Origin: an uncultured Mycoplasmatota bacterium
GTDB lineage: Bacteria; Bacillota_I; Bacilli_A; RF39; UBA660
Assembly: GCA_947646095.1 (NCBI GenBank)
Contig: CANSFI010000014.1
Location: forward strand, 1 to 48,008
Direction of reading: 5' to 3'
DNA length: 48,008 nucleotides
Part shown: positions 1 to 48,008 of the stretch, piece by piece
Numbering within the stretch: position 1 is the stretch's first letter
Layout of the letters: every line of letters begins with the position of its first letter
Notes under the pieces: generated by a model
The model's database searches: none
What the model was told of the DNA's origin: nothing
Seen by the model: only the letters and a program-made list of their open reading frames with translations
Translations under genes and position numbers: made by a program

Positions 1-50
1 CACGCCTGATAAGCGTGAGGTCGATGGTTCAAGTCCATTCAGGCCCACCA
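1..50 (+). tRNA. tRNA-Ile (GAU), 5' truncated by window
   Basis: The 3' part of a tRNA. The anticodon arm has stem CACGC/GCGTG around loop CTGATAA, giving anticodon GAU. It is followed by a variable loop, a T arm containing GGTTCAAGTCC, and an encoded CCA at 48-50. The D arm and 5' acceptor strand lie before the window. It is followed after 7 nt by a tRNA-Glu, so the two are probably co-transcribed. Confidence 0.93.
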
Positions 51-57
51 TTTATTT

Positions 58-134
58 GGCCGGTTGGTGAAGTGGCTTAACACACATGCCTTTCACGCAT
101 GCATTCACGGGTCCGAATCCCGTACCGGTCACCA
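58..134 (+). tRNA. tRNA-Glu (UUC)
   Basis: A complete 77-nt tRNA with CCA encoded. The acceptor strands GGCCGGT (58-64) and ACCGGTC pair, with one G-U. The anticodon stem CATGC/GCATG encloses CTTTCAC, giving anticodon UUC. The T arm carries GGTCCGAATCC. It is the last gene of the tRNA cluster, as a terminator follows within 12 nt. Confidence 0.95.
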
Positions 135-145
135 AATTGTTAATT

Positions 146-170
146 AACTTGTAGAAATACAAGTTTTTTT
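146..170 (+). terminator. Rho-independent terminator of the tRNA cluster
   Basis: A perfect 8-bp stem AACTTGTA/TACAAGTT with a GAAA tetraloop is followed directly by a run of T. It lies 12 nt downstream of tRNA-Glu and closes the tRNA transcript. Confidence 0.9.
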
Positions 171-177
171 GTTAAAC

Positions 178-200
178 AAAAAAAGATGAAATTCATCTTT
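178..200 (-). terminator. Terminator of the ftsY-side gene cluster
   Basis: On the minus strand AAAGATGA/TCATCTTT form a short stem followed by a run of seven T (plus-strand A 178-184). It overlaps the stop codon of the DUF308 gene, is AT-rich, and faces the tRNA terminator, so the two transcripts converge. Confidence 0.65.
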
Positions 201-729
201 ATTTAACAACTCGTTTTAAAATAATACTATCAATTATATCTAATATACCATAAATCATTAGAAATATTCCAATTATCTTAGTAATTGCTAAAGCACCACT
301 AAATGGATTAACAATTAAAAGTAAACCTAAAACTAAGATAAAAACTGTTATAATAATAGTCCATATATTAAATACTCCATTAATCTTTTTTAAATTATAA
401 ATATTTTGTAATTTATATGCTGATGACATAATAAGAGCAATTCCTATTATAAAAGGTATTATTGATACCAATAATTCAGGCGTAAAAAATAAAATAAAGG
501 CTATTATAAATAATATTATTGAAGGTGCTAAACCAAAAGTTATTTTTTTATCTTCACTTCTAATTAAATCAATAATTGGTCCACTACCAATTATAATAAG
601 TAGTATTCCTATTATAATAGCAATCGATTTAATTGTTGTATCTGGTTTTAAAAAAATAATTAAACCTAATAAAACTGTTACTATTGAAATAATTATATTC
701 TTATTCATTGATTTTTTAATACTTTCCAT
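199..729 (-). CDS. DUF308/HdeD-like integral membrane protein
   Basis: A 176-residue, almost entirely hydrophobic protein with about six predicted membrane segments. They begin at residues 11-28, 34-54 and 63-81 and continue to about 160. The two-fold pattern (TTIKSIAIIIGILLIIIG early, LAITKIIGIFLMIYGILDI late) is typical of the DUF308 repeat family that includes HdeD. HdeD-type proteins have been linked to acid resistance in enterobacteria; the role here is unknown. It is the last gene before the tRNA cluster and has a candidate promoter of its own overlapping the end of the HerA-like gene. Confidence 0.75.
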   Translation of the reverse strand: MESIKKSMNKNIIISIVTVLLGLIIFLKPDTTIKSIAIIIGILLIIIGSGPIIDLIRSEDKKITFGLAPSIILFIIAFILFFTPELLVSIIPFIIGIALIMSSAYKLQNIYNLKKINGVFNIWTIIITVFILVLGLLLIVNPFSGALAITKIIGIFLMIYGILDIIDSIILKRVVK

Positions 730-744
730 ACTATCACCAACTAC

Positions 745-774
745 ATTATATCACACGATAAATAATATCTGCAA
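745..774 (-). promoter_or_regulatory. Candidate sigma-A promoter for the DUF308 gene
   Basis: Minus-strand TTGCAG (769-774), an 18-bp spacer and TATAAT (745-750) lie 16 nt upstream of the ATG. The -10 is perfect and the -35 is weak (4/6). It begins right at the stop of the upstream HerA-like gene. Confidence 0.5.
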
Positions 775-2532
775 CTACTTTGCTTGCCAAGTATTAACCA
801 CATCACAGTTACTACTATATGGTTCTGGAGATGGCATCTGCATTTTTACTATCATAGGTATTTTAAATGATTTACCAAAAGCTACACAAGTACCAGGTTG
901 CAAACTTTTTTGCTTTTCCACTATTTCAGCGCTAATATTAGGAAGCATTTTTTTAATATATTCTATATCTCTAGGATGATTCATTTTGAATATTAAGAAA
1001 TTACTACATTGTGATATAACTGTATCCGATATTTCTACTGGTCGTTGAGATATTAAATTGAATATTAAACCATATTTACGTCCTTCTTTAGCTACCCTAT
1101 CAAAAATATTATATCCAAGTAAATTTTTATCATTATCATTCTGAACATATCTATGTGATTCCTCTAAAAAGATATGAAATGGAATAGAGGCTCTAACTTT
1201 TAGTTTTTTAGTAAAATTAAATAACATTTTAGTATATATTTTAGTTACCACTTTAGCAAAAGAATCTTCAACATCTTCTAAATTAAAATTAATAATTTGA
1301 GCTTTTCTATTTTCTTTTGTAGAAATTAATGAAGCTATATATTGCTCTAGAGTAATATAATTAGGATATCTTAAATAATCAGAGTTTTCTCCTATTGTAA
1401 GTGAATGTAATCTAACTTTTAACATAATAGCATCATTATAAGATTTTTCATTACGTAAAAGGCCTTCTGAAATTAAAGTAAACTCTAAAGCTTTCTCTAA
1501 ATCTTCTAAAGTAAAATAATTAGATTCTGTTACTTCATAAGTTTCTAATTCTTCTTTAATAAATGAAGAAACATACTCTGTCATTAAATTGCTTTCTGGA
1601 AAATTACCAGCTGTATCAATTGTAAAACAGTTCCTAAACTTTCTAGTATATCCAATACCTTGAACTGGTGCTTCTAAATTAAATTCCTTAGTTGAACAAG
1701 TAGCTAGTATAGCGAATACATCATTCCTTTTACTAGAAGCTGTTTGATTTGTATAAAGAATTGTCATAATGGCTTTAGCAATCAAGTGATTTTTATAATC
1801 ATTTGCAATTTCATTATTATTTGAAAATATTCTAACTAATTTTAGCATTCTTTCTATTATAGGAAGCTGAGAATGAGTCTCAGCATTTAATAAAAGTGCA
1901 AAATCATCTACATCTAAAAGCCATAAAGGAATTCTTAGATAATTACTAGGATCTGCTGTTTTATTAGTCGTATAAAATTTAAAATTATAATTAGGATTTA
2001 TTTTATTAATATCTTTAAAAGCATTGTGATACTCTCCATAAGCATCAAATATTAAAAAATTAGATCTGAATGGAACAAAGTTAGGATTTAAAAATAAGTT
2101 CTGCATAAGTCGTGCTACTCCACAAGATTTACCACTACCAGTATTTCCAAATATAGCCATATGATTACTAAATAAATCATTAATATCTACCCTAATTGGT
2201 AAATTATCATATAGTGGAGAATATCCAAGTAACATACTTCCAGGTTTATCTTCCCCTACTATTAAACCCAATTCTTCTTTAGTTATTAATCTAAGTCTTG
2301 CTTGTAATGTTGGTTTTCTAATAACTCCTCCAACAAACTTACCATTTATAATTTCACCTAAAAAACTAACCTTAATAATTTTTTCATCTAAATCTTCTAC
2401 TTCACCTAATATTTTTTTATTATCATCTTCAAATATTACATGCATATTCATTAAATTAGAAGCAAGAGGTGTCCCTTCGCTAATTTGAATATGTGCTAAA
2501 GTATCACTAATATAAACTATTTTTCCAAACAT
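775..2532 (-). CDS. HerA/VirB4-like DNA translocase ATPase (DUF87)
   Basis: A 585-residue P-loop ATPase. Residues 1-100 form a HAS-barrel-like beta domain. Walker A GNTGSGKS is near residue 130 and the Walker B-like FHIFLEESHRYV near residue 455, followed by the LISQRP sensor motif expected of HerA ATPases. HerA proteins are hexameric DNA-pumping motors, in archaea paired with the nuclease NurA and in bacteria often with SIR2 or DUF4297 nucleases in defence. No NurA or other nuclease gene is adjacent here; the neighbours are ylxM and a membrane gene. The start is preceded by a good Shine-Dalgarno (GGGAGATG). A housekeeping or chromosome-processing role is as likely as defence. Confidence 0.85.
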   Translation of the reverse strand: MFGKIVYISDTLAHIQISEGTPLASNLMNMHVIFEDDNKKILGEVEDLDEKIIKVSFLGEIINGKFVGGVIRKPTLQARLRLITKEELGLIVGEDKPGSMLLGYSPLYDNLPIRVDINDLFSNHMAIFGNTGSGKSCGVARLMQNLFLNPNFVPFRSNFLIFDAYGEYHNAFKDINKINPNYNFKFYTTNKTADPSNYLRIPLWLLDVDDFALLLNAETHSQLPIIERMLKLVRIFSNNNEIANDYKNHLIAKAIMTILYTNQTASSKRNDVFAILATCSTKEFNLEAPVQGIGYTRKFRNCFTIDTAGNFPESNLMTEYVSSFIKEELETYEVTESNYFTLEDLEKALEFTLISEGLLRNEKSYNDAIMLKVRLHSLTIGENSDYLRYPNYITLEQYIASLISTKENRKAQIINFNLEDVEDSFAKVVTKIYTKMLFNFTKKLKVRASIPFHIFLEESHRYVQNDNDKNLLGYNIFDRVAKEGRKYGLIFNLISQRPVEISDTVISQCSNFLIFKMNHPRDIEYIKKMLPNISAEIVEKQKSLQPGTCVAFGKSFKIPMIVKMQMPSPEPYSSNCDVVNTWQAK

Positions 2533-2544
2533 AATTTCATCTCC

Positions 2545-2838
2545 CTATATTAATTCTTCTATTTCTCTTTTTATTTTTTCATTTAAATTTTTTATTATAT
2601 TTTCTATTTTTTTTCTTCTATTTAAAAGATTTAATTTTTCTTCAAAATATTCTAATTTATTTTCAGCTTCTTTTAATTGTTTGTGAATAGCATTTCTACT
2701 TATATTATTGTTTTCTGCTATTTCAGATAAAGTTAAATTGTTTAAATAATAATCTTCAAAATACTGTTTTTGTTTATCAGTTAATAATTCACCATAATAA
2801 TCATATAAATCATTGAAATATAAAAGTTTGTTCTCCAT
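2545..2838 (-). CDS. ylxM: YlxM/p13-like SRP-associated helix-turn-helix protein
   Basis: A 97-residue helical protein. The sequence YYGELLTDKQKQYFEDYYL, then the HTH-like LTLSEIAENNNISRNAIHKQLK (about residues 35-57) and a Lys/Glu-rich helical tail match the UPF0122 (YlxM) family. YlxM in streptococci and bacilli binds the SRP protein Ffh and modulates targeting. It is usually cotranscribed with ffh. Here it lies two genes downstream of ftsY, and ffh is not in the window, so the usual ylxM-ffh pair is split. Confidence 0.85.
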   Translation of the reverse strand: MENKLLYFNDLYDYYGELLTDKQKQYFEDYYLNNLTLSEIAENNNISRNAIHKQLKEAENKLEYFEEKLNLLNRRKKIENIIKNLNEKIKREIEELI

Positions 2839-3077
2839 TATAAAATGGTACTTCCTATAATCAATATTCCAACTATAATTGATGTGATTGTATAAATTTT
2901 ACTTCTTTTAAATGTAATATGATTGTTATATGCTAATATAAACATAAAAAGCGCTATTAAACTTTGTAAAGCTATTAAAAATTCTGGTTCTAAAAAATAG
3001 AATATTACAAATGTTAATGTAAATATGGCTACAATTATTTGTGCAATTATTCCTATGTTTTTTAAATTATTTTCCAT
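2838..3077 (-). CDS. Small two/three-helix membrane protein
   Basis: About 79 residues starting at ATG 3077. Hydrophobic segments lie near residues 8-27, 31-45 and 55-76, with few charged residues, and no catalytic motif is seen. The start overlaps the last 11 nt of ftsY, and the in-frame GTG a few codons upstream lies within the AGGTGAT Shine-Dalgarno, so the ATG is preferred. It overlaps the ylxM start by one base, indicating tight translational coupling in an ftsY operon. I do not recognise the family. Confidence 0.6.
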   Translation of the reverse strand: MENNLKNIGIIAQIIVAIFTLTFVIFYFLEPEFLIALQSLIALFMFILAYNNHITFKRSKIYTITSIIVGILIIGSTIL

Positions 3078-4068
3078 TATTATCACCTACCAAATCTTTA
3101 AATAATCCATAAATATATTTTTCAATATCAAATACTTTTAAATCTTCTAACTTTTCACCAAGACCTATAAATTTAACTGGAATACCAACATTTTCTTTAA
3201 TAGCTAAAACTATTCCACCTTTAGCTGTTCCATCTAATTTACTTAAAACTATTCCTGTTATATTAGTTATCTCTTTAAAACTTTTAGCTTGGCTAATACC
3301 ATTTTGACCAGTAGTAGCATCTATTACAAGCAATGTTTCATGAGGAGCATTTGGTATAATTTTACCTATTACTTTGTTTATTTTTTCTAGTTCATTCATT
3401 AAATTAGTTTTATTTTGAAGTCTTCCCGCTGTATCTACTAAAACAACATCATAATTTTCTTCTTTAGCTTTTGTAAGACCATCAAATATTACACTAGACG
3501 CATCGCTATTATCTTTGTATACAATATCACAACCTACTCTTTTAGACAAAATGTCAATTTGCTCAACTGCTCCAGCTCTAAAAGTATCTCCTGCTATCAT
3601 CATTACTTTTTTACCATCATTAACTAATTTATAAGCAAGTTTACCAATTGTTGTTGTTTTGCCAGCCCCATTTACACCTACAAATAAAATCACTGTAGGA
3701 CCAACTTCAGTATAATTTATTTTATTTACCAATACTTCATTATTGATATATATTATAAACATTTCATCAACTATTATTTCCATCAAATCGTTAGAATCTA
3801 CTATATTTTCACTTTTAACACGATGTTTTAGTTTATCTATAAAGTTCATAACAGTTTCTACACCAATATCTGCCATAATTAATATTTCTTCTAGTTCTTC
3901 AAAATATTCTTCATTTACTTTTTTATATTTATTATTTAAAATATTCAATTTAGAGACAAAAACATTTCTAGTTTTTTCTAACCCTTTATCATAACTTAAG
4001 ATGTCTTCCTGCTCTTGTTTTGTTTCTTTTGAATTAAAGATATTCTTAAATTTGTCAAATAATCCCAT
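3067..4068 (-). CDS. ftsY: Signal recognition particle receptor FtsY
   Basis: A 333-residue SRP GTPase. The NG domain shows G1 GVNGAGKTTTIGKLA (about residue 130), the DTFRAGAVEQ loop, G3 DTAGR, G4 SKLDGTAKGG and the closing GLGEKLEDLKVFD. The N-terminal acidic region is short, as in many Firmicutes. FtsY docks ribosome-nascent-chain-SRP complexes at the membrane and hands them to SecYEG. It heads the minus-strand cluster with a recognisable promoter and a good Shine-Dalgarno (AAGGTGG). Confidence 0.96.
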   Translation of the reverse strand: MGLFDKFKNIFNSKETKQEQEDILSYDKGLEKTRNVFVSKLNILNNKYKKVNEEYFEELEEILIMADIGVETVMNFIDKLKHRVKSENIVDSNDLMEIIVDEMFIIYINNEVLVNKINYTEVGPTVILFVGVNGAGKTTTIGKLAYKLVNDGKKVMMIAGDTFRAGAVEQIDILSKRVGCDIVYKDNSDASSVIFDGLTKAKEENYDVVLVDTAGRLQNKTNLMNELEKINKVIGKIIPNAPHETLLVIDATTGQNGISQAKSFKEITNITGIVLSKLDGTAKGGIVLAIKENVGIPVKFIGLGEKLEDLKVFDIEKYIYGLFKDLVGDNNGK

Positions 4069-4094
4069 GTTCCACCTTCTCTATTTACTTTTCT

Positions 4095-4124
4095 ATTATA
4101 TCATGTTAGGAAATAGATTTTCAA
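4095..4124 (-). promoter_or_regulatory. Sigma-A promoter of ftsY operon
   Basis: Minus-strand TTGAAA (4119-4124), 18-bp spacer, TATAAT (4095-4100), placed 27 nt before the ftsY ATG. Confidence 0.7.
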
Positions 4125-4427
4125 GGAAAAAGAAAAAATTCAAGACGCTTTAATAACTATTCAGATTATAAAAAATTCAAAATTAAGATTTCCATAAAAT
4201 AAATTTTTGTGTAAACAATAATAAAAACATTTTAAACTTTTAATCAATTTGTCATAAAACTCTCACTCTTCTTATAATAAATTATTATAGTAGTGAAAAC
4301 ATTTGATATATTTCAAATATACCAATTTAACCCAAATAATTGTAAATATTTTTAGGACTATTGTTCTTTTTGTTTTAATTCAAACTTTAAGTTTAATTAT
4401 TAAATTATAGAACTCAAAATATATAAC

Positions 4428-4456
4428 TAGACAAAATTATAAATCTAAGATATAAT
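4428..4456 (+). promoter_or_regulatory. Sigma-A promoter of the RNase J gene
   Basis: TAGACA (4428-4433), a 17-bp spacer and a perfect TATAAT (4451-4456). The Shine-Dalgarno AAAGGAG (4485-4491) sits 5 nt before the ATG at 4497, giving a leader of about 35 nt. Confidence 0.75.
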
Positions 4457-4496
4457 TATATAGTCAAATTTTGTAATTAAAAAGAAAGGAGTTTTT

Positions 4497-6176
4497 ATGA
4501 AATTTTTTGAAGGTGCTGATACTAAGATATTTGCATTAGGTGGACTTGGTGAAGTTGGCAAAAATATGTATTGTGTTATGCACGGAAACGAAATTATAAT
4601 TACGGATGCAGGTGTTACTTTCCCAGCGGGAGAGTTAATGGGAATTGATTATGTTATTCCAGATTTCACTTTTCTTAAAAAAAATGAAACTAAAATTAAA
4701 GCTTTATTTATAACTCATGGTCATGAAGATCATATAGGGGGAATACCTTTTTTACTTCAATCAGTAAACATTCCTTCTATATATGCTCCTAATCAAGCTA
4801 TCGGATTAATTAGAAAAAAATTAGATGAAAAAAATATTCAATATAAAAATTTGTTTGTTTATACAGAAGAAACTAGAGTTAAATTTAAAAATATTGAGGT
4901 AGAATTCTTTAGAACTACTCACTCTATTCCTGATTCTCATGGTATATGTATTCATACACCAAATGGAACTATTGTAACAACAGGAGATTTTAAGTTTGAT
5001 TTAACTCCAATAGGTCCTATGGCTAATCTATATAAGATGGCTAAAATTGGTAAAATGGGAGTTAGTTTGCTTCTTTCTGATAGTACAAATGCCTTAAATG
5101 AAGGTTTTTCTAATAGTGAATCTAAGGTTGATGAAGCTTTATCTGATATATTTTCAAGAACTGATGGTAGAATTATTATAGCTACATTTGCTTCTAATAT
5201 TTATCGTTTAAAACACATAGTTGATACTTGTAAAAGAAATGGTAGAAAAATCGCTATATTTGGTCGAAGTATGGAAACTAATATTGAAATATCTATTCAA
5301 GGTGGATATATTAAAAACAAGGAAATATTTATAACACCAGATGAAGCTAATCATTTACCACCTAATAAGGTTTGTTTGCTTTGTACTGGAAGTCAAGGTG
5401 AGCCACTAGCTGCTCTATCTAGAATTGCAAATGGTTCTCATAGACAAATTAAATTACAACCTGATGATATTGTTATTTTCTCATCATCTACTATTCCTGG
5501 TAATGCTTTAAGTATTTCTAGAACTATCAATAAACTTTACTTAAAAGGTGTTGAAGTTTATACTAATACTTCTTTAAGTGATATACATACTACAGGACAT
5601 GGTAGTGAAGAAGAGTTAAAACTTATGTTAAGGCTTATTAAACCTAAATATTTTATGCCATTTCATGGTGAATATCGAATGTTAAAAAAACATGCTGATA
5701 TAGCTATTGATTGTGGTATTCCTAAAGAAAATACTTTTGTACTTTCTAATGGTGATGTTTTATCTTTATATAAAGGCAAAATTAGAAAAGATGGATTTGT
5801 TCAAGCTGGGGATGTTTATGTAGATGGTAATCGTATTGGAGATGTTAGTAATGCTGTTATGAAAGATAGAAAAATAATGGCTAATGATGGTATTGTTATT
5901 GTAATTGCTAATATAGATATTACTAATAATAAATTACTTACTACTCCAAATATTACTACTAGAGGATTTGTCCTTGTTAATGATAATTTAGAGTTATTAA
6001 AAAAATTAGAAAGCATTAGTAAAAATGCTATTAATAATAAATTAAATAGCAAAACTAATTATAGTGAAATTAAAAATGAAATAATTAGTTCTCTATCACC
6101 TTATATATATGAAACAACTGGTAGAAAACCGATTATATTACCTGTAATTATGGATGTAAAAAAAACTGTTGATTAG
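4497..6176 (+). CDS. rnj: Ribonuclease J
   Basis: A 559-residue metallo-beta-lactamase/beta-CASP ribonuclease. Zinc ligand motif HGHEDHIGG is at about residues 76-84, TGDFKFD follows at about 163, and the beta-CASP region runs through the middle, with TGSQGEP and, near residue 390, PFHGEYRMLKKHADIA. Length fits RNase J1/J2. The family performs 5'-3' exonucleolytic and endonucleolytic RNA decay in bacteria lacking RNase E. One copy only is seen in the window, so J1 versus J2 cannot be decided. It is the only plus-strand gene between 0.2 and 36 kb and has its own promoter and terminator. Confidence 0.95.
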   Translation: MKFFEGADTKIFALGGLGEVGKNMYCVMHGNEIIITDAGVTFPAGELMGIDYVIPDFTFLKKNETKIKALFITHGHEDHIGGIPFLLQSVNIPSIYAPNQAIGLIRKKLDEKNIQYKNLFVYTEETRVKFKNIEVEFFRTTHSIPDSHGICIHTPNGTIVTTGDFKFDLTPIGPMANLYKMAKIGKMGVSLLLSDSTNALNEGFSNSESKVDEALSDIFSRTDGRIIIATFASNIYRLKHIVDTCKRNGRKIAIFGRSMETNIEISIQGGYIKNKEIFITPDEANHLPPNKVCLLCTGSQGEPLAALSRIANGSHRQIKLQPDDIVIFSSSTIPGNALSISRTINKLYLKGVEVYTNTSLSDIHTTGHGSEEELKLMLRLIKPKYFMPFHGEYRMLKKHADIAIDCGIPKENTFVLSNGDVLSLYKGKIRKDGFVQAGDVYVDGNRIGDVSNAVMKDRKIMANDGIVIVIANIDITNNKLLTTPNITTRGFVLVNDNLELLKKLESISKNAINNKLNSKTNYSEIKNEIISSLSPYIYETTGRKPIILPVIMDVKKTVD

Positions 6177-6187
6177 CAGTTTTTTTA
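6158..6187. terminator. Bidirectional terminator between rnj and prepilin gene
   Basis: AAAAAACTG and CAGTTTTTT pair around an 8-nt loop (TTGATTAG), with T runs on both strands. It overlaps the end of rnj and lies 1-11 nt from the end of the convergent prepilin gene, so it can end both transcripts. Confidence 0.8.
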
Positions 6188-7252
6188 TTATAAATTTTTA
6201 GATATTTTTATAACTGGTCTTATTCCTAAAGATGTGTCAGAGTTAACTACATTAACACAAAAAGAATTACCATCATAGTTCACATAATTACCACTATCAG
6301 AACCATCAGATGTAGATAACCAATATCCTATTGGTTGTTCATTAGTATTAGAAGCACTCAAATTTTCATATAAATATGTTTCTTTAATAATAAAATCATC
6401 ATCATTATAAACTTCTGGTAGTGTTAAAATACGAGCTTTTACATTAGTCATCTTAATAGATTGATATTTACCACTATTATCAACTAGCTCATAATCATAA
6501 CTTTTAATATTACTCCAATTTTTAGTTCTTTCTTCTAATGCTTTAAGAAGCGTTAATGGTCCTAATTCATTATTTCCACTATCTTCATTCCAAGCAGTTC
6601 CTCCAGATTTTAAATAATCTTCTTTAGAAACCCATGCTACATTGCCTCCAAGGTTTTTATTCATTATTAATGTTACTTCTTTTCCAGTATCATTTATTAT
6701 ATAAAATTTGTATGTTTCTATATCATTTACTTTGATTGCAAAAGCTGTTCCATTTTCACATATTCCACTTGTTGCACATCCATCAACTTCAGTTACTCCT
6801 AATTCTGTACTAGTAATCACTATATCCTTTAATATTTTTTCTTGTGATATACTTGATAATGAACAATCATCTATATTCTCATCTATAGTTATATCTTTAT
6901 CATTTATTCCTTTTCTTACACAGTATTTACCATTTGAGATTGCTAATGAAATATCACCATTTACATTTATAATCATATCTCCACTTTTTGGCCTTGAACC
7001 ATTTATATCTAATCCATTAGCTTCTGGAAATGTAAATATTATATTTTCTAATTGATTATCAAAATCTAAATCTTGTTTTGAATAATACAACTCGCCTGCT
7101 TTTATTATTCCATATGCACTATCTTTAAATGCTGATTTATTAGCACGTTCTATTATATTCATAACAACTGGTACTGTTATGAGTGCTATTATAGATAGTA
7201 TTATAATAACGGCTATTAATTCTATAAGTGTAAAACCTTTAGTTCTTTTCAT
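6188..7252 (-). CDS. Prepilin-like surface protein with GIRPVI-type C-terminal domain
   Basis: Starting at ATG 7252 the protein begins MKRTKGFTLIELIAVI. This is a type IV prepilin signal: a short basic leader, G/F cleavage, Glu at +5, then a hydrophobic helix to about residue 33. An in-frame upstream Met at 7300 would give an atypically long leader. After a pilin-like alpha-1 region (IIERANKSAFKDSAYGIIKAGELYYS) comes a large domain ending GYWLSTSDGS...SLGIRPVIKI. That ending is common in large extracellular proteins of AT-rich gut Firmicutes. No assembly ATPase, peptidase or platform gene is nearby, so any pilus machinery must be encoded elsewhere. Confidence 0.8.
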   Translation of the reverse strand: MKRTKGFTLIELIAVIIILSIIALITVPVVMNIIERANKSAFKDSAYGIIKAGELYYSKQDLDFDNQLENIIFTFPEANGLDINGSRPKSGDMIINVNGDISLAISNGKYCVRKGINDKDITIDENIDDCSLSSISQEKILKDIVITSTELGVTEVDGCATSGICENGTAFAIKVNDIETYKFYIINDTGKEVTLIMNKNLGGNVAWVSKEDYLKSGGTAWNEDSGNNELGPLTLLKALEERTKNWSNIKSYDYELVDNSGKYQSIKMTNVKARILTLPEVYNDDDFIIKETYLYENLSASNTNEQPIGYWLSTSDGSDSGNYVNYDGNSFCVNVVNSDTSLGIRPVIKISKNL

Positions 7253-7386
7253 CCATTTATCTCTCTTTCTAGTATTTAATTTACAAAATAATTTTAACAT
7301 ATAAATTTATTATTAACAATAAATAATTATATATTTTAATTGTTATATTTATAACAACTAGTTTTTTTAATATTAATTTTATAGCA

Positions 7387-7417
7387 TAAAAAGACTATTT
7401 GTTTTTTATATAGTCTT
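7387..7417 (-). terminator. Candidate terminator after miaA
   Basis: Minus-strand AAGACTA and TAGTCTT pair around a long A-rich loop, followed by a short T run. It overlaps the miaA stop codon. The large loop makes it weaker than the other terminators here. Confidence 0.45.
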
Positions 7418-8276
7418 CTATTTCTTTTATAGTATTATCAAAATTATTAAAATCTACATTAAACCAATTAATATTCATTTGATTTTTAAACCATGTATAT
7501 TGCCTTTTAGCATACTTTCTACTATTTTGTTTTATTAATTCTAAACATTCATCTAAAGTTTTCATTTTTTCAAAATATGGAAATAATTCTTTATAACCAA
7601 TTGGGGTAATAATAGCTTTAGTCCTTATATTAGAATCATATATTTGTTTTGCTTCATTTAGTAATCCACTTCTAACCATTATATCTACTCTACTATTAAT
7701 TCTTTTGTAAAGAGTTTCTCTATCTGTAGTAAGTCCTATAAAAATAGTATTATAAAGTAATTTATCTGTTTTATTATTTTCTATAATATCTTGATTATTA
7801 TAATAGTAATCAAGATATCTTTCTAGTTTTTTTCTATTATTTATATGAATGTTAGTATTAGAATTTATTTTTAAAACTAATTCATATAACTGTTCATTTG
7901 TTAAATTACTATAATCTTTTTTTATACCTTCTTCTTTAAATTTATAATCATATAGTAATGCTTTAATATAAAAACCTGTCCCACCTACTATGATAGGTGT
8001 TTTATTTCTATTTAAAATATCATTAATAGAGTTTCTGCCATCTTTCTGATAATCATAAACTGTATAATCTTCTGTTATATCTTTTATATCCAATAAATGA
8101 TGTGGAATATTCTTTTTTTCTTCTTCAGATACTTTGGCTGTTGCGATATCTAAGTTTCTATATATTTGAGTACTATCAGCATTTATTATCTCTCCGTTAA
8201 ATTTTTTGGCAAGTTCAATACTGAGAGTTGTTTTACCTACTGCAGTAGGACCAACTATACATATTATTTTATTCAT
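7395..8276 (-). CDS. miaA: tRNA dimethylallyltransferase
   Basis: A 293-residue protein with the P-loop GPTAVGKTTLS at residues 8-18, DSTQIYRNLDIATAK (about 34-48), the HHLLDI motif, GGTGFYIKALL (about 98) and the C-terminal RQYTWF. MiaA adds a dimethylallyl group to A37 of tRNAs reading UNN codons. It overlaps the upstream HExxH gene by 4 nt and is the last gene of the cluster. The organism's high use of UNN codons (Leu TTA, Phe, Tyr) fits the need for this modification. Confidence 0.96.
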   Translation of the reverse strand: MNKIICIVGPTAVGKTTLSIELAKKFNGEIINADSTQIYRNLDIATAKVSEEEKKNIPHHLLDIKDITEDYTVYDYQKDGRNSINDILNRNKTPIIVGGTGFYIKALLYDYKFKEEGIKKDYSNLTNEQLYELVLKINSNTNIHINNRKKLERYLDYYYNNQDIIENNKTDKLLYNTIFIGLTTDRETLYKRINSRVDIMVRSGLLNEAKQIYDSNIRTKAIITPIGYKELFPYFEKMKTLDECLELIKQNSRKYAKRQYTWFKNQMNINWFNVDFNNFDNTIKEIEDYIKNK

Positions 8277-9334
8277 ATACTACCTACTTTTTCATTATTA
8301 TAATCATTAATATATTCATCTATACTTGTAAATGCTCTGTTTAAAAAGTTAGCATCTGTTAAATCGATTCCAATGCTTCTTAATAAATCAAGTACATCAG
8401 TATTAGCCATATTATAGTCATTTATATGATTGTTTAAATATATTATATCTTTCATATTACAGTATTTTATTGAATAATACGCTATAATAGTTCCTAAAAC
8501 ATATCTATAAGCATCAAATTGTGGTATTATTTTTTCATCAATAAGTTCCATCTGATTAAATTCTTGTTCATATAATATTTCTTGTTTATATTGATTTTCT
8601 ATTTTATCATAATTTTTTAATAAATTATTACATTCTCCATCAAAGTTATCTTTAGTTATTATTATATTTGGATAATATCGATTTAAATATTTAATTGTGT
8701 TTTTATCTATGGTGCCAAATTTTTCATAGGCTAAAATAATAACTTCATATGAACAGAAAAAATTACAAGAACCTTTAGTTGACCTTAACCTTTCATTATA
8801 ATCAATTTCTTCTTTTGATATGCCTTTATTAATTAAATAATTTGTAGCATATAGTTCAAAATATATTGATAAAAATTCAGTTAATAAATGTCTATTTATA
8901 CTTTTATTTTTTGAATTAGTATAGTGTATAAATTCATGTACTAATGTTATTACATCAGAATAGTTAAAATTCCTATTAATATTAATTAAATCAATATCAG
9001 ACGAATGATAAAAATGACTACCATAATATTTATTATTATAACTAAAATCTAACATTCCTGTTTTAATTAATTTGTCATATTCCTCTAAATAATTTGAATC
9101 AATATTTGCAATAATTTCTCTAGCAAGTAAATAAACACCGTTATATGTTAAATTATTCTCTTTATATACATTTGATAAATTATATTTTTTTATAAAATCT
9201 AAATATGAATAGTTTATTCTTGATATATTATAAATATTTCTAAGTAAAAATGAATCTTCCTTTTCTAGCAATATAAATATGTTATTTAAGCAACTACTTA
9301 GTTTTTCATAATCAACTTTTTCCATATTATTCAT
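8273..9334 (-). CDS. Putative HExxH zinc metallopeptidase-like protein
   Basis: A 353-residue, Asn/Tyr/Ile-rich soluble protein. The only clear motif is LVHEFIHYTN at about residues 130-139, an HExxH zinc site of gluzincin type, followed about 20-30 residues later by FLSIYFELYATNYL, whose Glu could be the third ligand. This arrangement recalls M3-like oligopeptidases, but the protein is shorter than those families. No signal peptide is visible. It overlaps the CofE-like gene by 8 nt and miaA by 4 nt, so the three are translationally coupled. The function is unknown. Confidence 0.6.
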   Translation of the reverse strand: MNNMEKVDYEKLSSCLNNIFILLEKEDSFLLRNIYNISRINYSYLDFIKKYNLSNVYKENNLTYNGVYLLAREIIANIDSNYLEEYDKLIKTGMLDFSYNNKYYGSHFYHSSDIDLININRNFNYSDVITLVHEFIHYTNSKNKSINRHLLTEFLSIYFELYATNYLINKGISKEEIDYNERLRSTKGSCNFFCSYEVIILAYEKFGTIDKNTIKYLNRYYPNIIITKDNFDGECNNLLKNYDKIENQYKQEILYEQEFNQMELIDEKIIPQFDAYRYVLGTIIAYYSIKYCNMKDIIYLNNHINDYNMANTDVLDLLRSIGIDLTDANFLNRAFTSIDEYINDYNNEKVGSI

Positions 9335-10514
9335 CAGCTAAATTATCAAAATAGCCTTGTACAAATACTACTGGAGTTCCTTTATCTCCACTACCACTAG
9401 TAAGATCACAAAGTGAACCAACTAAATCAGTAATTCTTCTTGGTGTAGTTCCTTGGGATGCCATATTTCCCTTTAAATTAGAATTTTTAGATCTTATTTC
9501 ATTTTTTACTGCCTCTTTTAGTTCTTCACCTTTTAAATCTGCAAATTTATTATCAGATATATATTTTAATTTTAATTCATTTGGAGTTCCCTCTAAACCG
9601 CTTGTATATGCAGGAGATACAACAGGATCAGCAAGTTCCCAAATATGTCCAACAGGATCTTTAAATGCTCCATCTCCATATACCATTATTTCAATCTTTT
9701 TTCCAGTTTTATTTTTTAATATTTCTTGTATTTTTAATACTAATTCATTTCCTGTTTTTGGAAATAATTTTAATCTTTCTTCAGTAGATTTATTAGATCC
9801 TAATAATCCATATTCTGGATTAAAACCACTACCATTAACTGGCTCATTCATAATTTCAAATAATCCATATACTTTTTTAGCACCTTTTTCTTTTAATATT
9901 TTTTTAGTTCTAAAACGAGTATGAATATCACAGTTTAATATGTCTTGTTCATAATTTAATATTGTAGTTGGATCATTTGAGAAGATAAAATCTATTTCGC
10001 AATTTTCACTTTTAACTAAATTTCTATAAAAATCTACCATATTAATTCCTGTAAATGGATGAATAAAATCTCCAAATTCTTTATTATATTCTTCTTCTGT
10101 TATAATATCTCCTAAATTATATTTACTATTATCTAGTTTATCTTCATCTAAAATACCATTGCCTACTTCATCGCTTGGGAAACTAAGAAGCATAGTTATT
10201 TTATCCATACCACGAGCTATTCCCTTTAAAATCATCGAAAAACGATTTCTACTTAATATAGGAAAAACAATTCCTATTTTCTTACTTGGAAATTTTCTTT
10301 GCATATCAAAAGCGATATCATCTACAGTTACATAATTTCCTTCACTAATTCCTACTACTGCTTCTGTAATAGCTATAATATCTTTATCTCTAAATTCGAA
10401 GTTTTCTGAAACTGAGGCTTTTATTACTGAATCTACTACAATAGAAGCCAAATCATCATTTTCTTTTATTATTGGGGTACGTATTCCTCTTACAACTGTT
10501 CCTACATTTCTCAT
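9327..10514 (-). CDS. CofE-like (F420-0:gamma-glutamyl ligase family) protein
   Basis: A 395-residue protein. The start IRTPIIKENDDLASIVVDSVIKA, then RDKDIIAITEAVVGISEGNYV, resembles the F420_ligase (CofE) fold. NDPTTILNYEQ, MVYGDGAFKDPVGHIWELADPVVSPAY and the final SGSGDKGTPVVFVQGYF follow. True CofE adds gamma-glutamates to coenzyme F420-0; longer homologues like this are widespread in F420-lacking Firmicutes with unknown substrate. No F420 pathway gene is nearby. I would call it a GTP-dependent gamma-glutamyl ligase homologue of unknown substrate. Confidence 0.7.
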   Translation of the reverse strand: MRNVGTVVRGIRTPIIKENDDLASIVVDSVIKASVSENFEFRDKDIIAITEAVVGISEGNYVTVDDIAFDMQRKFPSKKIGIVFPILSRNRFSMILKGIARGMDKITMLLSFPSDEVGNGILDEDKLDNSKYNLGDIITEEEYNKEFGDFIHPFTGINMVDFYRNLVKSENCEIDFIFSNDPTTILNYEQDILNCDIHTRFRTKKILKEKGAKKVYGLFEIMNEPVNGSGFNPEYGLLGSNKSTEERLKLFPKTGNELVLKIQEILKNKTGKKIEIMVYGDGAFKDPVGHIWELADPVVSPAYTSGLEGTPNELKLKYISDNKFADLKGEELKEAVKNEIRSKNSNLKGNMASQGTTPRRITDLVGSLCDLTSGSGDKGTPVVFVQGYFDNLADE

Positions 10515-10529
10515 ATTCTTTTCCTCTTT

Positions 10530-11552
10530 CTATTTTATAAACATACTATCTCCAAATGAAAAAAATCTATATTCATTTTTGATAGCTTCATTATAAGCGT
10601 TTAATATATTTTTTGTTCCTGCTAAGGCACTTACTAACATAACTAATGTTGATTTTGGTAAATGAAAGTTAGTAATTAAATTATCAACGGCTTTAAATTC
10701 ATAGCCTGGATAAATAAAAATATCAGTCCATCCACTACACTCTTTAAATGTTCCATACAAATTCATAATTGTTTCTAATGTTCTTGTAGATGTAGTCCCT
10801 ACACTAACTATTTTATGATTGTTTTTTTTGACTTCATTTAAAGTATTTGCTGCTTCTTTAGTCATCATATAAAATTCAGAATGCATTTTATGATTATTTA
10901 TATCATCAACATTTACTGGTCTAAAAGTACCTAGCCCTACATGTAAGGTAATATAAACTATTTCTATCTTTTTTTCTTTTACTTTTTCTAAAAGTTCTTT
11001 AGTAAAATGTAATCCTGCAGTTGGAGCTGCTGCACTTCCAATATTTTTAGCATATACTGTTTGATATCTATCTTTATCTTTTAATTTTTCATGAATATAA
11101 GGTGGAAGTGGCATTTCTCCAAGTTCTTCTAATATTTCATATAAAATACCATTGTATATAAGTTTGAATACTCTAATACCTTCTTCACCTATTTTAATAC
11201 ACTCAGCCTTTAACTTATTACCAAAATTAACAACAGTTCCAACCTTTACTCTTTTAGCTGGTTTAACTAAATATTCCCAAATGTTTTCTTCTATTTCTTT
11301 AATCATTAGTATTTCAATTACAGCTTCAGTATCTTCTTTAATACCATAAAGTCTAGCGGGTAATACTTTAGTATCATTTAAAACTAAGGCATCTCCTGGA
11401 TTTAGATAATCAATTATGTTATTAAAATGCTTATGTTTAATTTCACCAGTTTTTTTATCTAGTACTAATAATTTTGATTCATCTCTTTTTTTTAAAGGTG
11501 TTTGTGCAATTAAATGTTCAGGTAAATCAAAATCAAATTGCTGTGTTTTCAT
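10530..11552 (-). CDS. queA: tRNA preQ1(34) S-adenosylmethionine ribosyltransferase-isomerase
   Basis: The protein starts [17 protein letters not shown] at ATG 11552 with Shine-Dalgarno AAGGTGG; an upstream in-frame ATG at 11570 lacks support. Conserved motifs are [47 protein letters not shown]-like [20 protein letters not shown] and [18 protein letters not shown]. QueA transfers the ribosyl moiety of SAM to preQ1 in tRNA to make epoxyqueuosine. The queA-ruvB-ruvA neighbourhood is conserved, but tgt is not present in the window. Confidence 0.96.
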
Positions 11553-11578
11553 AATTACCACCTTATTCATTATAACAG

Positions 11579-11604
11579 AAAAAAGATCTTTATTAAAGAC
11601 CTTT
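11579..11604 (-). terminator. Terminator or attenuator upstream of queA
   Basis: On the minus strand AAAGGTCTT and AAGATCTTT pair around a 4-nt loop. One pair is G-U only in this orientation. A run of T follows. It overlaps the stop of the upstream gene. A TATAAT immediately downstream (about 11567-11572) may restart transcription for queA. Confidence 0.6.
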
Positions 11605-12220
11605 ACATAGATTTTCCTTTTGATTTTAATTGATATTTATTAATTATATTAATAGAGTCTTTTATAGCTATTTGTTTTTTTTCTTCAGTCATTTGATTAC
11701 TATAAAACTCTTCGATATAATCAAATATATCGTTACATATATCTAATTGTTCTACCACTACATCTGTATGTGATAGTATTGCTTGCAATACTTGAGGATT
11801 GGAAAGTAATCCACAATATAATTCATAATCACAAGTTGGAATACTAACCATAGCCATAGCTAATAAATTTAATTCTTCTCTTGTTAAATTTTTGGTTGTA
11901 TTAACTTTATTTAATAATGAAGCTGTGGTTAAGATTAATTGTATTTTACCTTTTTCAGTTGTATTTAAACAACTAATATACATTTTTTGTTCAACAAATT
12001 TTCTTCTTGTTTCTTCATCTTTTTCTTTTAATAATAGTAGGTATTCAAGTTTAGACAAATTAAAAATATAATCACTTTCAATCTCATCTAAGGCTTCTTC
12101 TAATTCTCCATCTTGTTTATTTTTATGAGCAAACGAAATTTCTTCTAATTTTTGAAGATAAAGTCTATTTTTCATTTCATCAAATATACTATTATTTTTT
12201 CTTATATCAACTAATTCCAT
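11603..12220 (-). CDS. Helical protein of unknown function downstream of ruvB
   Basis: A 205-residue, charged, probably all-helical soluble protein ([22 protein letters not shown]... [34 protein letters not shown]). No recognised catalytic motif, signal peptide or membrane segment is present. It sits 12 nt after ruvB with a strong Shine-Dalgarno (GGAGG) and ends in a terminator, so it belongs to the ruvAB transcript. I do not recognise the family. Confidence 0.6.
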
Positions 12221-12232
12221 AAAAAACCTCCA

Positions 12233-13234
12233 TTAATTATTTTTTTCTTGATAATCTATATTCAAATGATCGTAAGCTTTTTTAGTTACTATTCTCCCAC
12301 GATTGGTCCTTTTAAGGAAGCCATTTTGTAATAGGAATGGTTCATATACATCTTCAATAGTAGTTTGTTCTTCTCCAATAGAAGATGCAATAGCTTCAAT
12401 TCCAACAGGACCTCCATCAAATTTTTCAATAATTGACTTCAATAGGTTATAATCTGTTTCATCCAATCCAAGTGAATCAACCTTAAGTCTATCAAGTGCT
12501 ATTTTAGTTATTTTTAAATCTATATGACCACTACCCATAACTAATGCATAATCCCTAACTCTTCTAAATAATCTATTAGCAATTCTAGGAGTTCCTCGAC
12601 TACGACGAGCAAGTTCTATAGCTGCTTTATCATCAATGCTGCAATCCAATACTTTGCTTGTTCTTTTTACAATCTTAGTAAGTTCCTCTTCAGTATAAAA
12701 ACTAAGTTTTGATACAATTCCAAATCTATCTCTTAATGGTCCTGTTAAATCACCTGCTCGTGTAGTTGCTCCTACTAAAGTAAATGGTGGAAGATCAATT
12801 TTTATGCTTCTACTTGATGAATCACTTCCAACAATAATATCTAAGGTAAAGTCTTCCATTGCTGAATAAAGTATTTCTTCTATAAATCTTGGTATTCTAT
12901 GGATTTCATCAATAAATAAAACATCACCAGGTTCTAATGTTGAAAGAATAGCTGCTAAATCCCCTGGTTTTTCTATTGAAGGTCCACTAGTTGTTTTTAT
13001 ATTACTACTAAGTTCATTGGCAATTATATAAGCAAGTGTTGTTTTTCCTAAACCTGGAGGACCATATAATAATACATGATCTAATGGTTCTTCTCGCATT
13101 TTAGCAGCTTTAATAAAAATACTTATATTTTCTTTTACTTCACCTTGACCTATATATTCTTCTAATAACGATGGTCTTATGTTAAGTTCTCTATCTTCAT
13201 CTAATTCGTTATTTGTAATAATACGTTCATCCAT
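12233..13234 (-). CDS. ruvB: Holliday junction branch migration helicase RuvB
   Basis: A 333-residue AAA+ ATPase: [11 protein letters not shown] at the start, Walker [12 protein letters not shown] (about residues 58-68), Walker B FIDEIHR, sensor 1 VGATTRAG, the arginine finger region GPLRDRFGI, and the C-terminal winged helix ([30 protein letters not shown]-like). It works as hexameric motors with RuvA to migrate Holliday junctions. It lies 10 nt after ruvA. Confidence 0.98.
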
Positions 13235-13244
13235 AAAGACCTCC

Positions 13245-13802
13245 TTATTTTAACATCAATTTTAAAGCTTCTTTTATTTGCATCTCTATATCATCTGATG
13301 CATTAATACTTGGCAATATTCTTTTTATATCTTGATTTTTATAACCTAATCCTTTTAAAACTTCTGTTAATTCTTCAAATTTGTTATCATTAGTATTATC
13401 GTTATTACTAGATACTAATTTACCTTTTAAGTCTAATATTATTTGTCTTGCTACTTTTTCTCCTATTTTAGGGAATTTTTTTAAATATAAAATATTTTCT
13501 CTTTCAATAGCATCTATTATTCCATCAATTGAACCTGTTGCAATTATTGGAAGAGCCATTTTACATCCCAGTCCCTTAACACTAATCAATTTTAAAAATA
13601 ATTCTTTTTCTTTTATATTTTCAAATCCATATAAACTTATTTCATCTTCTCTTACATATTGATATAAATATATTTGATATTCTTTATTTTCTTCAAATTG
13701 ATATGGATTAGCTGTATAAATAATATAACCAATACCATTATTTTCGATTACTACATAGTTACTATCTATTTCAGTAACTAATCCCTTAATATAAGAATAC
13801 AT
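13245..13802 (-). CDS. ruvA: Holliday junction DNA-binding protein RuvA
   Basis: A 185-residue protein with an OB fold ([28 protein letters not shown]), helix-hairpin-helix motifs ([40 protein letters not shown]) and a short C-terminal domain III ([20 protein letters not shown]) that contacts RuvB. Length and order match the family. Its start overlaps the end of the upstream membrane gene by one base. Confidence 0.96.
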
Positions 13803-14104
13803 TATTTTTTCCTAAAAAATGTTTTTATAATATAAGATTCAAATATAATCATAGCAATAACATATAACCATATTAATACTGTATTAAGAATTCCTGTTGA
13901 ATAAGCGTTAAGAATTCCAGGAATACTAGTTGGAATATATTTATTTAATATTGCATAAATTTCATAGTTGGCTAATTGAAGTTTGAAAAAAGTAATTATT
14001 CTTAGGAAAATATCTACTATAGCAAGAAAATATATAAAACTACTAAATGTTTTGAAGAAAAAAACTACTATTCCTATTAAAATTACTAAAATTATTAAAT
14101 CCAT
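13802..14104 (-). CDS. Small CvpA-like or unknown membrane protein
   Basis: A 100-residue membrane protein with hydrophobic segments at about 2-28, 20-45 and 73-95 and a basic C-terminus (KTFFRKK). Similar short proteins with a CvpA-like feel sit beside ruvA or fmt in related genomes, but no diagnostic motif is visible. It is coupled to ruvA by a 1-nt overlap and lies 2 nt after the next membrane-anchored gene. Confidence 0.55.
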   Translation of the reverse strand: MDLIILVILIGIVVFFFKTFSSFIYFLAIVDIFLRIITFFKLQLANYEIYAILNKYIPTSIPGILNAYSTGILNTVLIWLYVIAMIIFESYIIKTFFRKK

Positions 14105-14106
14105 TA

Positions 14107-14817
14107 CTAATCACTACTTTCTATATTTACTACAATAGGACTTATTTCACCTATTAAACTATATTCTAAAATAACTTTATAATCAGAAGAATTAGAAAAC
14201 TCCTGCATACGATAAATGTGTGTTAAATCTAATTCTACTTTAATAATTTGTTCCTTATCTTGATATGTAGTTATACTAATATTTTCATTATTTTCAGGTT
14301 CGTCATTAGAATAATCTTTAATGAAATTATCTATACTAACTACATAATTATTGGCTATTATCCCATTTGCGTATTCTGTTTTGGAATCTAATTTGCCTTT
14401 ATCAATTAAATTTTTTATAAATAATGGAGTAAAACGCCAAATATCAAATTCTAACATTAATTCAGTTTCGATATAAGAATCTAATTTTTCATATAACTTA
14501 CTACCATCATAGTAATAATTTTTATTATTATAAGTTATTATTTGTCTATTGTTATAAACTCTACTAATTAATGTTCTATCTGGTTCATTTTGAATTGTCA
14601 CTTTTACTTGATAATTATTCATTTGTTCAAAATTTTGAATAATGCTCATTTTTTTATTACTAGTATAATCAATACTACTGTTTTTAGATCTAACAGAGGC
14701 TATCACTACTGTAAAAAAAATAATATATAATCCTAATATTAATAAAGAACGATATCTAGGTATATTCCAAAGTTCTATAAATTTTTGAATATACATATTT
14801 TCTTTAATTTTTTTCAT
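14107..14817 (-). CDS. Single-pass membrane-anchored protein of unknown function
   Basis: 236 residues with an N-terminal cytoplasmic stretch, one membrane segment (about residues 23-41, YRSLLILGLYIIFFTVVIAS) and an extracytoplasmic beta-rich domain with many Tyr/Asn (NYQVKVTIQNEPDRTLISRVYNN). No lipobox or catalytic motif is present. It lies between fmt and the small membrane protein in one transcript. Unrecognised. Confidence 0.6.
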   Translation of the reverse strand: MKKIKENMYIQKFIELWNIPRYRSLLILGLYIIFFTVVIASVRSKNSSIDYTSNKKMSIIQNFEQMNNYQVKVTIQNEPDRTLISRVYNNRQIITYNNKNYYYDGSKLYEKLDSYIETELMLEFDIWRFTPLFIKNLIDKGKLDSKTEYANGIIANNYVVSIDNFIKDYSNDEPENNENISITTYQDKEQIIKVELDLTHIYRMQEFSNSSDYKVILEYSLIGEISPIVVNIESSD

Positions 14818-14825
14818 TTATTAAC

Positions 14826-15788
14826 CTAATCAAGTATTTTTCCTATAATATTGTCTTTATTTTGACCATTAATAAACTCATGAGCATTCATTTTTTTCTT
14901 ACCTTCTAATTGTACTAAAGTAAATATAATTTCTCCATTATCAACTTTGACTCCAAAACCATCCTCATAAATAGCAGTTATTTGACCATTAAATAAATTA
15001 TTAAAAACATTGTCAGTTTCACGAGAAGCCCAAACTTTTAAAATCTTTCCTTCAAATAAACAATATGCTCCTGGCCATGAATTAAGTCCTCTAATTTGGT
15101 TATAAATTTGTCTTTTACTTTTAGAAAAATTAATGTGTTCATCTTCCCTTTTTATATTAAAAGCATATGTAGATTCAGATGAATCCTGTTTAGTTCTAGT
15201 ATTAGTCCCATCGATTATACTAGGTAAGACTTCTAATAAAAAATCACGACCTAATATAGCTAATTTATCGTGTAAACTACTAGCTGTATCATCATATTCA
15301 ATTGGTATTTCTTTTTTGGCAATAATATCACCTTCATCCATACCAGAAGTCATATACATAATAGTAATACCTGTTTTAGTATGACCATCAATAATAGCAT
15401 GATGAATAGGAGCCCCACCTCTAAGTTTGGGAAGTAGTGAAGCATGAACATTAATGCAACCAAGTCTTGGAGCTTCAAGTATTTCTTTAGGTAATATTTG
15501 TCCATATGCACAGGTTATAATTAAATCTGGTTCTAATGATAAAACTTCTTCGTATTGTTCTTTTATTTTTTCTGGTTGAATTACTAAAATAGTATTTTCT
15601 AATCCTACCTTTTTTACAGGAGTTTCTAAAATTTCTCCATGCCTTCCAACTGGCCTATCTGGTTGTGATACAATAGCACGAATATCATATTGTTCTAACA
15701 AACCTTTTAAAACAACTGCACTAAATTCAGGAGTACCCATGTAAACTATTTTTAATTTTTTTTCAACATTTAAATCTTCTAAATTCAT
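14826..15788 (-). CDS. fmt: Methionyl-tRNA formyltransferase
   Basis: A 320-residue protein: KIVYMGTPEFSAVVLKGLL at the N-terminus, then AYGQILPKEILEAPRLGCINVHASLLPKLRGGAPIHHAI, which carries the catalytic Asn-His and the SLLP motif, TGITIMYMTSGMDEGDI, and a C-terminal OB domain. It formylates initiator Met-tRNA with 10-formyl-THF. priA-fmt adjacency is conserved, although def, often between them, is absent here. Confidence 0.97.
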   Translation of the reverse strand: MNLEDLNVEKKLKIVYMGTPEFSAVVLKGLLEQYDIRAIVSQPDRPVGRHGEILETPVKKVGLENTILVIQPEKIKEQYEEVLSLEPDLIITCAYGQILPKEILEAPRLGCINVHASLLPKLRGGAPIHHAIIDGHTKTGITIMYMTSGMDEGDIIAKKEIPIEYDDTASSLHDKLAILGRDFLLEVLPSIIDGTNTRTKQDSSESTYAFNIKREDEHINFSKSKRQIYNQIRGLNSWPGAYCLFEGKILKVWASRETDNVFNNLFNGQITAIYEDGFGVKVDNGEIIFTLVQLEGKKKMNAHEFINGQNKDNIIGKILD

Positions 15789-15832
15789 ATTATCACCCTA
15801 TATTCCATTTTAACACAAATAAAGAAAAATAA

Positions 15833-17998
15833 CTATATTCTAAGTGGATTTAAACAAAATTCAACATTTAATTTATTGTTTGATTTATAATGATTATTTA
15901 AATATTCTAAGCATTTATAAATATCTTGTACCTTTTTATACTTTATAATTATTTGAATATGATATTTATTATTAACTTTTGGAATAGATGAAGCACTAGG
16001 ACCTAAAATTATTACATTGTTTAATTTGTTTTTTAAGAAGTCAACTATTTTTTTACCTTCTATATTGGCTAAATTAAAATCTAAAGCAATTATTTTAATT
16101 AAAGCTAAATTACAAAATGGTGGATATACTAAAGATTTTCTTATTTTCATCTCTTCATTATAAAAACTAATATAATCATGTTTACTAGCTGTAACTATAC
16201 TATAATGATTTATATTAAATCCTTGAATTATAACTTTACCATTTTTTTCTCCTCTTCCAGCACGTCCTGCAACTTGATTTAAAAGCTGAAAAGTTCTTTC
16301 TGCACTTCTAAAATCAGGTATATTTAAAGTTGCATCTCCATTTACTACTCCAACTAATGTTACGTCTTTAAAATCGAGCCCTTTAGCAATCATCTGTGTT
16401 CCTATTAAAATATCATATTCTTTATTTTGAAAAGAATTGATAATCCTCTCATGAGAACCTTTTAAACTTGTAGTATCAACATCCATTCTAATTACTCTAG
16501 CTGTTTCAAATTTTTCTTTAATTATTTGCTCTAATTTTTCTGTTCCCATTCCAAGATCCCATAAATCTTCACTTTTACATTCAGGACAACTTTTTATAAT
16601 ATTTTTTTCATAATTACAATAATGACATTTCATTTTATTTAATTTTTTATGATATGTTAAAGGAATATCACAGTTTGGACATTTATCAATATATCCACAA
16701 TTATGACAAGTTATAACAGTAGAAAATCCTCTTCTATTAAGAAGTAAAATTATTTGCTCTTCTTTTTGCAAACATTCTTTAATTGCATTATATAAACTAT
16801 TACTTATTATTTTATTTCCCTTTTTTATTTCTTCTTTCATATCAATTAATTCTACTTTAGGAAGATTGCTGTTAACTCTTTTTTTCATTTCTAATAATTT
16901 ATATATACCTTTTTTACTTCTTGTATAGCTTTCTATTTGAGGAGTAGCACTACCTAGTATTACAGGAATTTGATATTTTTTAGCTCTATATAAAGCTATG
17001 TCTATTGCGCTATATTTAGGATTATTTTCTTGTTTATAGGTATTTGTATGTTCTTCATCTATAATGATTAAGCCTAGATTAGTAAATGGAGCAAATATAG
17101 CACTTCTAGCACCTATTACTATTGAAACCTCTTTTCTTTCTATTTTACGCCATTCATCATATTTTTCACCATTACTAAGTCTACTATGAAGAATTGCGAT
17201 TTGACTACCAAATCTCCTTTTAAATATATTAACTATCTGTGGTGTTAAACTTATTTCTGGAACTAAAACAATTACTTCTTTTTTTTGTTTTAAAACCTCA
17301 TCTATAATATGCATATAAACTTCTGTTTTTCCACTACCTGTTACTCCATATAAAAGAAATGGCTGAAATTTATCTAAAGATTCTAAAACAGTATTTACAA
17401 CATTCGTTTGCTCTTCATTTAATAGTACATTACATTTTTCTTTTATATTGCTTGAATTAATTCGATATGTTTCTTCTTGGTATTCTTCAATAATATTATT
17501 TTTTATTAATGTTTTTAAAGCAGATAAAGATATTTCTGTCGCTTGTTTTTTTAAAACTTTATTTTTAGTAAACAAGTTTAGTATTTGTTTTTGAGCCTCA
17601 TTCTTAGCTTGATAATCTTTAGTTATTAGTTTTAAGTAAGTGATCATTTTTTTATTTACATTAAAACCTTTTTTAGCCTTTAAAGCTGTTGGTAACATTG
17701 TTTGATAAGCACAAATTAAAGTTGATAATGTTCTTTTACTAATATATTTTCCTAGTTCCTTCATTTCTTCGTTAATTACAGGATATTCATCTATTACTTC
17801 AATTATTTCTTTTAACTCATAGTCTGTTTTTTTATCATAATCTATTTCTAATATAAATCCTTCTAATTTCTGTCTACCAAATGGAACAAATACTCTTTTA
17901 CCAACTTGGATTTTATCTTTTAAATTATCTGGTACTTTATAAGTAAATGTTTTATCTATTTGTTTTGATTTTATTTCAACTAATACTTCAACTGTCAT
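15833..17998 (-). CDS. priA: Primosomal replication restart helicase PriA
   Basis: A 721-residue protein with the 3'-end-binding domain at the N-terminus (KSKQIDKTFTYKVPDNL...VGKRVFVPFGRQKLEGFI), Walker A GVTGSGKTEVYMH (about 217), DEEH box IIIDEEHT, the zinc-binding insert with CHNC, CPNC, CHYC and CPEC pairs (about 445-485), and helicase motifs GTQMIAKGLDF and QVAGRAGRGEKNG. PriA reloads the replisome at collapsed forks. A promoter lies just upstream and the gene leads the priA-fmt-ruvAB transcript. Confidence 0.97.
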   Translation of the reverse strand: MTVEVLVEIKSKQIDKTFTYKVPDNLKDKIQVGKRVFVPFGRQKLEGFILEIDYDKKTDYELKEIIEVIDEYPVINEEMKELGKYISKRTLSTLICAYQTMLPTALKAKKGFNVNKKMITYLKLITKDYQAKNEAQKQILNLFTKNKVLKKQATEISLSALKTLIKNNIIEEYQEETYRINSSNIKEKCNVLLNEEQTNVVNTVLESLDKFQPFLLYGVTGSGKTEVYMHIIDEVLKQKKEVIVLVPEISLTPQIVNIFKRRFGSQIAILHSRLSNGEKYDEWRKIERKEVSIVIGARSAIFAPFTNLGLIIIDEEHTNTYKQENNPKYSAIDIALYRAKKYQIPVILGSATPQIESYTRSKKGIYKLLEMKKRVNSNLPKVELIDMKEEIKKGNKIISNSLYNAIKECLQKEEQIILLLNRRGFSTVITCHNCGYIDKCPNCDIPLTYHKKLNKMKCHYCNYEKNIIKSCPECKSEDLWDLGMGTEKLEQIIKEKFETARVIRMDVDTTSLKGSHERIINSFQNKEYDILIGTQMIAKGLDFKDVTLVGVVNGDATLNIPDFRSAERTFQLLNQVAGRAGRGEKNGKVIIQGFNINHYSIVTASKHDYISFYNEEMKIRKSLVYPPFCNLALIKIIALDFNLANIEGKKIVDFLKNKLNNVIILGPSASSIPKVNNKYHIQIIIKYKKVQDIYKCLEYLNNHYKSNNKLNVEFCLNPLRI

Positions 17999-18024
17999 GT
18001 TATCACCTACTTTGTATTAAATTA

Positions 18025-18053
18025 ATTTTACCACAAACCTTTGTTCGTGTAAA
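18025..18053 (-). promoter_or_regulatory. Sigma-A promoter of priA
   Basis: Minus-strand TTTACA (18048-18053), a 17-bp spacer and TAAAAT (18025-18030). It lies about 27 nt before the priA ATG, which has an AGGTGAT Shine-Dalgarno. Confidence 0.65.
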
Positions 18054-18064
18054 TGATTCTTTAA

Positions 18065-18094
18065 CAAAAAAACCTATTTTTTAATTAAGGTCTT
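18065..18094 (-). terminator. Terminator after the sigma factor gene
   Basis: AAGACCT and AGGTTTT pair on the minus strand around an A/T loop, followed by a T run. It overlaps the sigma gene stop and separates the rbgA-mrnC-rlmB-sigma transcript from priA. Confidence 0.55.
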
Positions 18095-18706
18095 TATCTT
18101 TGATTTAATTCTATTCAATGCATTATCAATGGCTTTCTTATCTTTATCAAGGATATCAGCAATTTCTCTATATTTAAATCCTGATAATTTAAGTTCAAAT
18201 ACTTGTTGTTCAAAGGGAGTTAAACTATTTATTATATTTTCAAGTAAAGTGTGTTCATTTTCATATTCAACAACAATATTTTCTGGATTATAGCTATTAT
18301 CAGCTGTTAAACTTTCCATAATATTAAATTCATCATCGTCAGAGTATACTTCTAAGGACATAGATTCATTTAATATTTTGTGTTTTTGTCTTCTAGCTGA
18401 AACTAGAGCACTAATCATTTTTCTTTCAATACAGGTTCTAGCATAAGTATAGAAGGAAACTTCTTCTTGATCATCAAATGATTTTATGGCTGTGTTAAGT
18501 CCAATTAATCCTTCTTGAATCAAATCGTTAATTTCTAATCCTAAGTTAGATGAATAACCAATCATTTTTGTTGCTATAGTAATTATTAATGGTTTATATT
18601 TTTCAAATAAAATGTCACTAGCCTCTTCATTACTTTCTTTAACATAACTTATCAATTCATAATCGTTGTAATCCTTATAATCTCTATAATTCATTTCTAT
18701 TTTCAA
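18074..18706 (-). CDS. sigH: SigH-family RNA polymerase sigma factor
   Basis: A 210-residue sigma-70 family protein. Region 2 (LFEKYKPLIITIATKMIG...LEINDLIQEGLIGLNTAIKSFD...SFYTYARTCIERKMISA) is at about residues 33-100 and region 4 (LTPFEQQVFELKLSGFKYREIADILDKDKKAIDNALNRIKSKI) at about 163-206. The mrnC-rlmB-sigH order matches the Bacillus mrnC-rlmB-yacP-sigH locus with yacP missing. In Bacillus SigH drives transition-state, competence and early sporulation genes. Whether this organism sporulates cannot be judged. It overlaps rlmB by 23 nt. Confidence 0.88.
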   Translation of the reverse strand: MKIEMNYRDYKDYNDYELISYVKESNEEASDILFEKYKPLIITIATKMIGYSSNLGLEINDLIQEGLIGLNTAIKSFDDQEEVSFYTYARTCIERKMISALVSARRQKHKILNESMSLEVYSDDDEFNIMESLTADNSYNPENIVVEYENEHTLLENIINSLTPFEQQVFELKLSGFKYREIADILDKDKKAIDNALNRIKSKIKTLIKK

Positions 18707-19385
18707 CCGCCTTATAAATTATTATTCCTGTTGCTACAGATACATTTAAACTATTAATTTGTCCCTTCATAGGAATACTAGCAATAAAATCACAGTTATC
18801 TTTTACTAATTTGCTCATACCATTACCTTCATTTCCAATAACCAAACAAGTTTTTCCTCTATAATCTAATTTTGAATAGTTTTCTCCATCCATATCAGTC
18901 CCAAAAAACCAAAAACCCTCTTTTTTTAGTACTTTTATTGTTTCAACTAAATTAGTAACTCGAATAATTGGAACATATTTACTTGCTCCTACGCTAGTTC
19001 TAATAACTGTTCCATTAACACTTACTGATCTGTCTTTTGGAATAATTATAGCATCAATACTAGCTGCTTCACAAGTTCTTATAATCGCTCCAAAATTATG
19101 GGGATCTTCTATATGATCTAGCATAACTATAAGAGGATTTTCTAATTTTTTTATTTCATTTAAGTCAGTATATTTAAAGTTGTCTATTTCTAATATAATT
19201 CCCTGATGATTTTCATCTGTTTTTTTATCTAATTCTATTTTACTTAAATAATTTATTTTAATTTTTTTCATTTTTAATAAATTAATTATTTCTATATCAT
19301 TAAAATTATTATATAAAAAGGCTTTTTCTATTTTATTATTACCGTTTAAATATTCTTTTGCAACATTTTTGCCACAAATATACAT
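18684..19385 (-). CDS. rlmB: 23S rRNA (guanosine-2'-O-)-methyltransferase RlmB-like
   Basis: A 233-residue SPOUT methylase. The N-terminal substrate-binding domain (YICGKNVAKEYLNG...) is followed by motif 1 LDHIEDPHNFGAIIRTCEA, motif 2 LVIGNEGNGMSKLV and motif 3 NSLNVSVATGIIIYKA, which form the trefoil-knot SAM site. RlmB (YacO in Bacillus) methylates the 23S peptidyl-transferase region. It sits 3 nt after mrnC, as in Bacillus. Confidence 0.93.
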   Translation of the reverse strand: MYICGKNVAKEYLNGNNKIEKAFLYNNFNDIEIINLLKMKKIKINYLSKIELDKKTDENHQGIILEIDNFKYTDLNEIKKLENPLIVMLDHIEDPHNFGAIIRTCEAASIDAIIIPKDRSVSVNGTVIRTSVGASKYVPIIRVTNLVETIKVLKKEGFWFFGTDMDGENYSKLDYRGKTCLVIGNEGNGMSKLVKDNCDFIASIPMKGQINSLNVSVATGIIIYKAVENRNEL

Positions 19386-19388
19386 ATA

Positions 19389-19760
19389 TTAATCACCTAT
19401 TATTTCTTTCATTATTTCATCAATTCTATCAGTTTTATTTGATAAATATAAATATCCTATTAGAGATTCTAAACCAGTAGCATATTTATAGGTTACTATA
19501 TCAGTTCCCTTGGGATGTCTACTACCTTTATGATTTCTACCTCTATTTACAATATCAAGTTCTTCTTTTGTTAAAAAATTATTATTAATCAATTCTTTTA
19601 AATACATTGCTTGTCCTTTAGCGCCTACAAATTTAATAGCTTCTGCCTGTAATTCTTTAACTTTAATAATTCCCTTATTAATTAAATACTTTCTAATATA
19701 TATTTCATATACAGCATCACCTAAATAAGCTAAAGCAAGTACATTTATTTCTTTGTTCAC
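19389..19760 (-). CDS. mrnC: Mini-ribonuclease III
   Basis: A 123-residue RNase III catalytic domain without a dsRNA-binding domain. ALAYLGDAVYEIYIRKYL carries the signature Asp/Glu residues, and RNHKGSRHPKGTDIVTYKYATGLESLIGYLYL supplies the second active-site half. Mini-III matures 23S rRNA ends. It lies 12 nt after rbgA and 3 nt before rlmB. Confidence 0.95.
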   Translation of the reverse strand: MNKEINVLALAYLGDAVYEIYIRKYLINKGIIKVKELQAEAIKFVGAKGQAMYLKELINNNFLTKEELDIVNRGRNHKGSRHPKGTDIVTYKYATGLESLIGYLYLSNKTDRIDEIMKEIIGD

Positions 19761-19772
19761 ATTACCACTATC

Positions 19773-20642
19773 CTAATTTCTATCAAATCTATCAAATGTT
19801 ATATTTTTAATCATTCCACTTTTTATTTCGTTTATGATAACGCTAATTACTTTATCATAATCTATTTCACCACCATGCATTAAACAACCTCTTTTTTTAC
19901 CAATTATTTCTAATGTTGTAACAAAATCATCATCTAATTTGTCTATATCAAAACGTGTTTTTAAAGTATTTGGATAATATTTATATAATGTATTAATAAT
20001 ATATTCACTTACATCATATAAGGGCAATATTTCTTCTTTGATTGCTGTAAAACTAGCGAGATTAAAGGCATTTTCTTCATCTAGTTTTGGCCATAAAATT
20101 CCTGGAGAGTCTAAAAGTTCCATGTTATCATTTATTCTTATCCAATCTAAGTTTTTAGTTACTCCTGGTCTATTTCCAACATTAACTGCTTTTCTGCCAA
20201 CTAATCTATTAATTAAAGTAGATTTTCCTACATTAGGAATACCTACAATTAAAATTCTTGTTTTTCTTTTTATCATACCTTTGCTTTCTCTTTTTTGATT
20301 AATTTCTTTCATTAATTCATTGGTCATCTTTATTAAAGGTTTCATATCAGGATTTTTTTCTAAGCTTAATTCTATTACTTTATATCCTAAATTTTTATAA
20401 TATTCAATCCATTTATTAGTTTCTTCTTTATCACATAAATCTACCTTGTTAAAAATAATAATTCGTGGTTTATTTTTTATAAAATGATCTATATCCTTTA
20501 TTTTAGACGAATAAGGTATTCTAGCATCTACCACTTCATACACCACATCTATTAAATTTATTTTTTCACCTATTAATCTTTTTGTTTTCGCCATGTGACC
20601 TGGGTACCAGTTGATATTTGTCGAATTTTGTCGATTTTCCAT
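19773..20642 (-). CDS. rbgA: Ribosome biogenesis GTPase RbgA (YlqF), start replaced by mobile cassette
   Basis: A 289-residue circularly permuted GTPase: G4 NKVDLC near 75, G1 GIPNVGKSTLINRL near 133 and G3 DSPGILWP near 177, followed by the C-terminal domain ending GCLMHGGEIDYDKV. RbgA drives late 50S maturation and is essential in Bacillus. The conserved family start is I-Q/N-W-F/Y-PGHMAK after only one or two residues. Here it is preceded by MENRQNSTN, and this extension plus the Shine-Dalgarno recur at five sites upstream. The ATG follows the deaminase stop with no gap (TAAATG), and the Shine-Dalgarno lies inside the deaminase 3' end. The start region is therefore supplied by the adjacent cassette. 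Confidence 0.95.
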   Translation of the reverse strand: MENRQNSTNINWYPGHMAKTKRLIGEKINLIDVVYEVVDARIPYSSKIKDIDHFIKNKPRIIIFNKVDLCDKEETNKWIEYYKNLGYKVIELSLEKNPDMKPLIKMTNELMKEINQKRESKGMIKRKTRILIVGIPNVGKSTLINRLVGRKAVNVGNRPGVTKNLDWIRINDNMELLDSPGILWPKLDEENAFNLASFTAIKEEILPLYDVSEYIINTLYKYYPNTLKTRFDIDKLDDDFVTTLEIIGKKRGCLMHGGEIDYDKVISVIINEIKSGMIKNITFDRFDRN

Positions 20643-21095
20643 TTATTTCACTTCCTTTATTTTGCTTATTTCAAAATATTGGGTTTTCACCCCTGCTTCA
20701 TTCAAAATTTTAAAAGCTTCTTCATCAGGATATTTATTTGCATAAATAACTTTTTTAATTCCAACATTTATTATAAGTTTTGCACAAATCATACAAGGAG
20801 ACTTTGTTACATAAATTGTTGAATTACTTAAATCATAACCTTTCATCAAGGAATTTAATATTGCGTTTTGTTCTGCATGTACAACCCTACATAATTCTTG
20901 TCTTTCTCCACTTTGGAGATTATATTTTTTTCTCAAACATGTATCTATTGTACATGGTATACATCCTTTTGGTACAGAGTTATTTCCTTTTCCTAATATC
21001 TCTCCATTTAAAACAATAATTGCCCCAACTTTACCCTTTACACAATTAGCATTTTTTGACTCTTCAATCGCCATTTTCATAAATCTTTCACTCAA
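20643..21095 (-). CDS. Deoxycytidylate (dCMP) deaminase, cassette 1 cargo
   Basis: A 150-residue zinc deaminase. The active-site motifs HAEQNAI (about residues 74-80) and SPCMICAKLI (about 99-108) supply the His and two Cys zinc ligands and the proton-shuttling Glu. A CIPCTIDTCLRKKY insertion after the first strand resembles ComEB/dCMP deaminases. The reaction is dCMP to dUMP for thymidylate supply. Its stop abuts the rbgA ATG, and it is enclosed by junctions at 20607 and 22695, so it travels as cassette cargo rather than as an original neighbour. The same enzymes are common phage genes. Confidence 0.9.
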   Translation of the reverse strand: MSERFMKMAIEESKNANCVKGKVGAIIVLNGEILGKGNNSVPKGCIPCTIDTCLRKKYNLQSGERQELCRVVHAEQNAILNSLMKGYDLSNSTIYVTKSPCMICAKLIINVGIKKVIYANKYPDEEAFKILNEAGVKTQYFEISKIKEVK

Positions 21096-21111
21096 TTAAA
21101 TCACTTCCAAA

Positions 21112-21390
21112 CTATCTATATAAATTTTTTAAAACATTAGTAAGACAATCTTCTGCAGTTAAATCTGTGTTTTCTGAAAATTTAATTCTAACTAATTTTC
21201 CATTTACCTTAAATATATATGGATTTTTTGTCTTCATAATAAAATCTAATATTCTTTCATTACTTGATTTTCTTCTATCTATTTTTATAGAACTTATTTC
21301 ATCTACATCATCTAATTTTACATCATCAAGATTCATATTTCTACATCTTTCTAATTTTTCTCTTAATTCTTCAATATTATATTTATTCAT
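21112..21390 (-). CDS. DUF6870-like small protein, copy 1 (intact)
   Basis: About 92 residues from ATG 21390 (SD GGAGTG). An in-frame upstream start at 21426 lies in the promoter and is unlikely. It has a charged N-terminal helix (NIEELREKLERCRNMNLDDV), a DEISSIKIDRRKSSNERILDFI segment, and KNPYIFKVNGKLVRIKFSENTDLTAEDCLTNVLKNLY. This resembles the DUF6870 proteins seen in conjugative elements, a family assignment made from memory. The function is unknown. Four further intact, truncated or broken copies occur in the array, each upstream of the cargo gene. It has its own promoter. Confidence 0.75.
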   Translation of the reverse strand: MNKYNIEELREKLERCRNMNLDDVKLDDVDEISSIKIDRRKSSNERILDFIMKTKNPYIFKVNGKLVRIKFSENTDLTAEDCLTNVLKNLYR

Positions 21391-21409
21391 AAAATCACAC
21401 TCCAACTTG

Positions 21410-21438
21410 ATTATATAGTTAATCATAATTTTTGTTAA
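21410..21438 (-). promoter_or_regulatory. Promoter of DUF6870 copy 1
   Basis: Minus-strand TTAACA (21433-21438), 17-bp spacer, TATAAT (21410-21415). The same element in the same position precedes the copies at 23.7 and 28.1 kb, which supports it as a conserved cassette promoter for the DUF6870 and cargo genes. Confidence 0.75.
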
Positions 21439-21470
21439 ATGTGCAATTTTTTATTATGAATATTAATTTA

Positions 21471-22496
21471 CTAATCTTTATTATTTCCTGCAGTTTCTAG
21501 TAATTTTGTGCTTTCGATAAATTTATCAAAATCAGATACAAATAATTCATCTTGCTTTTTCTTGAATTTATCATATTCTTTATAAGCTAATTCTTGAGCC
21601 ACTCTGTGAGAAATACTCCCAGCATTATGCAATATTTCTTGACCATTAAATTGTAAAAAGGCATCTAATTTTTCTACCCAATCTTGCATTGTCATTGCGT
21701 TATGATTTTCTGCTTGTAATTCAGCATAATCTAAATACATAGTAACTATTCTATTTAAATTTTTAAGTTCTTTCTCTGTTAAATAATTTTTAGCAATATC
21801 AACATCATATTTATAAATAGGACCATTTGGAGAGCCAGTCCAATTCGTTAAACCCATATTATCTTTTTTTGAATCGACTCTATTATAAATAATCTCCGCA
21901 GCAGTATTGCCAGTTACAGAGTAATGGAGCTTATTCTGTACAGTTTTAAAAAAGGTTTTAGTGATTTCAGAATCTTTGTCATAATCGATACTACAAGATG
22001 AATATATATCTGTTATTTTTTGATAGAATCTTCTTTCACTGGACCTGATATTTCTAATTCTTTCTAATGTTCTTTCAAAATAATCTTCTCCAAAAATATA
22101 GTTTGGATTTTTTAATCTCTCATCATCCATAACAACTCCAGTAATCAAATACTCTTTTAAAACTTTTGTTGCCCATATCCTAAATTGTGTTGCTTTTTTA
22201 GAATTAACACGATAGCCCACTGCAATAATCATATCTAAATTGTATATTTTAGATTTTCTTCCACCTGTACTTTCGTCGGAAATTCCGACAGAAGTTTCTT
22301 CCTTAAGTTCACCACTATTTAATATATTATTAATATGTTCTGTTATTGTACTTCTTCCTACTCCAAATAATTCAGCAATTAGGTTTTGTGTTAACCAAAT
22401 ATCATTATTAATTAATAATACATTTACTTTAATATTGTTATTATCATCACGATAAATTAAAAAATCATGAGTAGTTATTTGTAAATCATTTTTCAT
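21471..22496 (-). CDS. RhuM-family protein, cassette 1 (intact)
   Basis: A 341-residue RhuM-like protein. The N-terminal winged-helix-like part shows WLTQNLIAELFGVGRST and ITEHINNIL (about residues 34-61). It is followed by YNLDMIIAVGYRVNSKKATQFRIWATKVLKEYL, RNIRSSERRFYQKITDIYSS, and LHYSVTGNTAAEIIYNRVD. The C-terminal part has NLNRIVTMYLDYAELQAE and TMQDWVEKLDAFL. RhuM proteins were named from a Salmonella pathogenicity island, and their biochemistry is unsettled. They are common on mobile elements. It has Shine-Dalgarno AGAGGTG. It is the first gene after the cassette leader and is nearly identical in its N-terminal half to the broken copy at 26 kb. Confidence 0.88.
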   Translation of the reverse strand: MKNDLQITTHDFLIYRDDNNNIKVNVLLINNDIWLTQNLIAELFGVGRSTITEHINNILNSGELKEETSVGISDESTGGRKSKIYNLDMIIAVGYRVNSKKATQFRIWATKVLKEYLITGVVMDDERLKNPNYIFGEDYFERTLERIRNIRSSERRFYQKITDIYSSCSIDYDKDSEITKTFFKTVQNKLHYSVTGNTAAEIIYNRVDSKKDNMGLTNWTGSPNGPIYKYDVDIAKNYLTEKELKNLNRIVTMYLDYAELQAENHNAMTMQDWVEKLDAFLQFNGQEILHNAGSISHRVAQELAYKEYDKFKKKQDELFVSDFDKFIESTKLLETAGNNKD

Positions 22497-22527
22497 TTAT
22501 ATTCACCTCTTTCTTATGTTCTTAAAT

Positions 22528-22733
22528 GTCGTAATCACCTATCTAATTCCTATTATAAATAGCGCCAAAATTACTATATTTTTATGAATTTTTATTGTTT
22601 TTTATCATTTTTAATGAAAATATGCAAGATTTAAATTGGATAGTTTCCTTTATTTATAAGGGTTTAAGGGTGTTCTTAATTAAATCGTAATCAACCAGTT
22701 TATATTTGCCCCATTTTGTCGATTATTTTCCAT
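22528..22733 (-). repeat. Cassette junction S1 with type I leader
   Basis: Minus strand: ATG and RbgA-like start codons (22701-22733), core AACTGG (22695-22700), TTGATTACGATT, a conserved CCCTTATAAATAAAGG, the ATCTTGCATATTTTCATT block, and an ATAATAGGAATTAG block. It ends in GGTGATTACGAC. TCGTAATCA occurs near both ends as a direct repeat about 155 bp apart. Closely similar copies lie at 24.7, 26.9 and 29.3 kb. It joins the end of cassette 2 to the start of cassette 1. Confidence 0.85.
22680..22733 (-). pseudogene. Abandoned rbgA start S1 (17 codons)
   Basis: SD AGGAAGTG, then an ORF reading MENNRQNGANINWLITI and stop. Residues up to INW match the present RbgA start (MENRQNSTNINW). The following LITI is leader DNA where RbgA has YPGHMAK. 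It lies 14 nt after the YdcF stop. Confidence 0.8.
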
Positions 22734-22747
22734 AACTTTCACTTCCT

Positions 22748-23362
22748 TTATTTGCGATATTCAATATTAATATCTACATATTTACCATCATTTATAAACC
22801 TTTTTGTTTTTTCAATTTGATTTTTTATCAAATCTACTAATTTTGGGTTATTTATTATTTTATCATATGATAAAATGCTATTTTCAACATAATCATAATA
22901 AAACTGAATATTATTATTTTTTAGAATTTTTGACCAGTGTAAAATTATACGTAATAAATGAACTTCTTGTGTTATTAATACAATATTTGTTGGTTTATAA
23001 ATAGATTTTAAATTTAGCATATTCATAATATTAATATTATTTTCTTCAGTTGTTTTAGAATTACCCTCAATAATTATTTTACTTTCGTCAATTGAATTAT
23101 TTATTAGGTAATTTTTCATATATTCTGATTCATTAAAATTTCCATTTATGCCTATTCCACCAGTTAATATAACTTTATCAAAATTATGATTATTTAAAAC
23201 TTCTAATGCATAACTTAATCTTTCATCTAACAATTCTTTTATGTGACATCCATATATAATTATATAATCCACATTGTCATATTTTTCTTTTTGTATACTA
23301 AAGAAAATCGCCTTTATTAATTCATTATTTAAATCCTTTATATCTAATTGTGATAATTTCAT
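22748..23362 (-). CDS. YdcF/DUF218-like protein, cassette 2 cargo
   Basis: A 204-residue soluble protein with YIIIYGCHIKELLDERLSYAL, KVILTGGIGINGNFNESEYMKNYLI, IIIEGNSKTTEENN, and ITQEVHLLRI. These fit the DUF218 (YdcF, SanA-like) fold with its GG(x)N and ExxS/T-TxEN motifs. YdcF-type proteins bind SAM or act in envelope metabolism; the role here is not predictable. It is the only gene of the shortest cassette and directly follows a type II leader with no RhuM/BRO-N gene. Its start has a strong AGGAGG Shine-Dalgarno. Confidence 0.78.
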   Translation of the reverse strand: MKLSQLDIKDLNNELIKAIFFSIQKEKYDNVDYIIIYGCHIKELLDERLSYALEVLNNHNFDKVILTGGIGINGNFNESEYMKNYLINNSIDESKIIIEGNSKTTEENNINIMNMLNLKSIYKPTNIVLITQEVHLLRIILHWSKILKNNNIQFYYDYVENSILSYDKIINNPKLVDLIKNQIEKTKRFINDGKYVDINIEYRK

Positions 23363-23399
23363 AATTCCTCCTTCTTTTGATTAATCGCATACAAACTTA

Positions 23400-23495
23400 G
23401 CTTAAACAGATTCTTTATTTATAAGTGTTTGCAAGAGGTTTTACATATTTCCCGATATCCCAATTTATATTTGCCCTATTTTGTCGATTGTCCAT
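23400..23495 (-). repeat. Cassette junction S2 with type II leader
   Basis: RbgA-like start joined through AATTGG to GATATCGGGAAATATG, then ACTTATAAATAAAG. Only the start codons and the TATAAATAAAG block match type I leaders. The remainder matches the junction at 31.5 kb (GGTATCGGGATATATGG...ACTTATAAATAAAG). It joins the decayed end of cassette 3 to cassette 2. Confidence 0.78.
23415..23495 (-). pseudogene. Abandoned rbgA start S2 (26 codons)
   Basis: The ORF begins MDNRQNRANINW and continues DIGKYVKPLANTYK before a stop. The first 12 residues match other junction starts, and the tail is type II leader DNA. The usual AAGGAAGTG Shine-Dalgarno is replaced by GAAGAGTGAT. Confidence 0.75.
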
Positions 23496-23564
23496 ATAAT
23501 CACTCTTCTATTTTTTACTAAATAAAACATTGCTAATTCATTTTTATTTTTAATAGTATATCTT

Positions 23565-23723
23565 CTAATTTCCATTTACTTTAAATATATATGGATTTTT
23601 TACTTTAGTCAAAAAATCTAATATTCTTTCGTTGCTAGGTTTTCTTCTATCTATTTTTATAGAAGTTATTTCGTCTACATCTTCTAATTTTTCTACTAAT
23701 TCTTCAATATCATATTTCTTCAT
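23565..23723 (-). pseudogene. DUF6870-like copy 2, internally deleted and truncated
   Basis: A 52-codon ORF starting MKKYDIEELVEKLEDVDEI. Compared with intact copies it lacks about 14 residues after the first helix (in frame) and stops at KVNGN, losing the C-terminal KLVRIKFSDTD...LYR part. The promoter and Shine-Dalgarno are kept. No cargo gene follows; 69 nt further is junction S2, so the cargo of this cassette has been deleted. Confidence 0.75.
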
Positions 23724-23742
23724 ATATTCACACTCCAACCTA

Positions 23743-23772
23743 ATTATATATTAAAAATGTAATTAATGTTAA
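23743..23772 (-). promoter_or_regulatory. Promoter of DUF6870 copy 2
   Basis: Minus-strand TTAACA (23767-23772), 18-bp spacer, TATAAT (23743-23748). It is homologous to the promoters at 21410 and 28077. Confidence 0.65.
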
Positions 23773-23782
23773 ATGTTTGAAT

Positions 23783-24652
23783 TTACTCATTAACTTTACT
23801 TTCTATTTTTTGTTGTTCTGGAGCATATCGGTAATTGAGTGCATTGTCTTTAGATATTGCAGATTTTTTTGTTTCCTTTTCATATAAATCTCTAGCACCT
23901 TTAGCAACTCCTCCACCTCTTTTGGCAACTCTCAAATTCTCTTTTAAACCTTGTGGATGTTCCTCTTTTGCGATATCTCGTGTTGCAATTTCTCCTATAT
24001 TTGTAAGTGCTACTTCTATATCAGTCATATTATCTCTTAAAGATTCTTTTCTAAGTCCTTTTAACTTTTTATATTCACTGGCTTTCATTCCAGACCAACC
24101 TTTATATATTTCATTCGTTAACATAGCATATTCATAATTTTCATTAATTCCATTTTCTTTCCAAGTATCTGTTAATTTTTTCCTATTTAAAATCCCATTT
24201 AATCTCTCTGAAATCCATTTATCACTGTATCCTCTTTTGCGATAATAATCTATTGCTCTATTAACTGCAATTTCAGGATCAAATACTTCATCTATTCTCT
24301 CACTTCCCAAATTTGCTAACCATAATTTGAAAGGCTCTGCTTTCGGGCTTGAAACAGATTCAATAAGTCTTAATATTCCTTTTGTATCCAAAGTATCTGT
24401 TATACGATTTTTACCATCTTGTGCTTTCATTTTCAACTGCACGATTTTTTCGTGCAGTTCACTTCCCTCATCAATTAATCTTCTTTTTAAATCGCTCCAA
24501 TAATTTCTTGGAATTTTTGCATCTGTTAATGTTGCAATAACATCTACGACACTAAAATAATATTCTTCGTTTTCACTATCCCATATACTTCTTATTTCCT
24601 TACCTTCAAATAAATTTGAAATTGTTTCTAATTTATTATTCAAATATAACAC
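23783..24652 (-). CDS. BRO-N domain (phage antirepressor-like) protein, cassette 3
   Basis: A 289-residue protein. The BRO-N domain covers about residues 10-125: FEGKEIRSIWDSENEEYYFSVVDVIATLTDA, then PRNYWSDLKRRLIDEGSEL, then LDTKGILRLIESVSSPKAEPFKLWLANLGSERIDEV. The C-terminal part is basic and helical. BRO-N proteins bind DNA and are typical of phages and mobile elements. It takes the place held by RhuM in cassettes 1, 4 and 6 and follows a type I leader. The ORF looks intact although its downstream partners are damaged. Confidence 0.85.
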   Translation of the reverse strand: MLYLNNKLETISNLFEGKEIRSIWDSENEEYYFSVVDVIATLTDAKIPRNYWSDLKRRLIDEGSELHEKIVQLKMKAQDGKNRITDTLDTKGILRLIESVSSPKAEPFKLWLANLGSERIDEVFDPEIAVNRAIDYYRKRGYSDKWISERLNGILNRKKLTDTWKENGINENYEYAMLTNEIYKGWSGMKASEYKKLKGLRKESLRDNMTDIEVALTNIGEIATRDIAKEEHPQGLKENLRVAKRGGGVAKGARDLYEKETKKSAISKDNALNYRYAPEQQKIESKVNE

Positions 24653-24688
24653 CTTCTTTCTTATCCTAATTATTAGAGGGGTTACAAC

Positions 24689-24898
24689 GTCGTAATCACC
24701 TTGCTAATTCCTATAACAAATATCATTAAAATCACGATATTTTTATCAATTTCAAATGATTTTAGCGCTTTTTTAATGAAAATATGCAAGATATAAATTT
24801 GAAATTTTCCTTTATTTATAAGGGTTTACGGGTGTTCTTAATTAAATCGTAATCAACCAGTTTATATTTGTCGAATTTTGTCGATTTTCATTTTTCAT
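24689..24898 (-). repeat. Cassette junction S3 with type I leader
   Basis: Same block order as S1: start codons, core AACTGG (24857-24862), TTGATTACGATT, CCCTTATAAATAAAGG, ATCTTGCATATTTTCATT, TTATAGGAATTAG and GGTGATTACGAC. The outer flank differs (ACGTTGTAACC instead of a TTAAGAACA block), as in S5. It joins cassettes 4 and 3. Confidence 0.85.
24842..24898 (-). pseudogene. Abandoned rbgA start S3 (18 codons)
   Basis: The ORF reads MKNENRQNSTNINWLITI and stop, 5 nt after the stop of the cargo gene at 24904. ENRQNSTNINW is identical to the start of the living RbgA. Confidence 0.8.
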
Positions 24899-24903
24899 TT
24901 GTT

Positions 24904-25599
24904 TCACATCCTTTTTTGACTATATAGTTCATACATTTCTAATGCATTATCAATATACATTTCATGTTCTGGTCTTTCTTCTTGAGCATTAATAAATATC
25001 TCTTTTATCGCATCATAACTTGGTACATTAATATTTTGCTCCTTGGCAATAATTCTAAGTTCCTCTTCCAAATTAGGATGCAAAAAAATCCAACGAGCAA
25101 TTTCTCTATCCGTATATTGCTTATGCAATTTTTCTATATAAATATTTCTAATTTTATCGATTAAATCACTATCATCATCTGGAACATAATCAGGTCTGTT
25201 AGGATAATAATATATATTAATCAGATTATCATCAACTAATTTATTTATAGCATCCATTAAACTTGTATATATTTCTTCTTTAATAACTGGCACTTCTGCT
25301 TCTGATACAACTTCGTTAAATCCAGTATTTATATTTTTAAATAATGTACTATCTAATGTATATAAGGAAAATTTATTCGAAAACATTTTTTCAAAAGCAT
25401 GAGGTAATCTTTCAACCAAATCAAGTTTACCATCTCCATTTGTTCCTAAACTATATGTTGCATCATCTCCACATCTTTTTGACATTATAATCGCTATTTC
25501 TTTGGATTTAGTGGCATATACATAAGTTCCGTGTGTTGACTTATGCGGTATTAACATTTTTAATCCTTGAGTTTTACTCCCATGATATACACATTCCAT
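24904..25599 (-). CDS. Unknown cassette 4 cargo with YHGS motif
   Basis: 231 residues from ATG 25599 (SD AGGTG; the in-frame GTG at 25608 is part of that SD). The N-terminus MECVYHGSKTQGLKMLIPHKSTHGTYVYATKSKEIAIIMS has the YHGS...L.P...YVYAT layout I associate with ADP-ribosyltransferase-like or RES-like folds, but this is a weak resemblance. The C-terminal half is acidic and helical. A toxin, defence or host-modifying role is possible but unproven. Its TGA stop lies 5 nt before abandoned start S3. Confidence 0.6.
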   Translation of the reverse strand: MECVYHGSKTQGLKMLIPHKSTHGTYVYATKSKEIAIIMSKRCGDDATYSLGTNGDGKLDLVERLPHAFEKMFSNKFSLYTLDSTLFKNINTGFNEVVSEAEVPVIKEEIYTSLMDAINKLVDDNLINIYYYPNRPDYVPDDDSDLIDKIRNIYIEKLHKQYTDREIARWIFLHPNLEEELRIIAKEQNINVPSYDAIKEIFINAQEERPEHEMYIDNALEMYELYSQKRM

Positions 25600-25612
25600 A
25601 TTTTTCACCTAC

Positions 25613-25889
25613 TTATCTATATAAATTCTTTAAAACATTCGTAAGACAATCATCCGCTGTTTTATCTGTATCAGAAAATCTAATTCTAACTAATTTCCCA
25701 TTTACTTTAAATATATAAGGATTCTTTACTTTTGTTAAAAAATCTAAATATTCTTTCTTCTCTACATTTCTTCCTACTTATTTTTATATCTTCTATATTA
25801 TCAACATCATCTGGATTAATATCTTCAATTGGAATATTCTTACATCTTTCTAATTTTTCTTTAATTTCTTCTAAATTGCACTTATTCAT
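25613..25889 (-). pseudogene. DUF6870-like copy 3, frameshifted
   Basis: Starts at ATG 25889 (MNKCNLEEIKEKLERCKN), overlapping the end of RhuM2. One extra T near 25748-25750 (ATATTTAGA where other copies have ATATTAGA) shifts the frame and stops translation at SLYI. Restoring the frame gives KVKNPYIFKVNGKLVRIRF and DTDKTADDCLTNVLKNLYR, the complete family ending. No separate promoter is seen here. Confidence 0.8.
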
Positions 25890-26904
25890 TATTATCATTC
25901 ATCTTACTTTCATTTAAATATTTATTATAAAACTCATCCATTGAAGAAATGTATTTCTGATCTTGAATTACTCTATATTTTTCATATTCACTTTCTGCCT
26001 TTTCTACCGCTTCATTATGAATTATATTTCCAGAATTTTTTAAAACACTTTTTCTTCTAAACTTTAATAAATCATCTGTTGCATCAATCCAATCTTGCAT
26101 TGTCTTAATGTGCCTTTCTTTTGCTTCTGCTTCTGCGAATACTAAAAACATGTTAGTTAAATCATTTTATTTATTTAATTCTTCTTCATTCAAATAATTT
26201 TTAGCAATAGATACATCATATTTATATATCAATCCATCAGGACTGTTCTTCCAATTTGTAAGTCCCATGTATTCATGCTCACTATTCGCTCTTTCATAAA
26301 TTAGTTCTGCTGCTGTGTGGCCAGAAATAGCATAATGAAGTTTATTTTGAACAATCTTGAAAAAAGTATAAGCACTCTCAGATTTAGGATTATAATCAGT
26401 TGCTGTTGCAATAAATAAATCAGTGATTTTTTGATATGACATTCTCTCACTTGCCCTGATAGTTTTAATTCTTTCAAGTAATTCATCAAAATATTTCATA
26501 TCGTATTTATTGCCTTTAATAAATCTTTCATCATTTAATGTAAATCCTTTTGTTATATATTCTTTTAAAATTTTTGTTGCCCATATTCTAAATTGGGTTG
26601 CTTTCTTCGAATTAACACGATAACCTACAGCAATAATCATATCTAAATTATATATTTTAGATTTTCTTCCTCCTGTACTTTCGTCGGAAATTCCGACAGA
26701 AGTTTCTTCCATGAGTTCTCCATCTTTTAAAATATTATTGATATGCTCTGTTATGGTACTTCTTCCTACTCCAAAGAGTTCAGCAATCAAATTTTGTGTT
26801 AACCAAATATCATTATTAATTAATAACACATTCACTTTGATATCGTTATTATCATCACGATATATTAAAAAATCATGAGTAGTTATTTGTAAATTATTTT
26901 TCAT
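25882..26904 (-). pseudogene. RhuM-family copy 2, nonsense-interrupted
   Basis: The first 200 or so residues closely match RhuM1 (IYRDDNNDIKVNVLLINNDIWLTQN and onward). The frame is broken by a single in-frame TAA at 26167-26169 after NEEELNK. Reading through gives NDLTNMFLVFAEAEAKERHIKTMQDW, the expected C-terminal part, so one TTA-to-TAA change would explain it. An N-terminal product of 245 residues might still be made. It belongs to cassette 4 after leader S4. Confidence 0.85.
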
Positions 26905-26935
26905 ATATATTCACCTCTTTCTTTTGTTCTTAAAA

Positions 26936-27138
26936 GTCATAATCACCTTTCTAATTCCTATTATAAATAACATCAAAATTACTATATTTTTTATAGTTTT
27001 TAATAAATTTAGGAAATTTTCAATGAAAATATGCAAGATCTAAATTAGCCAATTTCCTTTATTTATAAGGTTTAAGGGTGTTCTTAATTAAATCGTAATC
27101 AACCAGTTTATATTTGTCGAATTTTGTCGATTATCCAT
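26936..27138 (-). repeat. Cassette junction S4 with type I leader
   Basis: The block order of S1, with core AACTGG (27103-27108) and the paired TTAAGAACA / GATTACGA blocks near both ends (the outer copy reads GATTATGAC). It is very close to S1, matching the near identity of the RhuM genes that follow each. It joins cassettes 5 and 4. Confidence 0.85.
27088..27138 (-). pseudogene. Abandoned rbgA start S4 (16 codons)
   Basis: MDNRQNSTNINWLITI and stop, 5 nt after the TGA of the cargo gene at 27144. It is preceded by GAAAGTG. Confidence 0.8.
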
Positions 27139-27143
27139 ACTTT

Positions 27144-27767
27144 TCACTTTCTTTTAAATTCTTGTATTGGTATGTCATCAATCTTTGGAAAAGTTGTTTG
27201 AGATAAAAGCCAGTCACTATATTTTTTTAATTCCTCTTCATTTCTTTTATCGACAATAATACCCAATATCGTTTCAAAATCATTACTTAACAAATAATCA
27301 ATAATATCTTTCATATTACTATTAGAATTTTTTAAATTTCTAATTAATTCTATATATTTTTTATATTCTTCCCCCTCATTTTCTCTCGTATAAAAACTTC
27401 TTGGCTGATTCGTTATATTTACAATATACTCAGGCTCAAATTCTTCAATAGGAATAGCATACTCTGGAATAGGAAATTTTTCACCATTTAACTCATAAAA
27501 TCCAAATCCACTATATTTTTCTAGTATATCTTCTGGTATATTTGCCGTCATAAATAGAATATAATTGTCATTTGCTTTTTCATAACTACCATCTTTCCCT
27601 AAATTAAAATAATATGTAGCAAATTCATTATATCTAAAAAAATGAACATATTCCTTTTCTTCTTGATATTTATGGGTGTTTAATATAGAATTATCAAATT
27701 TTTCGTTTTTCTTATTTAAATATTTATTAATTACTTCTTGTAATTTAATACAACGATATACTCTCAT
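27144..27767 (-). CDS. Unknown cassette 5 cargo protein
   Basis: A 207-residue soluble protein. MRVYRCIKLQEVINKYL, then NTHKYQEEKEYVHFFRYNEFATYYF and EKANDNYILFMTANIPEDILEKYSGFGFY resemble hypothetical proteins of clostridial mobile regions. The YRC...YVHFF arrangement is vaguely ADP-ribosyltransferase-like, but I cannot name a family. A helical C-terminal half follows. It lies 14 nt after DUF6870 copy 4 and 5 nt before abandoned start S4. Confidence 0.6.
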   Translation of the reverse strand: MRVYRCIKLQEVINKYLNKKNEKFDNSILNTHKYQEEKEYVHFFRYNEFATYYFNLGKDGSYEKANDNYILFMTANIPEDILEKYSGFGFYELNGEKFPIPEYAIPIEEFEPEYIVNITNQPRSFYTRENEGEEYKKYIELIRNLKNSNSNMKDIIDYLLSNDFETILGIIVDKRNEEELKKYSDWLLSQTTFPKIDDIPIQEFKRK

Positions 27768-27781
27768 ATTTTTACCTCCAT

Positions 27782-28057
27782 TTATCTATATAAATTTTCT
27801 AAACCCCTGGTTAAACAATCTTCTGCAGTTTTATCAGTGTCAGAAAATCTCATTCTGACTAATTTACCATTAACCTTAAATATATAAGGATTCTTAACTT
27901 TCATTAAAAACTCTAATATTCTTTCATTACTAGGCTTTCTCTTATCTATCTTTATAGAACTTATTTCATCTACATCATCTAATGATACATCTTCCAGTTT
28001 CACGCTTTTGCGTCTTTTTAGTTTTTCTTCTAATTCTTTTAAATTATGTTTATTCAT
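27782..28057 (-). CDS. DUF6870-like small protein, copy 4 (intact)
   Basis: 91 residues from ATG 28057 (SD GGGGCGTG). It reads MNKHNLKELEEKLKRRKSVKLEDVSLDDVDEISSI in outline, then KNPYIFKVNGKLVRMRFSDTDKTAEDCLTRGLENLYR. It is full length compared with copy 1. It follows the broken DUF1016 gene with a conserved promoter between them, so it and the cargo can be expressed although the upstream gene is dead. Confidence 0.75.
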   Translation of the reverse strand: MNKHNLKELEEKLKRRKSVKLEDVSLDDVDEISSIKIDKRKPSNERILEFLMKVKNPYIFKVNGKLVRMRFSDTDKTAEDCLTRGLENLYR

Positions 28058-28076
28058 AAAATCACGCCCCAAACTA

Positions 28077-28105
28077 ATTATATATTTTAATATAATTAAT
28101 GTTAA
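28077..28105 (-). promoter_or_regulatory. Promoter of DUF6870 copy 4
   Basis: Minus-strand TTAACA (28100-28105), 17-bp spacer, TATAAT (28077-28082), with the same flanks (TTGCACATTTAACA...TATAATTAG) as copy 1. Confidence 0.75.
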
Positions 28106-28155
28106 ATGTGCAATTCTATATAAATTCTTTAAATATTGAAATCACTTCGGTATTG

Positions 28156-29231
28156 TTACTCATCATTTTTACCTTCATTTGCTAACTCATACAATTCTTT
28201 TTCATCTCTAATTATTTTGATTAATTCCTCTTTTGTTGGCAAATATGTTAAATATTTGGAGGCATAAACATTTTTAACATTATCACCTAAAGTCATTTCT
28301 ACCACTGCATCATCTTTATCTGCACATAATGATATTCCTATTGGTTCATTTTCCCCATCTATCATCTGTGTTTTCTTATAATAATTTACATACATCTGCA
28401 TTTGTCCAATATCTTGGTGAGTTAACTTGCCTATCTTTAAATCAATTATTACAAAACACTTTGCTAACCTATTATAGAATATCAAATCAGGATAATAATA
28501 TTCTGCTCCTATTTTAATTCTCTGCTGACTGGCAACATAAGAAAAACCTCGCCCAAGTTCAAGTAGAAATTCTGTTAAATGTGATAATAATGCATGCTCT
28601 AAATCTGTTTCTAGATAATTTTTATTTTCTTTTAATCCTGCAAATTCAAATATATAAGGAGATTTTAATAATTCCTCTGGGTCTTTCTCAATTAACTGAT
28701 TTTTAGAGTTTTCAATAATTTTATTTTTATCTGGAGATATTAAATATCTGTCATATAGCTTTGTATTTATTTGTCTACGCAACTCTCTACATCCCCAATT
28801 AGACTTAATTGATTCATTCTCATAAAAATCTCTTTCTTCTTTTCTGTCAATTTTAATCAGTTCTTGGAAATGAGCCCAAGACAATTCGGTCGACACTGTC
28901 GACCATATTGGATACATTTCATAAAATCTTCGCATTCTTCTAATACTAACAGCTGAAAAACCACTTCCAAATTCATTAGTTAACTTAGAAGATAAAACAT
29001 CAATTACTTTTTTCCATAACTTGCTTTTGTACTATTTTCAGATAACTCATAAGTTATTTTTCCTACATACCAATAAACTTCTGTCATTGTAGTATCAATA
29101 TGTTTGAACATTTTTTCCTTAGCAACTATTATCTTATTTCGTATATTTTGATAAATATCTTCAACATCTATTAATTCATTTTCGTTATTTACTATCATTT
29201 CATTTTTCTTTTTCAATATTATCACCTTCAT
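28156..29231 (-). pseudogene. DUF1016 (YhcG-type PDDEXK nuclease) gene, frameshifted
   Basis: The N-terminal DUF1016_N part (29004-29231: KMFKHIDTTMTEVYWYVGKITYELSEN) and the C-terminal nuclease part (28156-28935: YPDLIFYNRLAKCFVIIDLKIG, a PD-(D/E)xK core) lie in different frames. At about 29004-29010 the run reads GG plus six A. Seven A would join the frames as SYGKKVIDVLSSKLTNEFG, the expected family sequence. YhcG proteins are mobile-element-associated nucleases. It occupies the RhuM position in cassette 5. A homopolymer sequencing error or phase variation cannot be excluded. Confidence 0.82.
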
Positions 29232-29260
29232 TTCATAATTTATTAGATAGGAGTTGCAAC

Positions 29261-29479
29261 GTCGTAATCACCTTACTAATTCCTATAACAAATATTATTA
29301 AAATCACTATATTTTTATCATTTTCAAGTGATTTTAGCACTTTCTTTATTAAAATATGCAAGATCTAAAATCGTTCAATTCCTTTATTTATAAGGGTTTG
29401 TTTGAGGGTCGCAATAAATCGTAATCAGCCAGTTGATTACACTTTTATTAAGAACATTTTCTTTGTCAGAATTATTCAT
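29261..29479 (-). repeat. Cassette junction S5 with type I leader and divergent start
   Basis: Leader blocks as in S3 (TCGTAATCACC outer repeat with a GTTGCAACG flank, ATCTTGCATATTTT, CCCTTATAAATAAAGG). The core is CAACTGG (29429-29434). The inner repeat here carries GGTCGCAAT before AAATCGTAATCA, echoing the GTTGCAACG before the outer repeat, so the two repeats of one leader covary. The start-codon side is unlike the others. Confidence 0.82.
29384..29479 (-). pseudogene. Abandoned rbgA start S5 (31 codons), different N-terminal extension
   Basis: SD AAGGAAGTG, then MNNSDKENVLNKSVINW followed by LITIYCDPQTNPYK and stop. INW and LITI are as at the other junctions, but the preceding residues differ. 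This shows that only the INW core is fixed and the N-terminal extension is element-specific. It lies 15 nt after the GNAT stop. Confidence 0.75.
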
Positions 29480-29494
29480 TAAAATCACTTCCTT

Positions 29495-30019
29495 TTATTT
29501 TGTTTTACTATAATATTCAACTCCAGAATATGTTCCATCTTTATTTAATCTTCTATTTGCAATATAACCATCCTTATTGAACCCTGCTTTCTCCATTACT
29601 TTAGATGATTGTTTATTTAATTCATTACAAGAACATTCTACCAAATAATAACCACTATCAAGTAAATAATCAGATACCGCTTTTAATGCTTCGCTAGCAT
29701 ATCCATTGCCCCAATAATCATATCTAACAACATATCCAACATTACAATAATTATGTTTTTTATTTACTGTATTTACTGAAATATTCCCAATTGTTATATT
29801 ATTCTCTTTTAAAACAATTGACCATCTTTCATATTTAGATTCTTCTACTTCAGTCATACAATTTTTAATATATTCATTTTCTTCATCTTTTGTTAAATTA
29901 GGAAATGGGATATATGTATGCAATCTATCATCATGTAATATTTCATAAAAAGCATCAATATCACTTTCGTTATATCTTCTTAGAATTAACCTCTCTGTCT
30001 CTATTTTAGGACTTAACAT
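29495..30019 (-). CDS. GNAT acetyltransferase (RimJ/RimL type), cassette 6 cargo
   Basis: About 174 residues from ATG 30019 (an in-frame GTG at 30028 is the alternative). PKIETERLILRRYNESDIDAFYEIL at the start, GNISVNTVNKKHNYCNVGYVVRYDYWGNGYASEALKAVSDYLL with the acetyl-CoA loop, and VECSCNELNKQSSKVMEKAGFNKDG are characteristic of the RimJ/RimL-like GNAT branch. Substrates in this branch include ribosomal proteins, spermidine and antibiotics, and none can be assigned. It is cassette cargo preceding junction S5. Confidence 0.88.
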   Translation of the reverse strand: MLSPKIETERLILRRYNESDIDAFYEILHDDRLHTYIPFPNLTKDEENEYIKNCMTEVEESKYERWSIVLKENNITIGNISVNTVNKKHNYCNVGYVVRYDYWGNGYASEALKAVSDYLLDSGYYLVECSCNELNKQSSKVMEKAGFNKDGYIANRRLNKDGTYSGVEYYSKTK

Positions 30020-30038
30020 ATTTCCCACTACTACTTTT

Positions 30039-30147
30039 TTATCTATATAAATTTTTCAATACATTTGTAAGACAATCTTCGGCTGTATTATCTGTATCAG
30101 AAAAAGTCATTCTCACTAGCTTTCATTTACTTTAAATACATATTAAT
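30039..30147 (-). pseudogene. DUF6870-like copy 5, C-terminal fragment
   Basis: Minus strand codes for a VFKVN start, then after a 1-nt loss (AATGAAAGC for AATGGAAAGC) LVRMTFSDTDNTAEDCLTNVLKNLYR and stop. The first two thirds of the gene are missing. It lies 20 nt before the GNAT ATG, the same place DUF6870 genes hold before the other cargoes. Confidence 0.75.
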
Positions 30148-30173
30148 GTATGATCTTTTCTTTATGATTTAAG

Positions 30174-30491
30174 CTATAACATATTCTCTTCAATAATTTC
30201 TAAATAATATTTTTCATATTCTTCGCTTAATTTTACATTTATGTTTTTTAAATAATTTAGTAATTTATAATATGTTTCTTTTATCTCTAATCCATACCAA
30301 TAAGTTAAATCTATAAGATTATCTAAAACTTTTTCTATTTCTATTTCATTTTTTATTTTATTATCTATTATATACTCAATATTTTCTTTTTCTAATGCCA
30401 GTTTTTGTTTTTGAAGTTGTCCAAGTTCTTTCATTGGCACTTTTAAACTAGAAACTAACTCATCTATTATCTTTTGTTCATCATTATTCAT
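30174..30491 (-). CDS. Small helical protein coupled to RhuM3
   Basis: About 105 residues from ATG 30491 (GGTG six nt upstream; ATG 30503 is possible). It is all-helical and charged (DEQKIIDELVSSLKVPMKELGQLQKQKLALEKENIEYI), with a Trp/Tyr patch LIDLTYWYGLEIKETYYKLL. It overlaps the end of RhuM3 by 8 nt, so it is translationally coupled and may be a RhuM partner. No comparable gene follows RhuM1 or RhuM2. Unrecognised. Confidence 0.6.
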   Translation of the reverse strand: MNNDEQKIIDELVSSLKVPMKELGQLQKQKLALEKENIEYIIDNKIKNEIEIEKVLDNLIDLTYWYGLEIKETYYKLLNYLKNINVKLSEEYEKYYLEIIEENML

Positions 30492-31485
30492 AATCAACAC
30501 CATTATTATTAGGTAGTGACTCCATCATTAAATCAAAATCACTTTGTAATTCCTTCATTTCTCTTTCACGATAAATTTCAAATTCTTTTTCTGCTTTTTC
30601 TATTGACTCTTCATGAGATATTTTTCCATTTCCTTCAAGTAATTTTCTTCTATTAAGCAATATTTGATTGTCCAATTCCTCTACCCAATCTGCCATTTTC
30701 ATGATTCTTTGTTCTAATGCTTGCAATTCAGCATAATCTAAAAATTGAGATACTAATAAATTAAGTCTTTGTAGTTCAATTTCTGATAAATAATTTTTAG
30801 CAATTTTTACATCATCTATTGTAACATAATCACCTTTAAAGTTAGTCATACCAACATAAGGTTTCTCATTATCTACCCTTTCATATATAAGTTCTGCTGC
30901 AGTGTGTTCATGAACTGCAAAATGTAACTTGTTTTGAACGGTTGCAAAAAATTTTTTTGTTATATCACTTCTAGGATTATAATCAATACTGGTTGCATAA
31001 ATATCAGTAACCTGCTGATAGAAATTTCTTTCGCTTGAGCGAATATCTCTGATTCTCTGTAAAAGTTCTCTAAAGTATCTATTTCCACCTTGTTTTAACC
31101 TTTCATCATCCATAGCAAATCCTTTTTGAATATATTCGTGAAGTCTTTGAGTGGCCCATATTCTAAATCGAACTGCTACTTCTGATTGAACTCGATATCC
31201 TAAAGCAATTATCATATCAAGATTATAATGATCAATATTTCTTTTTACTTTTCGATTACCTTCTTTTTGAACTAACAAGAAATTCTTGTGAGTTGAAACA
31301 TCTTGTAATTCTCCATCTTCATAAATCTTTTTAATGTGTAAACTGATATTTTGTTGTGTTGTTTTATAAATACTTGCTATATGATTTTGAGTTAACCAAA
31401 TGTCTTCATCAATAAATTTTACACTCACTTTTGTAGTTCCATCTTTATCTTCGTATATCATTACATCGTTATCTTTTTTATTCAT
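30484..31485 (-). CDS. RhuM-family protein, cassette 6 (intact, divergent)
   Basis: A 333-residue RhuM-like protein: VSVKFIDEDIWLTQNHIASIYKTTQQNISLHIKKIYEDGEL at the N-terminus, then NLDMIIALGYRVQSEVAVRFRIWATQRLHEYIQKGF, RDIRSSERNFYQQVTDIYA, LHFAVHEHTAAELIYERVDNEKPYVGMTNF and LLVSQFLDYAELQALEQ. It shares the whole architecture with RhuM1 but is clearly more distant than RhuM1 is from RhuM2. It follows a type II leader with SD GGAGG. The ORF is intact. Confidence 0.88.
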   Translation of the reverse strand: MNKKDNDVMIYEDKDGTTKVSVKFIDEDIWLTQNHIASIYKTTQQNISLHIKKIYEDGELQDVSTHKNFLLVQKEGNRKVKRNIDHYNLDMIIALGYRVQSEVAVRFRIWATQRLHEYIQKGFAMDDERLKQGGNRYFRELLQRIRDIRSSERNFYQQVTDIYATSIDYNPRSDITKKFFATVQNKLHFAVHEHTAAELIYERVDNEKPYVGMTNFKGDYVTIDDVKIAKNYLSEIELQRLNLLVSQFLDYAELQALEQRIMKMADWVEELDNQILLNRRKLLEGNGKISHEESIEKAEKEFEIYREREMKELQSDFDLMMESLPNNNGVDYE

Positions 31486-31504
31486 TTTTTACCTCCTTAT
31501 ATTT

Positions 31505-31625
31505 GCATTTTATTCCAAATATGTAAAAACTTATTTAAACAAAGTCTTTATTTATAAGTCTTTGATAATGGTTTTCCATATATCCCGATACCACAGTTTA
31601 TATTTGCCCTATTTTGTTGATTACT
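31505..31625 (-). repeat. Cassette junction S6 with type II leader
   Basis: Minus strand: CAACAAAATAGGGCAAATAT matches the NRQNRANI codons of S2. It continues AAACTG, TGGTATCGGGATATATGG and ACTTATAAATAAAG as in S2. No ATG is preserved in frame with these codons; instead the upstream phosphatase remnant reads into it. This is the rightmost recognisable junction. Confidence 0.7.
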
Positions 31626-32160
31626 ATTGTCAATTCATCTAATATTTCTTTGAATTCTATATAATTTATTTTATTTTCTACATAACCGACATATCCAACA
31701 ACATAATCTATGTGACCATATACGTCAAATTCGTTACATAATTTTATATTTTCAAGAACTTCTTTAAAATATTTTAAATATGCTTCTCTTCTTGATAATC
31801 CCTCAAAAAAACTTTTGTCCATCGCCATATCTTTTTTGCATATTATATGTGATGCTCCTATAATAAAATCGAATGGATATTTATTGACAATTGTTTTAAC
31901 TTTTTTTATGATATCTGGTTGTAATCATATTTCAATTGCAAAATTCGTTTTTAATACTGAATCATTTTTATATTTTAATATTCTTCTCTATATTTTGATA
32001 TGTCTAAAGTTTTTAATTTTGTTTCTAGTCCTGTATAATCATCCCAATGTTCAGTAAACGTAATCTCATCAACACCTTTTTGTTTTCCTATGTTAATATA
32101 ATCCTCATATCTAGATATTCCATCATGTGAAATATTGGTATGTAAATGACAATCTTTCAT
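31598..32160 (-). pseudogene. PHP-domain (histidinol-phosphatase-like) pseudogene
   Basis: The N-terminal part starts at ATG 32160 (MKDCHLHTNISHDG), with the PHP metal motif CHLHTN and VDEITFTEHWDDY. The C-terminal part has IIGASHIIC and DVYGHIDYVVGYVG. Between them are a TAA (TTA-to-TAA after KYREEY), a 1-nt loss in an A run, and a TGA replacing Gly before LQPDIIKK. It also lacks the normal C-terminus and runs into junction S6. These lesions mark it as dead, probably the remnant of an older cassette. Confidence 0.85.
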
Positions 32161-32161
32161 A

Positions 32162-32569
32162 TTAATCATTCTTCCCTTCTTTTTTATAATCATAATTCCA
32201 TAAACTCAATTTACCATTTACTTCTATTGGCTCTATTTTTTCTATATTTTCTATTTTAAACCCATATCCAATCCATTCATTATTTTTTATAATATTGGAA
32301 TACACTAATGAATTTTTCTTTTTTAACATTTTTCTAGAATTATCATCAATACTTATACAATCTGTTATATCAGCTTTAGCGATAATACAACCTTTTGGGT
32401 ATTCTAAATTATATTTCTTAAATTTTTCCATTGCCTTTTTATCTACCCCTTTGCCAGCATGGATTATTATTGGTCCACGATAATTTGTTTTCCAAGTTCT
32501 AAATTCATATTCTTTTATGCCTTCTGCTATTAAAGATGCAAAGGGCTGTTTTATTGTTATAACTTTCAT
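32162..32569 (-). CDS. ASCH-domain protein
   Basis: A 135-residue protein with the ASCH hallmark GIKEYEFRTW (GxKxxExR) near residues 17-26, after VITIKQPFASLIAE, and then YRGPIIIHAGKGVDKKAM and GCIIAKADITDCISI. ASCH domains are PUA-like, bind RNA or modified nucleosides, and some hydrolyse N4-acetylcytidine. It overlaps or abuts the dead PHP gene (stop 32162, ATG 32160). The ORF is intact. It may be cargo of the oldest cassette. Confidence 0.85.
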   Translation of the reverse strand: MKVITIKQPFASLIAEGIKEYEFRTWKTNYRGPIIIHAGKGVDKKAMEKFKKYNLEYPKGCIIAKADITDCISIDDNSRKMLKKKNSLVYSNIIKNNEWIGYGFKIENIEKIEPIEVNGKLSLWNYDYKKEGKND

Positions 32570-32588
32570 ATCACTATTACCTTCTTAC

Positions 32589-32762
32589 TTATTTCGTTTT
32601 ATATAAATTTAAAACCATATTTTTATCTAATTCTATTTTTCCATATTCTGTTACAAAATGCTCTTTAAAATCAAATATATCTTTATAAAATTTTAATGAA
32701 TATTTCATATCTAAAACAGCTAATTCATTTATAATACTTACTAAGCTCATTTTAGTTATCAT
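32589..32762 (-). pseudogene. Truncated VOC (glyoxalase/bleomycin-resistance) protein
   Basis: A 57-codon ORF: MITKMSLVSIINELAVLDMKY, cut short here, continues SLKFYKDIFDFKEHFVTEYGKIEL. The V-x-D-x-x-x-S-L-x-F-Y-x-D pattern is the usual start of VOC-fold proteins of 110-130 residues. It stops after KNMVLNLYKTK, so only the first beta-alpha-beta half remains. The region upstream to lepB (32763-32870) is AT-rich with a TATAAT (about 32795) that could be its promoter. Confidence 0.65.
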
Positions 32763-32870
32763 TTCAACACAGTTTTAATATTTAAAATATTTATAACTCA
32801 ATTATAACACAACCATTATATTATTAAAAATAACAGATTTTAAAATTTGGAATTTTTTTATTAAGAAATT

Positions 32871-32893
32871 AAAAAAAACGTCTAAGCGTTTTT
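32871..32893 (-). terminator. Weak terminator after lepB
   Basis: AAAAACG and CGTTTTT pair around a 6-nt loop, followed by T. The stop codon of lepB lies in the loop. It has only two G-C pairs. It would reduce read-through from the rplS-lepB operon into the cassette array. Confidence 0.5.
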
Positions 32894-33379
32894 AATAATT
32901 CCAATCTTATTTAATGGCCATATTCTTAAATTAGTAGTTCCTAAAATATCTTTTTTATTTATTAAACCAATAATTCTACTATCAGTAGAATTGTTTCTAT
33001 TATCTCCTAAAACAAAGTAATAATCCTTTGGAATTTTAGAATATCCTAAATCTTTTAAATTAAAATCATTTGTTTCTAAAGATAACTTATCATCTACTTT
33101 TATCCCATTAACATAAAGATTATTATTTTTATATTCAAGTGTTTCTCCAGGAAGCCCAATAATTCTTTTAACTAGTTTATCATCATTATATTTTAAAATA
33201 ACAATATCAAATCTTTTGAAGTTTTTTTTATATTTTTTTAAAATTAAAATTTGTTTATCTTCTAGTGTTGGATACATAGACATTCCATCAACTTGTACTG
33301 GGGTTATGATAAATGTTCTAATTAATAAAGCAATAACTATTACTATAACATATGGTATGACACTCTTAATATATTTCAT
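32882..33379 (-). CDS. lepB: Signal peptidase I (bacterial P-type)
   Basis: 165 residues with one N-terminal membrane anchor (about 6-26). The catalytic Ser is in VDGMSMYPTL and the general-base Lys in KLVKRIIGLPGETL. GDNRNNSTDSR closes the active site. Ser/Lys dyad and size match SipS-type enzymes, unlike the Ser/His SipW-type enzymes in the surface operon of this window. It cleaves Sec signal peptides outside the membrane. The start lies just after the rplS hairpin and lacks a clear Shine-Dalgarno. In many Firmicutes the next gene would be rbgA; here the cassette array intervenes. Confidence 0.95.
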   Translation of the reverse strand: MKYIKSVIPYVIVIVIALLIRTFIITPVQVDGMSMYPTLEDKQILILKKYKKNFKRFDIVILKYNDDKLVKRIIGLPGETLEYKNNNLYVNGIKVDDKLSLETNDFNLKDLGYSKIPKDYYFVLGDNRNNSTDSRIIGLINKKDILGTTNLRIWPLNKIGIIKNA

Positions 33380-33380
33380 T

Positions 33381-33412
33381 TAATAAAAATAAGACTTACT
33401 ATACAGTCTTAT
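33381..33412 (-). terminator. Hairpin between rplS and lepB (terminator/attenuator)
   Basis: ATAAGACT and AGTCTTAT form an 8-bp stem around an 8-nt loop, followed by TTTTTATT. It overlaps the rplS stop and ends only a few nt before the lepB ATG, so it may limit lepB expression relative to L19. Confidence 0.75.
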
Positions 33413-33747
33413 CGTCTTTCTTTAATTTTAGGTGTCCCAACAGAACGTCTAATATAATCTAATTTTGCTTGTCTTACTTTACCACGTTTTATAACTGTTA
33501 CTTTATCAATAATAGGTGATGAATAAGGAAATGTTCTTTCAACTCCTATGCCACTAGAAATTTTTCTAACAATAAAATTCTTACTAACTCCACTACCTTG
33601 AATAGCCATAACAATTCCTTCAAAAGCTTGAATTCTTTCACGTTTACCTTCTACAATTTTAACATCTACTCTAATAGTATCCCCAACACGGAATTCAGGT
33701 AAATCTGTACGAATTTGTTTTTTAGTAATCTTATCTAATAAATTCAT
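33409..33747 (-). CDS. rplS: 50S ribosomal protein L19
   Basis: A 112-residue protein: [30 protein letters not shown], then [24 protein letters not shown], then [21 protein letters not shown]-type C-terminus. Full length for bL19. It has SD AGGAG, its own promoter and a leader of about 54 nt. Confidence 0.98.
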
Positions 33748-33808
33748 AATGTCACTCCTTCTTTTTTTTCTATAATCATAAATAATATTTCAGCGGATTA
33801 CAAAGGAT

Positions 33809-33837
33809 ATTTTACCATAAAAAGTTTGATAATGCAA
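33809..33837 (-). promoter_or_regulatory. Promoter of rplS
   Basis: Minus-strand TTGCAT (33832-33837), 17-bp spacer, TAAAAT (33809-33814), starting in the 3' end of the upstream gene. The transcribed leader contains GTAATCCGCTGAAAT, reminiscent of the L19 leader autoregulatory motif, although I cannot confirm the fold. Confidence 0.65.
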
Positions 33838-33840
33838 TAA

Positions 33841-34287
33841 CTATCTTGTTTTTTTACTATCTTCTATAACTGGGTCTCTATAATATATAATTTTAGTTTT
33901 CAATTCTTGTTCTAATAAATCTATTTTTTTTAATAATACATTTACATATCGTTCATCCAAAAAGCGTCTATATTTATTTTCTACAATCGTCCTATAACGT
34001 ACTAATCCATTTAAAGCTTCCCTTAAATCATCACTAGAAGCATTGGACTCATCATCAATTAAGCCTATGATAAATTTTAAAAATAATTCTAATTTTTTCT
34101 TAGTTTTCCTTTTTAAAACATTTTCAATAAATGATGGATTAATTACAACCATTTCATTAACCATTATTCCATCATAGTTTACCTGATTTTTTGGATTAAA
34201 TTTAAAACCATCTAATTTGTTATAATCAATATTACTGATAGCTCTTTCAAAAGTATCATGTACTAATAAATAATTATTTTTATTCAT
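33841..34287 (-). CDS. Unknown helical protein between trmD and rplS
   Basis: A 148-residue soluble protein. YDGIMVNEMVVINPSFIENVLKRKTKKKLELFLKFIIGLIDDE, then DLREALNGLVRYRTIVENKYRRFLDERYVNVLLKKIDLLEQELKTKI. It is basic and helical, with no signal peptide or catalytic motif. It lies 4 nt after trmD in a translation-factor operon, so a ribosome or RNA role is conceivable but not shown. Unrecognised. Confidence 0.6.
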   Translation of the reverse strand: MNKNNYLLVHDTFERAISNIDYNKLDGFKFNPKNQVNYDGIMVNEMVVINPSFIENVLKRKTKKKLELFLKFIIGLIDDESNASSDDLREALNGLVRYRTIVENKYRRFLDERYVNVLLKKIDLLEQELKTKIIYYRDPVIEDSKKTR

Positions 34288-34291
34288 AGTG

Positions 34292-34960
34292 TTATTCCTC
34301 CTTAAATAAATCAGGTCTACGTTCCTTTGTTCTTTTTATTTGTTGTTCTAGACGCCACTTATTAATATTTTCATGGTGGCCTGAAAGTAAAATTTCTGGT
34401 ACTAGCATACCTCTAAAATTTCTAGGTTTAGTATAAACTGGGTAATCTAATAAATTATTGTTAAAAGAATCATTTAAATGTGAATCTTCTAAAATTACTC
34501 CATCTAATAGTCTAACAATACTATCTGTTATAGCCATACTAGGAATTTCTCCACCAGTTAAAACAAAATCACCAATACTTATTTCTAAATCAGCAAGACT
34601 CCTAATCCTCTCATCAAATCCCTCATAATGGCCACATATTATAATTATATGTTTATGTTTTGTTAAGGTATATGCTATAGCTTGATTATAAGTTTTCCCT
34701 TGGGGTGTACATAAAATAACTAAGGTATTTTCATCTTTTAAATCATCTACAGCATTAAATATTGGTTCAGGCATAAGAACCATTCCAGCTCCTCCTCCAT
34801 AAGGATAGTCATCAACTTTTTTATGAATATCAGTTGAATAAGAGCGAAAATCAATAATATTTACTTTTACTTTTTGCTTTTCAATTGCTCTTTTAATAAT
34901 AGATTCATTTAAAAATCCATCAAACATGTTTGGAAAAAGAGTTAGTATGTCAATTTTCAT
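34292..34960 (-). CDS. trmD: tRNA (guanine-37-N1)-methyltransferase
   Basis: A 222-residue SPOUT enzyme: IDILTLFPNMFDGFLNESIIKRA, DYPYGGGAGMVLMPEPIF, ICGHYEGFDERI, SIGDFVLTGGEIPSMAITDSI and YTKPRNFRGMLVPEILLSGHHENI. It methylates G37 to prevent frameshifting and is essential in most bacteria. It overlaps rimM by 11 nt. Confidence 0.98.
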   Translation of the reverse strand: MKIDILTLFPNMFDGFLNESIIKRAIEKQKVKVNIIDFRSYSTDIHKKVDDYPYGGGAGMVLMPEPIFNAVDDLKDENTLVILCTPQGKTYNQAIAYTLTKHKHIIIICGHYEGFDERIRSLADLEISIGDFVLTGGEIPSMAITDSIVRLLDGVILEDSHLNDSFNNNLLDYPVYTKPRNFRGMLVPEILLSGHHENINKWRLEQQIKRTKERRPDLFKEE

Positions 34961-35444
34961 TTATTAATCCCTCTATTAATTTTATATCTATTCTTTTGTT
35001 TTCTAAATCGATGTTAGTTACAAATTCATCTACAAAAGGAATCATGTTTTTATTTCCATTATTTTCTATTACTAATATATCTTGAATACCATTTTTCATA
35101 ATTGTTATTACGGTTCCAATCATTTCTTTATTATTATATACATGCATTCCTATTATATCTTCATCTAATGGTCCATCAAATTTATAATCATTTCTATCAA
35201 TATAAACTTTATCTCCCTTATATCCAATAACTTCATCAATAGAATTAATCCCAACCAATGTTATCATATCATAAATTTTATGTTTTCGATAACTATTTAT
35301 TTCTAATTTTTGTTTATCAAAACCAACATAAATATTATTACTCTTTTCAAATACTCTGTTCTTATATTTAAAGTCACTAATAATTCTAATTTCTCCTTTT
35401 AATCCATGTGTATTAACAATATCTCCTATATATATTAAATCCAT
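34950..35444 (-). CDS. rimM: Ribosome maturation factor RimM
   Basis: A 164-residue two-domain protein. The N-terminal domain starts IYIGDIVNTHGLKGEIRI, and the PRC-barrel domain follows with DIIGMHVYNNKEMIGTVITIMKNGIQDILVI and MIPFVDEFVTNIDLENKRI. It assists 30S head maturation. The rimM-trmD order is universal in Firmicutes; rpsP, usually upstream, is absent here and a SpoU methylase takes its place. Confidence 0.95.
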   Translation of the reverse strand: MDLIYIGDIVNTHGLKGEIRIISDFKYKNRVFEKSNNIYVGFDKQKLEINSYRKHKIYDMITLVGINSIDEVIGYKGDKVYIDRNDYKFDGPLDEDIIGMHVYNNKEMIGTVITIMKNGIQDILVIENNGNKNMIPFVDEFVTNIDLENKRIDIKLIEGLINEN

Positions 35445-35451
35445 ACTACAC

Positions 35452-36177
35452 CTACTTATCTAGTTCATATAAAATAATACTTGTTGCTACAGCAACGTTT
35501 AAACTATTAACTGATTTATTCATATTTATATAAATATATTTTTCACTTAAATCAAGTATTTCTTTTCTTACTCCATTACCTTCATTACCCATAATTATAC
35601 TAATTTTATGATTAGTGGCAATATCTTTAATATTACATCCATCTGTAACTTTAGTAGAAATTATTTGGTACCCTAATTCTTTTAGTTTAGGAATTAATTC
35701 TAATAGATTTCCTCTTATTATATTAAAGTTAAATAATGTTCCCTGACTAGCTCTTATAACTTTTGAGTTATATAAATCAACTGTATCATTACTTAAAATA
35801 ATTGTATCTACATTAAAAGCTTTAGAACTTCTAATAATAGTGCCTAAATTACCAGGATCTTGAATCCCATCTAAAACAAGAATTTTATTTCCAGTTATTT
35901 TACCGAATTTTTTATTACAAACTCCCATTACTTCTTTAGGACTTTCTAATTCTGTTAAGTACCTTTTTACACCTTCACTTACTTTAATAGTATCTACATC
36001 TAACTTAAAATTACTCTTTTCATCTATGATTAATGTTTCTAAACAACCACTTTTATATGCCTCTTCAACTAAGTGTTCACTTTCAATAAAAAATTTATTT
36101 TCTAAATCACGATATTTTTTATTTTGGAGTTTTTTAATACTCTTTATTCTTTCATTATTAATAGATGTATATACCAT
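35452..36177 (-). CDS. SpoU/TrmH-family RNA 2'-O-methyltransferase (YsgA-like)
   Basis: A 241-residue SPOUT methylase with an N-terminal substrate-binding domain (IKSIKKLQNKKYRDLENKFFIESEHLVEEA). The knot motifs are LDGIQDPGNLGTIIRSSKAF, SIIMGNEGNGVRKEIL and NSLNVAVATSIILYEL. Bacterial relatives methylate rRNA or tRNA riboses. It is distinct from RlmB at 18.7 kb. It is the first gene of the rimM-trmD-rplS-lepB run; a TATAAT lies 20 nt upstream. Confidence 0.9.
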   Translation of the reverse strand: MVYTSINNERIKSIKKLQNKKYRDLENKFFIESEHLVEEAYKSGCLETLIIDEKSNFKLDVDTIKVSEGVKRYLTELESPKEVMGVCNKKFGKITGNKILVLDGIQDPGNLGTIIRSSKAFNVDTIILSNDTVDLYNSKVIRASQGTLFNFNIIRGNLLELIPKLKELGYQIISTKVTDGCNIKDIATNHKISIIMGNEGNGVRKEILDLSEKYIYINMNKSVNSLNVAVATSIILYELDK

Positions 36178-36228
36178 AGTATCACCAATTAAATTATACC
36201 TTAAAATGAAAATAATATAAATACTTTT

Positions 36229-36256
36229 TTGTTAAAAAATTAAAATATGATATAAT
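36229..36256 (+). promoter_or_regulatory. Promoter of the SDR-ynbB operon
   Basis: TTGTTA (36229-36234), 16-bp spacer, TATAAT (36251-36256). The Shine-Dalgarno AGTGAGG lies 7-8 nt before the ATG at 36284. Confidence 0.6.
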
Positions 36257-36283
36257 TATAATATTTGAAAGTGAGGTATATAT

Positions 36284-37012
36284 ATGATTAAAAAGACTGT
36301 GTTGATTACAGGTGGAAGTCGTGGTATAGGTTTAGAATGTGTGAAGATATTTGCTCACAATAATTACAATGTTATTATAAATTATAAAAATAGTGATAAA
36401 AATGCTGAAGAGATAAAAAATGAATTGGAACATCTTTATCAAATAAAGGTTTTACTCTGCAAATGTGATGTAAGTTGTGAAGATTCTGTTAAAAAAATGT
36501 TTGAAAAAATAAAAAAAGAATTTAATCATTTAGATGTTATTATTAATAATGCTGGAATAGCTATAGATCAAATACTTGAAGATAAAACTTCTAAAAAATT
36601 CAGTGAAGTAATAAATACTAATTTAATAGGACCTTTTTTGATAATAAAATATGGTTATCCCCTAATAAGTAAGGGTTCTATTATTAATATTTCAAGCACT
36701 AATGGAATTGATACTGAATATATAGAATCTATTGATTATGATGCTTCTAAATCAGGTCTTATTTCTTTAACTAGAAACTTCGCTAACTATCTTGCTCCTA
36801 ATATTAGGGTAAATGCAGTCGCTCCTGGTTGGGTTAATACTGATATGAACAAAGAATTAGATGATAAATTCATAAAAGAAGAAAATAAAAAAATATTGTT
36901 GGGTAGATTTGCTGAGTGTTATGAAATTGCTAAAGTTGTTTATTTTTTATCTAGTGATGATGCTAGTTATATAAATAAGTCTGTTATTAGAGTGGATGGT
37001 GGCCTATGTTAG
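36284..37012 (+). CDS. Short-chain dehydrogenase/reductase (FabG-like)
   Basis: A 242-residue classical SDR: TGGSRGIG cofactor loop (residues 9-16), NNAG (about 90), active-site Ser in NISSTNG, YDASK (Tyr/Lys) and VAPGWVNTDM. The end VIRVDGGLC is typical of FabG. No other fatty-acid gene is adjacent. A similar SDR partnering a YnbB-like gene makes a FabG label uncertain. NADP(H)-dependent keto-reduction is a fair guess. It overlaps the next gene by 7 nt. Confidence 0.85.
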   Translation: MIKKTVLITGGSRGIGLECVKIFAHNNYNVIINYKNSDKNAEEIKNELEHLYQIKVLLCKCDVSCEDSVKKMFEKIKKEFNHLDVIINNAGIAIDQILEDKTSKKFSEVINTNLIGPFLIIKYGYPLISKGSIINISSTNGIDTEYIESIDYDASKSGLISLTRNFANYLAPNIRVNAVAPGWVNTDMNKELDDKFIKEENKKILLGRFAECYEIAKVVYFLSSDDASYINKSVIRVDGGLC

Positions 37013-38253
37013 ATGAAATAAATATAAATAAAAAAGTTTTAGACCTTTCTAAAGATGTTGAAAAAGAGTTAGATAATATATTCAAAGATATAGATAAAAT
37101 ATGTGAATATAATAGTTTAAAAGTATTAAATGCATTTCATAAACATAATCTTACAGAAAATCATTTTAATATGACTACTGGTTATGGTTATGGGGATTTT
37201 GGAAGAGATACAATTGAAAAAATATATTCTACTATATTTAAAACTGAGGATGCTTTAGTCAGAAGTCAATTTATATCTGGGACTCATGCTTTAACGGTTA
37301 CTTTGTTTGGGATTTTAAGACCTAATGATACATTACTTAGTATAAGTGGAAAACCATATGATACTTTAGAAGAAGTTATTGGAATAGTAGAAAATAATAG
37401 TTCTTTAAAAGCATTTGGAATAAAATATGAACAAATTGAATTAATTGAAAATGATTTTGATTATAATAGTATTAAAAAAAGACTAGAAGCTAGTTTTATT
37501 AAAGTTATTGAAATTCAACGTTCTAAAGGATATTCAACAAGAAAAAGTATCGATATTAACAAAGTAGAAAAAGTAATAAGCTTAATAAAAAAAGTATCTC
37601 CTAATACTATTGTAATGGTTGATAATTGCTATTGTGAATTTGTAAATACTATAGAACCTAGTGAAGTTGGTGCTGATATTGTAGTTGGATCTTTAATTAA
37701 AAATTTAGGTGGTGGTATTGCTCCTAATGGTGCCTATGTTGTTGGTAAAAAAGATTTAATTAAATTAGTTGGCGAAAGATTAACTGTTCCTGGAGAGGGT
37801 AAAGAGGTTGGTCCTTCTCTTGGCATTAATAAACAAATTTTACAAGGATTATTTTTAGCTCCTGGTGTTGTTAATAGTAGCTTAAAAACAGCTATATTTA
37901 CTAGTAGAATGTTAGAAAAATTAGGTTTTGAAGTTGAACCTAAGTATAATGATAAAAGAACAGATATTGTCCAAAATATTATCTTTAATAATCAAAATAA
38001 GCTTATTAAATTTTGTCAAGGTATTCAAAAAGCTTCTCCTATTGATTCAAATGCTATACCAGAACCTTGGGACATGCCTGGATATACAGATAAAGTAATT
38101 ATGGCTGCTGGGACATTTACGCAAGGATCTTCTATTGAACTTTCTTGTGATGGTCCTATAAGAGAACCATATATTGCTTATATGCAAGGTGGACTTACTT
38201 ATCATTATGGAAAAATAGGTGTTATGAGGGCTATTTCAAACATTATTGATTAA
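37006..38253 (+). CDS. YnbB-like PLP-dependent protein (aluminium resistance/cystathionine lyase-like)
   Basis: A 415-residue fold-type I PLP protein: FHKHNLTENHFNMTTGYGYGDFGRDTIEKIYSTIF, RSQFISGTHALTVTLFG (phosphate-binding loop), DNCYCEF, and the Lys in VVGSLIKNLGGGIAPNGAYVVG. The end EPYIAYMQGGLTYHYGKIGVMRA is a family signature. These proteins are annotated as methionine gamma-lyase or aluminium-resistance family, with true function unsettled. It is coupled to the SDR by overlap. Its stop overlaps the convergent gene by 4 nt. Confidence 0.88.
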   Translation: MLDEININKKVLDLSKDVEKELDNIFKDIDKICEYNSLKVLNAFHKHNLTENHFNMTTGYGYGDFGRDTIEKIYSTIFKTEDALVRSQFISGTHALTVTLFGILRPNDTLLSISGKPYDTLEEVIGIVENNSSLKAFGIKYEQIELIENDFDYNSIKKRLEASFIKVIEIQRSKGYSTRKSIDINKVEKVISLIKKVSPNTIVMVDNCYCEFVNTIEPSEVGADIVVGSLIKNLGGGIAPNGAYVVGKKDLIKLVGERLTVPGEGKEVGPSLGINKQILQGLFLAPGVVNSSLKTAIFTSRMLEKLGFEVEPKYNDKRTDIVQNIIFNNQNKLIKFCQGIQKASPIDSNAIPEPWDMPGYTDKVIMAAGTFTQGSSIELSCDGPIREPYIAYMQGGLTYHYGKIGVMRAISNIID

Positions 38254-38822
38254 ATTATAGCTTTATATATTAAAAATACTATTATAATAGAATTAATTAA
38301 AAATATTAAACCTACTGCATACTTTATTTTTAAATTAACTTTTCTTTTATCATCAGCACTAGAAGAATTATCCAATTTTATGTTTAGTTCTTCTTTTTTT
38401 TGTGGAACTAATTGTGATTTATTAAATAGACTTTCTACATAATCTTTATTACGGTTAGAAATAATAGGATCATTTGGTTTTGCTTGTAATGTAATACTTT
38501 GAATATTATTTATTTCTTTATTTTGATTATTTTTAGGTAAATTATCAATATAATCTGAATTTGATTTATATAAATCACTATATAAATCAAGTAGTTTTCT
38601 TCTTTCATATCTTCTTTGTAAGTCAGCTTGTTCTTTTTTTGCATGTTTATAATTTTCATAATTATTGAATAAATCTTCTATTTTTGTTATTTTAATTTCG
38701 TTTTCTTTATCTAAATAATCTAATCTAGATTTAGTATGAATAAAATCTGTAATATTTTCATATAGAAATTGATTTCTTTGACTCCGTCTTGTTGAGGAAT
38801 ACTTCTCCATTCTACTAGCCAT
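38250..38822 (-). CDS. C-terminally membrane-anchored protein of unknown function
   Basis: About 190 residues from ATG 38822 (SD TAGGTGAT; an upstream ATG at 38843 precedes the SD). A long charged helical region (DYLDKENEIKITKIEDLFNNYENYKHAKKEQADLQRRYERRKLLDLYSDLY) is followed by a polar linker and a single C-terminal membrane helix (YAVGLIFLINSIIIVFLIYKAI), i.e. tail-anchored topology with the bulk in the cytoplasm. Coiled-coil character suggests a scaffold or division-related role, which is speculation. Confidence 0.6.
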   Translation of the reverse strand: MASRMEKYSSTRRSQRNQFLYENITDFIHTKSRLDYLDKENEIKITKIEDLFNNYENYKHAKKEQADLQRRYERRKLLDLYSDLYKSNSDYIDNLPKNNQNKEINNIQSITLQAKPNDPIISNRNKDYVESLFNKSQLVPQKKEELNIKLDNSSSADDKRKVNLKIKYAVGLIFLINSIIIVFLIYKAII

Positions 38823-38981
38823 AATATCACCTAGATAAATCATATCACATTTTAAAAAAAATGCCTACAAAAATAGCAATTATAGTATAATACAAAATTT
38901 TGCATTTTATTCTTTTATCAATAAATTCCTATCAAAAAGAAAAAGAAATTTACGAACATTTTACATATATAAAACATTTTG

Positions 38982-39014
38982 TTTATACTTTATTTATACT
39001 TTGTTTATAAATTA
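38982..39014 (+). repeat. Three 11-bp direct repeats upstream of prsW-like gene
   Basis: TTTATACTTTA, TTTATACTTTG and TTTATAAATTA follow without gaps, 29-61 nt before the ATG at 39043. The 11-bp period is about one helical turn, so a protein could bind one DNA face. The repeats overlap the likely promoter (TTGTTT at 39002 to TATAAA at about 39024). Confidence 0.5.
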
Positions 39015-39042
39015 TGATATTATATAAATAGGATGTGATACT

Positions 39043-39729
39043 ATGTTAAAAAATTTTATTTTGGTAATTATATCTATATTACCAGTTATTGCTTTATTGA
39101 AATTTACTTTTGAAAAGGATAAAATTGAAAAGGAACCACTTAAATTATTATTACTACTTTTTATATCAGGTATATTATCAGCTATAATGGTTTTAAAGCT
39201 TTCAAAATCATTATCTATGTTAATAGATATAAATAATAACTTTTATAATTCATTTATAGAAATATCATTAGTAGAAGAAGTGTGCAAATGGATATTTATA
39301 TATGTAATTGCTTGGTCAAGTAAAGAGTTTAATTATAAATTTGATGCCATTGTATATTGTATATTTGTATCATTAGGATTTGCTTTTGTAGAAAATATTG
39401 GTTATTCAGTTAATTATGGACTTACAACAGCCATTTTAAGAGCAGTAATATCAGTTCCAGGTCATTGTTTCTTTGCTATATATATGGGTTATTATTTAGG
39501 AATGTCAAAGATGTACTATTCCAATCACAATATGAAACAAGGTTCTAAATATGCTATTTGTAGTATTTTAGTTCCAACTGTTCTTCATGGAATATATAAT
39601 TTTTGTTTAATTGGTCAAAATGATGCTTTATATATATTATTTATAGTATTTATAATTTCACTATATATATTAGCATTTAAAACTATTAATGTTTCATCTA
39701 ATTTAGATATGTCTTTAGAAAGAAAGTAA
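39043..39729 (+). CDS. PrsW-family intramembrane metalloprotease
   Basis: A 228-residue polytopic membrane protein with six to eight hydrophobic segments. Family motifs are visible: LVEEVCKWIF (EExxK), GFAFVENIGY (FxxxE), VPGHCFFAIYMGY and LHGIYNF (His ligands). PrsW in Bacillus makes the site-1 cut of the anti-sigma factor RsiW; other members cleave different membrane substrates. No anti-sigma gene is adjacent. It is monocistronic between its promoter region and a terminator. Confidence 0.88.
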   Translation: MLKNFILVIISILPVIALLKFTFEKDKIEKEPLKLLLLLFISGILSAIMVLKLSKSLSMLIDINNNFYNSFIEISLVEEVCKWIFIYVIAWSSKEFNYKFDAIVYCIFVSLGFAFVENIGYSVNYGLTTAILRAVISVPGHCFFAIYMGYYLGMSKMYYSNHNMKQGSKYAICSILVPTVLHGIYNFCLIGQNDALYILFIVFIISLYILAFKTINVSSNLDMSLERK

Positions 39730-39748
39730 TGAGAAATCATTATTTTTT
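39727..39748 (+). terminator. Terminator of the prsW-like gene
   Basis: TAATGA, GAAA tetraloop, TCATTA, then six T, overlapping the stop codon. Confidence 0.8.
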
Positions 39749-39867
39749 AATTATTTTTTATAAATTCTTTATAATTTATTAATCCTTCATATTAGTAAAC
39801 TAGTAATAAATTTAGCTAATATATAGGTAAATAAATGGGTTTGTCTATAAAAATTAATAAAATTCAA

Positions 39868-39901
39868 ATTAAAAAATTTCTAGATTTTACTCTAGAAATT
39901 T
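39868..39901 (-). terminator. Terminator of the TasA/SipW operon
   Basis: On the minus strand AAATTTCTAGA and TCTAGAAATTT pair around a 6-nt loop, and a T-rich tract follows. It lies directly at the end of the last gene of the surface operon. Confidence 0.85.
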
Positions 39902-41484
39902 TATTTATTTACTGTATATTCTACAATATATTCATTATCTTTATCAGATTTAATATTACTTGAACCTATTGTTGTATTTGTTTTAAAGTATTTATCTAAG
40001 TTTGTAATAGTTTGATTAACACTTGTTTTATTAGTACCTTTAATATTGATAGTTAATGTACTATTATTAGTATTACTAAATGTAATTGTTATATCATTAT
40101 TTGGAATAGTAACTGGTGTAATAGTAAATAAATTAATTTCACCATCTGATTTTATATTAATTATTAAATATCTGTTTCCATCTTTTTGAACAAAGTAATC
40201 ATTAAATGCTCCTACTTTTGTTGCACCTTTTCTATTTTTTGTAATAGAAGCTTGAATATCTTCTCTATTATAAATTTGACCTCTAATATCTTTTGATATT
40301 TCATTGCCATAGAACTTAGTTAATCCTTGTCCAAAGCTATACATCATATTATCAAATGTATCAAATGCAACATAAGGTTTATTATTAGCTTCTGACATAG
40401 CAGCACTAAGTATTTCTGATTTAATTAATGTAATTCCACTATTACCACTTGTAGCATCATAAGATAGTCTAACAAAACCTGTTGTCAATTTATTATTGAA
40501 AATCAAATCATAAAGTTTGTTATTATTATAAGCATATTTATAAATAACATCAGCTGTATCTTTCTTATTTGGATATATATATTCATTTAAATAAATTTGG
40601 AATGCTTGATATAATCCTCCTTTAGTTTTAGTAGAAAAATATAGATTAATACTATCAGGAGAACCATATATTTTATATTGATGATATGTTTTAGAGTAAC
40701 CAATAAAGTTTTCTAATATTTTGAATGTATATTCACCTGTATAATTATCATATTCGACACTAAGACCTGGTAGAGCATTAAATTTATTTGGATCTTTTAA
40801 TTCAGTTTCACCATAATAAATCTTTCTAACATATTCTTCGGCTTCTTTTTCGCTTCCTGTTATATATTTACCATATTCCCTTATCCATGTTATAAATTCG
40901 TTATCAAAATTTTTGGAAGTTTCAGAAATTACTATAAAATCATTAACTTTTGCATATACATGTTTAAGATAATCATCATATGTTTCTTTGTAAGTATATT
41001 TTGTATATAAAAATGGACTTTGATCATCGATAGTTGCTGATACATTAGTTTTATAGTTTAATTCTTTATTAGGTGTCACAGCACATTTAATGTGAATATT
41101 AACAACTGTATTTCTATTTGTACCATTATTGTATGAAACAGTATAAGAATGTAATGATTTATCTATATAGGCATTTTCTTTTACTTTTTCAAATGTACAA
41201 GTATTTGGTATATCTATTTTATAAGAATCTTTTTTACTATTTTTTCCTACTTCACTAGGTTTAAAAGAAAATCTAAGATAAATATAATCCATAGTTGCTC
41301 TTTCTAAAATAATATTATGTTCACTATATAAATTATAAAGCTTAGTTTTATATACTAGTGCAGAAGATTCATCATGTTGAAAGGATGAATAAGTTTGTGG
41401 CAAATTGATTAAACCAATTGAACCTATTATTAGTAAAGAGAAAACTACTATCTTAAATATGTTTTTATGATTTCTATTTTTCAT
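39901..41484 (-). CDS. Large secreted protein of the TasA-like operon, unknown function
   Basis: A 527-residue protein with an N-terminal signal or anchor (KIVVFSLLIIGSIGLINLPQTYSSF). The hydrophobic segment ending TYSSF resembles the start of SipW-processed TasA-like proteins (TYAKY, TYSKY). The rest is beta-rich, with a pair of Cys in the first third (NTCTFEKV, IHIKCAVT), long Tyr-rich regions, and a C-terminal Thr/Asn-rich segment. No known domain is recognised. Last gene of the operon, 15 nt after the TasA-like gene. Confidence 0.65.
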   Translation of the reverse strand: MKNRNHKNIFKIVVFSLLIIGSIGLINLPQTYSSFQHDESSALVYKTKLYNLYSEHNIILERATMDYIYLRFSFKPSEVGKNSKKDSYKIDIPNTCTFEKVKENAYIDKSLHSYTVSYNNGTNRNTVVNIHIKCAVTPNKELNYKTNVSATIDDQSPFLYTKYTYKETYDDYLKHVYAKVNDFIVISETSKNFDNEFITWIREYGKYITGSEKEAEEYVRKIYYGETELKDPNKFNALPGLSVEYDNYTGEYTFKILENFIGYSKTYHQYKIYGSPDSINLYFSTKTKGGLYQAFQIYLNEYIYPNKKDTADVIYKYAYNNNKLYDLIFNNKLTTGFVRLSYDATSGNSGITLIKSEILSAAMSEANNKPYVAFDTFDNMMYSFGQGLTKFYGNEISKDIRGQIYNREDIQASITKNRKGATKVGAFNDYFVQKDGNRYLIINIKSDGEINLFTITPVTIPNNDITITFSNTNNSTLTINIKGTNKTSVNQTITNLDKYFKTNTTIGSSNIKSDKDNEYIVEYTVNK

Positions 41485-41499
41485 TTTACCTCACCCCTT

Positions 41500-42156
41500 C
41501 TATCTTGTTTGAGTTGCTGAATATCCAACTGTTAATATATCGTAAATTTTATTGTTTTCATCCATAAAAATATATTTAGGAAGACCTGTTTCCTTATCTA
41601 TTTCCACTCCTCTTATAACTTCACAACCATTACCAGATTCTTTACAGTTATATTTATTATAATCTACAACTTTTTCATCATATACTACAGTAACCTTATA
41701 TATCATTTTTTCTTTATTTCCAGCAATTGCATGATCTGCTATACTTTCAGTTTTTTCGTTATCACTTTTACTAACAATATTAACTTTTGAGTTATCTGTT
41801 TCTACTTTTTCTATTTCTTTTATTTTAAAATGAGTATCAACATTAATTGTTAAAATTAAGTCAGCACTTACTTCTAAATTACTAGTATTTACAGCGAAGT
41901 AATAAACCATTTCAGATGTTGGATTTTGCCTGAAAACTTCATTACCTTTAATACCTTCATTACATGTAGCATCACTACAATATTCAAGAGCGATATTAAA
42001 TTTTGAAACTCTTGCACTGTCGCTTCCATCTAACATGTTTGAAATATATTTTGAATATGTTATTACAGTAGTAAAGAGTCCCATACACATTACATACATG
42101 AATAACCATTTTTTTAAATTTTTCTTAAATATTTTACTCTGTAATAAGCCTTTCAT
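41500..42156 (-). CDS. Minor TasA/CalY-like subunit
   Basis: A 218-residue protein with a signal anchor (LKKWLFMYVMCMGLFTTVITYSKYIS) followed by SDSARVSKFNIALEY. The TYSKYIS...ARVSKFNI layout mirrors TYAKYVS...ARVAKWEI of the two TasA copies, and both families end near a QTR motif. It therefore looks like a diverged fibre subunit or anchor comparable to TapA. Two Cys pairs (CSDATC; CKESGNGC) could form disulfides. It follows SipW2 by 10 nt. Confidence 0.7.
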   Translation of the reverse strand: MKGLLQSKIFKKNLKKWLFMYVMCMGLFTTVITYSKYISNMLDGSDSARVSKFNIALEYCSDATCNEGIKGNEVFRQNPTSEMVYYFAVNTSNLEVSADLILTINVDTHFKIKEIEKVETDNSKVNIVSKSDNEKTESIADHAIAGNKEKMIYKVTVVYDEKVVDYNKYNCKESGNGCEVIRGVEIDKETGLPKYIFMDENNKIYDILTVGYSATQTR

Positions 42157-42166
42157 AATATTTCAC

Positions 42167-42736
42167 CTACCATTTTTTATTCTCTTTTTTACTTAAATAT
42201 TCTTTAAATTCTTCATATTCTTTTTCTTCTTCATCTAATATTAAATTACCTTTATTATCAATACTTAAAAATATACAAAGTAATACTCCATTACCTAATA
42301 TTAAAGTAGCGATAATTGGATTTTTTAACATTGATAAAATCTTTTGACCTTTATTTATTTTAAATACATATTTTCCTACTATTTTACTAGTAGAGGTTGC
42401 TTCATCATTGGTATTGTTATTATCACCTTTGGTTATCATTTCTGTTTCATTAATTGAAACTATCCTATGAGTAACAAATGATCCTTCAGAATCATAAAAA
42501 GTTATTATGTCACCCTTATGATATTCTTTGACTTTTGTATCAATAACAATCATATCACCTTTATAAATAGTTGGTTCCATAGAACCAGATACAACTTCTA
42601 AAACAGTATACCCATTTATAGTAGTTATATCCTTTTTTAAAATTTTAGTAGAAACAACTCTATATACATTATAAGCTACTAACAATACTAAAATTATTGA
42701 AATAATTACAAAGAATATTTTTCTTGCTATTTTCAT
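42167..42736 (-). CDS. SipW-type (ER/archaeal-like) signal peptidase I, copy 2
   Basis: A 189-residue S26B peptidase with an N-terminal membrane segment (about 5-25) and a second C-terminal one (about 140-160). Nucleophile Ser is in VVSGSMEPTI, the catalytic His in SFVTHRIVSI (His replaces the Lys of LepB), and TKGDNNNTNDE carries the Asp. SipW enzymes in Bacillus process TasA and TapA. Placed just before the minor subunit gene, suggesting a dedicated partner. Confidence 0.92.
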   Translation of the reverse strand: MKIARKIFFVIISIILVLLVAYNVYRVVSTKILKKDITTINGYTVLEVVSGSMEPTIYKGDMIVIDTKVKEYHKGDIITFYDSEGSFVTHRIVSINETEMITKGDNNNTNDEATSTSKIVGKYVFKINKGQKILSMLKNPIIATLILGNGVLLCIFLSIDNKGNLILDEEEKEYEEFKEYLSKKENKKW

Positions 42737-42751
42737 GATTACACCATAATT

Positions 42752-44788
42752 TTAGTTTGTTGGACAAGACTCATTTTTTACTTCAAAATTAATACCTATA
42801 GATAAACCATATGTATCATTTATGCTTTCATCTTCAAGCTTTTTAGCAACATAATTTCCTATTAGAGTATCTAATTTATCATTATCTACCCATTTCCAAA
42901 AGATTACAATTTGCATTTCATCTTCTGGTTCTAGTTCTATTTTATTAAGTGGTAATTGTGCTTTAAAACTATTATCTGCTATTTTTATAGTTCCTGGGTT
43001 TGTATTTAAAATCCAATATTCTTCTGCATTTTCACCAGAACCCATTTTACCATAACATGCTTCCCACTCTGATTCAGGAGTTGAATATTTAATCATATAA
43101 CCCATATTCAAACATCCTTCTTTTACACAAACAGTATCTTCTTTTAAAGTTATACTATCCATAATAATTTTACTAGAACTTTCATTTGTTAAATTCATTG
43201 TATACATTCCAGATACTCCTGGATAAATTACTTTATCTTCTTTATATTTTTGATAATATTCTTCATTATGAAATAGTGGAATATCTTTAACCCATAAAGT
43301 TTTAGTTAATTTTAATTCTGAAATTGGATTTGCTTTAGTATCATAGATTGCATACAAATTCAAATTATTTTCTAATTCACTAATTATTTCGTCACCATTA
43401 TATTCAACTTTTCCATTAAGAGTGGTACTATAACCCATAAATTTATAATATACACAATCCTTTTCACTAATTTTATAAGGTTTATCATATTCAGATAAAT
43501 CTAACTTATCGTCATTTGATAATTCAAATTCATAAAGTTTTGTAAATTCATTAAACATTCCATCAACTGCATCAATTGTAACAATATATTTTTCTCCTAC
43601 TTTAATTTCAATATTGAAATCTGCTACATTTTTGCCAAGAGCTTGAGCAGAAACATGTATAGTAGATGTTCCAATTGAATTAGCAATTATTTTAAATGGA
43701 AGAGATGATGGTTCATTAAATTCGCCTGTATATTCTATTTCTATATTACCTCCATCGTTGTTACCATCAACAGCAAGAGTTAGACAGAATTTTTTATCTG
43801 TTGAACAGATAACTAAGTTCTTTTTACCATTTGTTGTTATTTCAACTTTTTGATTATCGAATAAATTAGTGTTTAATATAATACTTCTTTCACCATGACC
43901 ATCTACAAAACTCATACTATATTTTTTTTGTTGAGATGTAACTTGATATTTTTTTTCTTCAGGATTATTTCCTGTATTGTTACCACCACTATTTCCACCA
44001 TTATTATTTGGTTTATTAGGATTATTGGTAGTATTATCTTCGTTTTTATTAATAACACTTAAATTATATGTAGCCCTATATTCTTTACCATTATAAGTAA
44101 CAGAAAGTGTTATAGTAGCATTGCCTGGCTTTAATCCAGTTATATAAAGTTTCCCATCACGAGCTGTTGCTGTTGCTACACTGTTATCGCTTGATGTTAC
44201 TTTAACTTCGCCACTAAGACCTATTAAACTATAATTAACTACAACTTGATTTCCATATTTTAAATTTATTGTTCCTCCATTACTAGATAAAGCAATAGAT
44301 TTTTTAGAATCAGTGATAGTAACTGTTGTTGTAGCTTCATATATTTTTCCATTTGCAGTTGTTTGCAATGTAACTTTTACTTTCCCAACTGCTTTAGGAT
44401 TTATAACAACATATCCATCTTTAACATAACAAGTAGCAATGCTTGCATCACTAGTTGAACAAGTAAATTTGCTAGGTCTTATTTTGCTATAAGAATAACT
44501 AATCTTTCCATCTACATCACTTAAAGACATTTCGAAATTACTAACATCAAATTTCAATTCCTTATTTGAAATAACTTCCATATCATTAGTATCATCATCA
44601 ATAGGATAATCATCTTCGTTTTTAAAAATATTATTAATACTATCTGATAAAGAGGATCCAATTTGTCCTAGTAATTTAGATGTACAACTACAACTAGTAA
44701 TTAATAAAAGAAGTACACTAATTATTATAATCAAAATAACAATTTTTTCACTTTGATTTTTTTCTTCTTTATTTGAATAATTTTCCAC
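42752..44788 (-). CDS. Surface (lipo)protein with Ig-like and InlB-type repeats
   Basis: 678 residues from a GTG start (SD AAAGGG). A membrane segment (about 19-33) ends LLLITSCSC, which could be a lipobox. Two BIG2-like beta domains (about 75-160 and 165-245: SDASIATCYVKDGYVVINPKAVGKVKVTLQT and SDNSVATATARDGKLYITGLKPGNATITLSVTY), a Asn/Gly/Pro linker (about 250-275), a third region, an InlB B-repeat-like segment (YYKFMGYSTTLNGKVEYNGDE), and a TasA-like C-terminal domain (PGVSGMYTMNLTNESSSKIIMD) follow. Probably an extracellular anchor or adhesin for the fibres. It lies after paired hairpins that separate it from tasA. Confidence 0.78.
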   Translation of the reverse strand: MENYSNKEEKNQSEKIVILIIIISVLLLLITSCSCTSKLLGQIGSSLSDSINNIFKNEDDYPIDDDTNDMEVISNKELKFDVSNFEMSLSDVDGKISYSYSKIRPSKFTCSTSDASIATCYVKDGYVVINPKAVGKVKVTLQTTANGKIYEATTTVTITDSKKSIALSSNGGTINLKYGNQVVVNYSLIGLSGEVKVTSSDNSVATATARDGKLYITGLKPGNATITLSVTYNGKEYRATYNLSVINKNEDNTTNNPNKPNNNGGNSGGNNTGNNPEEKKYQVTSQQKKYSMSFVDGHGERSIILNTNLFDNQKVEITTNGKKNLVICSTDKKFCLTLAVDGNNDGGNIEIEYTGEFNEPSSLPFKIIANSIGTSTIHVSAQALGKNVADFNIEIKVGEKYIVTIDAVDGMFNEFTKLYEFELSNDDKLDLSEYDKPYKISEKDCVYYKFMGYSTTLNGKVEYNGDEIISELENNLNLYAIYDTKANPISELKLTKTLWVKDIPLFHNEEYYQKYKEDKVIYPGVSGMYTMNLTNESSSKIIMDSITLKEDTVCVKEGCLNMGYMIKYSTPESEWEACYGKMGSGENAEEYWILNTNPGTIKIADNSFKAQLPLNKIELEPEDEMQIVIFWKWVDNDKLDTLIGNYVAKKLEDESINDTYGLSIGINFEVKNESCPTN

Positions 44789-44821
44789 ACCCTTTACCCC
44801 TTTCTTAATTCACTATTTAAT

Positions 44822-44876
44822 TTCCTAATAAACCTACGAAATTCATAGGCTTATTAGGAAGTTAAATAACTTCCTT
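44822..44876 (-). promoter_or_regulatory. Two overlapping intercistronic hairpins after tasA
   Basis: In minus-strand RNA a stem of about 18 bp pairs 44822-44839 with 44843-44860. Two of its pairs are G-U in this RNA but would be A-C mismatches in the plus strand, pointing to selection on the minus-strand transcript. A second stem, AGGAAGTTA/TAACTTCCT (44856-44864 with 44867-44875), shares about five bases with it, so only one can form. No T run follows. It probably stabilises tasA mRNA or tunes downstream expression. Confidence 0.65.
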
Positions 44877-45679
44877 TTATTAAGCTATTAATTATGCTCC
44901 TGTTGTAGTAGTTGCAGCATCTCTAGTTTGTTCAGCTCTGATTGTAATTTTTAAGTTAATTAAATGATCTTCAGCACTTTTTCCAAGTTCTGTATCTTGT
45001 GTATCATTTCCATTGAAGTCCCATTTCCAATAAATTGTATATGATGGTACATTTACTTTTCCTGGTGCATATACTGTATCACTTTCTCCTGAATATAAGT
45101 CTGCTAATGCTTCTTTTAATTCAGTGAATGTTAATAAATTTTCATTTGCGATTGTATCAATATCTTCGCTATCATTTGTTGATAAATAGAATCTCATTGG
45201 ATCGTATGTTTCTGTTTTTGTTACTCCATCTTCTACAAATGAATATTCTGTTGTTACATTATTATCTCCACTTACTATTAAGTTAATTCTATAGTTTGTT
45301 TCAATTTCTCCTGTTAAGGCAAATGTATATTGTCCTTTTGTTCCTGGTGCTACTACTCTTTTTCCATTTAATGATTTTACTACTTCTTTATTTGTTTGAT
45401 CATTCATTACATAATCGTATGATTCTTGGAATAAATTGAATGTTTTTTCTGTATCTTCTGTTAATCCAATTTCCCATTTTGCTACTCTTGCTTCATCTGC
45501 AAGATCAATTTCTGATACATATTTTGCATATGTTCCACTTACTGAATAGCTAGTAACTACTACTGCCATTGCTAATACTCCTAAAAATGTCATTCCTTTT
45601 TTCATAATTTTTCCTCCCACATTTTATTTTATTTTTTTTATTCTTTCTATGTAAATCTCTTTCGAGTATTTACCACATT
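44875..45679 (-). repeat. Tandem duplication unit, downstream copy
   Basis: Contains tasA copy 2, its leader and the last about ten bases of the SipW1 gene (AATGTGGTAA), which here is a non-coding stump. By eye it is identical to the unit at 45683-46490 except for a small difference at the 3' end of the gene, a 3-nt indel plus a few changes in the Thr codons. Confidence 0.9.
44892..45605 (-). CDS. TasA/CalY-like fibre protein, copy 2
   Basis: 237 residues from ATG 45605; the in-frame GTG at 45620 belongs to the Shine-Dalgarno (GGGAGGA). Signal peptide MKKGMTFLGVLAMAVVVTSYSVSGTYA precedes KYVSEIDLADEARVAKWEIGL, the TasA-type mature start, followed by a beta-rich domain (GTKGQYTFALTGEIETNYRINLIVSGDNN; YTIYWKWDFNGNDTQDTELGK) ending ITIRAEQTRDAATTTTGA. 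Bacillus TasA forms biofilm fibres after SipW processing. The neighbouring SipW genes support the same here. Confidence 0.88.
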   Translation of the reverse strand: MKKGMTFLGVLAMAVVVTSYSVSGTYAKYVSEIDLADEARVAKWEIGLTEDTEKTFNLFQESYDYVMNDQTNKEVVKSLNGKRVVAPGTKGQYTFALTGEIETNYRINLIVSGDNNVTTEYSFVEDGVTKTETYDPMRFYLSTNDSEDIDTIANENLLTFTELKEALADLYSGESDTVYAPGKVNVPSYTIYWKWDFNGNDTQDTELGKSAEDHLINLKITIRAEQTRDAATTTTGA

Positions 45680-45682
45680 TAT

Positions 45683-46490
45683 TTTTATTAAGCTATTAAT
45701 TATGCTCCTAGAGTTGTTGTAGTTGCAGCATCTCTAGTTTGTTCAGCTCTGATTGTAATTTTTAAGTTAATTAAATGATCTTCAGCACTTTTTCCAAGTT
45801 CTGTATCTTGTGTATCATTTCCATTGAAGTCCCATTTCCAATAAATTGTATATGATGGTACATTTACTTTTCCTGGTGCATATACTGTATCACTTTCTCC
45901 TGAATATAAGTCTGCTAATGCTTCTTTTAATTCAGTGAATGTTAATAAATTTTCATTTGCGATTGTATCAATATCTTCGCTATCATTTGTTGATAAATAG
46001 AATCTCATTGGATCGTATGTTTCTGTTTTTGTTACTCCATCTTCTACAAATGAATATTCTGTTGTTACATTATTATCTCCACTTACTATTAAGTTAATTC
46101 TATAGTTTGTTTCAATTTCTCCTGTTAAGGCAAATGTATATTGTCCTTTTGTTCCTGGTGCTACTACTCTTTTTCCATTTAATGATTTTACTACTTCTTT
46201 ATTTGTTTGATCATTCATTACATAATCGTATGATTCTTGGAATAAATTGAATGTTTTTTCTGTATCTTCTGTTAATCCAATTTCCCATTTTGCTACTCTT
46301 GCTTCATCTGCAAGATCAATTTCTGATACATATTTTGCATATGTTCCACTTACTGAATAGCTAGTAACTACTACTGCCATTGCTAATACTCCTAAAAATG
46401 TCATTCCTTTTTTCATAATTTTTCCTCCCACATTTTATTTTATTTTTTTTATTCTTTCTATGTAAATCTCTTTCGAGTATTTACCACATT
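45683..46490 (-). repeat. Tandem duplication unit, upstream copy
   Basis: The first unit in transcription order. It starts in the last codons of SipW1 (LMW-stop), so the breakpoint lies inside that gene's end. The two units are about 811 bp long and abut directly. Confidence 0.9.
45700..46416 (-). CDS. TasA/CalY-like fibre protein, copy 1
   Basis: 238 residues from ATG 46416. Same sequence as copy 2 except for one extra residue at the very end (TTTTLGA instead of TTTTGA). The strong AGGAGG-like Shine-Dalgarno and the duplicated dose fit an abundant structural subunit. It lies 64 nt after SipW1. The two genes have no terminator between them and are probably one transcript. Confidence 0.88.
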   Translation of the reverse strand: MKKGMTFLGVLAMAVVVTSYSVSGTYAKYVSEIDLADEARVAKWEIGLTEDTEKTFNLFQESYDYVMNDQTNKEVVKSLNGKRVVAPGTKGQYTFALTGEIETNYRINLIVSGDNNVTTEYSFVEDGVTKTETYDPMRFYLSTNDSEDIDTIANENLLTFTELKEALADLYSGESDTVYAPGKVNVPSYTIYWKWDFNGNDTQDTELGKSAEDHLINLKITIRAEQTRDAATTTTLGA

Positions 46491-47344
46491 AATTCATCAT
46501 CAGAATCATTATTTTTTTCTTCTTCTCTAGAGAGTAATAATTCTAATATTTCTTCTTTTGTAAAGCCTCTATCTTGTAGTGCTTTAACTACTCTGATATC
46601 TATATTTGGTCTAGGTTTTGGTCTTGGTTGTTCTTCTTGATATCTAATTTCTTCTCTATTTTGTATTTCGTGTTGTCTTTGAATTTCTTGCTGTCTTTGT
46701 AATTCATTTTGTTTTTCTAGTTCATGTTCCTTTAACATTTGTTCTTTTTGTTGTGTTTCTTGTTCTTTTAACATTTTGTATTTTAAGAATTCTTCTCTTT
46801 CAAGATCTTTATCTTTTTTCATTGAAATCATAAATCCTATAACAAATAGAACAGTTATTATGAGTGCTAACGCGAGTATAGTAGTTGGTTCTGATAAACT
46901 TTTCATTATTGAACCAAATCCAGAAATACGTCCAACGTATATTCCCTCAACATCTTCAAGACTAACTAAATTGTGATCTTGTGTGCTGTTATTGTCACCT
47001 TTTGTAATAAATTGTGTATGTCCATTATTTTCAACTATATCAATAATTCTATGTGTTGTAACAGTATTTTCAGCATCTCTAAAGGCTATTATATCTTTTA
47101 CTTTCAAAGTTGTTGGATCAACTTTTTTTGTTATAATTAAATCTCCTTTATGAATTTTACCTTCCATTGATCCTGAAAGAACAATGAATGGTTTATATCC
47201 AAAAACACTTGGTACTTTATCTTTATTTGTTTTTGATTGAAATATAATGTATATGTTAGCAATCAATATAGGAACTAATATGATACTTGCTATTATAACT
47301 AGCCAACTACTAAATGATTTATACCATTTTTTACCCTTTTTCAT
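46481..47344 (-). CDS. sipW: SipW-type signal peptidase with Gln/Glu-rich tail, copy 1
   Basis: 287 residues from ATG 47344; in-frame upstream GTG codons lie in the Shine-Dalgarno region. N-terminal membrane helix (about 12-33), SGSMEGKIHKGD with the catalytic Ser, VTTHRIIDI with the catalytic His, TKGDNNSTQDHN, and a second membrane helix (about 155-175). Unusually a cytoplasmic tail of about 110 residues follows: a Gln/Glu coiled coil (QQKEQMLKEHELEKQNELQ), a PRPKPRP linker, and a short helical hairpin IRVVKALQDRGFTKEEILELLL, resembling the SHOCT-like terminal helices. It is upstream of and presumably processes TasA. Confidence 0.88.
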   Translation of the reverse strand: MKKGKKWYKSFSSWLVIIASIILVPILIANIYIIFQSKTNKDKVPSVFGYKPFIVLSGSMEGKIHKGDLIITKKVDPTTLKVKDIIAFRDAENTVTTHRIIDIVENNGHTQFITKGDNNSTQDHNLVSLEDVEGIYVGRISGFGSIMKSLSEPTTILALALIITVLFVIGFMISMKKDKDLEREEFLKYKMLKEQETQQKEQMLKEHELEKQNELQRQQEIQRQHEIQNREEIRYQEEQPRPKPRPNIDIRVVKALQDRGFTKEEILELLLSREEEKNNDSDDELMW

Positions 47345-47368
47345 TCTTATCACTCTCACTTGTTTATT

Positions 47369-48008
47369 TTAACAATTTCCGTTATTACTAACATTACGTA
47401 TTTTTACTAATTTTTTTGGTTTTTCATTGAAGGATACTGTAATATTATCAATATCACTAAAATCCATTTGCATTGAATTTTCACTAGTTTCATTAATAAA
47501 TGTTACTTGTGGCCCCCACTTAGTTGATCCACATGCTGGACATACATATTGTTCTGCTTTGTCTGGTGAGGCATATTCATTAATTTTTCCAGTTGGTCTC
47601 CAATTATGTTCTACATTATAACTATAACTATAACCACATGAACATGTTACTGTAAATTTATGACAATATACATCCCCTTCTATTTTTGATATGGATTCAG
47701 TTAAATTGTGTGTATGAACCACCTTGTTGTGAAGACACCCTGGACATTGTGCATAAACTGTTACTCCATCATTTGCTGTTGTTGTTGGTCCACTGTAATC
47801 ACAGTTCCCTGGAACTGATGGTGCTGCTGTAGTATAACCACATCCATTAGTACATGATTGTTCTCTAGCGAAAGAGTGTTGATCATTTCCTATATATTGT
47901 GGTATTCCTACATTATATGGAGTACCAAGATTGTGTCCTCTTGTATCAGTATGTCCACAAGTGTTACAATTTCTTCCTTCACCAGCATCACCAAGTGATA
48001 CCCAATTA
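47369..48008 (-). CDS. Partial Cys-rich (zinc-ribbon-like) protein upstream of sipW
   Basis: The frame is open from the right window edge (first full codon at 48007) to the stop at 47369, about 212 residues of the C-terminal part, so an apparent GTG start at 47722 is internal. It contains repeated Cys pairs: CNTCGHTDTRGHNLG, CTNGCGY, CPGCLHNK, CSCGYSYSYN and CPACGSTKWGP. Such CxxC pairs with nearby His suggest several small zinc ribbons or disulfide loops. The N-terminus, and hence any signal peptide, is outside the window. It precedes sipW by 24 nt in the same operon. Confidence 0.7.
   Translation of the reverse strand, partial: NWVSLGDAGEGRNCNTCGHTDTRGHNLGTPYNVGIPQYIGNDQHSFAREQSCTNGCGYTTAAPSVPGNCDYSGPTTTANDGVTVYAQCPGCLHNKVVHTHNLTESISKIEGDVYCHKFTVTCSCGYSYSYNVEHNWRPTGKINEYASPDKAEQYVCPACGSTKWGPQVTFINETSENSMQMDFSDIDNITVSFNEKPKKLVKIRNVSNNGNC

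Follow-up and report, generated by a model that had tools for sequence, protein, structure and literature searches.

A tandem pair of TasA-like fibre-subunit genes bracketed by conserved RNA elements in an uncultured RF39-type bacterium

The DNA analysed here (the window) is a complete contig of 48,008 nucleotides (C14) from the 1.38-Mb genome, in 46 contigs, of a gut-type bacterium. Its minus strand carries, in this order, a CxxC-rich repetitive gene cut by the contig end, a sipW gene, two copies of a secreted subunit gene and the gene of a 678-aa protein, followed downstream by a second sipW and two more secreted proteins. The first peptidase gene (46481–47359, minus strand) matches the SipW/archaeal-type signal peptidase I family TIGR02228 at 94.1 bits, over the cut-off of 51.85, and scores 107.5 bits against NF046067, under the cut-off of 190. 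The second (42167–42736, minus strand), whose product is 41% identical to the first, also exceeds the TIGR02228 cut-off (96.8 bits). The 678-aa partner (42752–44788, minus strand) shows an N-terminal membrane helix, a weak Big_2 match and, at residues 509–650, a C-terminal domain recognized by profile A3 (E 5e-5) and lacking the N-terminal part of the subunit. The partner in the related locus L015 has a subunit-related C-terminal domain as well (E 8.5e-7), and so do those of other genera. This subunit-like domain would suit a candidate fibre base or anchor.

Positions 39901–42736 hold the second SipW-type peptidase and two secreted proteins with a similar leader motif, both candidates for minor subunits of that fibre. 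One candidate (41500–42156, minus strand) shares the signal motif TYSKYISNMLDGSDSARVSKFNI with the subunit and matches A3 weakly. The gene upstream of sipW (47369–48008 in the window, 1–380 in L015 and 3142–3585 in L004) is repetitive, with CxxC-rich or ESQTEE repeats, looks unrelated between relatives and tends to lie where contigs end. Elsewhere in the window, what looks like a small accessory island spans 21471–31485: a cluster of similar genes (21471, 26167 and 30484) that has direct repeats of 41–57 bp at 22661, 24830 and 27069.

Subunit copy 1, proximal to sipW (45700–46431, minus strand), is an open reading frame of 243 aa with a SipW-type signal peptide (...SVSGTYAKYVSE) and the C-terminus AATTTTLGA; it is supported by its profile A3 relatives and by hhalign to same-class PF12389 relatives. 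Copy 2 (44892–45620, minus strand) is an open reading frame of 242 aa, lies in the exact repeat described below and ends in AATTTTGA. The two proteins are identical except for their ends, DAATTTTLGA in copy 1 and DAATTTTGA in copy 2. An inverted repeat, CTAGAG/CTCTAG, is formed by the altered tail of copy 1 and nearby sequence (45708–45713 and 45732–45737). One templated (quasi-palindrome) mutation is suggested as the maker of the sole difference between the copies.

At the nucleotide level the duplication consists of two exact blocks. Positions 45719–46490 (unit 1, minus strand), comprising the last 10 bp of sipW, the leader hairpin and most of the gene, are repeated without any change at 44908–45679 (unit 2, minus strand), which gives 772 bp at an offset of 811. 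The 27-bp block of unit 1 at 45683–45709 (minus strand), containing the 3' end of the gene and 17 bp downstream, has its counterpart at 44875–44901 at an offset of 808. Two substitutions and a 3-bp indel, all within about 10 bp, separate the 772-bp and 27-bp blocks, and a 3-nt filler (45680–45682, minus strand) forms the junction between the units. Each unit begins with the 10 bp that close sipW (46481–46490) and extends 17 bp beyond the subunit stop codon; its end coincides with the foot (first base) of the next stem-loop, at 44874. One cassette is thereby repeated, in which the SipW-linked TasA-like gene is preceded by the conserved leader hairpin and a ribosome site. The copies stand head-to-tail with a single novel junction, as in a tandem duplication, and the remainder of the 48-kb window has no exact repeat longer than 57 bp. 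The tandem duplication of the subunit gene is genuine in the sequence. An initial annotation had described a near-perfect duplication at 44875–46490, and the repeat coordinates reproduce both limits exactly; the exact blocks also agree with its units, including the leader and the last sipW bases, and with its small change near the 3' end. The "TTTT-rich" C-terminal tail in that description is right when read as amino acids (Thr). The breakpoint, which had been said to show how the duplication arose, tells what was joined, but neither the mechanism nor the date.

The same description had called the gene tasA-like, a name that holds as distant profile-profile homology and operon context but not as a match to the TasA/camelysin Pfam model. 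The subunit gene adjoins a SipW-type signal peptidase and carries a SipW-type leader, whose TYA.Y is invariant in 18 relatives of the subunit. In these 18 relatives the Pfam model PF12389 (Peptidase_M73) gave no match over the cut-off, and scans with Pfam and NCBIfam returned chance-level matches only. A PF12389 family scan of genome G000 found none, and the same scan does detect B. subtilis. When A3 was compared by hhalign with PF12389-type proteins of the same class, the targets being class relatives picked by PF12389, the probability was 95.8 (P 7.5e-9) over 123 columns including the signal region. With the jelly-roll fold and donor-strand polymerisation of the TasA/camelysin family as the reference, AlphaFold2 was run on three sequences, and the subunit model is mostly beta but of low confidence (pLDDT 58.7); Foldseek of this model against the PDB gave no match with E<=0.001, and a sequence search of solved structures found nothing for the subunit. 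Because a Pfam match is missing yet the profile-profile probability reaches 95.8, the subunit is named TasA-like and not TasA, its apparent membership being one of distant homology and operon context. By analogy, the product is the probable main surface-fibre protein. Within the literature library searched, nothing was found on TasA or SipW in RF39-type Tenericutes and nothing on tandem identical tasA genes.

The subunit genes are flanked by two conserved RNA elements. The leader hairpin of copy 1 (46462–46484, minus strand), GTAAAT-A-CTC GAAA GAG-ATTTAC, overlaps the sipW stop codon, and an identical hairpin precedes copy 2 inside the 772-bp repeat (45651–45673, minus strand). A leader of this kind, with the pattern GTAAAY-bulge-stem-loop-stem-RTTTAC and placed over or after the sipW stop, is present in nearly all sipW-linked relatives. 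Among the 26 loci that have the anchor motif in its plain form, the three inner pairs of the hairpin are complementary to their own partner in 21, compared with a mean of 6.8 after shuffling. The second element (44816–44874, minus strand; z about -7) follows the last copy, is not duplicated and lies between the subunit and anchor genes. It is composed of a short stem, GGAAGTT/AACTTCC, and a long helix, TTTAACTTCC...GGAAATTAAA, both of which compete for AACTTCC: this segment is the 5' arm of the long helix, and GGAAGTT lies upstream of it. The 3' element was found in 32 of the 33 loci listed. Of the 23 pairs in the long helix, 9 have changed on both sides, a value not attained in any of 500 shuffles, and 97% of cells are paired; the short stem also covaries, as GAAAG/CTTTC in five loci. 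No U-tract is present, and the element is therefore not a standard terminator. With Rfam 15, six sources gave no hit for the leader or the 3' element at the gathering threshold (tRNAs only), and six further loci gave none for either at E<=1. These elements may be the more novel part of the locus, and both RNA structures plausibly stabilize the fibre mRNA, by analogy with known messages. An extra leader element, AGGAATAGCATAAATTCCTATGCATAAAAATTTATGC, was observed in L031, L036, L039, L067, L070, L071 and L072 and is absent in the window and in L015; its loop GCATAA is able to pair with a downstream TTATGC in a pseudoknot-like manner, and it had no Rfam match in the loci tested.

An orthologous tandem pair is found in L015 (CANOTJ010000003.1, genome G165), where 768 bp are identical between sipW and the same partner gene; its 112-kb contig holds no other exact repeat of more than 60 bp. 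The two subunit proteins of L015 are identical to each other, and those of the window and L015 are about 59–61% identical; both genomes come as fragmented assemblies of the MAG type, whose copy numbers are not reliable. In a tree of SipW, subunit and partner, the window joins L015 and L016 joins L004, each with support 100/99. These next closest relatives, L016/G054 and L004/G011, have a single subunit copy in their assemblies. No other identical pair was seen in several hundred genomes of the family searched, and a further 384 genomes yielded no fifth member of the close clade. Identical pairs occur in only two of about 33 sipW-linked loci, a lower bound since a draft assembly may have collapsed a pair into a single copy, and on this distribution a doubled dose is not generally needed. 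Three adjacent but divergent subunit paralogs were observed in L045 (G402:C103), which is an older tandem array whose copies were not kept identical. Stand-alone relatives of the subunit without sipW occur in L024 (G122), L033 (G279), L062 (G513) and L068 (G431); in these loci a different signal peptidase follows and both hairpin elements are absent.

Codon adaptation to tuf, fusA, rpsG and rpsL is 0.806 and 0.803 for the two copies, which rank 1 and 2 of 50 ORFs, compared with 0.78–0.81 for the reference genes themselves and a window median of 0.66. Having the most ribosomal-protein-like codons of the 50 window ORFs, both copies are probably highly expressed; their codon usage indicates selection for high expression, to which amino-acid composition may contribute. 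The annotated proposal that the duplication alters the dose of the main fibre subunit fits this codon usage and the operon, and is plausible.

The pair could have been created by the assembler, either by looping through a single-copy gene or by merging strain variants that differ at the C-terminal tail. The fragmentation into 46 contigs, the location of both pairs 1–2 kb from a contig end and the chance that a coverage-guided loop mis-set the copy number would all fit such an origin. The junction, with its filler and sipW-end relic, is however unique sequence that must have had read support, and the usual failure of short-read assemblers is to collapse identical repeats rather than to invent them. 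Moreover, both genomes carry a doubling of this gene, and neither contig has any other exact repeat exceeding 60 bp, which argues against a random artefact. An assembly origin is accordingly considered improbable, and the locus may truly hold two copies or more.

The initial annotation had also called the duplication recent, which perfect identity does not prove, given that the sister genome G165 has its own identical pair with proteins about 59–61% identical between the genomes. Full identity (100%) within the genome against this divergence between genomes is the pattern of concerted evolution, and the pair in G165 makes either concerted evolution or repeated duplication worth considering. 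The repeat of the window takes in 10 bp of sipW at one breakpoint and 17 bp beyond the stop codon at the other, with the 3-nt filler; in L015 the repeat takes in 2 bp of sipW and breaks off at the stop codon, and the filler measures 24 nt. No homology was detectable between the spacers of the window and L015 (best of 12 comparisons, p 0.02 uncorrected), and shared spacer ancestry, or relics of an older sipW end, was rejected as evidence on that basis. The differing breakpoints and the spacers without detectable homology do not favour one shared duplication. An ancestral duplication with homogenization takes one gain and independent origins take two. One old duplication kept identical by recombination and two separate duplications are held to be about equally probable. 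A neutral tandem duplication, recent, confined to this lineage, unrelated to that of G165, unselected and likely to be lost again, would account for a junction that simply joins the gene plus 17 bp to its own last 10 bp of sipW through a 3-nt filler, for copy differences that amount to one clustered event and for breakpoints and spacers unlike those of L015. Against it, the same gene is doubled at the same place in a sister genus, as the sole such repeat in either contig, and a neutral direct repeat of 770 bp is expected to vanish quickly through recombination; we regard it as unlikely, if less so than an artefact. Since the sister genus has its own identical pair, the doubling is suggested to serve a higher output of fibre protein and not to be a one-off accident.

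The favoured overall explanation, held with some confidence, is that duplication of an expression cassette between the SipW-type peptidase and the anchored partner genes works as a dosage device. The major subunit would be present twice on a single operon transcript, a separate leader hairpin preceding each copy, and the 3' stem-loop after the last copy would shield the subunit part of the message against decay; fibre subunit would then be produced in large excess over peptidase and anchor. On the simplest reading, we infer that more fibre subunit is obtained through the hairpins as well as through the gene doubling. The 770-bp repeats would let homologous recombination homogenize the copies, by gene conversion or unequal crossing-over, and recombination between them would also raise or lower the copy number. 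More tentatively, two undescribed RNAs might bracket the main fibre gene family-wide, with a two-state switch in the 3' element and the recombination-homogenized duplication together setting the subunit:anchor ratio, an extension which we find possible but doubtful. Very unlikely is a functional difference between the copies, the tails TTTTLGA and TTTTGA marking subunit variants or a recombination reservoir: the tail is the sole site at which the copies differ, C-terminal residues form an inter-subunit contact in B. subtilis TasA fibres (PMC9674648) and the B. cereus paralogs TasA and CalY have separate roles (PMC13082335), but the change is one residue in a tail freely variable among relatives, and the two L015 proteins are identical.

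If the dosage reading is confirmed, an uncultured lineage with small genomes would have two genera in which a TasA-like fibre gene is kept as two identical tandem copies, and a fibre of another kind would join the flagellin-type cases of concerted evolution. The conserved hairpins offer a concrete, testable handle on how one operon yields a structural subunit in large excess.

As in B. subtilis tapA-sipW-tasA and B. cereus sipW-tasA/calY, a SipW-type peptidase adjoins a secreted subunit whose leader is similar; an accessory protein is likewise present, and paralogous subunits are known in B. cereus (PMC13082335). In B. cereus, TasA and CalY share 61% identity, are encoded in separate operons and differ in role, whereas the window copies are identical and adjacent. 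Unlike the Bacillus tasA loci, the window has no TapA and no PF12389 match, and its partner is a large membrane-anchored Big_2-like protein. The 3' element resembles the stable intercistronic hairpins without U-tract that stand beside a gene needed in excess in the papBA pilin and malEFG mRNAs; such hairpins protect the message of the abundant subunit in malE and others, and the PapA pilin message is stabilized by processing (PMC5927463). It differs from them in having two competing stems conserved across many genera. In the tandem flagellin fla genes of Alteromonadales, adjacent copies of the main subunit are near-identical within a genome and divergent between species, and Wang and Chen stated for them the same ambiguity between gene conversion and independent tandem duplication (PMC6053082). 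The protein family and the organelle are other than those of the window, where the comparison covers two genomes only. A locus in which the main subunit of a polymer is encoded by tandem copies that stay identical is of a kind already known.
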